Assembly: GCF_038008685.1 (NCBI RefSeq)
Contig: NZ_JBBOZQ010000001.1
Location: 4,216,001 to 4,280,000, forward strand
Length of the DNA: 64,000 nt
Source of the DNA: Lysinibacillus sp. FSL W8-0992
GTDB taxonomy: Bacteria > Bacillota > Bacilli > Bacillales_A > Planococcaceae
Reading direction: 5' to 3'
Below, piece by piece: positions 1 through 64,000 of the stretch (within the stretch, counting starts at the first letter, position 1; every line of letters starts with the position of its first letter). A program made the translations under genes and the position numbers. The notes beneath the pieces are model-generated. The model was not told where the DNA came from. It ran no database searches and saw only the letters and a list, made by a program, of their open reading frames with translations.

Positions 1-41
1 TGTACCATTTCAGCAAATTTTAATCCGTCTATAGACCGCAT
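1..41 (-). CDS. fakA: YloV/FakA (DAK-domain fatty acid kinase), first 13 codons only
   Basis: Only the N-terminus lies in the window. Reading on the minus strand from an ATG at 41 gives MRSIDGLKFAEMV, open to the window edge. An AGGAGG-type ribosome binding site sits at about 53-58. The pattern (Leu/Ile)-(Asp/Asn)-Gly-x-x-Phe-Ala-x-Met-(Ile/Val) is how YloV/FakA proteins begin. These are ATP-dependent kinases that phosphorylate fatty acids bound to FakB. The gene follows yloU by 18 bases, the same pair as in B. subtilis. With 13 residues visible the assignment rests mainly on gene order. Confidence 0.6.
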   Translation of the reverse strand, partial: MRSIDGLKFAEMV

Positions 42-59
42 TCGATTTTGTTCCTCCTC

Positions 60-422
60 TTACTCATTCGCTACACGAACGCCCTGCACAAAGATATTGA
101 CAGATTTTACGCTCATACCTAATGTTTTATCTACTGTATATTTCACTTTCGATTGTACTTGATAAGCAACTTCCGAAATTTTAGTCCCGTAACTAACAAT
201 AATGTACATATCAATATGTAAATCTTCTTCTTGTTGTCGAATTACAACACCTTTTGCAAAGTTCTCTTTACGTAAAATATCAGTTAGACCATCACGAATC
301 TGATGTTTTGATGCCATGCCAACAATACCGTAGCATTCTATAGCAGCGCCACCAGCAATCTGTGCAAGTACATCAGTTGAAATATCAATTTGGCCGAATT
401 CGTTATTTAATTCAATTGACAT
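60..422 (-). CDS. yloU: Asp23/Gls24 family envelope stress protein YloU
   Basis: A 120-residue protein of the Asp23/Gls24 family (DUF322): small cytoplasmic or membrane-associated proteins linked to cell-envelope stress, exact biochemical role unknown. Family features visible are the N-terminal ELNNEFGQIDIS segment, the Ala-Gly-Gly-Ala followed by ECYGIVGMASK, and the C-terminal VNIFVQGVRV strand. The ATG at 422 is preferred over an upstream alternative at 467 because a GGGGG ribosome binding site lies just upstream of 422 and the family starts there. It is followed by yloV/fakA, as in B. subtilis. Confidence 0.9.
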   Translation of the reverse strand: MSIELNNEFGQIDISTDVLAQIAGGAAIECYGIVGMASKHQIRDGLTDILRKENFAKGVVIRQQEEDLHIDMYIIVSYGTKISEVAYQVQSKVKYTVDKTLGMSVKSVNIFVQGVRVANE

Positions 423-457
423 AGAAATGCCCCCTTGGCTCTTTTTGACTAAATTAT

Positions 458-487
458 ATTGTACCACTTTGGGTATACATTAAGCAA
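458..487 (-). promoter_or_regulatory. Candidate sigma-A promoter for yloU-yloV
   Basis: On the minus strand TTGCTT (482-487) and TACAAT (458-463) are separated by 18 bases, directly upstream of the yloU ribosome binding site. The spacing is acceptable and each hexamer deviates a little from consensus. Position supports it; no experimental evidence. Confidence 0.45.
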
Positions 488-660
488 CCTAAGTTCCCTT
501 GAAAGCGCCTTGTGTCAACGTTTTTAGCGTTTCATTCCAATCATCACAGTCTACGCTATTTATTGCGAACTAGTCTTTATTGAACTAGTACTAGCTTTGC
601 CTGAAGTTATACTAACAAAACCTATTTTCATTTTTATTAATCAAACTTCCTTTCCACGCA

Positions 661-691
661 TAAAAAAGCTGATGTATTTAAACATCAGCTT
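661..691 (-). terminator. Rho-independent terminator downstream of the rocB-like gene
   Basis: A 10-bp perfect stem (arms 666-675 and 682-691, loop of six) is followed on the minus strand by six T residues. It ends transcripts coming from the arginine-module genes. It lies about 220 bases beyond the rocB stop codon, with a palindrome-flanked element in between. Confidence 0.8.
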
Positions 692-699
692 CACGTATT

Positions 700-905
700 A
701 AGTATTTAAGTACCTGGTACTTGGTATAGGTACCTAGCATATTATCGGCTCCTAAATCGTAAAAATCCACTTCACTTTCGCGGGCACGACGTAAGCGCCA
801 CTCTTTCTTGCGCGCGTTCCCACAGTGTAAGTGGATTTTCACTTGGCCAGTCCTAAAACACATGATTAGCATGAAAATTGTTTGAGTGCCTGGCACTTTC
901 TATAA
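700..905. repeat. Palindrome-flanked, hairpin-forming element (REP/MITE-like)
   Basis: The stretch between the rocB stop codon and its terminator is bounded by two similar palindromes, AGTACCTGGTACT (around 709-721) and AGTGCCTGGCACT (around 887-899). Inside, 11-base arms at 762-772 and 829-839 are perfect inverted repeats that could close a hairpin of nearly 80 bases, GC-rich compared with its surroundings. A 72-codon open frame runs through it (start about 896) but has no ribosome binding site, and its putative start lies within the palindrome, so I do not call it a gene. GTGCC(T/A)GGCAC palindromes are typical of REP sequences mobilised by RAYT transposases; that link is an inference. Confidence 0.45.
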
Positions 906-910
906 AATTA

Positions 911-2515
911 TCAATATAAGCTTTTAATAAGTGTTTCAATCATAACAGGCATTTCTTTAAACGCGCTATCAACATGTAACCGTTCTGTCTTCTGATGTGC
1001 GTCTTTGCCGAAAGGTCCAACATTTAGCACCGGGCCTTTCAAATCAGCCATCGCTTCAAATGGAATACTATACGTATCACCATAAACAGGCGTGTTTCGC
1101 TCAAATGCAGTCCAACCATTTGAGTCATCTGTATAATTGACATAACTTAAATCACAAATGCCATTGAAATAGTGAATTTGTTCAATTTCGATATCAAATG
1201 TTTTAGCTGTTTTCTTCATTAATTCAATTGATTGCTTCACTAACGGATGCTCTGATGAATTGATTGCAGGATAATATGGTGGTGCATACAACAGCACAGT
1301 TGCTGGTGTTAGCTCCTGACAACGAATCATTAATTGATCTACAATACGAATCGATTTTTCACGGTCATCCCACGATGTATTTTCTAGAACCTGCTTTTTA
1401 ATGTGTTTCACTTCTTCAGCGCCAAGTTTATTTATAGCATGCTCTAAAACTGTTTCGTAACGAAGTACTCTTACTTCCCCAACACCTTGTACTTTTTCAC
1501 GCTCACAAATTTTATTGTATTGCATATTACAAGCAGCCATTGCCTCCAATGCGACTTGTTCAAAAATTTCCATTACCTCTGTTGCTGTTCGCTTCAACAA
1601 AAATACATTGTAGAGCGCAGCAGCACGATATGGCGTTTGTGTCGAATACTCCATTTTTAAATCTTTTAATTGTAATGATACTGGCAATGGTGTACTTTCA
1701 CCTAAATCCGTTTCACTGAACACCGGATTCCACTCCATATGCTGCGTCATATAAGATGCAATATAGTTTGCTGTCATGCCTTTTAACGGTTCACCTACAT
1801 GTGTCTCTTTCCCATAAAATAAAGCAGCAGGCATAATTTTTCCTATCGTGCCCGAATAAATATATTCATTTATATCAGAAGGTCCTTGTGAGAACGATGG
1901 CTCACTATTTAAAAACAACTTATATGTTAAACCATATTGTTCACGTAGTCTTACTAGCTCAACTACTGCTGCACGCATACCAGCCGAGTTCACTTCTTCA
2001 TCTGGTACCGCTGTTAAAATAAGATTGATTGGCCATTGTTCGATACTAGCTTTCTCAATTAATTGCATATGCAAAGCAAGACCCATTTTCATATCCATTG
2101 TTCCACGACCAAACAAATAATTGCCTGATTCTAAATCAATTCTTGCCGCTTCTGGTAAATCTTTTTTATACTTTGGCTCCATCAGCTTGCTCGTTAATTC
2201 TTCTGGGCGACAGGAAAAAGGTTCAAGCTCTCCATATTCCTCAGTGTGAACGGTATCAAAATGACTAATCAGCACTACTGTTTCCGTTGCAGTTGGATGC
2301 TTGTACAACGCTGTTACCGCATGGCGACCTAGTCCTGCGTCATGTAATTCGATATAGTTAGGGTTGTCTTGAAAATAAGTAAGCGTTTGCAGTGTATCTC
2401 TTAATTTATAGGCAAATTCATTTTCACCTGGTGTTAATGTTCTGCTTTCCCAACTTACAATTTCACATAATAATGCCCGAAGGTCTTCCGATGTATTCCA
2501 TAAATATTTACTCAT
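911..2515 (-). CDS. rocB: RocB-like M20 family metallopeptidase (arginine utilisation)
   Basis: A 534-residue zinc peptidase of the M20 family, full length compared with RocB of Bacillus (about 560). The active-site blocks are present: HFDTVH (His85, Asp87), GRGTMDMKMG (bridging Asp141) and the catalytic Glu pair in PDEEVNSAG (173-174). A characterised reaction for RocB is not known to me; it is linked genetically to arginine and ornithine use. The ATG at 2515 follows AAGGAG. The gene lies 53 bases downstream of an arginine-permease-like gene and is probably cotranscribed with it. The family call is certain; the RocB subgroup is likely from overall sequence character and the permease neighbour. 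Confidence 0.85.
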   Translation of the reverse strand: MSKYLWNTSEDLRALLCEIVSWESRTLTPGENEFAYKLRDTLQTLTYFQDNPNYIELHDAGLGRHAVTALYKHPTATETVVLISHFDTVHTEEYGELEPFSCRPEELTSKLMEPKYKKDLPEAARIDLESGNYLFGRGTMDMKMGLALHMQLIEKASIEQWPINLILTAVPDEEVNSAGMRAAVVELVRLREQYGLTYKLFLNSEPSFSQGPSDINEYIYSGTIGKIMPAALFYGKETHVGEPLKGMTANYIASYMTQHMEWNPVFSETDLGESTPLPVSLQLKDLKMEYSTQTPYRAAALYNVFLLKRTATEVMEIFEQVALEAMAACNMQYNKICEREKVQGVGEVRVLRYETVLEHAINKLGAEEVKHIKKQVLENTSWDDREKSIRIVDQLMIRCQELTPATVLLYAPPYYPAINSSEHPLVKQSIELMKKTAKTFDIEIEQIHYFNGICDLSYVNYTDDSNGWTAFERNTPVYGDTYSIPFEAMADLKGPVLNVGPFGKDAHQKTERLHVDSAFKEMPVMIETLIKSLY

Positions 2516-2568
2516 AGTTAAAATCTCCTTTATTCGATAAATGCTTTTCCTATATCAGGAGCATTCCA

Positions 2569-3990
2569 TTATGAATTTATTTTCGCTGTCTCATCAGTAT
2601 CTGAAGAAACTGTACTTACTTTACTCAATTTCAGCTTATAAAATAGCATACAAGCAATAAAGAACCCTATACCGTATAATAAGCCGATTCGTTGTGTTGG
2701 ATCGAATGCTAAAAATACGAGAATGACTATACAAAAAACAATACAAAATAGTGGAATTAAAGGATATAGCGGCGTTTTAAATTTCAAATCAGCCACGTTA
2801 CCTCCCCCTTTAACATAACGGTAACGGAACATTAATTGGGACATTGCAATACCCATCCAAGAAATTGTCACCGCAATGCCCGCAATGGACATAAGCAATA
2901 CAAATACCGCGTCGGCTTCCATCACACTCGTTAGCAAAGATAAAAGCGAAAATAACATAGTGAAAATAAGCGCATTCAATGGCACTTTATTTTTTGTTAA
3001 ACGTCCAAAATACTTTGGAGCCATTCCCTCTTTTGACATCGACCATAGTAATCGTGTTGAAGCATAAAGGCATGAGTTACCTACAGATAATATCGCTGTC
3101 AAAATAACGAAATTCATAATGCCAGCTGCATAAGGTACACCAGCAATTTTCATCAATGTTACGAAAGGACTTTCAAGAAGCCCAAGTTCAGATGACGGGA
3201 AAATCGCAGACAATACAATAATCGAAGCAATATAAAACACAATAATTCTAAAAAGGATTGTACGTATTGCCCTTGGAATGTTCTTTTCTGGATTTTCTGT
3301 TTCACCAGCAGCAATACCTACTAGCTCGGAGCCTTGATAAGAGAATATAACATTCATCATTGTTACAAAAATAATTGTAATACCCGCAGGGAATAATCCT
3401 GTCGGTGCTAAATTCGTTAAATGCGGTGCTGGACGATCCGCCAGAGGAAGCCAGCCAAATATCGCAGCCGCACCAATAATAATAAAGGCAATAACGGCAA
3501 CTACTTTAATGCTCGCAAACCAGAACTCTGCCTCTGCAAAACCTTTCGTTGTTAAGGCATTTAATGTAAACAAAAGCACCATGAAGACCGCACACCAAAT
3601 CCAAATAGGTACATTCGGGAACCAATGTTGCATTAATATCCCCGCTGCGGTAAACTCCACCCCTGCGGTGGCGGCAGATCCGACAAAGTACATCCACCCT
3701 AAAGAAAAACCTGCTGATGGGCTTATAAAACGTGTTGCATATGTTTGGAAAGAGCCTGTTACTGGCATGTATACTGCCAATTCTCCAAGACAGTTCATGA
3801 CCATATATAAAATAAAGCCTCCAAACAAATAGCCAATTAATGCTCCACCAGGGCCTGCTTGATTAATTGTATAACCTACATTTAAAAATAACCCTGTCCC
3901 AATCACTCCACCAAGTGATAGCATCAATAAATGTCGACTCTTCATAGAGCGTTTCAATACATTATTATGCTGTTGTTCCCCTTTGCTCAA
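2569..3990 (-). CDS. rocE: APC-family amino acid permease, RocE/RocC-like
   Basis: A 473-residue integral membrane protein with about 12 hydrophobic segments, the length of RocE. The start of the first membrane helix carries the APC substrate-binding glycine run (GGVIGTGLFL), followed by NQAGPGGALIGY, PVTGSFQTYA and GETENPEKNIPRA motifs. It most resembles proton-coupled arginine/ornithine permeases of Bacillus. The first codon appears to be TTG at 3990 with a weak upstream GGGGAAA; ATG at codon 16 (MKSRHLL) is an alternative. A terminator-like hairpin at 4056-4088 separates it from the enzyme genes upstream, so its expression may be partly uncoupled. Substrate is inferred from family and context. 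Confidence 0.8.
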   Translation of the reverse strand: MSKGEQQHNNVLKRSMKSRHLLMLSLGGVIGTGLFLNVGYTINQAGPGGALIGYLFGGFILYMVMNCLGELAVYMPVTGSFQTYATRFISPSAGFSLGWMYFVGSAATAGVEFTAAGILMQHWFPNVPIWIWCAVFMVLLFTLNALTTKGFAEAEFWFASIKVVAVIAFIIIGAAAIFGWLPLADRPAPHLTNLAPTGLFPAGITIIFVTMMNVIFSYQGSELVGIAAGETENPEKNIPRAIRTILFRIIVFYIASIIVLSAIFPSSELGLLESPFVTLMKIAGVPYAAGIMNFVILTAILSVGNSCLYASTRLLWSMSKEGMAPKYFGRLTKNKVPLNALIFTMLFSLLSLLTSVMEADAVFVLLMSIAGIAVTISWMGIAMSQLMFRYRYVKGGGNVADLKFKTPLYPLIPLFCIVFCIVILVFLAFDPTQRIGLLYGIGFFIACMLFYKLKLSKVSTVSSDTDETAKINS

Positions 3991-4055
3991 AGTGTTTCCC
4001 CATTTCCATATGTTGTCAAATTATTAAATATTCAGTTATTTAGAGGACTAAAACA

Positions 4056-4088
4056 CCCAATCAATTTTTCCCCTACAAATTGATTGGG
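4056..4088 (-). terminator. Terminator-like hairpin between the DDAH-like gene and the permease gene
   Basis: Twelve-base perfect arms (CCCAATCAATTT and its complement) flank a nine-base loop and on the minus strand lead into TGTTTTAG. The short T run suggests partial termination, so the downstream permease-rocB pair would get reduced read-through. Confidence 0.55.
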
Positions 4089-4103
4089 CATATATACATT
4101 TAA

Positions 4104-4865
4104 TTAAAAACGAAGGGATAAGCAGCTTAAGCCGCCGTCATGTTTTCTAAACTCAGACATATCAAGTTCAATTGTTTTATAGCCTAAGTCATTTAATTTA
4201 CGATTTGTATCAGGGTAGCCAGCTGGAATAATGACATAGTCATTTACTTGAATGCAGTTCGCTGAATACTCATCTTGTTGTGGAATAACAATTTTTTCAT
4301 ATGATGCAAAAGCAGGGTGATCGATAAACTCTCCAGCAACGACCATACGATTTTGTCCAACGTAAGCAATTCCCGTTTTTAAATGGAAGAATTCTTTTAA
4401 TGGAATAATCGTAGCTTCATAGCCTTCTTTTTCAACAATTTCTTTAAATTGTCGTGCACCTTCTTCGTTTGTACGATCAGAAATACCTACATAAAATTTC
4501 TTTTCTGCTTGTAAAACATCTCCACCATCAAGTGTACCTGGCGCTTCGATGTAATATAGTTTGTCATAGAATTTTTTAACTGCTGGTTCAATATCTTCAA
4601 TTTCGCGATTACGCGCTTCCGCTCCTGGATTTGAAATAATAGCAAACTCAGAAGTTAGTACTGCTGTATCTTCTACAAAAGTAGCATCAGGGAAAGCTTC
4701 ATCTGCCGCTAGTTGTGTAACCTCTACACCACATTTTTTTAAAGCTTCTACATATTGTACGTGCTGCTCAAATAACTTTTCTAAAATAGGTTTTCCTAGA
4801 TCACTCGTTGTTAAACCGGTTACAAAGCTATTACCTGGATTTTTTACAATGACATTTTTAAACAT
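4104..4865 (-). CDS. Dimethylarginine dimethylaminohydrolase (DDAH) family protein
   Basis: A 253-residue protein of the guanidino-group modifying superfamily. The DDAH signature residues are all present: FVED (Glu65-Asp66), DGGDV (113-117), the catalytic His161 in FFHLKT and the nucleophile Cys248 in LSCLSLRF. Known enzymes of this type hydrolyse methylated arginines to citrulline plus methylamines; others use related guanidino substrates, so the true substrate is open. AAGGAG precedes the ATG. It is 18 bases downstream of a second superfamily member, so the two are certainly cotranscribed. The divergent IclR regulator probably controls both. Confidence 0.85.
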   Translation of the reverse strand: MFKNVIVKNPGNSFVTGLTTSDLGKPILEKLFEQHVQYVEALKKCGVEVTQLAADEAFPDATFVEDTAVLTSEFAIISNPGAEARNREIEDIEPAVKKFYDKLYYIEAPGTLDGGDVLQAEKKFYVGISDRTNEEGARQFKEIVEKEGYEATIIPLKEFFHLKTGIAYVGQNRMVVAGEFIDHPAFASYEKIVIPQQDEYSANCIQVNDYVIIPAGYPDTNRKLNDLGYKTIELDMSEFRKHDGGLSCLSLRF

Positions 4866-4883
4866 TTTTATTCGTCTCCTTTT

Positions 4884-5756
4884 TTATCCTCTGATTACAG
4901 GACAAGTTAGACATGTTGGTCCACCTGTTCCTTTTACTGTGATTTCTTCACCTTTATATTCATAAACTGTAGCGCCTGCATCCAATAACTGCTGTTTTGT
5001 AGATGGGTTACCTTCAGGAATAACACATACTCTTGGTGCAAGTGCCAAGACATTACAGCCGAGCGTGTCATATTCATCTTTAGGTACTTCAACTAACTGA
5101 ATCCCTCGTTCAATAAGAAGCTGACGGAAAAATACTGGCATTAAACGAGAATGTACTACTGCCAAATCCTTGTCCACCATACTAATAAAGGACATTAGAT
5201 GTAAGCATTCCGCTTCACCTAAATCATGAGGAAGCTGTACAACGATAAATTCATCGACAACATCCGCTGTCATTTCCTTAATTTGACGAATGGCTTCATC
5301 ATTCGTGCGATATCCTCGGCCAACAACAAGTGTACGGTCATCAAGCCAAACAATATCCCCACCATCTGAAACAGCATCGCCTGACAGTTCCCCTATGATA
5401 GAAATGCCTTTGCTTTGTAAAAATTCCTTGTATACAGTTGCTTCAGGTTGTCTCAATTTCTTTCCAGATTTCAAAATAATCGCACCGTTTGGCGTGAATT
5501 TAACAGGATCATGCGCATAAAGCGAATCTAACCCTACATCATCTGAAGCTGGTAAATAATCAATTTGTTCAACATACTTCTCTAAAATTGCTATAAATTC
5601 AGCATATTCTGTAATGGCCTCATTATAGTTTGGTTCTGATAAATAGTTGAAAGTTTTCCATTCATCCGTTAGATGCTCTTGGCTTTTAAAAGCTTCTTTT
5701 GGATGTTTGACAATTACGTGTTTTAAAGGTGCATACATGGATGAACAATAATGCAT
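4884..5756 (-). CDS. Arginine deiminase/amidinotransferase-superfamily hydrolase
   Basis: A 290-residue member of the same catalytic superfamily as DDAH but of a different subgroup. Superfamily landmarks are AHDPVKF (Asp83), SDGGDIVW (131-134), catalytic His186 in ECLHLMS and a C-terminal Cys pair, GPTCLTCPV (282, 285), either of which could be the nucleophile. The preferred start is the ATG at 5756: AAGGGGTG lies six bases upstream, while the GTG at 5765 belongs to that ribosome binding site. It is first in the minus-strand transcript and immediately follows a strong promoter and an operator array. Specific substrate unknown; arginine or a substituted arginine is the natural guess. Confidence 0.8.
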   Translation of the reverse strand: MHYCSSMYAPLKHVIVKHPKEAFKSQEHLTDEWKTFNYLSEPNYNEAITEYAEFIAILEKYVEQIDYLPASDDVGLDSLYAHDPVKFTPNGAIILKSGKKLRQPEATVYKEFLQSKGISIIGELSGDAVSDGGDIVWLDDRTLVVGRGYRTNDEAIRQIKEMTADVVDEFIVVQLPHDLGEAECLHLMSFISMVDKDLAVVHSRLMPVFFRQLLIERGIQLVEVPKDEYDTLGCNVLALAPRVCVIPEGNPSTKQQLLDAGATVYEYKGEEITVKGTGGPTCLTCPVIRG

Positions 5757-5769
5757 ACCTTTCACCCCT

Positions 5770-5806
5770 TTTCCGTGTAGTGGAAAACGTTTCCGTTAAG
5801 AGGAAA
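5770..5806. promoter_or_regulatory. Four-half-site IclR-type operator array
   Basis: Four half-sites occur with regular spacing: TTTCC (5770-5774), 7 bases, GGAAA (5782-5786), 3 bases, TTTCC (5790-5794), 7 bases, GGAAA (5802-5806). The central GGAAA-N3-TTTCC is like the IclR consensus TGGAAATNATTTCCA. The array lies just downstream of the promoter at 5819-5847, where a bound repressor would block transcription of the catabolic genes. The divergent regulator at 5961 is the obvious ligand. Confidence 0.65.
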
Positions 5807-5818
5807 GTTTATATAAAA

Positions 5819-5847
5819 AATATATGCGTTTTATGTTATACTGTCAA
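5819..5847 (-). promoter_or_regulatory. Strong sigma-A promoter for the guanidino-catabolic genes
   Basis: On the minus strand the exact -35 consensus TTGACA (5842-5847) is separated by 17 bases from TATATT (5819-5824). Transcription would start near 5812, just before the operator array and about 55 bases upstream of the first ATG. Confidence 0.75.
5834..5842 (+). promoter_or_regulatory. Extended -10 element for the iclR-type gene
   Basis: TGTTATACT on the plus strand fits an extended -10 (TGnTATACT) and overlaps the minus-strand promoter above. No good -35 is visible. Overlapping divergent promoters would allow the regulator to affect its own transcription. Confidence 0.4.
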
Positions 5848-5960
5848 TATATTTAGAAAAATTTTAATATTAAACAATTTTAAAAGTGCTTACTCATTTG
5901 GAATGAACTAGACGTAAACAGAGAATAAAAATACAATATGATTAGAGGAGGTGGGACAAA

Positions 5961-6701
5961 ATGCAGTTATTAGAACGAGCAATGACAATTGCTAAAGTGT
6001 TAGCTTCAGAAGCAGCAGAAGGCAGTTTGTCTATTTCAGAGCTATCCACCAAATGCGATTTACCACTAAGTACATTACATAGAATTTTAAAAGCGATGAT
6101 TGCACAAGGAATGATTGAACAAGACGAGCAAACGAAACACTACCGCCTTGGAACGATATGGATGGAATTAGGCTTACAAGTGTATGATACGATGGACTAT
6201 ATTAGCAAAATTAGACCCGAATTAGAGCGCCTAGCAAGAGAAGTTGAGGAAAGTGTTTATTTAAGCAAGCCTGCGGGGTTAGATACTATTATTATCGAAA
6301 GAATTGATAGTGCAGCAAATCCGATTCGCATTTATGATCAACTCGGTATTCGCATCCCAATGCATATAGGAGCAGCCAATAAAGCATTGTTAGCCTCTAT
6401 ACCTACTGTACAAGCTAAGGAAATTATGAATCAACTAGTCCCTATCGAAGAAATGGCTGATTTAGAAGAGCAATTAGAACAAATAAGGGAACAAGGCTAT
6501 GCTATAAGCCACGGTGAACGAACGGCTGGTACTTCCTCAGTCGCTGTAGCTGTTTTTAATGGGTTCGGAGAAATTATAGGTGCTGTTAGTATAGGCTTTG
6601 TTAGCTTTAACGTTAGCGACGAACATATCAACTTCCTTATAGAAAGCCTAAAAGAAACAGGAAAACGTGTTTCAACAAAGCTTGGCTACCGCGGGAAGTA
6701 A
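5961..6701 (+). CDS. IclR-family transcriptional regulator
   Basis: A 246-residue IclR-family protein: an N-terminal winged helix-turn-helix (about 1-70, with SISELSTKCDLPLSTLHRILKA) and a C-terminal effector-binding domain (about 75-246) containing the typical YLSKPAG, GAANKALLA and RTAGTSSVAVAVF segments. The ribosome binding site is GAGGAGGTG. It is divergent from the DDAH/deiminase genes, with its predicted operator in the shared region. IclR proteins bind small organic acids or amino-acid metabolites; here a guanidino compound or catabolite is plausible. The gene ends in its own strong terminator. Confidence 0.9.
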   Translation: MQLLERAMTIAKVLASEAAEGSLSISELSTKCDLPLSTLHRILKAMIAQGMIEQDEQTKHYRLGTIWMELGLQVYDTMDYISKIRPELERLAREVEESVYLSKPAGLDTIIIERIDSAANPIRIYDQLGIRIPMHIGAANKALLASIPTVQAKEIMNQLVPIEEMADLEEQLEQIREQGYAISHGERTAGTSSVAVAVFNGFGEIIGAVSIGFVSFNVSDEHINFLIESLKETGKRVSTKLGYRGK

Positions 6702-6713
6702 TTTATTAAATAT

Positions 6714-6757
6714 ACACTGTACAATGAATCTAGTAACCATTGTACAGTGTTTTTTTC
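6714..6757 (+). terminator. Terminator of the iclR-type gene
   Basis: Thirteen-base perfect arms (6714-6726 and 6738-6750) around an 11-base loop are followed by a run of T residues. Confidence 0.9.
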
Positions 6758-6909
6758 ATAGCAGATTTTTGTCTGTAAAGGTTTTTTTCTTGAAAGGTTA
6801 TGTGAAAACTGTTGCACTGAATGACTTCGTATGTTAAATTATTATGGTATGTGAAATACCGAACTGAAATAATAATCTTTCAGCATCAACTGTAAGGAGG
6901 GAATACAAC

Positions 6910-7098
6910 ATGCCAAAACAATGTGTAATCACTGGACGTAAAGCTCGTACTGGTAACAACCGTTCCCACGCTATGAACGCTAGTAAACGTACTTGGGGCG
7001 CTAACCTTCAAAAAGTTCGTATCCTAGTTAACGGTACACCAAAACGTGTATGGGTTTCTACTCGTGCTTTAAAATCAGGTAAAATCGAGCGCGTTTAA
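6910..7098 (+). CDS. rpmB: 50S ribosomal protein L28
   Basis: A 62-residue L28, the usual length in Bacillales. It starts [20 protein letters not shown] and is rich in basic residues. A strong AAGGAGGG site precedes the ATG. Position 6 is Val, and I see no CxxC zinc pair, so this is the zinc-independent form. It is transcribed against spoVM/thiN, as in B. subtilis, but its usual partner yloU lies about 6.5 kb away because the arginine module lies between them. Confidence 0.97.
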
Positions 7099-7110
7099 TA
7101 ACCGCTTCTA

Positions 7111-7149
7111 AAAAATCGATTTCGCATATAGCGTAAATCGATTTTTTTC
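7111..7149 (+). terminator. Terminator of rpmB
   Basis: An AAAATCGATTT stem, a 12-base loop and a T-rich tail directly follow the rpmB stop codon. Confidence 0.85.
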
Positions 7150-7194
7150 TTTCATTATTTAAGGCAGACTACCAACCGCCTTTATATAGCTATG

Positions 7195-7228
7195 AAAAAA
7201 AATCCGACTGGCATCAGTCGGATTTTTT
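7195..7228 (-). terminator. Bidirectional terminator at the end of the spoVM operon
   Basis: A 14-base perfect stem (AAAAAATCCGACTG and its complement) with a four-base loop carries A and T runs on both sides, so it works in either direction. The last codons and stop codon of spoVM (7214-7216) lie inside the hairpin. Confidence 0.85.
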
Positions 7229-7318
7229 AGCTTCTTTCTTATCTTTTTTAAATAGGTTAATACACGTACGCGTAATGCTACTCACAACTTTCGGCAATTG
7301 GAACGTATATACTTTCAG
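7214..7318 (-). CDS. spoVM: Stage V sporulation protein M (SpoVM), apparent CTG start
   Basis: A short frame encodes 34 residues beginning (M)KVYTFQLPKVVSSITR and ending in a lysine-rich tail. B. subtilis SpoVM is 26 residues, begins MKFYTIKLPKFLGGIVR, and lies at the same place between thiN (yloS) and rpmB. SpoVM is an amphipathic helix that recognises positive curvature of the forespore membrane and anchors SpoIVA. The only usable first codon is CTG at 7316-7318: GGGGGAG lies six bases upstream, and the next in-frame codons upstream run without ATG, GTG or TTG to the thiN TAG stop at 7337. The tail is about eight residues longer than the B. subtilis protein and runs into the terminator. Confidence 0.8.
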   Translation of the reverse strand: MKVYTFQLPKVVSSITRTCINLFKKDKKEAKKSD

Positions 7319-7336
7319 GACTCTCTCCCCCTTACG

Positions 7337-7990
7337 CTAATCTATGCTTCTTATCATTAAACATATGCCTTGCGTAAAGGATATAGACCCTAAAGTGCCT
7401 ATTATTTCATTACTTGTAAATCGACTTGAACCTAATGAAATTTCTTCATTCGTCGTTTCATATTTAACATGTCTTAATGTAACCCCTAGAATAGGTTGCT
7501 CATGCGCAAAAAAAGACAAATAGCGATAGCGATCATCCGCTTGAATTGTGTGCGTGCCTGGCACCAAAAACTGCAACATATTAGCATGATTAATAATTTT
7601 CAACACAAGTAGGGGATGTTCTATCTGTAAACGATAGATCGAACGAACAGCTGCCTCATAGTGATCCAAACGTCCACCTGTAACACCTGTCAACACAATA
7701 TCGCTAGGGGCATAGGTTAATGCCTTTAATAGCGCTAAATCCGTATCCGTTTCATTCTTTTCTTCTCGGAAACGCTGAGCATCATTTGCATGCTCCATAA
7801 CATATTGATATTCCTCTTGTGATAATGAGTCAAAATCACCAACAATGGCATGTGGTCTAATTCCTTGCTCAATTAAATACAGCGATCCTCGGTCTGCACC
7901 GATAAATATGACATCATTTCGCTTATTATACGGCTCAAAGGAACAAAGCTCCTCTTTCGGACCGCCCGCACAAACGACAACAGTGGTCAT
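7337..7990 (-). CDS. thiN: Thiamine pyrophosphokinase
   Basis: A 217-residue ThiN that makes thiamine diphosphate from thiamine and ATP. Visible motifs are GADRGS, VGDFDSL, the ETDTDLALLKAL segment and TGGRLDHYEA. Its start overlaps the rpe stop by four bases (ATGA), so the two are translationally coupled. It ends in TAG and spoVM follows in the same frame 18 bases later. Confidence 0.93.
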   Translation of the reverse strand: MTTVVVCAGGPKEELCSFEPYNKRNDVIFIGADRGSLYLIEQGIRPHAIVGDFDSLSQEEYQYVMEHANDAQRFREEKNETDTDLALLKALTYAPSDIVLTGVTGGRLDHYEAAVRSIYRLQIEHPLLVLKIINHANMLQFLVPGTHTIQADDRYRYLSFFAHEQPILGVTLRHVKYETTNEEISLGSSRFTSNEIIGTLGSISFTQGICLMIRSID

Positions 7991-8655
7991 CCTTTAATCG
8001 CAGCCTCACCAGCAGTTAGAATCTCTTGGAGTGCCGCTGTTCGGTCTTCTTTGCTGTATATCGCTGAGCCTGCTACAAAAATTGTTGCCCCTGCTTTTGC
8101 ACAAGGAACAATTGTTTCCGCATTAATACCACCATCGATTTCAATCGCAACGTCTAAGTTACGCTCTTTAATAATTGTTGATAACGCTTTAATTTTTGGC
8201 ACAACAGAATGAATGAACTTTTGACCACCAAATCCAGGATTCACTGTCATAAATAACACCATATCAATATCCTCTAAAATGTGTTGAATAGATTCAATTG
8301 GTGTATGTGGATTTAAAACTACACCTGGCTTTACTCCATAAGAACGAATCAATTGAATTGTACGATGTAAATGGCAACAAGCTTCTACATGTACTGTAAT
8401 ATAGTCTGCTCCCGCTTTAGCAAATTGTTCAATATATTGATCTGGGTTTTCAATCATTAGATGAACATCTAACGGTAAATCAGTTAAAGGACGAATGGCA
8501 TCCAACACAATTGAGCCAAATGAAATATTCGGTACAAAATGACCGTCCATCACGTCGATATGAATAAGCTTTGCACCTGCTCGTTCTACGTCTTTAACTT
8601 CTTCTCCTAGTTTTGCAAAGTTTGCTGCTAAAATTGATGGTGCTATTTGTATCAT
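7987..8655 (-). CDS. rpe: Ribulose-phosphate 3-epimerase
   Basis: A 222-residue TIM-barrel enzyme of the pentose phosphate pathway. All four metal ligands fall where expected: His32, Asp34, His65 and Asp174. The phosphate-binding NPGFGGQ loop (139-145) and the EIDGGI strand are intact. Two bases separate it from rsgA and it overlaps thiN by four bases. The order rsgA-rpe-thiN-spoVM is that of B. subtilis. Confidence 0.96.
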   Translation of the reverse strand: MIQIAPSILAANFAKLGEEVKDVERAGAKLIHIDVMDGHFVPNISFGSIVLDAIRPLTDLPLDVHLMIENPDQYIEQFAKAGADYITVHVEACCHLHRTIQLIRSYGVKPGVVLNPHTPIESIQHILEDIDMVLFMTVNPGFGGQKFIHSVVPKIKALSTIIKERNLDVAIEIDGGINAETIVPCAKAGATIFVAGSAIYSKEDRTAALQEILTAGEAAIKG

Positions 8656-8657
8656 GA

Positions 8658-9542
8658 TTAATACCTCGGCTTTCGATCCATAATTTCTTGCATAAATTGT
8701 TCGTAATGCTTGTAGCGGTACTCACGAATTTCTCCAGTTTCGACTGCTGCCTTAACTGCGCATTTAGGTTCCTTCAAATGCAAGCAGGCTCTGAATTTAC
8801 AATCCTCAGCAATTCGTGTTATCTCTGGAAAACATGCACCTAACTCTTCTTTTTCAATTTCATCAAAATCAAATGAGCTAAATCCTGGTGTATCCGCCAA
8901 TAAACCGTCACAAACTTCTATTAACTCAACATGACGAGTCGTATGTTTGCCTCGTCCTAAGCTTTGCGAAATAATGCCTGTTTTTAAATTTAAATCAGGG
9001 ATTAACGTGTTCAGTAATGTTGATTTCCCAACACCAGATTGTCCAGCAAGCACCGAAGTTTTCCCCTTTAAAATTGGCTGAAGTCGATCAACTAGTTCTT
9101 CCTCATCTTTATACGTTTGAAGCACTGTATATCCCATGTTTTCATAATCTTCTATATAGCTCTGTAATTCCTTACGCTCATCGTCTTCTATTAAGTCCAT
9201 CTTTGTAAGGCAGATGATTGGGTGTACATGAAATGACTCTAAAACGACTAGGAAACGATCGAGTAAAATTGTATTGAAGTTTGGCTCTTTTACAGAAAAC
9301 ACTAAAATGCCTTGATCGATATTGGCAATCGGTGGACGTACAAGTTCATTTTGACGATCCAGTATTTTTTGAATTGTACCATCTGATCCTTCTGTTTCAA
9401 GTGTATACTCAACAAAGTCACCGACTAGCGGGGATTCTCCGCGATTGCGAAATACTCCACGTCCTCGACATTGTAAGAGCTCTTCACCATTATAAACATA
9501 ATAATAGCCACTTAATGCTTTACGAATTTGGCCTTGCGCCAT
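8658..9542 (-). CDS. rsgA: Ribosome small-subunit-dependent GTPase A
   Basis: A 294-residue circularly permuted GTPase that aids late 30S subunit maturation. An N-terminal OB-fold (about 1-65) is followed by G4 (TKMD, 113-116), then G1 (GQSGVGKST, 167-175), then G3 (DTPG, 217-220), the permuted order unique to this family. The C-terminal zinc site Cys248, Cys253, His255, Cys261 is complete. It follows prkC by 11 bases; in B. subtilis the orthologue CpgA is a substrate of PrkC. Confidence 0.96.
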   Translation of the reverse strand: MAQGQIRKALSGYYYVYNGEELLQCRGRGVFRNRGESPLVGDFVEYTLETEGSDGTIQKILDRQNELVRPPIANIDQGILVFSVKEPNFNTILLDRFLVVLESFHVHPIICLTKMDLIEDDERKELQSYIEDYENMGYTVLQTYKDEEELVDRLQPILKGKTSVLAGQSGVGKSTLLNTLIPDLNLKTGIISQSLGRGKHTTRHVELIEVCDGLLADTPGFSSFDFDEIEKEELGACFPEITRIAEDCKFRACLHLKEPKCAVKAAVETGEIREYRYKHYEQFMQEIMDRKPRY

Positions 9543-9553
9543 CCAATTCCCCC

Positions 9554-11530
9554 TTATTTAACGTCATCATAATTAAAGCTTTCTGACTCGATAATTTCCG
9601 AGTCACGGATTATTTTATAAGCCGCTTCTTCACCTTCTACGATGACGAGTTGTATTTTGTATTGTCGGTCACTAGTAATAGTAAATTCATCAAAGGTTTT
9701 CACCATTGTATGGGTTTTATCTTGAATTTCAATGCGTATAACTTGTTCAGCGCCTTCTTCAGACGGCTCATATGGAATTAAAACATTTTTAATAAATGTC
9801 TTCACAGGTTTCTCAGCCGGTCCTTTACTTAAAACAACTGCAATTGTATCGCCTTCCATTAAGCTAGTACCTGGTTTCGGCGTTTGTGAAATGACACTGC
9901 CCGCTGCGACGGTATCATTGTAATCCTCTCGAACGGTACGCCATTTCAACCCTACTCGATTTACGTAATCATCCATTTGAGCTTTCGTGTAATTTGCAAC
10001 ACTATCTACTGTAATCATCTTTACGCCTTGGCTTATCGTAAATGTAATCGTTGCATCTTTAGCGATTATCTCAGCACCCTCTGCCGGATCTTGTTCAATA
10101 ATTTGTCCTTCGGGCTGTTTAGAATGCACATAATTTTTTTGGATTGAAAGTTTATCTTTTAACAATGACTCAACTTGACTAATTTGTTGCCCCGTGTAGT
10201 CATCAATTTTAATCGTTTCTACACCTAAACTGACAATTAACCCTACTTCAGTTCCCTTAACTCGCTTTGCACCTTCTGCAGGGTCTGTTTCAATGACTTT
10301 GTCTTTTTCAACTTCCTCAGAATTACGCTCTTGTTTTTGTTCTGCTACAACAAAGCCTTCATCTTGTAATTTTTTTGTAGCTTCTTCTACCGTTAAATTA
10401 GCAACACTAGGCACCTCAATTTTTTTCGGGCTAAATAAATCTGTTGCAAATAAAAAGAATAGGAACATAGCAATAACGACTACTAATAGCCCCGTCACAT
10501 ATATTGGCCATTTTTTCTTTTGTTTAACAGGCGCCACTTTTTCAACAGGTTTCTTAGTCTTTGCTTCAACTTTCGACTGTGTGATAGGCGCCATCGCTCT
10601 TGTTTGCGTTAAATCCTCATCTTTGCGTATTGGCTGTTCCTTTATAATTGGAATGGCTCTTGTAGCGTCATTATCGATAGGAATCGTAAACTTTGGTTCA
10701 TTAATACGTGTTGATGATAATACCGTATCCAAGTCCTCTTGCATTTCTTCTACGGTCGCATAACGATGGGAAGCATCTTTGGCAGTAGCCTTTAACACCA
10801 CATTTTCTAGACTTTGCGGAATTGTACCATCAAATGCTCGAACCGATGGTGTCTCTGATTGCAAATGCTTAAGTGCAATAGAAACAGCAGATTCACCCGA
10901 AAACGGCAATTCCCCTGTTAGTAATTCATACAACACAATGCCAAGCGCATAAATATCTGATTTATTTGTTGCTGTTCCACCACGCGCTTGTTCTGGTGAT
11001 AAATAATGCACAGTCCCTAGCACAGAATTTGTTTGGGTAAATGATGTCGCACTCAGCGTCATAGCTATTCCAAAATCCGTAATTTTCACATTACCATCCG
11101 CATCCATTAAAATATTTTGCGGCTTAATGTCACGGTGGATAATATGATTTTCATGGGCATTGGCAATCGCTGACGTTAATTGCTTCATAATATGCACACT
11201 TCTGGCAGGAGAAATTGGTGCAAATTCCTGTATGTACTGCTTTAACGTCTTTCCTTGAACATATTCCATCACTATATAATGCAGATCTCCATCATCACCT
11301 ACATCATAAATACTTACAATATTTGGATGTGTAAGGCTTGTAACTGAAAGTGCCTCACGTTGAAAACGTCGATGTAATTCATCCTCATTGGTAAAATCAT
11401 AGCGTAATATTTTTATTGCTACATCCCTATTTAATATCATATCATGCGCCAAGTATACATTGGACATGCCTCCGCCACCAATGAGATCTATAATTTTATA
11501 ACGGTCACTAATTCGTTTTCCTACAAGCAT
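9554..11530 (-). CDS. prkC: Membrane Ser/Thr protein kinase with PASTA domains
   Basis: A 658-residue PrkC. The Hanks-type kinase domain (about 10-270) has the GGGGMSNVY glycine loop, Lys40, HRDIKPQN (catalytic Asp134) and DFGIA (Asp152). A lysine-rich juxtamembrane stretch leads to one transmembrane helix around residue 345-370. Three PASTA repeats follow outside, which bind muropeptides in homologues, plus a C-terminal domain. PrkC controls germination and cell-wall responses. The gene begins two bases after the prpC stop codon with GAGGAGGTG upstream, the standard kinase-phosphatase pair. Confidence 0.97.
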   Translation of the reverse strand: MLVGKRISDRYKIIDLIGGGGMSNVYLAHDMILNRDVAIKILRYDFTNEDELHRRFQREALSVTSLTHPNIVSIYDVGDDGDLHYIVMEYVQGKTLKQYIQEFAPISPARSVHIMKQLTSAIANAHENHIIHRDIKPQNILMDADGNVKITDFGIAMTLSATSFTQTNSVLGTVHYLSPEQARGGTATNKSDIYALGIVLYELLTGELPFSGESAVSIALKHLQSETPSVRAFDGTIPQSLENVVLKATAKDASHRYATVEEMQEDLDTVLSSTRINEPKFTIPIDNDATRAIPIIKEQPIRKDEDLTQTRAMAPITQSKVEAKTKKPVEKVAPVKQKKKWPIYVTGLLVVVIAMFLFFLFATDLFSPKKIEVPSVANLTVEEATKKLQDEGFVVAEQKQERNSEEVEKDKVIETDPAEGAKRVKGTEVGLIVSLGVETIKIDDYTGQQISQVESLLKDKLSIQKNYVHSKQPEGQIIEQDPAEGAEIIAKDATITFTISQGVKMITVDSVANYTKAQMDDYVNRVGLKWRTVREDYNDTVAAGSVISQTPKPGTSLMEGDTIAVVLSKGPAEKPVKTFIKNVLIPYEPSEEGAEQVIRIEIQDKTHTMVKTFDEFTITSDRQYKIQLVIVEGEEAAYKIIRDSEIIESESFNYDDVK

Positions 11531-11532
11531 AC

Positions 11533-12282
11533 TTACACCTCCTCATCTTGCCTTGTGAGTAACACGAGGGAGATGTTATCTTCTCCCCCGCTTGCATTGG
11601 CTAATTCCACAAGTTTTCGTCCTTTTTCTTCAATTAAATCTGGATAGGTAATGATAGATGCCATTTCATACACTGACAGTTTATTGCTTAAACCGTCAGA
11701 GCAAATTAGTAAATACGATTCTGGCGCTAGCTCTACTTCATAAAAGTCTGGCTCAATAGTTTCCTCTGTTCCAACAGCTTTTAAAATGAAATTTTTCTTC
11801 GGATGCGTCAACGCTTCCTCTTCGCTAATTTCACCATTTTCAAGTAGAACATTAACGTAAGAATGATCTTTTGTTATTTGTTGTGCGCCATCATCAAAGA
11901 AATAATACACGCGACTATCGCCAACATGCGCAATGAAGCAATAATGTCCTTCAATTAACGCGGCAATAAACGTCGTACCCATTCCTTTACAGTCTTCGTG
12001 TGATAAAGAATAGTCGAATATATTTTTATTCAATTGCTTAACTGATTGTAGTAACCATTCTTTTTTTGATGTCATAGTTGCAAAATGATGTGTCTCTGCT
12101 TGTAAAAAAACGTTCTCCATTTGTTTCATTGCCATATCACTCGCCACATCGCCAGCATTATGTCCACCCATGCCATCCGCTACAAGTGCTAGTGCAAGTC
12201 CATCTGGTCGTTTAAAAAATGCAGCTCGATCTTCATTAATTGCTCGTTTTAAACCAATATCACTTTCGACTGTGTATTCCAT
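11533..12282 (-). CDS. prpC: PP2C-type protein phosphatase, partner of PrkC
   Basis: A 249-residue PPM phosphatase that reverses PrkC phosphorylation. Metal-binding and catalytic motifs are VADGMGGHNAG, HVGDSRVYY, ICSDGLSN and GGEDNISLVLL. It follows rlmN by six bases and precedes prkC by two. Confidence 0.96.
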   Translation of the reverse strand: MEYTVESDIGLKRAINEDRAAFFKRPDGLALALVADGMGGHNAGDVASDMAMKQMENVFLQAETHHFATMTSKKEWLLQSVKQLNKNIFDYSLSHEDCKGMGTTFIAALIEGHYCFIAHVGDSRVYYFFDDGAQQITKDHSYVNVLLENGEISEEEALTHPKKNFILKAVGTEETIEPDFYEVELAPESYLLICSDGLSNKLSVYEMASIITYPDLIEEKGRKLVELANASGGEDNISLVLLTRQDEEV

Positions 12283-12288
12283 TACTGG

Positions 12289-13431
12289 TCACCTCGTTTC
12301 TTCAGATCTCTCTTTCGCACGTAATTGTCCGCATGCCGCATCGATATCAGACCCTTGCTCTCTACGGATTGTTACGTTTATACCATTTTTCTTTAAAGTT
12401 TTTTCAAAAGCAAAAATTTTACTACGAGATGTACGGATATAATCACGTTCTGGTACGTAGTTTACAGGAATTAAGTTTACGTGGCATTTAATTCCTTTTA
12501 TTAATGCAGAAAGTTCTTCTGCAACTTCAACTGAATCATTTTCACCTGACATTAAACCATACTCAAAACTTACACGTCGGCCCGTTTTTTTCGTATAGTA
12601 ACGAACAGCTTCCATTAATTCATCTAATTTGTACGCACGTGCAATCGGCATAAGTTTTTGACGTGCCTCCTGGTTTGGTGCGTGCAGTGATACAGCAAAG
12701 TTAATTTGAAGCTGTTCATCAGCAAATTGATAAATTTTAGGTACAATGCCAGATGTTGATACAGTAATGTGACGTGCACCAATATTTAAACCTTTTTCAT
12801 GATTAATGACTTTTAAGAAGCTCATCATGGCATCATAGTTATCGAAAGGCTCACCAATGCCCATAATAACGATATGAGACACACGTTCATTTACCTCATC
12901 TAAAGCTTGCTGTACTTTTACAACTTGCTCTACAATTTCACCTGCTAATAAATGGCGCTTCAAGCCACCTAAAGTTGATGCACAAAACGTACAACCAATT
13001 CGACAGCCTACCTGCGTAGTTACACATACTGAGTTGCCATATTCATGACGCATTAAAACTGTTTCAATAGAATATCCATCTTGTAGCTGGAATAAAAATT
13101 TAATCGTACCATCTTTTGATTCCTGTTTAATGATCGTTGACAATGTTGTTAATGCAAAGCTTGCCTCTAACTTGTCACGTAATGTTTTTGATAGGTTAGA
13201 CATTTCTTCAAATGTTTTAACACGTTTATTGTATAACCAGTCAAAAATTTGTGCAGCTCGGAATGGTTTTTCCCCATTTTCTTTTAGCCATTCTTCTAAT
13301 TGATGTGGTTGTAATGAATAAATTGATTCTTTTAAATTCGGTTTTTCTTTTTTCGCTCGTCGAACTGGCTTTTCTTCAGCTTCATCGACTAAGTCGTTAA
13401 TGCGTTCATTAAATTGCTCTTGATCCACCAT
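12289..13431 (-). CDS. rlmN: Dual-specificity 23S rRNA/tRNA adenine C2-methyltransferase
   Basis: A 380-residue radical SAM enzyme that methylates A2503 of 23S rRNA and A37 of tRNAs. The radical SAM cluster motif [10 protein letters not shown] (CxxxCxxC) is present, with [10 protein letters not shown] and the C-terminal [12 protein letters not shown] carrying the methyl-accepting cysteine. An N-terminal extension of about 25 charged residues precedes the conserved part. Its ATG overlaps the rsmB stop codon (TAATG). Confidence 0.96.
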
Positions 13432-14792
13432 TAGTTGGATTCTCCTTTTTTACGAAAGGCTGCGACGAAGAAACCATCACTGCCGAAGTCTTGTGGGAAG
13501 ACTTGAAGCATGCCATTTGCTTGCTTTTCCGCTAATTTTGTTGGTAAAGATTCTAGTTGTATAGCTTCCATTTCTGGATGCTCTCTTAAAAAGGCATCAA
13601 CAGTGCCTTCGTTTTCTTGTTTATCGACTGTACATGTACTGTACACAAGCTTGCCTTCATTTTTTAGTACTTTAGTTGCTGCATCGAGTAGTGCCAACTG
13701 GATTTTTTGAAGGTTTTCTAAATCTTCTTCACGCTTCGTATATTTAATATCCGGCTTACGACGCATAACACCTAAACCACTACACGGAGCATCGACTAAC
13801 ACCGCGTCGAACGATTCTAGTTGTAAAAACTCTGGAGCCTTACGTCCATCAATCGGAGCTGTTTCTACAATATCAAGTCCTAGACGTTCTGTATTATGGT
13901 CGATTAAATCTAATTTATGTGGGTGCAAATCCGTTGCCAAAATGGAACCTTTATTGTCCATTTTTTCTGCCAAATGTGTCGTTTTACCACCTGGTGCTGC
14001 ACACATATCTAAGACGCGCATTCCTGGAGAAGGATTCAAAACATTTGCAGGAATCATCGAGCTTTCATCCTGAATAGTGATAAGTCCTTCCTGAAATGCC
14101 TTTGTACGAGCAGGTTGGCCATTTGTCACATGTAGACATTCGGGCATTAAATCACTTAGCTGTGCAGTTAAGCCTTCAGCTTGTAAGCTTTCAATCGCTT
14201 GTTCTGTAGTCGCCACCGTCGTATTGACACGAACCGTTTGCACGGGCGGTACGTTATTTTCAAGAAGCATTGCTGTAGCTACTTCTACACCATAATTGTT
14301 TACAAAGCGTTCTACCAACCATTGTGGATGACTTGTTTCGATAGCAAGACGTTCTATAGGATTTTTTATATCCTCTAAAGATCGTACACCTTGACGCAAT
14401 ATAGAACGTAAAATACCATTGACCGTAGATGCAATTCCTTGGTGTCCACGGCGTTTTGCAATTTCTACCGCTTCGTTCACTGCTGCGTGAGGCGGAATAC
14501 GCGTTAAATAATGTATTTGATAGAGCGACAAACGCAATAGCCAGCGCACCCAATGATCTAGTTTACCACGAACAAATGGCTCTAAATAATAGTCGAGGGT
14601 CATTTTATATTGAAGCGTACCATACGTAATTTCTGTTAAAAGCGCACGATCCTTTGATTCAATCTTATGGCGTTTAATCGTTTCGTGTAAAAGTAAATTA
14701 CTATACGCTTGGTTTTTATCTACTGCTAATAGGATAGAAAGTGCGGCATCCCGTACATTGCCATCCCAAATTACTACGCTTTTTTTACTCAT
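13431..14792 (-). CDS. rsmB: 16S rRNA (cytosine-967-C5)-methyltransferase
   Basis: A 453-residue RsmB/Sun protein. An N-terminal NusB-like RNA-binding domain (about 1-140) precedes a Rossmann methyltransferase domain with the SAM loop [11 protein letters not shown] and the two characteristic cysteines in DAPCSGLG and VYSTCT. It overlaps fmt by four bases and rlmN by one. Confidence 0.96.
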
Positions 14793-15730
14793 TTAAACTG
14801 GTCCCCGATCTGTAATTTTGAACCTGTACCTCGTAAATAATCCTCTGCCGTCATACGTTTTTTACCAGCTGGCTGAATGTCATATAATGCAAGTGCTGTG
14901 CCATTTCCAGCCGCAACTTCAAAATGGTCCTTTGCAATTGCTACGACTGTACCAGGCGTAGCATTATGTTTTGCTTGTCCTACTTGCGCCCACCAAATTT
15001 TAAAGTTTCCTTCTTCAAAAGTAGTATAAGCTACTGGCCAAGGATGAAGTCCTCGCACTTGATTGTATAAAGTCGTTGCATCCTTTGTCCAATCAATTCG
15101 TTCTTGTTCACGAGATATATTGCTCGCAAATGTCACTTGTGTTTCATCTTGTACAGTACGGCTATTTGTTCTATTTATAATAGAAGGAAGTGTTTCTTTT
15201 AATAGGTCACAGCCTACAACACTTAGTTTATCAAATAGGCGACCTGTATGGTCATCTTCTTCGATAGCTATTGCCTTTTGAGATATAATATCGCCTGCAT
15301 CTAACTTTTCCGCCATATACATAATTGTTACACCCGTCTCTTTTTCACCATCAATAATTGCTTGGTGAATAGGAGCTCCACCGCGGTATTTCGGTAAAAG
15401 TGATGCATGCACATTAATACAGCCTAGTGGTGGCGCATCGAGTAATTCTTTCGGTAAAATTTGTCCAAATGCAGCTGTAATGACGATATCTGGCTGTAAT
15501 TCAAGTATTTGCTGTAATTCTTCAGAGCCACGTAGCTTTTCAGGTTGAATAACAGGCAAGCCTAATTCCAATGCCGCTGCCTTTACAGGTGGCGGTGTTA
15601 GCACTCGCTTACGCCCTACTGGTCGATCTGGTTGTGTAACAACTGCTTTAATATCATAGCCTTCTTTGTGTAGCATACGCAAAATTGGCGCTGAGAAATC
15701 AGGTGTTCCCATAAAAATAATCGACGTCAT
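14789..15730 (-). CDS. fmt: Methionyl-tRNA formyltransferase
   Basis: A 313-residue enzyme that formylates initiator Met-tRNA using 10-formyl-tetrahydrofolate. The formyl-transfer domain has the family's [20 protein letters not shown] block with catalytic Asn and His, and the C-terminal tRNA-binding domain is complete. It pairs with the deformylase def, whose stop codon lies one base upstream. Confidence 0.97.
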
Positions 15731-15731
15731 G

Positions 15732-16226
15732 TTATTCCTCCTCTTCTGCGTACATTTCTTCTAGCTCTTCTTCTGTAAGAATACGTTTAATTTTAGAATC
15801 AAATAATATACCATCTAAATGATCAATTTCATGTAAAATTGCTCGCGCTTCAAAGCCTCCCGCCTCAAGCTCATACACACGCCCTTCACGGTCACACGCT
15901 TCAATTTTTACATAGTCAGGACGTTCAACTTCTCCATAAAGACCAGGAAAACTTAAGCAACCTTCGATATCCACTTCTGCACCGTCTGTTTTAATAACAG
16001 TAGGATTAATCATTTCTAAAATATCTCTTTCCTCGCCAAGCTCGACAATTGCCACACGTAAACCTACATCTATTTGTGGTGCTGCAATACCAACACCATC
16101 ATATTCCACCATCGTGTCATATAAATCATCTAGTAATGCTATAATATCTTCATTAATTTCTGTTACTTCAGCACATGGTGTTGATAAAATTTTTGCTGGA
16201 TGTTCGATCACTTTTTTAATCGCCAT
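15732..16226 (-). CDS. def: Peptide deformylase
   Basis: A 164-residue metalloenzyme that removes the N-formyl group from nascent proteins. The three signature boxes are GVGIAAPQ (44-51), EGCLSFP with metal ligand Cys90, and HEIDH with ligands His132 and His136 and catalytic Glu133. The C-terminus is a glutamate-rich tail. It lies between priA and fmt, separated from priA by 88 bases. Confidence 0.97.
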
Positions 16227-16314
16227 TTCTCGTTCCTCATTTCTAATATTTAAGACTTCTCCGCCTTTATTTTTATCTCAGGCAAATAAACTGAACTTGT
16301 ATCTTATAGCATCC

Positions 16315-18726
16315 CTATATAGTAGACGGGTCTAAATCTACCGTCATTAATATGCCCTGTTTTATCCATTCTGCTCGATACATTGCAAGTAATCGTTGCA
16401 ATACAGGTATCAGATTTGGTTCAATTTTATATTTTATCAAACATTGATAGCGATATCTATTTTGGAGACGGCTAATACTTGCAACTGTTGGGCCTATAAT
16501 AGACACTTGATTTGATAAATTTCCCCGAAGCCAATCCGCGGCTCGCCCGGCATACTCCGCTGCCATCATGACATCTTCATGAGATACTTGTATAAGCGCA
16601 ACGAAATAGTAAGGTGGATAGCCTGAACGACGGCGTAAAAACATTTCTCGTTCATAAAATGGCTCGTAATCTTGTACTTTAGCTAATTCAATTGCATAAT
16701 GCTCAGGAGTATAAGTTTGAATGACGACCTCACCTGGTTTATCATGTCGTCCTGCCCTACCACTTACCTGTGTGAGTAACTGGAAAGTCCGTTCCGCTGC
16801 ACGGTAATCTGGTAGATGCAATGATGTATCGGCACTAAGCACACCAACAAGTGTAATATTAGGAAAATCAAGTCCCTTTGCAATCATTTGCGTACCGAGT
16901 AAAATATCGGCTTGCCCCTCACCAAATGCTTGCAAAATCTCTTCATGCGCCCCCTTGTGCTTTGTTGTGTCAACATCCATTCTTAGTACCCTAGCCTCTG
17001 GGAACAGCTTATAAATTTCTTCTTCCACTTTTTGCGTTCCTGTCCCAAAATACCGTATATGCTCACTTTGACATTGCGGACAAATTTGTGGTACATGTTC
17101 TTCATAACCGCAGTAATGACACTTCAGTTTTTCAGTTGTGCGGTGATAAGTTAGCGAAATATCGCAGTTCGGACATTGTACGACAGTACCACAATCACGA
17201 CATAGCACAAATGACGAATACCCTCTTCGATTTAAAAATAGCACCATCTGTTCTTGTCGTTCGAGTCGAGTACGTATCCCTTCAATGAGCAGTTCAGAAA
17301 ACATAGAGCGATTTCCTTTTTGCAGTTCCTCGCGCATATCTGCAACAAATACAGTTGGCATCGCCTGATGCAGTGCACGTTGTTTTAAAGTAAGTAGTGT
17401 ATAGACACCTTTTTTTGCACGAGCAAACGACTCAAGGGCAGGTGTCGCACTACCTAAAATGACAGGACATTGATAATATTGGCTACGCCAAATTGCCACA
17501 TCTCTCGCATGATAGCGTGGGGAATCCTCCTGCTTGTAAGTAGATTCATGTTCCTCATCTAAAATAATGAGCCCTAAATTTGTAAAAGGTGCGAAAATTG
17601 CTGATCGCGCACCAACTACTACCCTTACTTTGCCTTGTTGAATTTTCCGCCATTCATCATACTTCTCACCTACGGATAACCCACTATGCATGACCGCAAC
17701 CATTTCACCAAAGCGACTACGGAAACGTTCTGTCATTTGCGGTGTTAAGGAAATTTCAGGTACTAGCATAATCGCTTCCTTGCCCTCATGTAAAACCTTT
17801 TGAATCGCCTGTAAGTAGACTTCTGTTTTACCACTACCTGTTACACCTTGCAATAAAAAGGTTGAAGCGGAATGTGTATCAAGTGAGTGTGCAATGGCGT
17901 TTAATGCAACAGCCTGCTCGTCCGTTAATTGTAAAGATTGGGTACGCGCAACTTCGTTTGTAAAAGGATCTCGATAAACTTCTTCCTGTATAAAACGCGC
18001 AGCTCCTTTGTCAATGACCGCTTGTAATACTGCAGCAGATACATCTGTTTCATCATATATTTGCTGAGGCGTAAATATTTCTCCTAGATGCGTAGACATC
18101 CATTCAATTAAAGATCGTTGTTTCGCAGCTCTCGATGCCTCTAACATTGCATTTCTTAGCGCTTGTTCGTCTTCTGCTATTTTGACCATACGTACTTCTT
18201 TAACATTCCCTTGTTGCTTCACAACATTTTCTATCTTTACAATTTTATCTGCAATCAGTTGTTTTAATAACGGCAATAAGCCTACACGTTCAAATTCCTT
18301 AAAGTTTGCCTTTTGACGTTTTCCAAAAATCTGCTGAACTTCTATCGGCAATGTATCTTGCTCAACTTGTAATTTAACAATCTTTTCATACTTTGCCCGA
18401 AGTGCTGAAGGTAGCATTACTTGCAAAGCATCAATTTCATAACAAATCGTTTCGTTTTTTAACCACTTTGCCATCAACAGCATTTCTTCTGTGAAAACGG
18501 GCTCTATATCTAAAATTTGTGCAATTGGCTTTATTTTGTTTTCAGGGACATCTGTGTCACTTTTTAAACCTACAACAAATCCTAGTACATTTCTTGGTCC
18601 AAAAGGTACTTTCACACGACAACCTTTTTCTATAACAGCTATCCATTCTGTAGGAACAGCATAGTCAAATGTGCGATCTACATGGTATGTCGAAACATCC
18701 ACTATAATCTCAGCATATAAACTCAT
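16315..18726 (-). CDS. priA: Primosomal protein N' (replication restart helicase)
   Basis: An 803-residue PriA. The N-terminal 3'-DNA-end-binding domain (about 1-100) is followed by a superfamily 2 helicase with Walker A GVTGSGKT (294-301) and a DEEH box. The eight zinc-binding cysteines appear in CRDCGTVVQCPNC and CHYCGYEEH plus CPQC, inserted into the second helicase lobe. PriA reloads the replisome at stalled forks. Its start overlaps the coaBC stop by four bases. Confidence 0.97.
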   Translation of the reverse strand: MSLYAEIIVDVSTYHVDRTFDYAVPTEWIAVIEKGCRVKVPFGPRNVLGFVVGLKSDTDVPENKIKPIAQILDIEPVFTEEMLLMAKWLKNETICYEIDALQVMLPSALRAKYEKIVKLQVEQDTLPIEVQQIFGKRQKANFKEFERVGLLPLLKQLIADKIVKIENVVKQQGNVKEVRMVKIAEDEQALRNAMLEASRAAKQRSLIEWMSTHLGEIFTPQQIYDETDVSAAVLQAVIDKGAARFIQEEVYRDPFTNEVARTQSLQLTDEQAVALNAIAHSLDTHSASTFLLQGVTGSGKTEVYLQAIQKVLHEGKEAIMLVPEISLTPQMTERFRSRFGEMVAVMHSGLSVGEKYDEWRKIQQGKVRVVVGARSAIFAPFTNLGLIILDEEHESTYKQEDSPRYHARDVAIWRSQYYQCPVILGSATPALESFARAKKGVYTLLTLKQRALHQAMPTVFVADMREELQKGNRSMFSELLIEGIRTRLERQEQMVLFLNRRGYSSFVLCRDCGTVVQCPNCDISLTYHRTTEKLKCHYCGYEEHVPQICPQCQSEHIRYFGTGTQKVEEEIYKLFPEARVLRMDVDTTKHKGAHEEILQAFGEGQADILLGTQMIAKGLDFPNITLVGVLSADTSLHLPDYRAAERTFQLLTQVSGRAGRHDKPGEVVIQTYTPEHYAIELAKVQDYEPFYEREMFLRRRSGYPPYYFVALIQVSHEDVMMAAEYAGRAADWLRGNLSNQVSIIGPTVASISRLQNRYRYQCLIKYKIEPNLIPVLQRLLAMYRAEWIKQGILMTVDLDPSTI

Positions 18727-19733
18727 TGCGCCTCACCTTGTAATACATGCTGCCATAAAACTTTCGCAAACTGTGTCGGGTCCGATACATCCAATACTTC
18801 ACCATTTACTTTCGCAGTATGACTAAAATCAATCCACTCGTCAGATAAAACTTGTAACATCGGTTCACCATAAACTTTTTGTCCAAATGTCACTGCAGTC
18901 GTACCTTCGACAGACAGAATAGGCGCTCTTTCAATAGTTGGTATATGGGCCGCATGAAGTAAAAATGCATGTGGATATTGTTTTTTAAAGCGCTCAACTT
19001 CCGCAATATGATCATTGGCATTTGAAGCTTCTCCACCAATTAAAATCGCATGTGCTCCAAGTGCTTGTGCTTCATTCACTAACGCCTGTCCAATCCGACC
19101 ATTCGCCTTTGTACTAATTACATGTTGATCATCCAAAGGGACATACCATGCACCCGCTGTCACAAGCACCTTTTTACCTGCTAATAGCTTAACCTTTGAT
19201 GAAAAATAATCTTGCACAAGAGCTGTAATATTTTCTGGTTCCTCTAAACGACCTTTGCCAACATAGCCACACGCTAAAAAGCCTTCTGACGGTTCAATAA
19301 ATTGATAGCCATCTGCCGCTAGCTGTGCCAAGTTGCGTTTTACTGCTGGATGATCATACATATGAACATTCATTGCTGGCGCAAGCCAGACGGGAGCAGT
19401 TGTGGCAAGTAAAGTCGTCGTGACCATATCATCAGCAATACCGTTTGCGAGTTTACCAATGACATTTGCAGTTGCAGGTGCAACTAATATTAAATCTGCC
19501 CAATCTGCTAAATCTATATGGGCAATCACATTTGAATCCTTTTCATCAAATGTATCGAAATAGACATCATTTTTTGACATGACTTGAAAGCTTAACGGAT
19601 TGACAAACTGTCGCGCCGATGCTGTCATAATGACCTTTACGTTGGCACCTGCCTGAGATAGCTTACTCACTAGTGCTACAGCTTTATAAACAGCAATACC
19701 ACCTGATACACAAAGTAAAATATTTTTGTTCAT
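18723..19733 (-). CDS. coaBC: CoaBC-type protein: intact CoaC domain, degenerate CoaB domain
   Basis: A 336-residue protein in the usual coaBC position. The N-terminal flavoprotein domain (1-180), phosphopantothenoylcysteine decarboxylase, is intact: His72 in AHIDLADW, the APATANVIGKLANGIADD block, Asn122 in the APAMN motif and Cys155 in GFLACGYVGKGR. The C-terminal ligase domain begins as normal (GKKVLVTAG) but then loses the family signatures: TxEPIDPVR is replaced by AWYVPLDDQ, and I cannot find the AAVADY, KIKK or KNPD motifs. It is about 70 residues shorter than typical CoaBC. The CoaB step is therefore probably not done by this protein. Confidence 0.8.
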   Translation of the reverse strand: MNKNILLCVSGGIAVYKAVALVSKLSQAGANVKVIMTASARQFVNPLSFQVMSKNDVYFDTFDEKDSNVIAHIDLADWADLILVAPATANVIGKLANGIADDMVTTTLLATTAPVWLAPAMNVHMYDHPAVKRNLAQLAADGYQFIEPSEGFLACGYVGKGRLEEPENITALVQDYFSSKVKLLAGKKVLVTAGAWYVPLDDQHVISTKANGRIGQALVNEAQALGAHAILIGGEASNANDHIAEVERFKKQYPHAFLLHAAHIPTIERAPILSVEGTTAVTFGQKVYGEPMLQVLSDEWIDFSHTAKVNGEVLDVSDPTQFAKVLWQHVLQGEAQ

Positions 19734-19759
19734 CTACAATGTCGTCCTTTCAAACGATA

Positions 19760-19788
19760 AGCTCCCAAAGGACAATTCCTCGGGAGCT
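19760..19788. repeat. Short inverted repeat between rpoZ and coaBC
   Basis: AGCTCCC and GGGAGCT arms enclose 15 bases in the 130-base gap between rpoZ and coaBC. No T run follows, so it is more likely an mRNA processing or stabilising hairpin than a terminator. Confidence 0.35.
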
Positions 19789-19863
19789 CTCGGCATTCTT
19801 GTATAATCAAAAAATCACTGCAGATTTTAACATTAACTTGGCAAAAGCTTTGTTACATCAATG

Positions 19864-20091
19864 TTAGATTTCGTCTTCGTACACAGCTGACTCATCTTGA
19901 GATACTTTCGTAAGTACACCTGCTGCTACCTCTTCAAGTGCTTTTCCTACATATTTATAGGAAACATATTTGTGCAAGCGCTCAGTGCCTTCAATCTCTT
20001 GCATTTGACGAGCACGTTTTGACGCTAAGCTTACTAAAGAATATTTTGAATCGATCTCTTTTTTTAAGGCATCTACTGATGGGTATAACAT
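19864..20091 (-). CDS. rpoZ: RNA polymerase omega subunit
   Basis: A 75-residue omega subunit that helps assemble and stabilise RNA polymerase. The typical YPSVDALKKEIDSKYSLVSLASKRAR block is recognisable, with ALEEVAAG toward the C-terminus. GAGAGGAG precedes the ATG. It directly follows gmk. Confidence 0.93.
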   Translation of the reverse strand: MLYPSVDALKKEIDSKYSLVSLASKRARQMQEIEGTERLHKYVSYKYVGKALEEVAAGVLTKVSQDESAVYEDEI

Positions 20092-20095
20092 TGGT

Positions 20096-20713
<618 letters not shown>

Positions 20714-20756
20714 TTATTCTCTATATCTCCCTTAATTTATAACAGATGCAAGCATA

Positions 20757-21632
20757 TTATTCGATATTTTGAACTTGTTCTCGCATCTTTTCTAAAATTG
20801 TTTTTGCCTGAACTACTGCAACGGCTGCTTCTGTCGATTGATTTTTTGAACCTATTGTATTAATTTCGCGATGAATCTCCTGCATTAAAAAGTCTAATTT
20901 ACGTCCGATTGAAACTGTTTCTAGTAACGTTTCTTCCAGTTGGTTAAAATGACTATCTAAACGATCTAACTCTTCTGTTATGTCCACTCGTTCAGCAAAT
21001 ATCGCTACTTCTGCGAGCAAACGGTCTTCTAAGAGCGCTCCATCTGCTATTTCAGCAATTCGTTCTAATAATCGCGTACGATATTTTTCAACAGCAAGTG
21101 ATGAATACGAGCGAATTTGATTCACTTGTTCCATTAACTGTTCCTTATATTGTACAACAACATCTTGCAATTCTTGCCCTTCACGCTCACGCATTTGGAT
21201 CAACTGTCTAGTAGCTTCTGTCACCGCATGCTCAACTGCCCCCAATAAATCCTCTGGCGTTAGTTGCGGTTTTTTCTGTACTAACGCTTGCTCTAGCGCT
21301 AATAGCTCCTGCATTGTCCATTTTTCTTCTAGGGGTACTTTACTTGCTAATTGCTCTTTTGCCTTACGATACGCTTCAATTAATGACCAATTAATTTCAA
21401 TAGATTGCTCGACGTTTTCTAAATCCTTCACATCTACCATCACATCAATTTTTCCACGTGATAAAGCTTGTGAAATCAATTTCTTAGCAAAAATTTCTGC
21501 TTCAAGCCATTCTTTTGGGAACTTTGCATGAATTTCTAAAAAACGATGGTTGACCGAGCGTATTTCTACGGTTAACTGAAAGTCTCTTGTTGTTGTGACA
21601 CCTCTGCCAAAACCAGTCATACTACGCACCAA
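20757..21632 (-). CDS. yicC: YicC/YloC family endoribonuclease
   Basis: A 291-residue YicC-family protein, a family with reported endoribonuclease activity in E. coli. It has the conserved N-terminus (M)VRSMTGFGRG and the C-terminal GRKLDFLMQEIHREINTIGSK block (DUF1732). The start appears to be TTG at 21632 with AAAGGTG upstream; this matches the family pattern M-(I/V)-R-S-M-T better than the internal ATG. It is the first gene of the yicC-gmk-rpoZ-coaBC chain. Confidence 0.9.
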   Translation of the reverse strand: MVRSMTGFGRGVTTTRDFQLTVEIRSVNHRFLEIHAKFPKEWLEAEIFAKKLISQALSRGKIDVMVDVKDLENVEQSIEINWSLIEAYRKAKEQLASKVPLEEKWTMQELLALEQALVQKKPQLTPEDLLGAVEHAVTEATRQLIQMREREGQELQDVVVQYKEQLMEQVNQIRSYSSLAVEKYRTRLLERIAEIADGALLEDRLLAEVAIFAERVDITEELDRLDSHFNQLEETLLETVSIGRKLDFLMQEIHREINTIGSKNQSTEAAVAVVQAKTILEKMREQVQNIE

Positions 21633-21638
21633 GGTTCG

Positions 21639-21948
21639 TCACACCTTTCTTTGCATACTGGGATTATTATAACATAAGCTCTGTCATTTATGACGTCTCT
21701 CCACAAAAAATTCGCTAGTGCAAAAATTAATTCTACCACATCTGAAGCTATATTTTAATATTCACCTAAAAAATGCTATGATAAACATACAAAAAATGCA
21801 TTCATACATGAGATGGCTGTTTGAACACAATTTATAATAGGAAGAATCCCATCCTATTTGTTCATATACACAGACAAATATGGCGCAAAAATTACTATTA
21901 TATACGAATACACAATGATGCAATATATCGTTGGAAAGAGGAATTAAA
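21639..21948. promoter_or_regulatory. Divergent intergenic region between yicC and rqcH
   Basis: About 315 AT-rich bases separate the divergent genes. On the minus strand an extended -10 (TGTTATAAT, 21666-21674) lies about 35 bases upstream of the yicC start and is the likely promoter of the yicC operon; no good -35 is visible. I see no convincing promoter for rqcH and no further gene. Confidence 0.5.
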
Positions 21949-23643
21949 ATGGCATTCGATGGCTTATTTACTTATTCAATGACAACAGACCTGCAACAAT
22001 TAGTAACAGGTCGCATTACTAAAATACATCAACCTAATGCTCAAGAAGTTGTTTTACAAGTTCGCGCAAATGGTGGCAACCACAAATTATTGTTTTCTAT
22101 CCACCCTTCCTATGCACGTGTACATCTTACTGAGCAAACAATAGAAAACCCTGCGGAACCTCCTATGTTTTGTATGTTATTACGTAAACATTTAGAAGGT
22201 GGTTTTATTTCATCTATTAAACAGCACGACCTAGATCGCATTATTATAGTAGAAATCCATAGTAAAAATGAAATTGGCGATCCAATTGTACGGGAATTAC
22301 ACGCAGAAATTATGGGTCGCCATAGTAACCTGCTATTAATTGATAAGGAACAAAATAAAATTATCGATAGTTTAAAACATTTATCACCATCGATGAATAG
22401 TTTCCGCACAATATTACCTGGACAGCCTTATATTGCACCACCTGCCCAAAATAAATGGCAACCCCTATCGGTCTCAGATGAGCAGTTAACAGCATTTTTT
22501 ACTGAGCCGAAAACAGCAAAAGAAGTTGTTTCGCAATTTGTCGGCTTTTCTCCATTACATGCCGAGGAATTATTATTCCGCTTAACAACTGCAACTAATA
22601 AAGTAGTATGCTTCAGAGACTTTATGGCAGCCTTTCGTGATGGCGGCACAGAACCAATGTATGTATTTTCCAATAACAAAACCTATTTCTCTCCTATCGC
22701 TTTAACCCATTTACAAGGAGAAAAAACTGTTTATCCAAATGTACATGAACTGCTTGACCGCGTATTTTTTGCACGTGCTGAGCGAGATCGTGTGAAACAA
22801 CAAGCTGGAGATTTAGAACGCTGGCTACAAAACGAAATCGATAAATTGTCATTAAAGATAAAAAAACTGACGAAAGACTATGAGCGTGCTTCCAAACTAG
22901 ATCAATTCCAATTATTTGGGGAACTGCTTATGGCCAATATATACGCTTTCGAAAAAGGTGTGAAGGAAGTAACAGTAACTAACTATTATAGTGAGTCCGC
23001 TGAAGAAATTACGATTCCTGTAAGCGAACGTAAAACACCTATTGAAAATGCGCAAAGTTATTACACAAAATACACAAAGGCTAAAAATGCCCTTATTATG
23101 GTACAAGAGCAACTTGAAAAAACAAAAGAAGAAATTACTTATTTTGAGATGCTAGCTCAACAGGTTCAACAAGCAGCTCCAGGTGATATAGAAGAAATAC
23201 GTGAAGAATTAGCGGAACAAGGTTATTTAAAACTACGTCACGCTAAGAAAAAGAAAAAACAACTAAAACCTGAACCAGAACATTATATATCATCTACAGG
23301 GACACCTATTTCTGTAGGCAAAAACAATAAACAAAATGATATGCTAACATTTAAAATTGCTAAACGTACTGATATATGGCTACATACAAAGGACATACCG
23401 GGTTCACATGTAGTCATTCATGCTACTGAGCCAGATGATACGACATTGCGAGAAGCTGCGACACTTGCCGCTTACTTCTCAAAAGCGCGCGACTCTTCCT
23501 CTGTTCCAGTAGATTATACAGAAATACGTCAAGTCAAAAAGCCAAATGGAGCTAAACCTGGATTTGTTATCTATTTCGAACAAAAAACATTGTTTATCGA
23601 TCCAGATGAAACTGTCATTTTACAGTTAAAAAAACAGTCTTAA
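21949..23643 (+). CDS. rqcH: RqcH, NFACT-family ribosome quality control factor
   Basis: A 564-residue RqcH/Rqc2 homologue (YloA/FbpA), which binds stalled 50S subunits and recruits tRNA-Ala to add C-terminal alanine tails. The NFACT-N domain carries Asp96-Arg97 in the DLDR segment, the counterpart of the essential Asp-Arg pair in B. subtilis RqcH. A central coiled coil (about 280-440) and the NFACT-R domain with DIWLHTKDIPGSHVV follow. The ATG at 21949 has AGAGG seven bases upstream; the TTG 18 bases further up overlaps that site and is unlikely. Confidence 0.95.
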   Translation: MAFDGLFTYSMTTDLQQLVTGRITKIHQPNAQEVVLQVRANGGNHKLLFSIHPSYARVHLTEQTIENPAEPPMFCMLLRKHLEGGFISSIKQHDLDRIIIVEIHSKNEIGDPIVRELHAEIMGRHSNLLLIDKEQNKIIDSLKHLSPSMNSFRTILPGQPYIAPPAQNKWQPLSVSDEQLTAFFTEPKTAKEVVSQFVGFSPLHAEELLFRLTTATNKVVCFRDFMAAFRDGGTEPMYVFSNNKTYFSPIALTHLQGEKTVYPNVHELLDRVFFARAERDRVKQQAGDLERWLQNEIDKLSLKIKKLTKDYERASKLDQFQLFGELLMANIYAFEKGVKEVTVTNYYSESAEEITIPVSERKTPIENAQSYYTKYTKAKNALIMVQEQLEKTKEEITYFEMLAQQVQQAAPGDIEEIREELAEQGYLKLRHAKKKKKQLKPEPEHYISSTGTPISVGKNNKQNDMLTFKIAKRTDIWLHTKDIPGSHVVIHATEPDDTTLREAATLAAYFSKARDSSSVPVDYTEIRQVKKPNGAKPGFVIYFEQKTLFIDPDETVILQLKKQS

Positions 23644-23650
23644 AGATAGG

Positions 23651-23679
23651 AATACGATGCTAATTGCATCGTATTTTTC
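23651..23679 (+). terminator. Terminator of rqcH
   Basis: AATACGATGC and GCATCGTATT arms around a five-base loop are followed by T residues just after the rqcH stop codon. Confidence 0.9.
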
Positions 23680-23894
23680 TTTCACAAAGTTCTTTCTCCG
23701 CAATGTGTACTATATATAGATAAAAATCAATGCCTTTTGTGTTTTTTACAGGCTATGTTCCCTATTACGATATTTTAAGATTTCCACAATGATTATTCTG
23801 AACTGTTTCTACCTTCTGTTATTGACTTCTAGCTTCCACGATGTCTTAATTTAACTATAAAAATTTTTATCATTTCAGAAAGGGCGTATTCACT

Positions 23895-25580
23895 ATGTCT
23901 GTTGGCAAAAAGTTAAGCTTCGGTTTTTTCTCGATCATCTTTACCTTATTCATTTCTTTGCTTATTTTGTTTATACAATTTTCTAAAATTGAGAGTAAAG
24001 TTGAAGATGCATTAGAAAATCGCGTCTCCTTAGTTGAACTATCGGATAATATTAAAATTGAATTAGCGACGCAAGGTCTTTTTATTCGTGCAATGTTTAT
24101 TGAAGATACTCCATATAATAAGGAGAGTTTCGAAAAATATTCATTAATGCTTGATAAGCATGTTGAGGAAATTACAGAAAAAGCAGATTCACCCGAAATG
24201 ATTGAATACACTAAAGAGCTTAATACATATAACAATGCTTTTAACAAAGCAGCTGATACTGTTTTAGCTTTACATGATGAAGGTAATATAGAAGAAGCTT
24301 TAAAAAAAGTAAATGGTGAAGCCCAACAAGCTAACATAGGGTTATCAGAAGTCTCTGATAAAATTGTAGATTACCAAAAGAATCAACTAGAAATTATTAC
24401 GAAGGAATCTAAACAGGCAGTAAAAAATTCTCAAATTATTTCGGTTATTGCCCTTACTATTGGTGTAACACTCGGCTTATTCCTTATGTTCTATGTACAA
24501 CGTAAAATTACTCGCCCTTTAAAATCAGTAGTAGTTGCTGCTAACAATATTGCAAATGGTGAATTATATCATCAAGATATTGCAAATCAATCTAAAGATG
24601 AAATTGGCCAGCTAGCAGTAGCCTTTAACACGATGAAAAGTAACGTTCGTAGTTTAATGACACATATACAAGAAAACTCCGAACATTTAACAGGCGCAGC
24701 CGAAGAGTTAACTGCCTCTACTGAAGAAGTTTCTGCTACAACAGACGAGGTTACATCACGTATTAATGACACCGCTGCGTCAGCAGTAGCCGCAACAGTT
24801 GCTGCAAAGGAAAGTGCTGCGGCTATGGATGAAACTGCAACAGGGGTACAACGTATTGCAGAAGCAACACAACAGCTTCACCATAGTGCTATTGCTACAT
24901 CTGAAACAGCCAACAGTGGTAACAGCATTATAGAAGAAGCACAGCAACAAATGAACGTCATCAATGATTCAACTCAACTGATTAACACGCTCGTTCAAAA
25001 ACTTAGTAAACAATCAGTAGAAATTAGCAATATTACAGAAGTTATAACAACAATTACGGATCAAACAAATTTACTTGCACTTAATGCCGCTATCGAAGCC
25101 GCACGTGCTGGTGAACACGGTAAAGGCTTCGCTGTAGTAGCAGACGAGGTACGCAAGCTAGCGGAAGAATCAAAACAATCTGCCAATCAAATTGTTGCAT
25201 TAACACAAGACATACAACAAGATACAAAAAATGTAGAAAAGGCAGTATTTGATGGCCTTCATTCTGTAACAGATGGTGTTAAAATGATAGGAAATGCAGG
25301 CATTGCTTTTGAATCTATCGTTACAGCAATTAATACAATGTCAGATCAAATTGAAGATATTTCTGCAACTTCTGAAGAAATATCTGCCAGTGCTGAGCAA
25401 GTAGCAGCTTCTGTTGCTGAAATTGCTTATGGTGCTTCAGCAAGTGCTGACAATACGAAAATTATCGCTGAGGCAATGAAAGAACAAGCCGCAACAATCC
25501 AACAAGTAAACTTAGTAGCGACAGATTTAAGTGAAAAGTCTTTAGATTTACAAAATCAGATACATCAATTTAAGTTATAA
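23895..25580 (+). CDS. Methyl-accepting chemotaxis protein
   Basis: A 561-residue transmembrane chemoreceptor. Helix 1 (about 9-30) and helix 2 (about 180-202) enclose an extracellular all-alpha, four-helix-bundle-like sensor domain of about 150 residues. A HAMP linker (203-256) and a long signalling coiled coil follow, including the highly conserved hairpin tip [20 protein letters not shown], which contacts CheA and CheW. AAAGGG lies ten bases upstream of the ATG. It stands alone with its own terminator next to a peptide transporter operon, so sensing of peptides or amino acids is conceivable but unproven. Confidence 0.93.
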
Positions 25581-25587
25581 ACCTCAA

Positions 25588-25634
25588 AAAATACTCTAGG
25601 TAAACGACACATTGCGTTTGCCTAGAGTATTTTT
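25588..25634 (+). terminator. Terminator of the chemoreceptor gene
   Basis: Long arms with one G-T pair (ATACTCTAGG and its complement, extended to about 18 pairs) lead into a T run after the stop codon. Confidence 0.85.
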
Positions 25635-26345
25635 CTATGCAATACATTTATTAAAAATCGAATGAATTGACGAACTTCAGAGGAATTTTTAATAAGAAAT
25701 CATTTTTATACAAAATACATATCACCATGTAGATTTATGCCGAAAAAGAGAAAAACAAACTTCGAATTTTTATCTAAACGTTAATAAATAACGCTTTTTC
25801 ATATATTCAACCGCTTTCCAAAGTGTCATAGTATTATTTTAAAAAAATATTAGACTACTATCTTGTGCTTAAATGGCACTATTCTATCTACTAAACCGCA
25901 TGCTATTTAATACAAATTTCTCTCCTTTTCCCTTTTTTTCTCTCTTAAAGCTAAATACTAGATAAATACAAAACAAAATTTTTATATATCATTTATAGAT
26001 AGTATTATTCATATTTTTAGATTAGAAATTACAAGAAATTACCTTATTAAAAATCATATTCACTTAGTTTTACGATGATTTTCTACAAAACTATATAAAT
26101 TTCTTAAGGTATAACAACTGTGACTTTTGAATCATTTTTTATTGCGTCATAATATTATCGAAAAAATAGGAATTTTCGGTATAGTAAGTCATTTTTTCGA
26201 TTTTGTTTTATTTTTGATATTTTTAGCTGTTTTAAATCAAATTCTCATTATTTAAACACTTTCGTACACTGAAGTAATAGACCGAAGAAAATTATTATTC
26301 TTGTAAATGTCAGATAATACTATATAAATTTGAATCTTTTTTATT
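25635..26345. other. Long AT-rich intergenic region upstream of oppA1
   Basis: More than 700 bases carry no supported gene. Two structures stand out: a perfect 11-base inverted repeat, ATCGAAAAAAT (26157-26167) and its complement (26191-26201), with a 23-base spacer; and a CodY-like box at 26305-26319. The rest is A/T-rich with many short T runs. The size suggests a long 5' control region for the opp operon. Confidence 0.5.
26305..26319. promoter_or_regulatory. Weak CodY-like box upstream of oppA1
   Basis: AAATGTCAGATAATA matches the CodY consensus AATTTTCWGAAAATT at 11 of 15 positions. It lies 26 bases upstream of the predicted -35. CodY represses peptide transport genes in Bacillus when branched-chain amino acids and GTP are high. 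Four mismatches make this tentative. Confidence 0.35.
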
Positions 26346-26373
26346 TTGTGCACAATGACTTTTTTGGTATATT
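26346..26373 (+). promoter_or_regulatory. Candidate promoter of the opp1 operon
   Basis: TTGTGC (26346-26351) and TATATT (26368-26373) are 16 bases apart, about 50 bases upstream of the oppA1 ATG. Confidence 0.45.
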
Positions 26374-26421
26374 AAATAGGAGCTTCACAAAAGGCTTAAA
26401 AATTGTATAAGGGGGATTCAC

Positions 26422-28077
26422 ATGAATAAGAACAAAAAGTTTTTATTACTTACAGTCCTTGCAGTATTTTCACTAGTACTTGCTGCATGTGGCTTCGGTG
26501 GAGATTCGTCTGATAAAGCAAAAGACGATAAAAAAGATTCTGGTTCATCAGAAACAGCTTCTTCTAAAGAGTTGAACGTAGTTGTAGCTTCTGAGCCGCC
26601 ATCTTTACATCCACAACTTGCAACAGATACTACTTCTGGGGCAATTCTTCAAAACGTATTTGAAGGTTTAATGGTTTTAGACCTTGATGGAAAACCAGCT
26701 CCTGGTATGGCTGAAAGCTATACAGAGAGTGAAGATTTATTAACTTACACTTTCAAATTACGTGATGCAAAATGGACAAACGGAGATCCAGTAGTTGCTG
26801 GCGACTTCGAATATGCTTGGAAATGGGCTTTAAATCCTGAAAACTTATCTGAGTACGCATCTTTACTTTACCCAATTAAAGGCGCTGAAGCTTATAACTT
26901 AGGCGAAGGTTCTGCTGATGATGTTGGTGTTAAAGCTGAAGATGACAAAACTTTAGTTGTAACTTTACAACAACCAACAGCTTACTTCTTAGAGTTAGTT
27001 GCATTTAAAACATATGCTCCTTTAAATCAAAAAGTAGTTGAAGGCAATGATAACTGGTACACTGATGCTGGTGAAAACTTCGTAACGAACGGACCATTCA
27101 CATTAGATACTTGGAAACACAATGATTCAGTAGTATTAAAGAAAAACCCTGAGTATTGGGATGCTTCTAGTGTAGCTCTAGATACTGTAAACATTGGTAT
27201 GGTTGAAAATGAAGCAACTGCTTCAACAATGTTCAAAACTGGAGAAATCGATTATTTAGGTTCTCCTTATCAAACAGTTTCACTTGATGAAATTGATGGC
27301 TTTAAAGCAGACGGTTCATTACAAATCGCTGACTATGCTGGTGTATACTGGTACAAATTCAATACAACAGACAAAATTACTGGAAACGCTAACATCCGTA
27401 AAGCGTTAACATTAGCAATCGATCGTCAAGGCTTAATTGACAACATTACTAAAGGTGAACAAAAACCTGCTTTAGGTATGGTTCCATCTGCAATTAGCGG
27501 TTTTGAAGAAGACCGTGGTTACTTCAAAGATAACGATATCGAAGGTGCTAAAGCAGCACTTGAAGCTGGTATGAAAGAACTTGGTATTAAAGATCCAAAA
27601 GATCTTAAAATTAATGTTTCATTCAATACAAGTGAAGGACATGCTTCTATTGCTCAATTCATCCAAGAAGGCTGGAGCAAAAACCTTGGTATTACTGTAG
27701 GTCTTGATAACTCTGAATGGCAAGTGTATTTAGAAAAACTTAACGTTCTTGACTACCAAGTAGGACGTATGGGTTGGATCGCTGACTACAACGATGCTTA
27801 TTCATTCCTTGAAATGTATGATACAGCAGCAAATGGTAACAACGATACAGGCTGGGAAAACCCTAAATACAAAGAATTGTTAAAACAATCTATTGCTGAA
27901 GGTGATTCTGCTAAACGTTTAGACCTATTAAAACAAGCTGAATCTATCGCAGTTTCAGAATTCCCTGTTGCGCCAATCTACTACTACACTAACCTTTCAG
28001 TAGTTGATAAAAAAGTTAAAAACATGGTTCCAGATATTTTAGGTAACATTAAACTTAAATATGTTGATGTGGAATAA
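26422..28077 (+). CDS. oppA: Oligopeptide ABC transporter substrate-binding lipoprotein (opp1)
   Basis: A 551-residue SBP family 5 protein that captures peptides outside the membrane. The lipoprotein signal peptide ends in LAAC with lipidated Cys23, followed by a Ser/Asp/Lys-rich linker. The family block ANIRKALTLAIDRQ and the conserved C-terminal AESIAVSEFPVAPIYYYT are clear. GGGGGA precedes the ATG. It is first in an oppABCDF operon; codon choice (TTA, GGT, AAA) suggests high expression. A hairpin with a T tail separates it from oppB, as is common for abundant binding proteins. Confidence 0.95.
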   Translation: MNKNKKFLLLTVLAVFSLVLAACGFGGDSSDKAKDDKKDSGSSETASSKELNVVVASEPPSLHPQLATDTTSGAILQNVFEGLMVLDLDGKPAPGMAESYTESEDLLTYTFKLRDAKWTNGDPVVAGDFEYAWKWALNPENLSEYASLLYPIKGAEAYNLGEGSADDVGVKAEDDKTLVVTLQQPTAYFLELVAFKTYAPLNQKVVEGNDNWYTDAGENFVTNGPFTLDTWKHNDSVVLKKNPEYWDASSVALDTVNIGMVENEATASTMFKTGEIDYLGSPYQTVSLDEIDGFKADGSLQIADYAGVYWYKFNTTDKITGNANIRKALTLAIDRQGLIDNITKGEQKPALGMVPSAISGFEEDRGYFKDNDIEGAKAALEAGMKELGIKDPKDLKINVSFNTSEGHASIAQFIQEGWSKNLGITVGLDNSEWQVYLEKLNVLDYQVGRMGWIADYNDAYSFLEMYDTAANGNNDTGWENPKYKELLKQSIAEGDSAKRLDLLKQAESIAVSEFPVAPIYYYTNLSVVDKKVKNMVPDILGNIKLKYVDVE

Positions 28078-28117
28078 TTTTCACTACTGAATCTTTTATC
28101 TTTTAAGCTCTACAGCG

Positions 28118-28160
28118 AAGAGCTGCCTCGTGGCCACTTCGGCGCGAGTCAGCTCTTTTT
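28118..28160 (+). terminator. Intercistronic hairpin (partial terminator) between oppA1 and oppB1
   Basis: AAGAGCTG-x-CTCG pairs with CGAG-x-CAGCTCTT and is followed by TTT. It probably lets most transcripts stop after oppA and protects that mRNA, giving an excess of binding protein over the channel. Confidence 0.7.
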
Positions 28161-28216
28161 AAAATACGAAGGCATTTATTTGTCAGAAAATTGACAAATA
28201 GAAGGAGGAGTTTTAT

Positions 28217-29146
28217 GTGATTAAATATATTTTGAAAAGGCTGATGTATATACTTCTCGCGCTTTTCGTCATCGTAACGGCTACGTTTTTCTTAATGCGT
28301 CTTGCTCCAGGTAGTCCTTTTGCAAGTGAACGTAATTTCCCTCCTCAAATTGAGGAAAAGTTAAACGAAACGTATGGATTAAATAACCCTTGGTATATTC
28401 AATATAAAGATTATTTAATCGATACGGCCTCATTTAATTTCGGTGAGTCTATGAAGTATAAAGCGCGTTCTACAAATGATATGATTAATGAGAGCTTCCC
28501 AGTTTCGTTAACACTTGGGATTGAAGCTATGCTATTGGCGATTGGATTCGGTGTATTAATAGGCGTAGTTTCAGCGCTTTATCATAATAAATGGCCGGAT
28601 TATTTGGCAACGACCTTTGCGGTGCTCGGTATTTCAGTACCATCATTTATTTTGGCAGGCTTAATGCAGTATTTCTTAGCCTTTAAATTAGGCTGGTTCC
28701 CTGTTAGTGGATGGAAGGGCTTCATCTATAGTGTTTTACCTGCCCTTGCTATCGCATTCTCACACATGGGTTTTATCGCAAAATTAACACGTTCAAGTAT
28801 GCTTGAGCAAAATAGCAGTGATTATGTAAAAATGGCACGTGCTAAAGGAATTGGCAAATGGACAATCGTTTTCCGCCATACTTTACGAAATTCCTTACTG
28901 CCAGTTCTTACTTACCTTGGCCCATTAACAGCTGGTGTTGTAACAGGTAGTTTCATCGTTGAACAAATATTCGCAATCCCTGGTCTAGGTAAACACTTTG
29001 TACAAAGTATTACAAACCGTGATTACACAGTTATCATGGGAACGACAGTGTTCTATTCAATCATCCTTTTATTTGCGGTATTAATTGTCGATATTCTATA
29101 TAGCATTGTTGATCCGCGAATTAAGTTGAAGGGAGCGAAAAAGTAA
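28217..29146 (+). CDS. oppB: Oligopeptide ABC transporter permease OppB (opp1)
   Basis: A 309-residue inner-membrane permease with about six transmembrane helices, the family start IKYILKRLMYILLALFVIVTATFFLMRLAPGSPF and the cytoplasmic coupling-helix region DYVKMARAKGIGKW. The start is GTG with AGGAGGAG upstream; the overlapping ATG is followed at once by TGA. It overlaps oppC by one base. Confidence 0.95.
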   Translation: MIKYILKRLMYILLALFVIVTATFFLMRLAPGSPFASERNFPPQIEEKLNETYGLNNPWYIQYKDYLIDTASFNFGESMKYKARSTNDMINESFPVSLTLGIEAMLLAIGFGVLIGVVSALYHNKWPDYLATTFAVLGISVPSFILAGLMQYFLAFKLGWFPVSGWKGFIYSVLPALAIAFSHMGFIAKLTRSSMLEQNSSDYVKMARAKGIGKWTIVFRHTLRNSLLPVLTYLGPLTAGVVTGSFIVEQIFAIPGLGKHFVQSITNRDYTVIMGTTVFYSIILLFAVLIVDILYSIVDPRIKLKGAKK

Positions 29147-30066
29147 TGACACAGCAACCGATTAACAAAGATATGTTTAAAATTGTCGGTGGAAATCATG
29201 AAGCAACAGATAAATTAGCTGATAAATCCGTTTCCTTCTGGAAGGAAGTATTTATTCGCTTTTCACATAATAAAATGGCAATTTTCGGTTTAATTACACT
29301 GATTATCGTTATTATAATGGCGATTACTGTTCCAATGCTTTCACAATATAAATATAGCGATCAACTTGGTGTCTACAACAGTCCCCCATCTGCTGATTTT
29401 TGGTTTGGGACAGATGATTTAGGTCGTGATATTTTCGTACGTATTTGGGCAGGTGCTCGTATTTCCCTATTTATCGGGATTACAGCGGCTGTTATTGACT
29501 TAGTGATTGGTGTTCTTTGGGGAAGTATTTCAGGTTTAGCAGGTGGTCGTGTTGATAATATTATGATGCGTATTGCCGACGTATTAACAGCTGTGCCTTA
29601 CCTTTTAGTTGTAATCGTTTTATTAGTAGTTTTACAACCAGGTTTATTCCCTATGATTATCGCCCTTTCGATTACAGGCTGGATTAGCATGGCTCGTATC
29701 GTTCGTGGTGAAGTATTATCCATTAAAAATCAAGAATATGTACTTGCTGCACGTACTTTAGGTGCGAGCACAATGCATTTAATCTTAAAACATTTAATTC
29801 CAAATGCACTTGGTGCGATTTTAGTAACAATGACTCTAACAATTCCGTCTGCTATTTTCACCGAGTCATTCTTAAGTTATTTAGGACTTGGTGTTCCTGC
29901 TCCGCACGCTTCATGGGGTACAATGGCATCTGAAGGGAATAAAGCAATTACAAATGCCCCTTGGCGTTTAATTTTCCCAGCAGTATTTATCTCACTAACA
30001 ATCTTTGCGTTTAACGCAGTTGGTGACGGCTTACGTGATGCATTAGATCCAAAACTACGTAAATAA
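29146..30066 (+). CDS. oppC: Oligopeptide ABC transporter permease OppC (opp1)
   Basis: A 306-residue second permease subunit. It has an N-terminal cytoplasmic tail, a first helix at about 45-65 and the EYVLAARTLGASTMHLILKH coupling motif. The family segment FGTDDLGRDIFVR after helix 1 and LSYLGLGVPAPHASWGTM near the end are typical. Confidence 0.95.
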   Translation: MTQQPINKDMFKIVGGNHEATDKLADKSVSFWKEVFIRFSHNKMAIFGLITLIIVIIMAITVPMLSQYKYSDQLGVYNSPPSADFWFGTDDLGRDIFVRIWAGARISLFIGITAAVIDLVIGVLWGSISGLAGGRVDNIMMRIADVLTAVPYLLVVIVLLVVLQPGLFPMIIALSITGWISMARIVRGEVLSIKNQEYVLAARTLGASTMHLILKHLIPNALGAILVTMTLTIPSAIFTESFLSYLGLGVPAPHASWGTMASEGNKAITNAPWRLIFPAVFISLTIFAFNAVGDGLRDALDPKLRK

Positions 30067-30079
30067 GGAGGTGGCCGAA

Positions 30080-31135
30080 ATGAGTAAAACAATTTTAGAA
30101 GTAAAAGATTTAAAAATTAACTTTAAAACATATGCAGGGCTTGTCCATGCTGTGCGTGGTGTAAACTTTGATTTAAAAGAAGGTGAAACACTAGCGATCG
30201 TTGGTGAATCTGGTTCTGGTAAGAGTGTTACGAGTAACGCCTTAATGAAATTAATTCCACAGCCACCTGGTATTTATGAGTCAGGACAAATTTTATTTAA
30301 CGGCCGTGATTTAATTCCACTTACTGATAAAGAAATGTCGAAAGTACGCGGAAATGAAATTGCTATGATCTTCCAGGATCCGATGACAAGTTTGAATCCA
30401 ACTATGAAGGTCGGACGTCAAATAACTGAAGTAATTTTGCAACATAAGAAAGTTTCTAAGGCTGATGCTAAAAAACGCGCAATCGAACTTTTAACGCAAG
30501 TAGGTATCCCCTTCCCTGAAAAACGTTACAATCAATATCCACATGAATTTTCAGGCGGGATGCGTCAACGTGTTGTAATCGCTATTGCACTAGCGGCTGA
30601 TCCTAAGCTGTTAATCGCCGATGAGCCAACAACTGCATTGGACGTAACAATCCAAGCACAAATTTTAGAATTAATGAAAGAAATCCAAAAAAGTTCTAAA
30701 ACTTCTATCATTTTCATTACGCATGACTTAGGCGTTGTAGCTAACGTTGCTGACCGCGTAGCCGTTATGTATGCTGGTCAAATCGTCGAGTATGGTACAG
30801 TAAATGATATTTTCTATAATCCAAAACATCCTTATACATGGGGATTACTTGGTTCTATGCCTGATTTAGATAGTAATGAGGACGAGCTATTACGTACGAT
30901 TCCTGGTTCACCTCCAGATCTTACGAACCCTCCAAAGGGAGATGCTTTTGCTGCTCGTAATGAATTTGCAATGGCGATTGACTATGAGCAAGAGCCGCCA
31001 ATGTTCCAAGTAAGCGACACTCATTTTGCAAAAACTTGGTTGTTACATCCTGATGCGCCAAAAATTCCACTTCCAGATGCGGTTGCTAAACGTATTGAGG
31101 GCTTTTTAGCGAAGGAGGCAGAATTCAATGACTAA
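30080..31135 (+). CDS. oppD: Oligopeptide ABC transporter ATPase OppD (opp1)
   Basis: A 351-residue ATPase. Walker A GESGSGKS, Q-loop FQDPMTSLNP, signature FSGGMRQR, Walker B LLIADEPT and the switch His in THDLG are present. The ATG at 30080 is preferred: the GTG nine bases upstream is part of the AAGGAGGTG ribosome binding site. The C-terminus has GDAFAARNEFAM in place of the Cys-rich motif found in OppD2/OppD3, as in the Bacillus Opp (Spo0K) system. It overlaps oppF by eight bases. Confidence 0.95.
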   Translation: MSKTILEVKDLKINFKTYAGLVHAVRGVNFDLKEGETLAIVGESGSGKSVTSNALMKLIPQPPGIYESGQILFNGRDLIPLTDKEMSKVRGNEIAMIFQDPMTSLNPTMKVGRQITEVILQHKKVSKADAKKRAIELLTQVGIPFPEKRYNQYPHEFSGGMRQRVVIAIALAADPKLLIADEPTTALDVTIQAQILELMKEIQKSSKTSIIFITHDLGVVANVADRVAVMYAGQIVEYGTVNDIFYNPKHPYTWGLLGSMPDLDSNEDELLRTIPGSPPDLTNPPKGDAFAARNEFAMAIDYEQEPPMFQVSDTHFAKTWLLHPDAPKIPLPDAVAKRIEGFLAKEAEFND

Positions 31136-32054
31136 AACAGGTGCAAAAAAAATTCTTGAAATTAAAAACGTAAAGCAATACTTTGGTTCACCAAGCAACC
31201 CTATTAAAGCTGTTGATGGTATTAGCTTTGATGTTTATGAAGGTGAAACACTTGGACTTGTTGGAGAATCAGGCTGTGGTAAATCGACGACTGGTCGCTC
31301 AATCATTCGCCTATATGATATTACAGATGGCGAAATTATTTTCGATGGTCAAAACGTGCATGGTAAAAAATCAAAAAGCGATTTAAAGACTTTTAATCGT
31401 CAAATGCAAATGATTTTCCAAGATCCATATGCTTCGTTAAACCCTCGTATGACAGCTGGGGAAATCATTGCAGAAGCTTTCGATATTCATGGCTTATATA
31501 AAGATAAGAAAGAACGTCGCGAAAAAATCAACCAATTGCTTGAAGCTGTAGGTTTAAACAAAGAGCACGCCAATCGTTACGCACATGAATTCTCAGGTGG
31601 TCAACGTCAGCGTATCGGTATCGCTCGTGCCCTTAGCTTAGATCCAAAGTTCATCATTGCCGATGAACCAATTTCTGCACTTGACGTATCGATTCAAGCG
31701 CAAGTTGTTAACTTATTAAAACAACTACAAAAAGAACGTGGCTTAACATACCTGTTCATTGCCCATGACCTTTCAATGGTTAAATACATCAGTGATCGTA
31801 TCGCTGTTATGTATCGTGGTAAAATTATGGAAATTGGTAAAGCCGATGATATTTATAATCATCCTGTTCATCCTTATACAAAATCATTATTATCAGCAAT
31901 CCCGCTTCCAGACCCAATGTCAGAAAAGCGTCGTCAACGTATTCCTTACAAACATACAGAAGTTGACGAAAGCGCAACATACCATGAAGTTGGCGAACAA
32001 CATTATGTTTATGGTACTGCTGACCTTGTGAAAACATGGGTTGCCACTAAATAA
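31128..32054 (+). CDS. oppF: Oligopeptide ABC transporter ATPase OppF (opp1)
   Basis: A 308-residue ATPase, partner of OppD. It has Walker [10 protein letters not shown], signature FSGGQRQR, Walker [10 protein letters not shown] and AHDLS. Translation is coupled to oppD by overlap, with AAGGAGG inside the end of oppD. Together oppABCDF form a full importer of the Spo0K type, which in B. subtilis also takes up signalling peptides for sporulation and competence. Confidence 0.95.
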
Positions 32055-32059
32055 TATAT

Positions 32060-32102
32060 GATCCATCCATTGAACTTATGCAATGGATGGATCTTTTTTT
32101 TT
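32060..32102 (+). terminator. Terminator of the opp1 operon
   Basis: A 13-base perfect stem (GATCCATCCATTG and complement) with an eight-base loop is followed by nine T residues. Confidence 0.9.
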
Positions 32103-32164
32103 GAGGATTCGATTATTCATCTCTTCTATAAATTGTAAGAAATACTATATTTACCATTATACAC

Positions 32165-32325
32165 TTATTTTATCGGTGCATCAGCTATTAGTTCAAGATC
32201 TTGTATCTCTGTACCCGTTTCCCGATCAATATTATAGCTTTTTATCCGTTTATTGATTGCTATCGTTGACGTGCGGAAATACATTGGTATTATCATTGCC
32301 TTGTCACTCATAAACTCTTGCCATG
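32165..32325 (-). pseudogene. oppA 3'-end remnant bordering the lanthipeptide cluster
   Basis: On the minus strand this encodes the last 52 residues of an OppA protein (from WQEFMSDKAM to the ADAPIK end and a stop). It aligns without gaps to the 3' end of the intact oppA2 at 38913-39072, with about 24 mismatches in 160 bases and 44 of 52 residues identical. Similarity stops abruptly at 32325, and no start or upstream part of the gene is present. It is the tail of a diverged second oppA whose body was replaced or deleted, probably when the adjacent cluster arrived. Confidence 0.8.
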
Positions 32326-32385
32326 CTATTGGGATTTTCTTATTAAGAATTTCTAATAAAGTGTGGGATTATTTAGTAATCGGAA

Positions 32386-34131
32386 TTAGTTACCAATAAA
32401 TTGTTTACTAGTTAATTTTTTATATGTGTCACACGATAATAATAATTCAGCATGTTTACCTATACATTCAATTTTACCTTTATTTAAAACTAAAATCTGG
32501 TCTGCATTTATAATAGTAGAAATTCTATGAGCAATTATTATTATTGATTGTTTTGATTTTCTAGTAATTAAAGAGCGTTGAATTATATCCTCTGATATTA
32601 TATCCAAGTTTGCTGTCGCTTCGTCTAATAATAAAAAAGGAGCTTCTTTTAATAAGGCTCTTGCTATTGCAAGACGTTGTTTTTGTCCTCCAGAAATATT
32701 AAAACCATTTTCACCTAAATAAGTGTAGAATTTTTCTGGTAAAGAATTAATGAAATCTAGAGCATTAACTTCTTCACATATAGACAAAAGCTCGCTTTCT
32801 TTAATATCACGTTTAATCCCATATGTGAGATTTTCTTTAATCGTACCAGGGAATATATAGAAGTCTTGTGATACATAACTAAACTTATCACGCCAATCAG
32901 AAAGACTAAATTCTTTAAAAGAAATAGAATTAAGTTTTATTTCCCCTTTAGTAGGCTTGTAGAATTGTTCTAGAAGATAAAACAAGGTGGATTTACCACT
33001 ACCACTTTCACCTACAATAGCTGTAATAGTACCTGGGTGAACTAAGAATGAAATACCATTCAAAACCCAAATTTTTTCATATTTAAAGTATAGATTTTCA
33101 ACTTCTAAAGTATATTTCGAATTATTTTGATAATATGACAGTCTCTTACCATTTTCTTTTTGTTCTTCTATTTCTAAATTTAAAATATCAATAATGCGTT
33201 TACTAGAGCCAGAAAAAGATTGATAGCTAGCAATAAAGTTACCTATAATACCTAATGGAACACTAATTTGATAAGCATAAAATATAAATGCTAAAAGGTC
33301 TCCTGATGAAATCTCCCCTAATTGAATTCTATAAGAACCATATGCAAGTACAATCACAATCATTGCCAATGTTAACGTATTTACGAGTGGTAAAAGAAGG
33401 GATTCTATCTTAGATTTATTTTTTGTAACAAAATAAATTTCTCTAAATTGTTTTCTTCCTTCTTTCATTTCTTTGTTTTGAGTATTCGAAGCTTTTATTA
33501 ATCTAATTCCGTTTAGAACTTTATATAAATATCCCGCAACTATTGAATTATGCTCATAATATAAAAAAGAAATATTTCTTAATTTCCTACTACTTATTGA
33601 AATTAATAAAATTATTATAGGTAAAAAAAATAATAGAGCCATAGTTAAATAAATATCTAAATACATCATAAAAAAAATTGAACCAGTAATTGATAGTATA
33701 CCTGTTATTAGTCTTGCAAAATCATGAGACAATAAATTCATAGCTGCTGTAGTATCTGTTAATATTCTACTAACAATTTCACTCGATTGATTTTTTGCAA
33801 AAAAGTCAATCTTTGCATTCAACAATTTTCCCCAGATATTTTTTCGAAGGTTCAAAATTATCCTATTTCCTACAATTGATAATAAGAAGGATGCCACGCT
33901 CAAACTACATAGTTGTACTATAAATAAAATTAGTATTACCATGATTAATTTATACGCAATCCCATTATTTATATCATCAATTTGCATTTTCACTAAAATT
34001 GGTAGAATTAATGAACAAAAAGAACTAACTACTCCTAAAAAAATTGCAAAAAATAAAAGTTTAAATGGTGGGCTGGCATTTCGATATAAAATAAATAGCT
34101 TCTCTTTTTTTTTAATATAGAGTACCCCCAT
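32386..34131 (-). CDS. lanT: Lanthipeptide ABC exporter (LanT-like, no peptidase domain)
   Basis: A 581-residue half-transporter fusing a six-helix membrane domain (about 20-310) to an ATPase (about 340-575). Walker A GESGSGKST, Q-loop VSQD, signature NISGGQKQR, Walker B FLLLDEAT and AHR are intact. It starts directly with the membrane domain, so the N-terminal C39 peptidase of bifunctional LanT/bacteriocin exporters is absent. It should export the modified precursor or product made by lanABC; it could alternatively serve as self-protection. No clear ribosome binding site is seen upstream of the ATG. Strongly AT-rich like the rest of the cluster. Confidence 0.85.
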   Translation of the reverse strand: MGVLYIKKKEKLFILYRNASPPFKLLFFAIFLGVVSSFCSLILPILVKMQIDDINNGIAYKLIMVILILFIVQLCSLSVASFLLSIVGNRIILNLRKNIWGKLLNAKIDFFAKNQSSEIVSRILTDTTAAMNLLSHDFARLITGILSITGSIFFMMYLDIYLTMALLFFLPIIILLISISSRKLRNISFLYYEHNSIVAGYLYKVLNGIRLIKASNTQNKEMKEGRKQFREIYFVTKNKSKIESLLLPLVNTLTLAMIVIVLAYGSYRIQLGEISSGDLLAFIFYAYQISVPLGIIGNFIASYQSFSGSSKRIIDILNLEIEEQKENGKRLSYYQNNSKYTLEVENLYFKYEKIWVLNGISFLVHPGTITAIVGESGSGKSTLFYLLEQFYKPTKGEIKLNSISFKEFSLSDWRDKFSYVSQDFYIFPGTIKENLTYGIKRDIKESELLSICEEVNALDFINSLPEKFYTYLGENGFNISGGQKQRLAIARALLKEAPFLLLDEATANLDIISEDIIQRSLITRKSKQSIIIIAHRISTIINADQILVLNKGKIECIGKHAELLLSCDTYKKLTSKQFIGN

Positions 34132-34163
34132 ATCTATGTAATAATAAAATTAAACTTTATGAT

Positions 34164-35381
34164 TTAATGCTTCAAAAAAATCCAATCCATTTTTTCTTTT
34201 TCATCTAACAAAATAGATACTATCACTATATAGACACTTATAGTTCCATCTATAATCCCCTCCTTGTACTCATTATCATTTCCTTCAACAGAGCAATCCG
34301 GAAATGAATTAAATCTGTTAAAATCTGAATTATCATGTAGTATGGTTAGTAACTTTAAAATATGTTCAATAAATTTGATATTTCCGAATTCTTTATACAG
34401 TAAGAATGTTTCGTAAATTACTCCTGATATTCCATGACAAAATACGGTGGAAACATTTGATTTCTTCAAGTATAAAGAATCCAGAAAAAGGGTGTAATTA
34501 TTAATATATTTTTCTTTAAGTAATTTGTCATCTATTGCCTTAGATGCTAGAATCATAGACCTAGAAATCCCTGTAAGTCCATAACACCAAGAGAAATTAA
34601 TATATTTTTTATGCCTAGGTGTATTAATAAAAGGTAAACGTTCAGGAAAAGTTAGGACACCTAATGATTTGAAATTATTTTTTTCAAAAAACTCGATCAA
34701 ATTTAATATTGTATGATCCAAATTTTCTACTTCAATTTCTTCGAGTTTGACTATTGATAAAATTGATAAGATGCCTGATAAACCATGTGCAGTCCCTAAA
34801 TTAATAATATTATTTTTTTCAACAGGATTATTTGAAAGTTTATTCATTTCAAATTCTGCATATAATATTATCTTTTTTACTAGTTCTTTAATTAACTGAT
34901 TAAAATTATTATTTTCTTTTAGAAAAAGCATATATCTAACTACACCTGTTATTCCAGTAACAACATCATATTTCGATACGTCAAACTCTATAGGGAATTT
35001 CACAAGTAATTTCTTAATTCGATATTCTAATAATTCATTTAATGATTTTAAATAATGTTGGTATCTGCCTTCTTTTGCTAAAGATAAAACTGATGCCCCA
35101 ATTCCACTTATTCCTTGATATAAAGATACATCTAATAAGTTAAAGTCTATTTTTCCATTTAATAATTCTAAATACCTATGTGCATAATAATCCCACTTAT
35201 TTTGTGGATACAACTTATCTAAACTTGCATAAAATATACAAAGTCCAGGAATCCCATGACTAAGCGAATAAATACTTTTATCTTGAAAATTCATTTTTAA
35301 AGTACTATTTGCAAAGTTTTTCAAATGCTCTTCAAATAATAGTGAACAATGTTTTTGAAGCTTCAATGAAGTAATATACAT
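34164..35381 (-). CDS. lanC: Lanthionine synthetase C-like cyclase (LanC)
   Basis: A 405-residue LanC, the usual size. The alpha-toroid repeats with Gly-rich motifs are visible (HGIPGLC, QGISGIG, VTGITGV, AHGLSGI, CYGLTGI, CHGISGV). The zinc ligands Cys266 (SWCYG), Cys315 and His316 (CHG) are intact, with His199 (TAHG) and Asp139 (YDVVTG) matching the catalytic residues of NisC. It joins cysteine thiols to dehydroalanine/dehydrobutyrine to form lanthionine rings. The start at 35381 follows GGGGAGGAGACGC; the in-frame TTG further upstream overlaps that site. Confidence 0.93.
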   Translation of the reverse strand: MYITSLKLQKHCSLLFEEHLKNFANSTLKMNFQDKSIYSLSHGIPGLCIFYASLDKLYPQNKWDYYAHRYLELLNGKIDFNLLDVSLYQGISGIGASVLSLAKEGRYQHYLKSLNELLEYRIKKLLVKFPIEFDVSKYDVVTGITGVVRYMLFLKENNNFNQLIKELVKKIILYAEFEMNKLSNNPVEKNNIINLGTAHGLSGILSILSIVKLEEIEVENLDHTILNLIEFFEKNNFKSLGVLTFPERLPFINTPRHKKYINFSWCYGLTGISRSMILASKAIDDKLLKEKYINNYTLFLDSLYLKKSNVSTVFCHGISGVIYETFLLYKEFGNIKFIEHILKLLTILHDNSDFNRFNSFPDCSVEGNDNEYKEGIIDGTISVYIVIVSILLDEKEKMDWIFLKH

Positions 35382-35456
35382 GCGTCTCCTCCCCAAACAT
35401 CAGATTAAAAACAAAGGAAAATTATTATGCTATACGGAAAAATCTTACACTGAAAT

Positions 35457-38400
35457 TTAAATATGCTTAAGATATTTTAATAAACTATACATTAGTTGAT
35501 TTTCTTTTTCTTTATCTATAATCATTAATCTATTCACATTCATATGAATTACTGATAGAACGATATCGTATATATTAGATTCCTGCAATCGAGCAACTTC
35601 TATTTGTTTTAAAAATTTTCTAAGTGCGTATGTTCTGAATTTTGAAATCTCTTCAACTTCGAAAACAGAACCTATTCCCTTATTTTCTAAGAGTTCATCT
35701 GTTAAGCTCAATTTCATTAATCTCTTATTTAAGCTATTTAGGTCTAAATAACGTTTTATTATTTTAATTTGCTTCTCTTTTTCAAAGCCTATATCATGAA
35801 ATAAACATTTTATCGAATAAATAATTATTTTCTCAGTAGTTTCCTTTATTTTTTGGTTTAGATTCAGTAGCGCTAAACAATATTGACTGTCTGCAAAAAA
35901 TACGTCATGAAATTGTTTTTCTAATTGCTTTCCCCCATATCTCATATATTCTGGGTAATACGTATCTATACTTACACTATCAACAAAATTTATGTCCATC
36001 CATTTTTTCGATAAATCTGACATATATGAAACCACAAGCTTAAAATTGAAGGATTCTACTTTTATCCTCAATCTAATATGCGGTCGTAAATCGATATATC
36101 TTATATAAAAATAAGAATTGATTTTTTTCTCTTTCAATAATTTATTCATAGTAGGATAAATATAATTTATTAATAGCTCATCTTGATAATCTTCTTTAAT
36201 ATATAGTTTATAGAAAATCCAATCATCGCCTGGTCCGTTTTTCCTTTTATCCCCAATATCGTTATACAGTGTACTAAATTTCTTTTTTTTACTCCTTTTA
36301 TTTAATATAGATACTGTTAATTCTTCTTTAAATTGAAACTCTCTTACAGATTCGATATTTATACCATAGTCTACTTCAGTAAAATTTAGCTTATTTGACT
36401 TAGAAAATTCCTTTCTTAAAATTTTCAAATGTAGGGAATTTTCCAGATTAAAATATATTGTCGAATCTACACTTTTCAATTCAACTATGTTTGGTACTTT
36501 GTATGTTTTTCTCCATTTTGAAATTGCATCTTCCCAATCTTCATAATTAAACTGCTTGTCTAACTGTAAAATATACATATCTATTCTCCATTGTTTTTTA
36601 GATAGTACTATGTTTTTATATCTAATTCTTGGAGTAAAAACAAATTTATTATAAAAGATTGGAAAGAAAGTTTGAAATGGAATCTCTCCCTCTTTGCCTA
36701 CCTCTAATAAAAATTTATAAATCGTAGGGAAATACGTTACCCCATGTAACATATTCGTTGTTTTAGGAATAATAATGTTATTTGTATCAGAATTTTTTAA
36801 ATATAATTCTCCAAATTCATTAACTCCGGAAAGAATAGAATCAATTTTAATGTTATTTTTATACTTAGATAACCCCGAAAAAATAGGTATTTCATGTTTC
36901 CTAAGATTTATAGTTGAACGTATATTAGAAGCTCTACCATAAACACTTTGGCAACTAACTTCGGATACCTCATAATTGTCCCCATATATATTTCTTTCAA
37001 AATCAATTAATTTTCCAATCTCCTTAGAATACTTACTACTTAACAAAAATAAAAATCTACCTATAAATTGTCCTGCATTGGCCGTAAAATTTTCATTATT
37101 AACTGTCAGATAAACTTTATTAGGCTTTTGGACTACTGAGAACAGCACATCAAATGACTCATATACTTTAGTGAAATCTATTTTTTGATATCGTTTAAAC
37201 TTTCTTAATTCCGAATCAGTAATCTCCAGTTCCTCTAATCCTTGAAATAACGCATTTGTTATTAAACTTTCCACATAATTATAGATTGGATTTTCTTTCA
37301 TCTCATTTAAACTATCTAGAACCTTTGTCGAATACTCATTTATTTCAAGTGAATACAGTAATTCAACTAATTTTATTTCAGTATTGTAACCATATTTCTC
37401 AATAAAAGCTTTTTTAAAAGCTTCTAAATTCCAATTTTGATTTTGATAAATTAAAAAAAGGCTTAGTATATCAATTGCTTCCTTTAAGTCTTCATTAACA
37501 TTTTTTCGCAATTCGTAATTAGGTTCAAATTTTAAATCTATTTGTAGATAGTCATTACAATTATACATTTTCCCCATTTTTGATCTTATTTTATTTAACA
37601 ACTCAATGCTTTCACACTCACCTAATTCAAAAACCGAATATTCAGAAATATGGCATTGGATTTCATTAAGTAATTGAAACATTGGCTCATCTGTTAAATT
37701 AAATTTTATAAAAAATTGTAATAATTCATCGAGACTATTTGCGGTTGTTAAATTTGGACGCAAATTTGAATGTAATATTTCGAGTGTTATTAATTGTTTC
37801 AAATAAGATTTAATATCATTTATATTGATATCTTCATAAAAACTTTTCAATTCAAATAATAAAATAGAAAGTGGTATAAAATCAGCTGCAATTAACCTTA
37901 TTTTTTTAATTAGCTCGTTATTCCGAATTGAAAAACTACTCTTTTCACCTTGCTTCTTATACCTATCAAATTGTCCATACATAGTTCTGTATGGAAAAAA
38001 TATCCTATAACCCTCAATTAAATACATATCCACAAATTTTACATTTATAAAATCCCAAAAATGTTCCTGACCTTCTATTGTTTCTATTACACCTAGTAAC
38101 CACATTGAATCTACTCTTATAAATTTCTTTAATTTTTTAGCCATTTCATCATTTGTAGTGGTACATAGTATATTTTTTTGAGAAACTTCTTGAACGCCAG
38201 AAAAAAGCCCAAATGGAGTTGATTTTGTAGAAATTCTTGCAAGGTATTTATATAAAGTGGCTATAATATTTCTTTTTTTCTTCTCACTCTTGGTATTATA
38301 TTTGATAATTTCATTAAAGAGATTCGGATTAGCGAAATATATTGCTTCTTTAATAACTTGATTATTCAGAACCAATTTTAAAATGTTTTCTGGATTTTCT

Positions 38401-38489
38401 TCTAAGGATAATTTATTTATATAAAATGAAAGCGGAAAAAGTGGTGTTCTCACAATAGATAAATCCATTAAATCCCAATCTTTTCTCAT
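35457..38489 (-). CDS. lanB: Class I lanthipeptide dehydratase (LanB)
   Basis: A 1010-residue full-length LanB (NisB is 993). The N-terminal glutamylation domain (about 1-650) includes RTPLFPLSFY, RISTKSTPFGLFSG and the RASNIRSTINLRKHEIP region. The C-terminal elimination (SpaB_C) domain, from about 740, has DDWIFYKLYIKEDY and YFYIRYIDLRPHIRLRIK. The family uses glutamyl-tRNA to glutamylate Ser/Thr of the precursor, then eliminates glutamate. GAGGAG precedes the ATG. It follows lanA by 78 bases, with a stem-loop between. Confidence 0.95.
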   Translation of the reverse strand: MRKDWDLMDLSIVRTPLFPLSFYINKLSLEENPENILKLVLNNQVIKEAIYFANPNLFNEIIKYNTKSEKKKRNIIATLYKYLARISTKSTPFGLFSGVQEVSQKNILCTTTNDEMAKKLKKFIRVDSMWLLGVIETIEGQEHFWDFINVKFVDMYLIEGYRIFFPYRTMYGQFDRYKKQGEKSSFSIRNNELIKKIRLIAADFIPLSILLFELKSFYEDININDIKSYLKQLITLEILHSNLRPNLTTANSLDELLQFFIKFNLTDEPMFQLLNEIQCHISEYSVFELGECESIELLNKIRSKMGKMYNCNDYLQIDLKFEPNYELRKNVNEDLKEAIDILSLFLIYQNQNWNLEAFKKAFIEKYGYNTEIKLVELLYSLEINEYSTKVLDSLNEMKENPIYNYVESLITNALFQGLEELEITDSELRKFKRYQKIDFTKVYESFDVLFSVVQKPNKVYLTVNNENFTANAGQFIGRFLFLLSSKYSKEIGKLIDFERNIYGDNYEVSEVSCQSVYGRASNIRSTINLRKHEIPIFSGLSKYKNNIKIDSILSGVNEFGELYLKNSDTNNIIIPKTTNMLHGVTYFPTIYKFLLEVGKEGEIPFQTFFPIFYNKFVFTPRIRYKNIVLSKKQWRIDMYILQLDKQFNYEDWEDAISKWRKTYKVPNIVELKSVDSTIYFNLENSLHLKILRKEFSKSNKLNFTEVDYGINIESVREFQFKEELTVSILNKRSKKKKFSTLYNDIGDKRKNGPGDDWIFYKLYIKEDYQDELLINYIYPTMNKLLKEKKINSYFYIRYIDLRPHIRLRIKVESFNFKLVVSYMSDLSKKWMDINFVDSVSIDTYYPEYMRYGGKQLEKQFHDVFFADSQYCLALLNLNQKIKETTEKIIIYSIKCLFHDIGFEKEKQIKIIKRYLDLNSLNKRLMKLSLTDELLENKGIGSVFEVEEISKFRTYALRKFLKQIEVARLQESNIYDIVLSVIHMNVNRLMIIDKEKENQLMYSLLKYLKHI

Positions 38490-38532
38490 CGGCTAATCTC
38501 CTCATTCAAATATCGAATTTTAACGAAATATA

Positions 38533-38563
38533 ATGCGGCGAAAAGAATTTCTTTTCACCGCAT
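38533..38563 (-). promoter_or_regulatory. Stem-loop between lanA and lanB
   Basis: Thirteen-base arms with one G-T pair (ATGCGG..GAAAAG on the minus strand) enclose AAATT. No T run follows. Such intercistronic hairpins behind lanA genes act as partial terminators or as mRNA stabilisers, giving excess precursor over the enzymes. Confidence 0.65.
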
Positions 38564-38567
38564 ACCA

Positions 38568-38744
38568 TTATGGTCTTATAGGACAAGGTGGTATAAAGGA
38601 ACAATTAGTTTCTTTAGTACTCGGCAGTGGGGGATCTGGACACCAATTTGGATGCCAAGAAATTGCTAATCCTCCCCTCTCCGAAATATCTTTTGAAGCC
38701 GGTGAAATTTTTAAATCTAAATCAAAAATATCTTTTTCCATCAT
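38568..38744 (-). CDS. lanA: Class I lanthipeptide precursor peptide (LanA)
   Basis: A 58-codon gene immediately upstream of lanB, preceded by a perfect AAGGAGGTG seven bases from the first of two consecutive ATGs. The leader starts MMEKDIFDLDLKIS, containing the FDLDL form of the class I FNLD box recognised by LanB and LanC, and ends ERGG at residue 25. The 33-residue core after Gly-Gly begins LAISWHPNWCPDPP and ends IPPCPIRP. It holds three Cys (35, 48, 54), five Ser/Thr (29, 42, 43, 46, 49), two Trp and nine Pro. Each Cys has a Ser or Thr upstream at ring-forming distance (29-35, 43 or 46-48, 49-54), so up to three thioether rings are possible. I do not recognise the core from a known lantibiotic. 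Confidence 0.88.
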   Translation of the reverse strand: MMEKDIFDLDLKISPASKDISERGGLAISWHPNWCPDPPLPSTKETNCSFIPPCPIRP

Positions 38745-38912
38745 TAACTCACCTCCTTATTAATACAAATAATTATCATTTTAAAAAGCAATTAGATACT
38801 TACTTTATTGTGAATATCTTTAAAGGGTAAGCACCACTCAACTCTCAAAGTATAATCAATTCAAGAGTTCTATTCACAAATTTAAATAAATACAATATTC
38901 ACCATTTTATTA
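38745..38912 (-). promoter_or_regulatory. lanA upstream region with inverted repeat around a possible -10
   Basis: Between oppA2 and lanA, on the minus strand, TATACT around 38849-38854 could be a -10, and AACTCT/AGAGTT inverted arms (38841-38846 and 38865-38870) enclose it. The -35 fit is poor. No regulator gene is present in the cluster. Confidence 0.3.
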
Positions 38913-40721
38913 TTATTTTATCGGCGCATCAGCTATTAGTTCAAGATCTTGAATCTCCGTACCTGTTTCACGATCGATATTATAGCTTTTTATACGTTTA
39001 TTGACTGCAATCGTTGATGTGCTGAATAACGTTGGGACAACCATTGCTTTGTCTGCCATATATTCTTGCCATTTACGGAAAGCCCGTGCACGATATGTTG
39101 GATCTAACGCCTCTTGTGAATCAATATCATTTAACAGCTTCGTTAAATCATCCGATACGTAGCGACTAAAGTTAAATGCTGCTCCTTTACTATATAATCC
39201 TGCTGGTGAAGGGTTCGTTCCTGTACCCCAACCTGCAAGATACATATCAATTTCAGGATCATCTGCTTCTACTTTATCGTAGAAGCTATTAGCTTCGATT
39301 AAACGACCTGTCGTTAGTTGTACATCTAAGCCAACATCTTTCCAATTTTGACGATAATACTCAACAATTGCTTCAGCCGTATCAGAGCCTGCTATCGCTG
39401 CTAAACGAATAGTAAACTTATTGCCATCTTTATCTTCACGAAGACCATCACCATCTACATCTTTAAAGCCTGCTTCATCCAGTAATTCTTTCGCTTTGTC
39501 AGGATCATATTGATACCCCTCAAGCGTTCCATCATAGTAAGTTTTAAAAGCGGGTGGGATTAAGGAATTCGCACGCACACGTAACCCTTGATAAAATCTA
39601 TCTGATACCGTTTCAATATCCATCGCATAGGCAATTGCTTGCCGCAACTGGACATCATTCATTTTTGCCTTTTCATCATAAATATTTTCGCCTTTTTCTT
39701 TGTCATATTTCCCTAACTTAAAGCCTAGATAGCTGTATGATAAGTCAGGTCGTCCCAAAATCGAAATATTCGATAAATTTTTTATAGTATCATATTGAGT
39801 AGCAGGGAATGAAGAGATGTCAAATTGTCCTGCTTTCAATGCCTCACCAATAGTAGAAGTTGAAACAACTTTAATAACTACCTTATCAACTTTTGGTTTA
39901 CCTTTATAGTAATTTTCATTAGCCACCAACTGCACAGATTCGCCATTAACGATATTGTCATATTTAAATGGACCGAGTGTAATTGGATTTTTTCTTACAG
40001 CATCAGAAGAAATTAAATCTTTTACAGCAATCGATTTGAGCTGATGCTTCGGTGCTGCATAGCCCCATAAACCATCACCACCTGAATAAATAGCAGGTGA
40101 CACTTTCTTTAACGAAATTTCTATCGTTTTATCATCAATCTTTTTAATGCCTGAAATCTTGTCTGCTTTACCCTCATGGTATTCTTCTGCCCCTACAATA
40201 TTTTTAAAGTCATCATCATAGCGCACACCTTCATAATCGGGATGACCAATAATTTCATACGGATAGATTAAATCCTCTGCCGTTAATGGTGTGCCATCCG
40301 ACCATTTCACATCCTCTTGAATGGTAATTGTCACTTTGTTATTGTCCGTATCAACATCTAATTTTGCGATTCCCTCATCTGTTATTAAAAAGTCACCATC
40401 AATCTCAAAAAGACTATTTGAAGCATAGCCCATAATGGAACTATCTGTGGCATCGGTATAAAGCTCAGCAAGAAAAATGCCTTTAAATGGTGAGTCTGCA
40501 ACAAGCCCAACATGTAATGTACCACCTTCAATTGCTTCCCCTTCATTTGTTACTTTCGTCGGTAGCAAATTTGTATCTACTTTGTTATCTTCTGTTTGTG
40601 CTGGCTTATCGTTGCTGCCCTCAGCTTCATTTGACTGCTCTTTATCATTGCGATTGCAGGCGGTAGCTAATAGCAATATGATTGCCAACGTAATAACATT
40701 CATCAACCACTTTTTCCTCAT
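38913..40721 (-). CDS. Peptide ABC transporter substrate-binding lipoprotein (opp2)
   Basis: A 602-residue SBP family 5 lipoprotein. The signal peptide ends in LATAC with lipidated Cys22, followed by an acidic Asn/Asp/Glu linker. MNDVQLRQAIAYAMDIETV and KAKELLDEAGFKDVDGDGL are family blocks. It is the last gene of a D-F-B-C-A operon. Its 3' 160 bases are duplicated, in diverged form, at 32165-32325 on the far side of the lanthipeptide cluster. Peptide specificity unknown. Confidence 0.9.
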   Translation of the reverse strand: MRKKWLMNVITLAIILLLATACNRNDKEQSNEAEGSNDKPAQTEDNKVDTNLLPTKVTNEGEAIEGGTLHVGLVADSPFKGIFLAELYTDATDSSIMGYASNSLFEIDGDFLITDEGIAKLDVDTDNNKVTITIQEDVKWSDGTPLTAEDLIYPYEIIGHPDYEGVRYDDDFKNIVGAEEYHEGKADKISGIKKIDDKTIEISLKKVSPAIYSGGDGLWGYAAPKHQLKSIAVKDLISSDAVRKNPITLGPFKYDNIVNGESVQLVANENYYKGKPKVDKVVIKVVSTSTIGEALKAGQFDISSFPATQYDTIKNLSNISILGRPDLSYSYLGFKLGKYDKEKGENIYDEKAKMNDVQLRQAIAYAMDIETVSDRFYQGLRVRANSLIPPAFKTYYDGTLEGYQYDPDKAKELLDEAGFKDVDGDGLREDKDGNKFTIRLAAIAGSDTAEAIVEYYRQNWKDVGLDVQLTTGRLIEANSFYDKVEADDPEIDMYLAGWGTGTNPSPAGLYSKGAAFNFSRYVSDDLTKLLNDIDSQEALDPTYRARAFRKWQEYMADKAMVVPTLFSTSTIAVNKRIKSYNIDRETGTEIQDLELIADAPIK

Positions 40722-40738
40722 TGTTATTGCCTCCTCTG

Positions 40739-41641
40739 TTATCCTAATCTTTGTTTTGCGTCAGCGGCACGACGGAATGCTTGTCCGATATAATTAATAC
40801 CGAGCATTAAAACTAAAATTAATAAAGATGCTGGTAGCCAAACCCACCATTTGTCAGCTAAGACGAGCGGATTTCTTGCATAGCTTACTAAAGTTCCTAA
40901 ACTTGGCGTCGAAGGTGGTAGCCCAAATCCTAAAAATGATAGCCCTGTTTCAATCCCAATATTACCCGCAAGACTTAATGTAAACTCTACTATTAAGATC
41001 GAACTTAAATTTGGTAATAGCCCCTTAAACATAATGGCTATATCACTCGTCCCCATTGTTTTAGATTCACTTACATAATCCCGTCGCCCTTCTGATAAAG
41101 CTTTACTTCGAATTAACCGAGCAATCCCTATCCATTGAAATGCACTAATAATAATAACGAGCTCAAGAACGCCATATTCTGGAATGATAGAAACAAGGAC
41201 AATAAAAATCATAAGTGTCGGTAATGTAATAATAAAATCAATTATTCGCATCATCACATTATCCACAATACCGCTGTAATAGCCCATAATAATTCCCATA
41301 GCTATGCCTATAATATTGGCTATCACCGTTACCCATAGAGCAATTAAAAGCGAATTTTTCGCCCCAATAATTAGCTGGCCAAGCACATCACGCCCTGCCT
41401 CATCCGCTCCAAGAATGTATCCATTAACACCTGGTTCGGTATAGCGTTCTAGCAAATTAATTTTCAATACTTCTTCTTGGTTGAGCATCCCTGCTGCAAT
41501 AAAAATCGTTAACATAATAATCGTGACACCAAAAAAGGAAAACATCGCTACTTTATCTTTTTTAAACTCTCGTAAAACGACTTGTATACCTGTCGGCGGA
41601 GAGTTTTCCATCATATTCGTCTCGTAAGTTTGTTGCGTCAT
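40739..41641 (-). CDS. Peptide ABC transporter permease, OppC type (opp2)
   Basis: A 300-residue permease with an N-terminal tail and about six helices. It has ILGADEAGRDVLGQL after helix 1, the coupling motif DYVSESKTMGTSDIAIMFK, and SFLGFGLPPSTPSLGTL near the end. It lies between the OppB-type gene and the binding-protein gene. Confidence 0.92.
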   Translation of the reverse strand: MTQQTYETNMMENSPPTGIQVVLREFKKDKVAMFSFFGVTIIMLTIFIAAGMLNQEEVLKINLLERYTEPGVNGYILGADEAGRDVLGQLIIGAKNSLLIALWVTVIANIIGIAMGIIMGYYSGIVDNVMMRIIDFIITLPTLMIFIVLVSIIPEYGVLELVIIISAFQWIGIARLIRSKALSEGRRDYVSESKTMGTSDIAIMFKGLLPNLSSILIVEFTLSLAGNIGIETGLSFLGFGLPPSTPSLGTLVSYARNPLVLADKWWVWLPASLLILVLMLGINYIGQAFRRAADAKQRLG

Positions 41642-41676
41642 TCATATTCACCTCTTCTTACACATTATGTTAGTCG

Positions 41677-42639
41677 TTAGTCTATACGGATACGAGGATC
41701 CACAATGCTCATAATAATGTCCGACAGCAGACTACCTAATAATGCTAAGAAACCATAGAGCATGATGAGTGCAGTAATGACACTATAGTCGCGACTCGTT
41801 ATTGAACTAATAAACAATTCCCCCATACCTGGGTAGCCATAAATAGTTTCTATGAAAATCGAGCCACCTAATAAACCTGTTATTGTAAACCCTAAAAACG
41901 CTGCAATAGGAAGAACTGAATTGCGGAAAATATGTCGCGCATATATTCTACGGATTGGAATGCCTTTACTTCGAGCTGTTTTTACATAATCTTGTGTTTT
42001 AGCATCAATAATTTCCGAGCGTAAATATTGGATAATCCCTGTAGTACCTAAAATAGCTGCCGTCATAGCAGGCAATAGCAAGTGATATATTTTATTCCAA
42101 AAATAGGCCATCGTTCCTGATTCAAGTCCAACATCAACGGTTCCACTCGTTGGGAACCACATTAAGCGATAACCAAAAACGAACAAGAAAACGAGAGATA
42201 ATACAAAAGTGGGAATTGCGAAGCTAATAAAACTGTATAGGATAATCGATTTATCTAAAAATGTATCTTGCTTACGCCCTGCAAGCATTCCCAATGGTAT
42301 GGCGAGCAAGTAGACAAGAATAACACTAAGTAATGAAAGCCAAAATGTATTGAGTGCACGCTCACCAATAAGAGTGGACACCGCAATTTTATATGTATAG
42401 CTTTGTCCAAAATCACCTTGAAAGGCATTTGTAATCCAGCGATAATATTGAACATACCAAGGATCATAGAAGCCTGCTTGTATTCGTAGCTCCTCAATCC
42501 TTGAAGGATCTGTCTCTGGTGTAATTAACCCTGTAAAAGGGTCACCTGGCATTTGCTTTGCCAATATAAAAATAATTAAACTCAATATAAACATTTGGGG
42601 AATCATTACAATAATGCGTCTAATAACAGTTTTCCACAT
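41677..42639 (-). CDS. Peptide ABC transporter permease, OppB type (opp2)
   Basis: A 320-residue permease with the family N-terminus VIRRIIVMIPQMFILSLIIFILAKQMPGDPF and the DYVKTARSKGIPIRRIYARH coupling region. The ATG at 42639 overlaps the end of the upstream ATPase gene, and AGGAGGG lies in that gene's last codons. The longer frame upstream has no ribosome binding site. Confidence 0.92.
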   Translation of the reverse strand: MWKTVIRRIIVMIPQMFILSLIIFILAKQMPGDPFTGLITPETDPSRIEELRIQAGFYDPWYVQYYRWITNAFQGDFGQSYTYKIAVSTLIGERALNTFWLSLLSVILVYLLAIPLGMLAGRKQDTFLDKSIILYSFISFAIPTFVLSLVFLFVFGYRLMWFPTSGTVDVGLESGTMAYFWNKIYHLLLPAMTAAILGTTGIIQYLRSEIIDAKTQDYVKTARSKGIPIRRIYARHIFRNSVLPIAAFLGFTITGLLGGSIFIETIYGYPGMGELFISSITSRDYSVITALIMLYGFLALLGSLLSDIIMSIVDPRIRID

Positions 42640-42640
42640 T

Positions 42641-43588
42641 TTACAATCCCTCCTGCTCAATTTCAGACATCGCTACTTTATGGGTCTCTGAAATGGATTT
42701 TAAAGGGTATACTTTACCATTCTCATCATAATAGTGATGATGATCTTTGCGATACTTCTCTTCGACTTTTTGCCGAGCTGCTTTACGCGCCATCCTCGTT
42801 TCAGGCTCAATATGTGGGATAGCTGACAACAGGCGATTTGTGTAAATATGCTGTGGATTGATGTAAATATCCTGACGGGTACCCGTTTCAACAAAGCGCC
42901 CCTTGTACATGATTGCAATGTAATCACACATATGTTTTACGACTCCGAGGTCATGAGATATAAATAAGTAACTTAGCCCATATTCTTGCTGAATATCTTT
43001 CATAAAATTTAGTACTTGTGCTTGAACCGATAAATCAAGTGAGGATACAGGCTCGTCCGCAATAATCAATTTTGGATTAGTAGCAACTGCCCGCGCGATA
43101 CCAAGACGTTGCTTTTGTCCTCCTGAAAATTCATGCGGATACTTTAACAAGACGTCCTCTGACATACCAACAATGGCAAGTAGCGCTTTAATACGCTTGC
43201 GTTCCTCCTGATCGCTGAGCTTCAAAAAATTGCGCATTGGCTCTGCTAGAATATCCAGTACACGCTTTCTTGGATTCATACTCGAGTGTGCGTCTTGGAA
43301 AATCATTTGAATATCTCTGTTATACGCAGAATTACGCTTACGTCGTTTATTAGTAACATCGTGCCCTTCATAAATGATTTGGCCAGACGTTACCTTTTCG
43401 AGGCCAATGATTGCTTTACCTGTTGTTGATTTACCAGAACCCGATTCACCGACTAAACCATATGTTTTTCCTTTTTCAAACGCCATCGTAACGCCATCAA
43501 CCGCGTACACTTTATCAATGACGGTATTAAAAAAGCCACCTCGTATTGAATAATGGACGTTTAAATCTTTAATTAGCATAAATGTCAT
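42641..43588 (-). CDS. Peptide ABC transporter ATPase, OppF type (opp2)
   Basis: A 315-residue ATPase with Walker A GESGSGKST, FQDAHSSMNP, FSGGQKQR and Walker B LIIADEPVS. Its extended C-terminus is rich in His, Lys and Tyr (KYRKDHHHYYDENGKVY). The ATG at 43588 has GGAGG eight bases upstream and lies inside the end of the OppD-type gene. Confidence 0.92.
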   Translation of the reverse strand: MTFMLIKDLNVHYSIRGGFFNTVIDKVYAVDGVTMAFEKGKTYGLVGESGSGKSTTGKAIIGLEKVTSGQIIYEGHDVTNKRRKRNSAYNRDIQMIFQDAHSSMNPRKRVLDILAEPMRNFLKLSDQEERKRIKALLAIVGMSEDVLLKYPHEFSGGQKQRLGIARAVATNPKLIIADEPVSSLDLSVQAQVLNFMKDIQQEYGLSYLFISHDLGVVKHMCDYIAIMYKGRFVETGTRQDIYINPQHIYTNRLLSAIPHIEPETRMARKAARQKVEEKYRKDHHHYYDENGKVYPLKSISETHKVAMSEIEQEGL

Positions 43589-44594
43589 ACTGTCCACCTC
43601 CTAGCTCCCCTTCAAAGCAAAAGTGTTTCCAGCAGGTGCAGCGAACAAAATGCCCAGGTGCAATTTCATGTAATTGGGGGGCACTTTCATGTGCTGATTC
43701 ATCAATCCACGGTATGCGGGCTGAAAAACGACAGCCTTCACGTGGCATATGCATGAGCGAAGGCACCATGCCGTGTATTACCTCCAGTCGCTCGTTTTCC
43801 TCATGTGTTTGCGGAATGGAATTTAATAAGGAACGGGTATATGGATGTTTGGCATCATTAAACAATACTTGGACGGGCGCCTCTTCAATAACTTGTCCTG
43901 CATACATAACAGCTACACGGTCTGCAATTTCTGCCACAACACCTAAGTCATGGGTAATTAAAATAATGCCCGCTTGTGTCTCATCTTGAAGCGACTTTAA
44001 TAGGTCTAAAATCTGTGCTTGAATTGTTACATCTAATGCTGTAGTCGGTTCATCTGCAATAATGATGGAAGGTTTACTGGATAGCGCTATCGCAATCATG
44101 ACACGTTGGCGCATACCACCTGATAATTGATGCGGGAATTGTCTAGCAACCCGTTTAGGATGAGCAATCCCTACTTGCTCAAGCAATTCTAAAACACGTG
44201 CTTCACGTTGCTTTTTAGTTAGTGTTGTGTGATAAATAAGACCTTCCGCAATTTGTTCATGAATGCGCATTAATGGGTTTAAAGCTGAAAGAGGATCTTG
44301 AAATATAAAGCCAATATCATTGCCTCTTAATTGGTTGAATTGTACTTCACTTAACTTTGTTAAATTTTGTTGATTGTAAAGTATTTCCCCAGTCACTTTT
44401 GTATTCCCATCATTATGTAAGCCAACAATAGTTGTGGCTAACGTACTCTTCCCACAGCCCGACTCTCCTACTATCGCTAAAATCTCATTTTTTCTTAGTG
44501 AGAGCGAGACATCTTCTACTGCTGCGTGGTATGTGTCTTTAATACGAAAACTCGTTGTTAAATTGTTAATTGTTAATAAGTTATTTGTACACAA
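43569..44594 (-). CDS. Peptide ABC transporter ATPase, OppD type (opp2)
   Basis: A 341-residue ATPase (TTG start at 44594, with GGAGGG eight bases upstream; an ATG six codons earlier has no ribosome binding site). Walker [28 protein letters not shown], Walker B IIIADEPT and THDLG are present. The C-terminal oligopeptide-transporter Cys motif is incomplete: [10 protein letters not shown] lacks the second Cys, although RCTCW follows. First gene of the opp2 operon. Confidence 0.9.
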
Positions 44595-44756
44595 ACAATC
44601 TCCCTCCAACATTCAGTTTTCTGACAAATACATTTATCTTTATTTCAAAATTATAATTCCCCTAAACTAACCCCTCCCTATTTTTTTATTTTTGCTAAAG
44701 ACAAGTACATTTAGCTTGTTAATTACAAGTAAAGCAACCTGCCTTCGTATAGATAG

Positions 44757-44771
44757 AATTATCTGATAATT
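44757..44771. promoter_or_regulatory. CodY-like box in the opp2 leader
   Basis: AATTATCTGATAATT is a perfect odd palindrome and matches the CodY consensus AATTTTCWGAAAATT at 13 of 15 positions. It lies just downstream of the predicted promoter at 44786-44813, in the transcribed leader. Confidence 0.6.
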
Positions 44772-44785
44772 TATTATAACGCTAT

Positions 44786-44813
44786 TTTATCTAGTATTTA
44801 TATGCAAAATCAA
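44786..44813 (-). promoter_or_regulatory. Candidate promoter of the opp2 operon
   Basis: On the minus strand TTGATT (44808-44813) and GATAAA (44786-44791) are 16 bases apart. The surrounding bases are visibly similar to the opp3 promoter (53261-53288), including a shared AAAATAGC after the -10 and the CodY-like box downstream. Confidence 0.5.
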
Positions 44814-45279
44814 GCGTTTTTTTCAAATTATTATCATAAAAAAGAGTATTCTCACCTACTATTCATCTAGATGAATTTCATTTTCCACCTGCCAATTTTA
44901 CTTATTTGTTATATAAATAAAACAAATAAGTAAACGCTTATGAAATATTTTAAAATAATAAAATAGAGTGAAGTTTAACTTCATAAATCAACCTTTTCAA
45001 TAATTAATAAAAAAATTTGCTAATAAATAAATTTTATTTGAATGCTTTTATTCAAGTACGTTTTGTTTTAAAACGCTTTGTTTTATTAATTCCTTATTAC
45101 ATTAAAAAAATTTTATTTTTACCATAAACTTATAATTATTTTTTTATTTTCCACACAAAAATCAAATTTTAATTTAGCAACCTTTTACATAAAAATAGTT
45201 AGTTTCTACGCTTCATATCCGACTTCCATGTACAATTTTGATATTTCTTTCTACATATTGCTAGTAGACGGGATTAGGT
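44814..45279. other. AT-rich spacer between opp2 and the tandem repeat array
   Basis: No supported gene. Two palindromes are visible: TTCATCTAGATGAA (about 44862-44875) and a pair of 12-base arms, TACTTATTTGTT (44899-44910) and its complement (44921-44932), with a ten-base loop. The rest is A/T-rich up to about 45240, where composition changes abruptly. Confidence 0.45.
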
Positions 45280-47168
45280 CCCTGCTTCGAGGGACTACCT
45301 CTCTCGCTTCGCGGAATTATCTCCTTGCTCCGCGGAATCACTACCTCACTCCGCGGGATTACTGCCTTGCTCCGCGGCATCACCTCCTTGCTCCGCGGAA
45401 TCACCTCCTCGCTTCGCGGAATTACTCCCTCGCTCCGCGGAATTCTCTCCTCGCTTCGCGGCATCACTACCTCACTCCGCGGAATTCTCTCCTCGCTCCG
45501 CGGAATTATCTCCCCGCTCCGCGGAATTACACCCTTGCTCCGCGGAATCACTACCTCGCTCCGCGGAATTACACCCTCGCTCCGCGGAACCACTCCCTCG
45601 CTTCGCGGAATTATACCCTTGCTCCGCGGAATTACTCCCTCGCTCCGCGGAATCACCTCCTCACTCCGCGGAATTATCTGCCCGTTCCGCGGAATTACTC
45701 CCTCGCTTCGCGGAATTACTCCCTCACTCCGCGGAATTACCTCCTTGCTCCGCGGAATCACTACCTCACTCCGCGGAATTCTCTCCTCACTCCGCGGAAT
45801 TACACCCTTGCTCCGCGGAATTACTCCCTCGCTTCGCGGAATTACTCCCTCGCTCCGCGGAATTATCTCCTTGCTCCGCGGAATTACTTCCTCGCTCCGC
45901 GGAATTACTCCCTCGCTCCGCGGAATTATCTCCTTGCTCCGCGGAATCACCTCCTCGCTCCGCGGAATCACCTCCTCGCTCCGCGGAATCACTACCTCAC
46001 TCCGCGGAATTCTCTCCTCGCTCCGCGGAATTACTCCCTCACTCCGCGGAATTACTCCCTCACTCCGCGGAATTACTCCCTCACTCCGCGGAATTACTCC
46101 CTCGCTTCGCGGAATTCTCTCCTCGCTTCGCGGCATCACTACCTCACTCCGCGGAATTATCTCCCCGCTCCGCGGCATTACACCCTTGCTCCGCGGAATC
46201 ACTACCTCACTCCGCGGGATTCTCTCCTCGTTCCGCGGAATTACCTCCTCACTCCGCGGCATCACCTCCCTTGCTCCGCGGAATCACCTCCTTGCTCCGC
46301 GGATTTACACCCTCACTCCGCGGAATTACCTCCTCGCTCCGCGGAATTACACCCTCGCTCCGCGGAATTACTCCCCCGCTTCGCGGAATTATATCCTTGC
46401 TCCGCGGAATCGCCCCCTCGTTCCGCGGAATTACTCCCTCGCTCCGCGGAATTACCTCCTCGCTCCGCGGAATTACACCCTTGCTTGGCGGAATTATCTC
46501 CTCGCTCCGCGGAATTATCTCCTCGCTCCGCGGAATTACTTCCTTGCTCCGCGGAATTCTCTCCCCGTTCCGTGGAATCACTACCTCGCTCCCCTGAATT
46601 ACACTCTCGCTCCGCGGAATCACCTCCTCGCTCCGCGGAATTACACCCTCGCCCCGCGGAATTACTCCCCCGCTCCGCGGAATTACCTCCTCACTCCGCG
46701 GAATCACCTCCCTTGCTCCTCGGAATCACCTCCTTGCTCCGCGGAATTACCTCCTCGCTCCTCGGAATCACTACCTCACTCCGCGGAATTACCTCCTCGC
46801 TCCGCGGAATCACACCCTCGCTCCGCGGAATCACCTCCTTGCTCCGCGGAATCACACCCTCGCTCCGCTAGCAGAATCCTCCCTCGCTCCGCGGAATCAC
46901 CTCCTCGTTCCGCGGAATTACACCCTTGCTCCGCGGAATTACACCCTTGCTCCGCGGAATTACACCCTCACTCCGCGGAATTATCTCCTTGCTCCGCGGA
47001 ATTACTCCCTCGCTTCGCGGAATTATCTTCTTGCTCCGCGGAATCACTACCTCACTCCGCGGGATTCTCTCCTCGTTCCGCGGAATTACCTCCTCACTCC
47101 GCGGAATCACACCCTCACTCCGCGGCATCACCCCTCCACTCCGCTAGCAGATTCACCCCTCGCTCCAC
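45280..47168. repeat. 21-bp tandem repeat array (minisatellite), about 88 units
   Basis: An uninterrupted array of imperfect 21-base units with consensus GAATTACTCCCTCGCTCCGCG (13 of 21 G/C, against an AT-rich background). Taking the CGCGG core as marker, 86 intervals fit exactly between 45310 and 47121: 83 of 21 bases, two of 22 (near 46255 and 46700) and one of 24 (46866-46890). Variation clusters between cores; the CCGCGG palindrome is nearly invariant. Because 21 is a multiple of three, five of six frames lack stops, creating long false proteins (repeats of ITPSLRG, NYSLAPR, SAELLPR, RSEGVIP) with no ribosome binding sites. It lies between the opp2 and opp3 operons. Confidence 0.95.
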
Positions 47169-47177
47169 ACCAACAGC

Positions 47178-47222
47178 AAATGGCACCTATCAAAGTGAAG
47201 TTCACTTTGATAGGTGCCATTT
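47178..47222 (-). terminator. Perfect 22-bp palindrome, terminator-like, after opp3
   Basis: Arms 47178-47199 and 47201-47222 are perfect inverted repeats around a single base. It ends 11 bases past the stop codon of the last opp3 gene and at the edge of the repeat array. Only a short T run follows on the minus strand (TTTGCTG), so it may terminate weakly, protect the mRNA 3' end, or be a repeat element. Confidence 0.6.
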
Positions 47223-47233
47223 ATTTACCAACA

Positions 47234-48142
47234 TTATCTTCTTGATTTTGGATTCATCGCATCTTTTAGTCCTTCACCGATAAAATTAATCGATAAAATT
47301 ACTAATGTAATTGCTGTTGCTGGTGGAATCCATATCCAAATTTTATCTCTTAACACATCTGAGTTTCTAGCCTCTGCTAGCATATTTCCCCAACTTGGCG
47401 TATCTGCTGGCACACCGAAGTTTAAGAAGCTTAACGCCGACTCTATTACAATGGTTACCGCCATTAATAAAGTAGCTTGTACAATGATTGTAGAAGCGAC
47501 GTTGGGTAATAAATGTTTCATAATGATTTTCGATGATTTACAGCCGATTGACTGTGCAGCTAAAATGTACTCATTTTCTTTTTCTGCAAGAATTCGACTT
47601 CGTACAACTCGGGCAACACTACCCCAGCTTAATACGGAAATGACAATGATTAACGTCCATAGCCCCGAAACTTTACCAACTAAAATCGTATTTAACACGA
47701 TAACAAAAACTAATAAAGGGAACATTAATACAAAGTCCGTGAAACGCATTAAAATTTGATCAATCTTGCCACCAAAATAACCTGAAATAGACCCTATAGT
47801 TGTCCCAATTAAAACAATGAAAAACATACAACCTATACCAACCGTTAAGGAAGATTTACCAGCATAAAGCATTCGTGTAAATACATCACGGCCATTTGTA
47901 TCGGTTCCAAGCCAATTCTCACTTGAAGGTGGTTGGCTAATTTTCATAAAGTCTACACGCACAATATCTTTTGTCGTAATATATGGTGCTAAAAACGATA
48001 GAATAATAACGATTAGTAAAAAAATAAGGCTTATCATAGCTAATTTATTTTTAACGAACTTTCTTCTCGCTATCACCCATGGAGAGGGGCTTTTATTCAG
48101 TGTTTTTAATGCAGACGCTTCTTGTTTTGTAATAATCTCCAC
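47234..48142 (-). CDS. Peptide ABC transporter permease, OppC type (opp3)
   Basis: A 302-residue permease with an N-terminal tail, the WLGTDTNGRDVFTRM segment after helix 1, coupling motif EYILAAQSIGCKSSKIIMKH and SFLNFGVPADTPSWGNML near the end. It is the last gene of a D-F-A-B-C operon, the order of the B. subtilis app operon. Confidence 0.92.
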   Translation of the reverse strand: MEIITKQEASALKTLNKSPSPWVIARRKFVKNKLAMISLIFLLIVIILSFLAPYITTKDIVRVDFMKISQPPSSENWLGTDTNGRDVFTRMLYAGKSSLTVGIGCMFFIVLIGTTIGSISGYFGGKIDQILMRFTDFVLMFPLLVFVIVLNTILVGKVSGLWTLIIVISVLSWGSVARVVRSRILAEKENEYILAAQSIGCKSSKIIMKHLLPNVASTIIVQATLLMAVTIVIESALSFLNFGVPADTPSWGNMLAEARNSDVLRDKIWIWIPPATAITLVILSINFIGEGLKDAMNPKSRR

Positions 48143-48155
48143 ATATTTCCCCTCC

Positions 48156-49121
48156 CTAATCTAGTCTAATTCGCGGATCTACTATACCATACAATAAATC
48201 GGCTACTAAATTCCCAAAAAGTGTTAAGAACGAAAGTAACATAGTTATCGACATCATGACCGCATAATCTCTTCTACCAACGGAATCTAAGAACAGTGCG
48301 CCTATTCCGGGATAAGTAAAGATGGTTTCTGTTATTACTGCACCACTAATTAATGTAGCGATGTCAAAACCAAGAAAAGTAATAATCGGAATAATCGAAT
48401 TTCTTAAAATATGCTTGTTGTAAATTTTTGATTCCTTTGTTCCTTTTGCTCTCGCTGTACGGACGAAATCTTTTCTGCTGTTTTCAATAATATCGTTTCG
48501 TAAAAATTGCGTATAGGAAGCCGTTCCCATTAATCCTAATACAAGTGAAGGCAATAACACATGATGAACCCTACTTAGGTAATAAGCAAACGTTCCTTCT
48601 TGAAGCCCTACGCCAACTGAGCCATTGAATGGGAACCACCCTAGTTGGAAAGAGAAAACATAAATGGCTACAATACCAGCGACAAATGATGGAATCGCTA
48701 AAGCCAAATAATTGTACGAAGCTATTAAATTATCGCCTAATGTATATGGTTTTCGCCCAGCATACATACCCATGAAAAAAGCAAAAATATACGTCAAAAT
48801 TAAAGATGTTACTGCTAAAAATAATGTATTCGGAATTCGTTGTACAATTACTTCTACTGCAGGTTTTTTATAAACTGTTGATTTACCAAAATCCCCTTGT
48901 ACAAAATTAGACATCCATCTTCCATATTGCACGATAATTGGATCATTATAGCCTAACTTCTCTCTCATTTCCTCGATGTATTGTGGGTTTGTATTTGATG
49001 GATCAATTTCTCCCGCAAATGGATCTCCTGGCATCATTTTTGCTAAGAAGAACACAACTAACGAAATAAGGAGTAACAATGGAATCATGCCGAGTAATCT
49101 TCGAAGTGTGTATTGAAGCAT
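48156..49121 (-). CDS. Peptide ABC transporter permease, OppB type (opp3)
   Basis: A 321-residue permease with N-terminus MLQYTLRRLLGMIPLLLLIS, AKMMPGDPF and coupling motif DFVRTARAKGTKESKIYNKH. The ATG at 49121 has AAGGGGA upstream; a TTG 18 bases earlier overlaps that site. A stem-loop lies between it and the binding-protein gene. Confidence 0.92.
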   Translation of the reverse strand: MLQYTLRRLLGMIPLLLLISLVVFFLAKMMPGDPFAGEIDPSNTNPQYIEEMREKLGYNDPIIVQYGRWMSNFVQGDFGKSTVYKKPAVEVIVQRIPNTLFLAVTSLILTYIFAFFMGMYAGRKPYTLGDNLIASYNYLALAIPSFVAGIVAIYVFSFQLGWFPFNGSVGVGLQEGTFAYYLSRVHHVLLPSLVLGLMGTASYTQFLRNDIIENSRKDFVRTARAKGTKESKIYNKHILRNSIIPIITFLGFDIATLISGAVITETIFTYPGIGALFLDSVGRRDYAVMMSITMLLSFLTLFGNLVADLLYGIVDPRIRLD

Positions 49122-49147
49122 GTGACGTCCCCTTATCAATTATAATT

Positions 49148-49185
49148 TACTACTACCAGGCTCCTAAAAGAGCCCGATAGTAGTA
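49148..49185 (-). promoter_or_regulatory. Intercistronic stem-loop between the opp3 binding-protein and permease genes
   Basis: Sixteen-base arms with two wobble or mismatched pairs (TACTACTA..GGCTC) enclose six bases. There is no T run on the minus strand, so mRNA stabilisation of the binding-protein message is more likely than termination. Confidence 0.55.
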
Positions 49186-49214
49186 GGTTTCTCAGCCTTT
49201 TTTAGGCATTAAAC

Positions 49215-50948
49215 TTACTCGACAATATGCCATTTATAAACGTCTGTTTGGAAACCAACAGCGTTAATATGAACACCTTGTAGTCGGTTGTTAATACCAT
49301 ATAGATCTAGGTTTTCCCATAAAGGAAGTGCTGGTAATTGTTCGTTGAAGTATTTTTGCCAATCAACATAAACTTTTTTACGGTAGTCTTTATCAAATGC
49401 AGCTTCACTTAACGCTTCTTTTAATAATTTGTCGTTTTCCTCATCTACATAACGACCGTAGTTCCATTCTGCATCATTTGCCCATAGGCCAGATGGATCT
49501 GGATCAGAGCCCATACTCCAAGAACCGAAGAATGCCTCTAATGCAGCGTCATCATTATCTTTCATCTCGTTGTACAAGTTAAACTCAACTAAGCTACCTG
49601 TTGCTAATTCAGTTTTTACGCCAATATCATTCCAAGATTGGATGATTGCTTGTGAACGACCTTCAAATGCCGCTGGTCCTGCATAGTGTCCAAATGAAAT
49701 TTTAAATGGTTGGCCTTGTGGATCTTCAACAAATCCATCGCCATCTTTATCAACATAGCCTGCTGTTTTTAACAGTTCTTTCGCTTTATCTACATTAAAG
49801 TCATATGCATTTAAATCTGAAGCATCTGCAGCAGTCCAGAAAGTAACTGGAATAACTGTATTCGCAACTTCAGCTTTTCCTTCTAAGAAAGCATCGATCA
49901 TTGCTGGACGGTTAAGAGCATATAATAGTGCCTGACGTAATTCTTTTGAATTGAATTTATCAAAATCTGCTACATTTTTAAGTGTAGCTTTATCACGATG
50001 ACCAAAACGAAGCCCGATATAAGAATAGCCTACACCAGTCGTTTCTTCGATACGTACATTGCTTAATGCTGAAAGCTCTTTCACAGATTGTGGTCTAATA
50101 TCCATGATGTCGATTTCTCCGTTTTGGAACGCACCCGCAGCTAATGATGGGTCAATTACTTTTACAATTACACCATCAAGCGTTGGTTTCCCTTTCCAGT
50201 AATCATCAAAACGCTCTAATTCAGAATATTCGCCGTCAACAACTTTTTTCACCTTAAACGGTCCATTGCCTACAGGCGTTTCACGCACTTGCTTCGATTC
50301 ACTTAAATCTTTTACTGCAATGCCTTCATAATGTTTCTTCGGCATTGGGAATTGCCAAATACTTTCTAGATTATTAATTTTTACTTCTTTAAATGTAACT
50401 TTAATCGTGTAAGGGTCAACAACTTCAATTCCTGAAATTTTATCTGCTTTACCTGCTTTTTTATCTTCTGCCCCTTTTACACCTTCAACATAATTAAAAC
50501 GAGGGCCATCATAATCAGGATCTGCTAAAGTTTCTAAAGCGAATACCCAGTCTTCACCTGTTAATTCCTCACCATTATGCCATTTCACACCTTTTTCAAA
50601 GTTGAATGTATACGTTAATTTATCTTCACTAATATCCCATTTTGCAAGGTTTGGTATATATTCTAACTCATCATTTACATCATAAATACCATCCATCATG
50701 AAGCCTTGGATATAGCTATCTACAATACTTCCTGCAAAGGCAGGGTCAAATACGCCCTCTGGTGCTTGGTCTGTACCGAATGTTACAACGCCACCTGCTT
50801 TAGCATCAGTAGTTGTCGTTACTGGTTTTTCTGTATCCTTTCCTGTATCTTTGTCGTCAGTTTTCGATGAATCATTATTACATGCTGCTAGGAACAATGC
50901 CATGACGAGCATTAGTAAAAGTGACCATAATGTTTTAGTCTTTTTCAT
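49215..50948 (-). CDS. Peptide ABC transporter substrate-binding lipoprotein (opp3)
   Basis: A 577-residue SBP family 5 lipoprotein with signal peptide ending LAAC (Cys23) and an Asp/Lys/Thr linker. SKELRQALLYALNRPAMIDAFL and KAKELLKTAGYVDKDGDGF are family blocks. It resembles the opp2 binding protein in length and motifs, so the two operons are probably related by duplication. GGGGGGAAA precedes the ATG. Confidence 0.92.
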   Translation of the reverse strand: MKKTKTLWSLLLMLVMALFLAACNNDSSKTDDKDTGKDTEKPVTTTTDAKAGGVVTFGTDQAPEGVFDPAFAGSIVDSYIQGFMMDGIYDVNDELEYIPNLAKWDISEDKLTYTFNFEKGVKWHNGEELTGEDWVFALETLADPDYDGPRFNYVEGVKGAEDKKAGKADKISGIEVVDPYTIKVTFKEVKINNLESIWQFPMPKKHYEGIAVKDLSESKQVRETPVGNGPFKVKKVVDGEYSELERFDDYWKGKPTLDGVIVKVIDPSLAAGAFQNGEIDIMDIRPQSVKELSALSNVRIEETTGVGYSYIGLRFGHRDKATLKNVADFDKFNSKELRQALLYALNRPAMIDAFLEGKAEVANTVIPVTFWTAADASDLNAYDFNVDKAKELLKTAGYVDKDGDGFVEDPQGQPFKISFGHYAGPAAFEGRSQAIIQSWNDIGVKTELATGSLVEFNLYNEMKDNDDAALEAFFGSWSMGSDPDPSGLWANDAEWNYGRYVDEENDKLLKEALSEAAFDKDYRKKVYVDWQKYFNEQLPALPLWENLDLYGINNRLQGVHINAVGFQTDVYKWHIVE

Positions 50949-51010
50949 TTTTTTCCCCCCGTTAATTTTTTATTTTGAAAAGCATTTTTTCCTTTTTTTT
51001 CTTGCCATAT

Positions 51011-52000
51011 TTAATATAAGTGGCAAGCAACTTTATGATCTGGCTTCACCTCCTTTAATACTGGTTTAGTTAAGGAACATTCCATCATAGCCTTCGGGCA
51101 CCTTGGATGGAATGGGCATCCTTGCGGAGGATTAGCTGGGCTCGGTACATCGCCCTGTAAAACAATGCGATTGCTTTTTTTCCGAGGATCTGGCACGGGT
51201 ATTGCTGAAATGAGTGCTTGTGTATATGGATGCAATGGCTCGTCATATATGCTTACCTTGTTTGCAATTTCAACAATATTGCCTAAATACATAACGCCAA
51301 TGCGGTCACTCATATGTTTTACAACACTTAAGTCGTGCGCAATAAATAAAAAGGTTAAATCAAACTCATCTTGCAATTCTTTTAGTAGATTTAAAACTTG
51401 TGATTGCACGGAAACATCTAAGGCAGAAACGGGTTCATCGGCAATTATTAGCTTCGGTTTAAGGGCTAGTGCTCTTGCAATACCAATTCGTTGACGTTGA
51501 CCACCTGAAAATTCATGGGCATATTTATAATATGCGTCCTTAGGTAACCCTACTTTTCTTAATAATTCAATGACTTCTTCTTTTAAAGAATTCAGTGATT
51601 TATTATGAAAATTCATAATAGGCTCAGCTACGATACTGCCTACCATCTGCATTGGATTTAATGATGCATAAGGATCTTGGAATACCATCTGGATATCTTT
51701 TCTTATTTCTCTTAATGATTTGCCTTGTATTTTCGTAATATCCTTTCCATCAAACACGATTTGTCCTTCTGTAGAATCTAACAATCTAATAATCGTACGG
51801 CCTGTTGTTGATTTTCCGCATCCTGACTCACCAACTAAGCCCAATGTTTCACCATTTTTGATAGAAAATGAAATATTGTCTACAGCCTTCACTTGTCCGA
51901 CTGTTTTTTTAAGAAATCCACCTTTAATAGGGTAATAGGTTTTTAAGTTGTTCACTTCGAGCAAAGTTTCTTTTTGTTGTTTGATTGTCGTATCAGTCAT
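51011..52000 (-). CDS. Peptide ABC transporter ATPase, OppF type (opp3)
   Basis: A 329-residue ATPase with Walker [28 protein letters not shown], Walker B LIIADEPVS and AHDLS. The C-terminal motif GCPFHPRCPKAMMEC is intact, unlike in opp1. It starts nine bases after the OppD-type gene. Confidence 0.93.
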   Translation of the reverse strand: MTDTTIKQQKETLLEVNNLKTYYPIKGGFLKKTVGQVKAVDNISFSIKNGETLGLVGESGCGKSTTGRTIIRLLDSTEGQIVFDGKDITKIQGKSLREIRKDIQMVFQDPYASLNPMQMVGSIVAEPIMNFHNKSLNSLKEEVIELLRKVGLPKDAYYKYAHEFSGGQRQRIGIARALALKPKLIIADEPVSALDVSVQSQVLNLLKELQDEFDLTFLFIAHDLSVVKHMSDRIGVMYLGNIVEIANKVSIYDEPLHPYTQALISAIPVPDPRKKSNRIVLQGDVPSPANPPQGCPFHPRCPKAMMECSLTKPVLKEVKPDHKVACHLY

Positions 52001-52009
52001 GTTGTTACC

Positions 52010-53008
52010 TCACACCTTCTCTAGGATAGAACCTTCATATAGTAAGCATGAAACCTCATGGCCATCGCCGATTTGAACTAGCTGAGGAGTTACCGTACTA
52101 CACTCGGGTTTCACCGACGGGCATCTATCTGCAAATCGACAGCCGACTGTCGGCATATTTTTTAAAGATGGCACAATGCCTTGAATTGTCGTTAGCTCAC
52201 TAACTTCGATATCAATGCGTGGGATGGATGCCATTAATAGCTTCGTATAAGGATGCTTTGGATTATAGAATAGATTGTCCACATTCGTGCGCTCTACAAT
52301 TTTCCCAGCATACATAATGATGACTTCATCACACATTTCTGCCACTACACCTAAATCATGCGTAATCAATATAATGGACATATCATTTTCCGCTTGAATT
52401 TTTTTCAGCAATTCAAGTATTTGTGCTTGTACAGTTACATCTAGTGCAGTAGTAGGTTCATCAGCAATTAAAAGCTTTGGATGACAAGCGATGGCAATCG
52501 CAATCATGACCCTTTGTCGCATCCCCCCTGATAGTTGATGTGGATATTCGTCGACAATTTTATCTGGTCTTGGTATGCCTACACTCTTTAATAATTCAAT
52601 TGACTGCTGTCTTGCATCAGTTTTCGAGATTGGTAGATGGTTTAATAAAATCTCTTCAATCTGATTGCCAATTGTAAATACAGGGTTTAAAGATGTCATA
52701 GGCTCTTGAAAGATCATACTAATATCTTTTCCTCGTATTTTATTCATCTCATCACTTTTGTAGCCCTCAATACTTTTGCCTTGGAACTTTATTTCTCCGC
52801 CAGTAACTTTGCCAATCCCTTGAGGAAGTAGCTGCATGATCGACAGTGACATAACACTTTTTCCACAACCAGATTCCCCTACAATACCTACAATTTGGCC
52901 GGGCTTAACGGAAAACGAAACGTTATCCACCGCGTGATATATATCTCCGTCTATATCAAAACCAGTTTTAAGGTTTTTCACTTCAAGCATTAAATTCATT
53001 GCAATCAT
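52010..53008 (-). CDS. Peptide ABC transporter ATPase, OppD type (opp3)
   Basis: A 332-residue ATPase with Walker [28 protein letters not shown], Walker B LLIADEPT, THDLG and the complete C-terminal GCRFADRCPSVKPEC motif. The start is uncertain: ATG at 53008 lies close to AAAAGGTG, and ATG at 52999 (MNLMLEVKNL) is also possible. First gene of opp3. Confidence 0.92.
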   Translation of the reverse strand: MIAMNLMLEVKNLKTGFDIDGDIYHAVDNVSFSVKPGQIVGIVGESGCGKSVMSLSIMQLLPQGIGKVTGGEIKFQGKSIEGYKSDEMNKIRGKDISMIFQEPMTSLNPVFTIGNQIEEILLNHLPISKTDARQQSIELLKSVGIPRPDKIVDEYPHQLSGGMRQRVMIAIAIACHPKLLIADEPTTALDVTVQAQILELLKKIQAENDMSIILITHDLGVVAEMCDEVIIMYAGKIVERTNVDNLFYNPKHPYTKLLMASIPRIDIEVSELTTIQGIVPSLKNMPTVGCRFADRCPSVKPECSTVTPQLVQIGDGHEVSCLLYEGSILEKV

Positions 53009-53231
53009 CACACCTTTTTGTATTTTTTCTAAATAGAAATATGTAGTAAAAACTTACGATGACAATCTTTTCTGATTCAATATTCAGAAAAAAGGATTCA
53101 AAATTGATTAAACTTATTTCAATATCATTTCTACTCAAATATTTATTAGTTTTTATATAATTCTAATTAAAAACAAATTAATTAATTTTTTACAGTAGAA
53201 ACAAAAAAATCATCTAACTATATACTTATGG

Positions 53232-53246
53232 AATTATCTGAAAATT
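53232..53246. promoter_or_regulatory. CodY box in the opp3 leader
   Basis: AATTATCTGAAAATT matches the CodY consensus AATTTTCWGAAAATT at 14 of 15 positions. It lies about 15 bases downstream of the predicted -10 of opp3, the same arrangement as in opp2. CodY would repress the transporter during amino-acid sufficiency. Confidence 0.75.
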
Positions 53247-53260
53247 ATTCATATTGCTAT

Positions 53261-53288
53261 TTTATATAGAAATAACGCATTTAATCAA
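53261..53288 (-). promoter_or_regulatory. Candidate promoter of the opp3 operon
   Basis: On the minus strand TTGATT (53283-53288) and TATAAA (53261-53266) are 16 bases apart, with a CodY box just downstream and the first ATG about 250 bases away. Confidence 0.6.
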
Positions 53289-53655
53289 GAGTTTTTTTCC
53301 AACTCTCATAATGTTATATACATAATAAACCATACAACTATTACAAAAAATTATATAATTTTTCTATTCTTTTTAAACATCCATTTGCTTCCCTTCTTAT
53401 TTTTTCTATTATCCATCAATTATTTATTATTTAAATATACTAATATTCTAAACTGTATTTCATGCTCTTCTCTCTTAATTCATTCTTTTATTTGGTAAAC
53501 TTGAAGATTATAGGAACAATTCGATATTTCTGTTTATTTTAAATATTCAATAATTATTTTTATATAATTTTTCGGTTTAAAGTATTAACAACAAAAAGCA
53601 CTTTTTGCTACAGTAAAAAACTATTTTTTTATAAATTTTTCTAAACGTACATCTT

Positions 53656-53699
53656 TATAAAAAAAAAACGATCACTGGCTAATTTACCCGTGATCGTTT
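53656..53699 (-). terminator. Terminator of the pyr operon
   Basis: AAACGATCAC and its complement form a ten-base stem with a 14-base loop, followed on the minus strand by at least eight T residues, just past the pyrE stop codon. Confidence 0.9.
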
Positions 53700-53726
53700 A
53701 TTATTCGTTTTTCTGATTTATTAAAC

Positions 53727-54356
53727 TTATAATGTTCCAGCTTTAAGTTTTGCATGCCAGTCTTTTAAAAATGGAATATCTTCTTCTTTAATCGCACCTG
53801 ATTCGTTTGCTGCTTCAATTAGAAAATCAAAGTTAGTTAAAGATACATATTGAATGCCCGCTTCTTCAAACGCTTGCTCAGCGCGTGGCAAATTATAAGT
53901 GTAGACACAAACAACACCTAGTACTTCACACCCCGCTGCACGCAAAGCTTCTACTGCTGTAATGGAAGAACCACCTGTTGACACAATATCTTCTACTACA
54001 ACAACTTTTTGGCCTGCTGCGTATTTTCCTTCAATTTGATTTCCACGACCATGCTCTTTTGCTTTTGAACGCACGTACACCATTGGTAAGTCTAAAATAT
54101 CGCTTACCCATGCAGCATGTGGAATACCTGCTGTAGCAGTACCAGCTACAATTTCTGTACCTTCGAAATTTTCCTTAATAATTTTCGCTAAGCCGTTTGC
54201 CAATTGCTTACGGATCACTGGATCTGAAATAGTTAAGCGTGTATCACAGTATATCGGCGATTGAATGCCCGATGCCCATGTGAAAAGATCTGTTGGATTT
54301 AATTCGACTGCGCCAACCTTTAGCATAGCGTGTGCGATTTCGTTTTGTAATGTCAT
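53727..54356 (-). CDS. pyrE: Orotate phosphoribosyltransferase
   Basis: A 209-residue enzyme making OMP from orotate and PRPP. The PRPP-binding motif VVVVEDIVSTGGSS is intact, and YVRSKAKEHGRGNQIEG is the flexible catalytic loop. The ATG at 54356 follows GGGAGG; the upstream in-frame ATG is part of that site. It overlaps pyrF by four bases. Last gene of the pyr operon. Confidence 0.97.
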   Translation of the reverse strand: MTLQNEIAHAMLKVGAVELNPTDLFTWASGIQSPIYCDTRLTISDPVIRKQLANGLAKIIKENFEGTEIVAGTATAGIPHAAWVSDILDLPMVYVRSKAKEHGRGNQIEGKYAAGQKVVVVEDIVSTGGSSITAVEALRAAGCEVLGVVCVYTYNLPRAEQAFEEAGIQYVSLTNFDFLIEAANESGAIKEEDIPFLKDWHAKLKAGTL

Positions 54357-55062
54357 TTTGTTGCCTCCCATAATTCACTTACGATTTTATATGCTGCTAC
54401 TGGATCTTGGGCACCTGTTACGGCACGCCCTACTACGATTAATGAAGATCCATCACGTTTTGCACCATCTGGCGTAGCGATGCGTTTTTGGTCGTGTGCA
54501 TCACCACCAGCTAAACGGATACCTGGTGTGACGCGTAAGAAGTTCTCACCGCACACTTCGGCGATTGCCTGTGCTTCATGAACTGAGCAGACAACACCAT
54601 TTAAGCCCGCTTGTTTTGTTAAGCTAGCATAATGTAGTACAGATTCTTGTAATGTTAACGCAATTTTTTGCTCTGCTTGCATTTGCGCTTCCGTAGTAGA
54701 TGTTAGTTGTGTCACAGCAATCAATGCTGCACGTTCTCGACCTGCTGGTGTACCCGCTTCTAGTCCTTCGAGTGCAGCTTCCATCATTGGACGCCCACCT
54801 GCAGCATGTACATTGACTAAATCTACTCCTAATTTTGCTAAGCCCTTCATCGCAGAGCCAACAGTATTTGGAATATCATGTAGCTTTAAATCTAGGAAAA
54901 TATCGTGCCCTAAATCCTTCACTTTACGTACAATATCAGGACCTTCCTGCATATAAAGCTCCATACCAATTTTTACGAAAAGAGGCTCTTGAAAATGTGC
55001 TAAAAACTTGAAAACTTCCGCTTCACCTGGGAAATCAAGTGCTAGTATTGGTTTTGTATTCA

Positions 55063-55063
<1 letters not shown>
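54353..55063 (-). CDS. pyrF: Orotidine 5'-phosphate decarboxylase
   Basis: A 236-residue TIM-barrel enzyme converting OMP to UMP. The catalytic Lys-Asp network lies in DLKLHDIPNTV, with FVKIGMELY at the N-terminal side. It overlaps pyrD by one base and pyrE by four. Confidence 0.97.
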
Positions 55064-56744
<1,681 letters not shown>

Positions 56745-56745
56745 A

Positions 56746-59700
56746 TTAATGTACTACCTCCGCTTTCGGCATTTGTTCTGCTGTAAATGTCATTGATTCA
56801 ATTACACGAAGCATTGCTTCTGCTGTATCTAATGACGTTAAGCAAGGTACACCATTTTCTACAGACTCACGACGAATTCGGAATCCATCACGAGCTGGTT
56901 GCTTGCCTTTTGTTAATGTGTTGACTACTAACTGAGCTTCACCATTTTGAATTAAGTCTAGTAACGTTTGTCCTTTTGCACCGATTTTACCTACTACATC
57001 TGTACGAACGCCAGCTGCTTCAAATGCTTGTGCTGTACCTTCTGTCGCTACAATGCGGTAGCCAACTGTTGAAAAACGTTTTGCAAGTGCAATTGCTTCT
57101 TCTTTATCCTTGTCAGATACAGTGAATAATACTGTGCCTTCTGTACGAATTTCCATGCCAGCTGCAACTAAGCCTTTGTAAAGGGCTTTTTCTAATGTTG
57201 CATCTTTACCCATTACTTCCCCTGTTGATTTCATTTCAGGTCCTAATGTGATGTCCACACGGCGTAATTTTGCGAATGAGAATACTGGTACTTTAACAAA
57301 CACACCTTTTTGCTCTGCCGCTAAGCCAGTTGGATAGCCTTGCTCTACGATTGATTTACCAAGAATCGCTTTCGTTGCAATGTTAGCCATTGGAATGTTC
57401 GTAATTTTACTTAAGAACGGTACTGTACGAGATGAGCGAGGGTTTACCTCAATCACATACACTTCACCTTGTGAAATTACATATTGGATGTTCATTAAGC
57501 CGATGATGCCAAGTCCTTTTGCTAGACGAGTCGTGTAATCGACTAAAGTATCTTTTTGCGCTTGTGTTAATTTTTGTGGTGGGTATACAGAAATCGAGTC
57601 ACCAGAGTGTACCCCTGCACGTTCGATATGCTCCATAATACCTGGGATTAATACATTTTCACCGTCACAAATCGCATCTACCTCAATTTCTTGACCCGTT
57701 AAGTAACGGTCAACTAAAACTGGGTGGTCAGGTGAAGCCTCAACAGCATTCTCCATATAATGTTGTAATTCTTCTTCGTTATAAACAATTTCCATTGCAC
57801 GTCCACCAAGTACATATGAAGGGCGTACTAGCACTGGGAAGCCTAAGCGTTTACCAATCACAAGCGCTTCTTCTGTTGATACTGCTGTTTCACCTGGAGG
57901 CTGTGGAATGTCTAATGCATGTAAAGCTTGTTCAAATTTATCACGATTTTCAGCACGATCGATGTCTTCTAGCGATGTACCTAAAATTTTCACACCATTT
58001 GCAGCTATTTTATCAGCTAAGTTTATAGCTGTTTGACCGCCAAATTGTACAACTACGCCAATTGGTTGTTCTAAATCGATAATGTGCATTACGTCTTCAA
58101 TCGTTAATGGCTCGAAGTATAACTTATCTGAAATCGAGAAGTCTGTTGATACTGTTTCTGGGTTTGAGTTAATAATAATTGCTTCATAGCCTGCTTCTTG
58201 GATAGCCCAAACTGAGTGCACTGTAGCGTAATCGAACTCTACCCCTTGACCGATACGGATTGGACCTGAGCCTAATACGATAACAGATGGTTTTTCAGAC
58301 TTGATTGATTCATTTTCTTCCTCATAAGTGCCGTAGAAATAAGGTGTTTCTGATTCGAACTCTGCTGCACATGTGTCCACCATTTTATAGACAGGGATAA
58401 TACCGTTTTCTTTACGGTATGCATAGATTGCTTCTGGCGTTGTATCCCAAAGCTCAGCAATTTTTTTATCTGCAAAGCCTAGACGTTTTGCAGTACGTAA
58501 TACTTCTTTATCGTTTTTATGGTCAGCAAGTGTTTGCTCCATATCTACAATGTTTTTGAATTTATTTAAGAAGAATAAGTCGATTGCAGACCATTCATGA
58601 ATTTGTTCGATTGTTACACCACGACGCAATGCTTCTCCGATGAAGAATAAGCGTTCATCGCCTGCTTTACGGATACGTTTTTCAATCCAAGAATCAGAGT
58701 TATCTTCAGCATGTTTCAACTCTAGATGAACTTGACCTGTTTCAAGAGAACGGACAGCTTTTAGCATTGCTTCCTCGAACGTACGACCAAGCGCCATAAC
58801 TTCCCCAGTAGCCTTCATTTGTGTGCCTAGGTTACGTTTTGCAGATTCGAATTTATCGAATGGCCAGCGTGGAATTTTTGCTACGATATAGTCTAGTGCT
58901 GGCTCAAAGCAAGCATACGTTGAACCTGTCACTGGATTTTTTATTTCATCTAACGTTAAGCCTACTGCAATTTTTGCTGCCAGTTTCGCGATTGGGTAAC
59001 CCGTTGCTTTTGATGCTAATGCAGATGAACGAGATACACGTGGGTTTACTTCGATTACATAGTAGTTGAAGCTATATGGATCAAGGGCTAACTGTACGTT
59101 ACAGCCACCTTCAATTTTTAGTGCACGAATAATATCTAATGAGATATTACGTAACATTTGGTTTTCGCGGTCAGAAAGTGTTTGTGTTGGTGCTACTACG
59201 ATTGAGTCACCTGTATGAATACCTACTGGATCGACATTTTCCATGTTACAAACAACGATCGCATTGTCAGCTGCATCACGCATTACTTCATATTCAATCT
59301 CTTTCAAGCCAGCGATTGATTTTTCAAGTAAACATTGTGTAACTGGCGAATATTTTAAACCTGATGTGACGATTTCCTCTAGGTCTTGGTCGTTATAACA
59401 AATACCGCCGCCTGTACCACCAAGTGTGAATGCAGGACGTACGATTACTGGGTAACCGATTTTTGCGACAAATTTTTTCGCTTCATCTAAGTTATGAATA
59501 ATGTCTGATTCCGGTACTGGTGCACCTAGTTCGTACATTAAGTTCCGGAATAAATCACGGTCTTCTGCTTTATGGATAGCATCTAGTTTTGTACCAAGAA
59601 TTTCGATATTTAGTTCATTTAAAATACCTGAGTTGTCTAACTCGATTGCCATATTTAAACCTGTTTGACCACCTAGTGTTGGTAGGATTGCATCTGGACG

Positions 59701-59943
59701 TTCTTTACGTAAAATGCGTGATACAAATTCAAGTGTGATTGGCTCAATGTAAACTTTGTCTGCAATTTCAGTATCTGTCATAATTGTTGCAGGGTTTGAG
59801 TTTATTAAAATAACGCGGTAGCCTTCTTCTTTTAATGAAAGACAAGCTTGTGTTCCTGCATAGTCAAATTCTGCTGCTTGTCCGATGACGATTGGGCCAG
59901 ACCCGATTACTAAAATAGTTTCTATATCTGTACGTTTAGGCAT
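56746..59943 (-). CDS. carB: Carbamoyl-phosphate synthase large subunit
   Basis: A 1065-residue enzyme with two tandem ATP-grasp halves (each with GSGPIxIGQxxEFDYA and the LGGTGGGI or LGGRAMEI loops), an oligomerisation region and a C-terminal MGS-like allosteric domain (about 930-1065). It makes carbamoyl phosphate from ammonia tunnelled from CarA, bicarbonate and 2 ATP. In the pyr operon it corresponds to the pyrimidine-regulated enzyme (pyrAB). It overlaps carA by eight bases. Confidence 0.98.
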
Positions 59944-61036
59944 GTTGTTTCCCCTTCCCTGCTTCTACTTCCATCATTTCAATGAATTCATCAAATAAGT
60001 GGTTTGAATCTTCTGGTCCTGGTGATGCTTCTGGGTGATATTGTACTGTGAAAATCGGATATTTCTTATGACGTACACCTTCACAAGTACCATCATTTAA
60101 TGCGACATGTGTTAATTCTAAATCTGTATCTTTTAATGACTCAATATCGATTGCATAGCCATGGTTTTGAGATGTTATGTCTGTACGACCTGTGCGTAAA
60201 TCTTTTACCGGGTGGTTACCTCCGCGGTGACCGAATGGTAATTTAAATGACTTCGCGCCACTCGCTAATGAGAAGATTTGATGACCTAAGCAAATACCGA
60301 ACATTGGCACTTTTCCGATTAAATTGCGTACCGTTTCGATACCTTCTGCAACGTCTTCAGGATTTCCTGGGCCGTTTGACAGCATAATACCATCCGGATG
60401 CCATGCTAAAATTTCTGCTGCTGGTGTGTTGTAAGGTACGACTAGTACATCACAATCACGTTTATTTAATTCACGAAGAATACCATGCTTCATACCGTAG
60501 TCAATTAATACTACTCGTTTACCACGACCTGGTGATGGATAAGCAGCCTTTGGCGTTACTTCGCGAACATGATGCGTAATCGCTGGTGTCGCTTGTAGTT
60601 TTGCGACGATTTCTTCTACATTCACTTCTTCGTCAGCCGCAGTTAAAATCGCTTTAACAGATCCTTTGCTACGAATAATGCGTGTTAATTTACGTGTATC
60701 AATCCCTTCAATCCCTGGGATATCCTTTGATGTTAAATATTCATCAACTGTTAAATCACATCTGAAGTTTGACGGTGTTTTTGCTAGTTCGCGGACTACA
60801 AATCCACGAATTGCTGGCGTGATTGATTCGAAATCATCACGGTTAATACCGTAGTTACCGATAAGTGGGTATGTTAACGTTACGATTTGTCCGTAGAATG
60901 AAGGGTCTGAAATCGTTTCTTGATATCCTGTCATCCCTGTTGTGAATACGACCTCACCTTGTGAAGCTCGCTCGCTACCGAACGCTGTGCCTGTAAATAC
61001 TGTGCCATCTTCTAAAATAAGTAAACGTTTTTTCAT
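59936..61036 (-). CDS. carA: Carbamoyl-phosphate synthase small subunit
   Basis: A 366-residue glutaminase subunit. An N-terminal CPSase domain is followed by a class I glutamine amidotransferase domain with the nucleophile in FGICLGHQ and the His-Glu pair in [13 protein letters not shown]. It overlaps pyrC by one base. Confidence 0.98.
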
Positions 61037-62313
61037 TACTCTGCCTCCTGGTATACGATATTGCCTTCAAAAATTGTTATTACTGGCCAACCTTTTGCGA
61101 CCCAACCATTGAAAGGTGTATTGCGACCTTTTGATACAAAACCTTCTGCATCAATAGTTTGTTCTTTCTTTACATCAATTAAAACCATGTCCGCTGATGC
61201 ACCAACTTGTAACGTTCCATATGGTAAGTCGAAAATTTGTGCTGCTTTCACAGTCATCCAATCTATCAATTGCTTTAAAGTCCATTTCCCTGTCTCAACA
61301 AATTGTGTATACAACAGTGGGAATGCTGTTTCAAAGCCGACGATGCCGAACGGTGCGCCAACCATACCACAACATTTTTCTTCTATTGTATGTGGTGCAT
61401 GATCTGTTGCGATGCAGTCGATTGTGCCATCAAGTAGTGCTGCGTGTAGAGAATCTTTATCGTCTGCGCCGCGTAATGGTGGGTTCATTTTCCAGTTAGC
61501 ATCATCGGATGGAATGTCCATCTCTTCAAGTAATAAGTGGTGTGGACAAACTTCAGCAGTGACACGAATACCTGCAGCTTTTGCATCACGTACTGCACGC
61601 ACTGATTCTTTTGTTGATACGTGGCACACATGGTAGCGTGCGCCCGCAGCTTCTGCAAGAAGAACATCGCGCGCAATTTGAACAGATTCACAAATGGATG
61701 GAATACCCGGTAGTCCTAGTTCTTTATTGCGCTTGCCTTCATGCATGACACCATCATAAATTAATGAATTATCTTCACAGTGTGCTACAACAACCACGTT
61801 ATGCTTTGCCGCATCCTGCATTTGTTCATACATCGTTGATGCTAATTGGATTCCTACTCCATCGTCTGAAAATGCTACAGCACCATGAGCTTTTAATTCC
61901 TCGATATCCGTACGAACTTCACCTGAAATGTCTTGTGTTAACGAGCCATATGGTAGTACGCGAATCACTGCGCTTTCTTGAATAAGACCGTTAATTAGTT
62001 GCATGTTTTCTACAGTGTCAGGCACTGGTTTCGTATTTGGCATTGCACAAATCGTTGTAAAACCACCTTTTGCTGCAGATGCAGAGCCTGTGGCAATTGT
62101 TTCTTTATGTTCAAAGCCTGGCTCACGCAAATGTGTGTGCACATCTACAAAGCCTGGAGCAACAACTAAACCGTTTCCTTCGATAATTTCCGCACCAGCT
62201 ACATTGACATCTTGTCCAATGGCAGTAATTTTGCCATCTACCATGGCGATATTCACCGTATGCAGTTCACCTTGTTCATTTAACATTTGCACATTTTGAA
62301 GTACTTTTGTCAT
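61036..62313 (-). CDS. pyrC: Dihydroorotase
   Basis: A 425-residue zinc amidohydrolase (class I). [10 protein letters not shown] carries the first metal ligands, with CHVSTKESV and ATDHAPHT further on. The ATG at 62313 has GGGAGAG upstream and gives the normal length; a longer frame begins 24 codons earlier without a ribosome binding site, inside pyrB. Confidence 0.97.
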
Positions 62314-62314
62314 G

Positions 62315-63193
62315 TTATTCTCTCCCTTGTAAAATCGTTTCAATAATTGCCATGCGCGTATATACACCATTGCGAACTTGATCAAAAATTCGAGAACGTT
62401 CGCTTTCGACTAGCTCTGATGCAATTTCTACATCACGGTTAACTGGCGCTGGATGCATAATAATTGCCTTTTCCTTCATTTTCTTCTCACGTTCCACTGT
62501 CAATCCGTACTCTTCATGATAGCTTTCTTTTGAGAAGCTTTTATTTACTTTATGACGTTCATGTTGTACACGAAGTAACATAATGACATCGCTTATTTCG
62601 ATTAAATCGTCCCAAGAATGATGTGCTTTAAAATCCCCTGCCCAATCTTCCGGGCAAAGAAAATGCACATTTGCTCCTAGTCGTTGTAACGCCGAAGCAT
62701 TTGATTTCGCAACGCGACTATGAGATATATCCCCAGCGATTGTGATATTTAACCCTTCAAAAGAACCAAACTCTTTTTTTATCGTGTACAAATCCAGCAA
62801 TGATTGTGATGGATGTTGACCAGCGCCATCTCCTGCGTTTATAACTGCAACATTAATGCCTTCTAGTAGCTCGTTATAATATTCATCTTCTTGTGCTCGG
62901 ATAACGACCGCATCTATGCCAATCATTTCTAATGTTTTGACTGTATCGTACATTGTTTCTCCCTTTGTCACACTTGAAAAGCTTGCGTCGAACGGGATTA
63001 CAGTACAGCCAACTTTCCGCTCTGCCATCTCAAAACTTGTTTTCGTTCGAGTACTCGGTTCAAAAAATAAGTTTGCAACGTTGTAAGCACGAGATAACGA
63101 TGATGTTTCGCCATTTTCAAAAGCCTGCGCACGATGTAAAATGCTGCTAATCTCTTCAGTTGTTAAATGTTCCATTGATAATAAGTTCTTCAT
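62315..63193 (-). CDS. pyrB: Aspartate carbamoyltransferase catalytic subunit
   Basis: A 292-residue enzyme making carbamoyl aspartate. The carbamoyl-phosphate loop [23 protein letters not shown] and [10 protein letters not shown] are intact. Of two adjacent ATGs the second (63193) has the better distance to GGAGG. It follows a PyrR-type attenuator. No regulatory subunit gene is present, as usual in Bacillus. Confidence 0.97.
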
Positions 63194-63196
63194 CAT

Positions 63197-63399
63197 GTAC
63201 CTCCATTAGATTGTGTGTCATGAACGTCTATGTATGACGTTCTTCATTATTTAAGTGTCTAAATAATGTAAAAGCCCCGCTGATGTCATCAGCGAGGCAT
63301 AAGGAGGCGTGACAAACTATAGTAAGCTCTATGCCTACTTATCGCTTGTCCACTACTTCCCTTTTTTTGCCTCTCTGGACAATTCATTAAAAGGTACTA
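63197..63399 (-). promoter_or_regulatory. PyrR-dependent transcription attenuator between pyrP and pyrB
   Basis: The minus-strand leader contains the PyrR-binding sequence TCCAGAGAGGCA (63368-63379), flanked by TTGTCC and GGACAA arms that form the anti-antiterminator. A terminator stem GCCTCGCTGATG with its near-complement (63275-63299) follows, with TTTTA after it. Two more small hairpins (63222-63242 and 63245-63268) lie before pyrB. When UMP is high, PyrR binds the loop, frees the terminator and stops transcription before pyrB. Same position as one of the three B. subtilis attenuators. Confidence 0.85.
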
Positions 63400-64000
63400 C
63401 TATGAATTATTATTTTGATTGTAAGGTACTGGTAGATCGGCTTCTTTTTTACCAGGTAAAACCGCATTTAGCACAACTCCGATAATCGCTGCTAATGCCA
63501 TACCTTCTAAACTTAGTGATTCTGTGACGATAAATTTCGCACCGCCGATACCTATTACTAGAATAACAGAGGCAATCACTAGGTTGCGGCTGTTGCCAAA
63601 GTCGACATGATTGTCTACTAACATACGAAGACCGCTTGAAGCGATGATACCGAACAGCAGAATGGAAACTCCGCCAAGAACAGCTGTTGGAATTGTTGCA
63701 ATCACTGCCATTGCTTTCCCGAAGAATGACAGGAAAATCGCTACTACTGCCGCTCCTGCTATTACATACACACTGTAAACTCGTGTGATAGCAAGAACAC
63801 CGATGTTTTCACCGTACGTTGTTTTTGGTGGACCACCAATGAATGCACTAACTAATGTCCCAAAGCCATCACCTAGTAATGAACGATGTAAGCCTGGTTC
63901 TTTAATATAATCGCGATTCACTACTTTTCCTAGCACGAGCTGGTGACCGATATGCTCTGAAATTGTTACAATGACAATCGGTACCATCGCTAGTAAAATC
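63400..64000 (-). CDS. pyrP: Uracil permease, C-terminal part
   Basis: The last 199 or so residues of a nucleobase/cation symporter-2 (UraA/PyrP) permease; the frame stays open to the window end. The TISEHIGHQ motif with the substrate-binding Glu, and GGPPKTTYGENIGVLAITRVYS, are diagnostic. Several transmembrane helices follow. It precedes pyrB with an attenuator between, the standard pyrR-pyrP-pyrB layout. Confidence 0.93.
   Translation of the reverse strand, partial: ILLAMVPIVIVTISEHIGHQLVLGKVVNRDYIKEPGLHRSLLGDGFGTLVSAFIGGPPKTTYGENIGVLAITRVYSVYVIAGAAVVAIFLSFFGKAMAVIATIPTAVLGGVSILLFGIIASSGLRMLVDNHVDFGNSRNLVIASVILVIGIGGAKFIVTESLSLEGMALAAIIGVVLNAVLPGKKEADLPVPYNQNNNS

Follow-up and report, generated by a model that had tools for sequence, protein, structure and literature searches.

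The window is the whole 64,000-nucleotide stretch of Lysinibacillus sp. FSL W8-0992 DNA that we analyzed. On its minus strand, four open reading frames follow one another in the order lanA-lanB-lanC-lanT, as the first-pass annotation had proposed. The first, lanA (38568..38741), encodes a precursor of 57 codons with an FDLDLK leader and the C-terminal stretch LPSTKETNCSFIPPCPIRP. It is followed by a hairpin of 14 pairs (38533..38563, minus strand), by lanB (35457..38489), encoding a full-length, 1010-aa dehydratase of the glutamyl-tRNA-dependent type, by lanC (34164..35381), encoding a cyclase of ∼405 aa, and by a lanT-like gene for an ABC half-transporter of 581 aa without a C39 peptidase domain (32386..34131). 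Upstream lies oppA (38913..40721, minus strand, start codon at 40721), which is divergent below ∼40569, and downstream a 207-nt remnant of an oppA2 3′-end (32120..32326, minus strand) marks the left end of what we interpret as acquired DNA. A separate LanB with N- and C-domains in Pfam, a separate LanC with Cys, Cys, and His zinc ligands, and a small FxLD-leader precursor with a Ser/Thr and Cys core adjoining lanB were all found. Together with the conserved active-site residues, the LanB and LanC domains support the assignment to class I lanthipeptide biosynthesis. The cluster had further been described as a complete modification and export set. This holds for dehydration, cyclization, and export but does not extend to a lantibiotic producer, since LanP, LanI/FEG, and LanRK are all absent from the cluster between oppA and the oppA2 remnant. 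As there is no room between these two boundaries, leader protease, immunity, and regulator genes are missing within the cluster, and the absence of immunity genes is unusual for an antimicrobial. Rfam gave no match over 26000-48000 at gathering thresholds, and no integrase-like open reading frame was noticed in 28000-44000.

Our searches against Pfam found both dehydratase and cyclase domains. LanB matched PF04738 (3e-97, positions 2-649 of 649) and PF14028 (3.6e-43, positions 1-255 of 255), in agreement with a full-length dehydratase having both domains. Its best matches among solved structures were 9g04 (6.6e-68) and NisB (9.3e-42 over 970 residues). Upon alignment to NisB, we found R85, D127, D318, R478, R806/R808, E847, and R850 of LanB at the positions of R83, D121, D299, R464, the PHIRLR arginines, E823, and R826, which we take to be functional residues of NisB. 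A putative partner of NisB H961, H982, was placed by motif. At the position of NisB R87, presumably another important residue, the LanB proteins of the window (K89) and of Lysinibacillus sp. KCTC 33748 have Lys and that of Viridibacillus has Arg. With the exception of K89, alignment revealed no loss of active sites, as the listed LanB positions and the zinc and catalytic residues of LanC were all kept.

The cyclase had been credited with all of its zinc ligands, and we found the same: LanC matched PF05147 (2.4e-50), and C271, C320, and H321 align with NisC and MadC. Numbered from the listed open reading frame, D144, H204, C271, C320, and H321 do not vary among the three relatives and align with NisC/MadC motifs. 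This listed frame opens with TTG at 35396; the start of LanC is probably the ATG at 35381, five codons inside it and directly after the GGGGAGGAG stretch. The best matches of LanC among solved structures were 8byk (1e-33), which is MadC according to the available text of PMC9889658, and NisC (5.7e-23).

The precursor had been listed with 58 codons. A frame of that length does run from the first ATG (38744), but lanA probably has 57 codons (38741-38568), since both homologues begin at the position of the second ATG. Its description as unfamiliar was borne out, as no Pfam or NCBIfam model scored above its cut-off. No Pfam model matched at 0.001, and at E ≤ 1 a single NCBIfam model was found, lanthi_I_FDLD (NF038155, FDLD family class I lanthipeptide), with 14.6 bits against a curated cut-off of 20, which places LanA outside the family by that measure. 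The likeness lies in the leader, where positions 1-11 of the model's 34 match, and the LanA core falls outside the matched stretch. By eye, this core is Pro-rich and Cys-poor and lacks the nisin ring pattern.

When we searched 261 family-level genomes with LanA, 78 gave a match at E ≤ 1, including three below 1e-4: the window itself (4.7e-38), Viridibacillus arvi DSM 16317 (G259, 2.5e-8), and Lysinibacillus sp. KCTC 33748 (G020, 2.2e-5), the latter from the same genus as the window. A profile of the three precursors matched 17 of the 261 genomes at E ≤ 0.1, counting these three at 2.2e-20 or better, and its next match (G109, 4e-5) has an internal stop. We inspected the weaker matches G109, L011 (next in the LanA search), and L090 individually; on reading, their sequences look like chance, and we rejected them as further precursors. 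All three precursors share an M-x4-FDLDLK leader and a C-terminal end of the form LPS(S/T)K...SFxPPCPI, in which C54 is the only Cys common to all. The window peptide has C35, C48, and C54, the Viridibacillus peptide the last two, and the KCTC 33748 peptide, whose middle part is shorter, the last only. A scan for FxLD-type precursors at 42 loci (32 different LanB places) returned many others, with a LanA-type core only in the two relatives; distant precursors would escape it, since many of the loci comprise only 1.5 kb on either side. As a control, the leader-motif scan recovered other precursors beside other LanB genes, for instance one in L115 that is nisin-like by eye.

The distribution of LanB followed the same lines. 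Twelve of the 261 genomes, window included, had a match at E ≤ 1e-10; the same three showed at least 50% identity, and the other nine 23-29%. In a class-wide sample, LanB was found at E ≤ 1e-60 in 19 of 398 genomes, again with the window, and the best other LanB scored 455 bits versus 1978 for that of the window. A tree of 25 LanB rows united the window, KCTC 33748, and V. arvi as a clade with 100/100 support and a long stem, while the deeper branching order was without resolution and the program warned of long branches. The LanB proteins of G153 and G242 (L033/L042 and L034/L043) formed a separate 100/100 clade, and the motif scan found no FxLD-type precursor near them. Scanning contigs with LanB alone recovered no relative, and an alignment of the three LanB proteins recovered two, KCTC 33748 and V. 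arvi; further relatives may be missed, as the contig scan used two peptide patterns only. On plasmids, 84 records carry some LanB relative, all below 60% identity, and among the matches listed (10 of 84) identity was 25.8-26.9%. Judged from these comparisons, what is newly noted here is a distinct LanB/LanC pair with a Cys-poor precursor family within the class I lanthipeptides.

Comparison of the three genomes revealed lanA-hairpin-lanB-lanC as a conserved unit in all of them, with the transporter adjoining in the window only. The stretches folded for the hairpin gave −26.2, −23.0, and −22.1 kcal/mol, and the hairpins of the window and of KCTC 33748 were classed as terminator-like. The hairpin probably acts as a partial terminator that would hold lanA expression above that of lanB. 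Between the window and KCTC 33748, dN/dS was ∼0.25 for lanB (dN 0.14, dS 0.57) and ∼0.22 for lanC; at ∼0.55 on 44 codons, lanA is less constrained than either. In KCTC 33748, lanABC lies directly behind appC, the last gene of another peptide-permease operon, on the same strand. On the far side of the cluster, 42 nt repeat the end of appC at 88%, and the DNA after them resembles the region downstream of appC in G023 (78% over 108 columns). When the region after this repeat was compared with other genomes, 37 nt matched in G001, 25 nt in G011, and none in G022. In V. arvi, the cluster has as neighbors a gene for a DesK-like kinase and one for a YtkA-like protein; this sensor kinase (L036, 12332-13471) is encoded directly upstream of lanA, and no response-regulator gene was noticed beside it. 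In KCTC 33748, the interval separating lanC from the next opp operon encodes a helix-turn-helix protein on the other strand (L035, 14184-14654). With a DesK-like kinase and a helix-turn-helix protein adjoining the cluster, regulation is possible in these two relatives. On reading the open reading frames, we recognized no immunity or leader-protease genes beside any of the three clusters; five of the relatives' frames, four of them cluster neighbors, were checked in Pfam.

The fourth gene of the cluster was confirmed as an ABC transporter gene by Pfam (ABC_membrane 1e-35, ABC_tran 2.8e-32), and none of its five listed families is a peptidase domain. Comparison of gene neighborhoods indicates that it is not part of the lan unit common to the three genomes. 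It could encode a drug or self-protection pump instead of a peptide exporter, a reading that we consider unlikely though plausible enough to be weighed. Consistent with such a pump, the best of its 568 matched solved sequences were BmrA multidrug pumps, and its best homologues elsewhere in its own genome, in G021, and in the two relatives (G020, G259) are 34-35% identical. Those in G020 and G259 lie away from the lan cluster, and neither genome has an exporter-type ABC gene adjoining lanC. Yet the gene follows lanC on the same strand after 32 nt, within the segment that appears to be acquired, and a comparable half-transporter adjoins lanC in another genome (L043), where it is 34% identical to that of the window. 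Also against a pump, NisT-type exporters likewise lack C39.

Among known systems, nisin (NisABCT) shares with the window the FxLD leader, a two-domain LanB, a Cys-Cys-His LanC, and an ABC exporter without C39, as in NisT. It differs in that the window LanB is distant from NisB and sits in its own long-stemmed clade, and in that the window cluster lacks the nisin accessory genes and the nisin-like core. Maddinglicin is linked to the window by MadC (PDB 8BYK), and, according to the available text of PMC9889658, it also has an FDLD leader. The same text gives maddinglicin seven cysteines with nisin-like first rings, and its cluster is said to include, LanI apart, what is needed for maturation, immunity, and regulation, whereas the precursors of the window family have one to three cysteines and the window cluster holds none of these genes. 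Among titles and abstract openings of the literature on Lysinibacillus/Viridibacillus lanthipeptides, we found no published description of this lan cluster; in the text available, the Lysinibacillus clusters mentioned by PMC5100339, PMC9867215, and PMC12700380 are of the thiopeptide or class III lanthipeptide type. The gene set looks like an ordinary but undescribed one that would make a small nisin-class peptide with rings.

Based on these assignments, LanB would bind the FDLD leader and dehydrate Ser/Thr residues in the C-terminal core, and LanC would close thioether rings on core Cys residues. The common Cys is predicted to give a proline-locked SFxPPC ring (S49-C54). A further ring to C48 could start from S42, T43, or T46, and in the window only, one may form to C35, so that the window peptide could carry up to three rings and the KCTC 33748 peptide only one. 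The lanT-like half-transporter would export the modified precursor, and a host protease encoded outside the cluster would remove the leader. The product is thus probably a one- to three-ring peptide, and its most likely use would be as a secreted peptide against close competitors. With immunity genes absent from the cluster, a strong membrane-active lantibiotic is less likely.

We also considered that the peptide is a signal or another non-antibiotic lanthipeptide, whose place behind Opp/App uptake operons would reflect its function, for instance re-import. This fits the clusters of the window and KCTC 33748, each of which immediately follows the final gene of a peptide-permease operon on the same strand, and the lack of recognized immunity genes. 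However, these are two cases only and involve different operons (the oppA end in the window, the appC end in KCTC 33748), the V. arvi cluster has the kinase and the YtkA-like protein as neighbors instead, and duplicated opp sequences are good recombination sites anyway, which leaves a signaling function rather doubtful. A related and equally speculative extension would make the three clusters a separate class I subfamily, in which the single proline-locked SFxPPC ring and short tail are the essential part, a portable lanA-lanB-lanC unit spreads from one bacterium to another through recombination at peptide-permease operons, and the peptide is secreted, perhaps re-imported, and not membrane-active. 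Alternatively, the cluster may be decaying or silent, transferred with its product no longer made. The single-Cys precursor of one relative, the exporter not adjoining the cluster in two, and the weaker constraint on lanA point this way, but lanA, lanB, and lanC are open in all three genomes, dN/dS is ∼0.2 for lanB and lanC, and the leader and C-terminal motif are kept, making decay quite improbable.

The AT-richness that had first suggested acquisition by transfer was reproduced in 2-kb steps, with a G+C of 0.26-0.28 at 32001-39000 versus 0.37-0.39 at 27001-32000 and 39001-43000. Beyond composition, comparison with G021, the nearest genome among those compared at the oppA locus, supports transfer and gives approximate breakpoints. 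The left flank is collinear with G021 up to 32326 (95.6% over 24540-32326; 0.93-1.00 in 250-nt steps across 28000-32249), and the right flank beyond oppA matches at 0.92-1.00 in steps across 40664-44663, apart from 0.86 in the last short step. The G021 operon ends in two tandem oppA genes and the window has one full oppA; when the first candidates of each genome were scored for the 32 genomes of the genus, at least four (G013, G021, G027, G029) carried the tandem pair. From its start to ∼40569 (approximately the first 150 nt), the window oppA is nearly identical to oppA1 of G021. Only five differences to G021 fall within 40569-41000, and differences are dense below ∼40569. Over 38913-40600, its identity to the G021 genes is 81% for oppA1 and 86% for oppA2, and its last 300 columns are clearly nearer to oppA2 (0.82-0.92 versus 0.61-0.79). 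This suggests that a divergent oppA2-like allele probably came in with the cluster.

The oppA2 remnant is 87% identical to G021 over 207 columns and 82% identical to the 3′ end of oppA across the cluster, forming a 205-nt repeat. A patch of the remnant (32120-32326) resembles oppA1 of G021, which hints that gene conversion once took place between the two oppA genes of the tandem. As the remnant reaches only 87% and is partly oppA1-like, the right breakpoint is better defined than the left, and the left end of the acquired segment may be a mosaic. Given the divergent oppA, the lan genes, and the oppA2 remnant in comparison with G021, the stretch from ∼32327 to ∼40570 looks foreign, along with the greater part of oppA within it, and appears to have replaced most of the native second oppA copy. 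In the proposed event, oppA sequences would have recombined, so that incoming DNA with the lan genes and the divergent oppA allele took the place of most of the native oppA2. No donor was found among the 32 genomes, in which the best oppA match outside the window's own genome was 86% (G013, G029). We considered site-specific integration with a duplicated target because, in the window (205 nt) and in KCTC 33748 (42 nt), the 3′-end of the gene upstream of the cluster recurs past its far side; for the window we rejected this reading, as the tandem oppA1-oppA2 pair of G021 explains the repeat. Farther along, an array at 45296-47144, placed between oppD and an appC-type gene, repeats a 21-nt GC-rich unit ∼88 times with 79% matches; both of its strands have long open frames, and similar repeats occur in G021, G027, G029, and G013.

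Taken together, the locus is very probably a small class I lanthipeptide operon whose precursor is modified by LanB and LanC and which entered by recombination between oppA sequences. The one-Cys precursor of KCTC 33748 would be a simple substrate for studies of single-ring formation with class I enzymes, and the locus, with breakpoints that are approximate, illustrates how a cluster may enter a chromosome via recombination across a duplicated neighboring gene.
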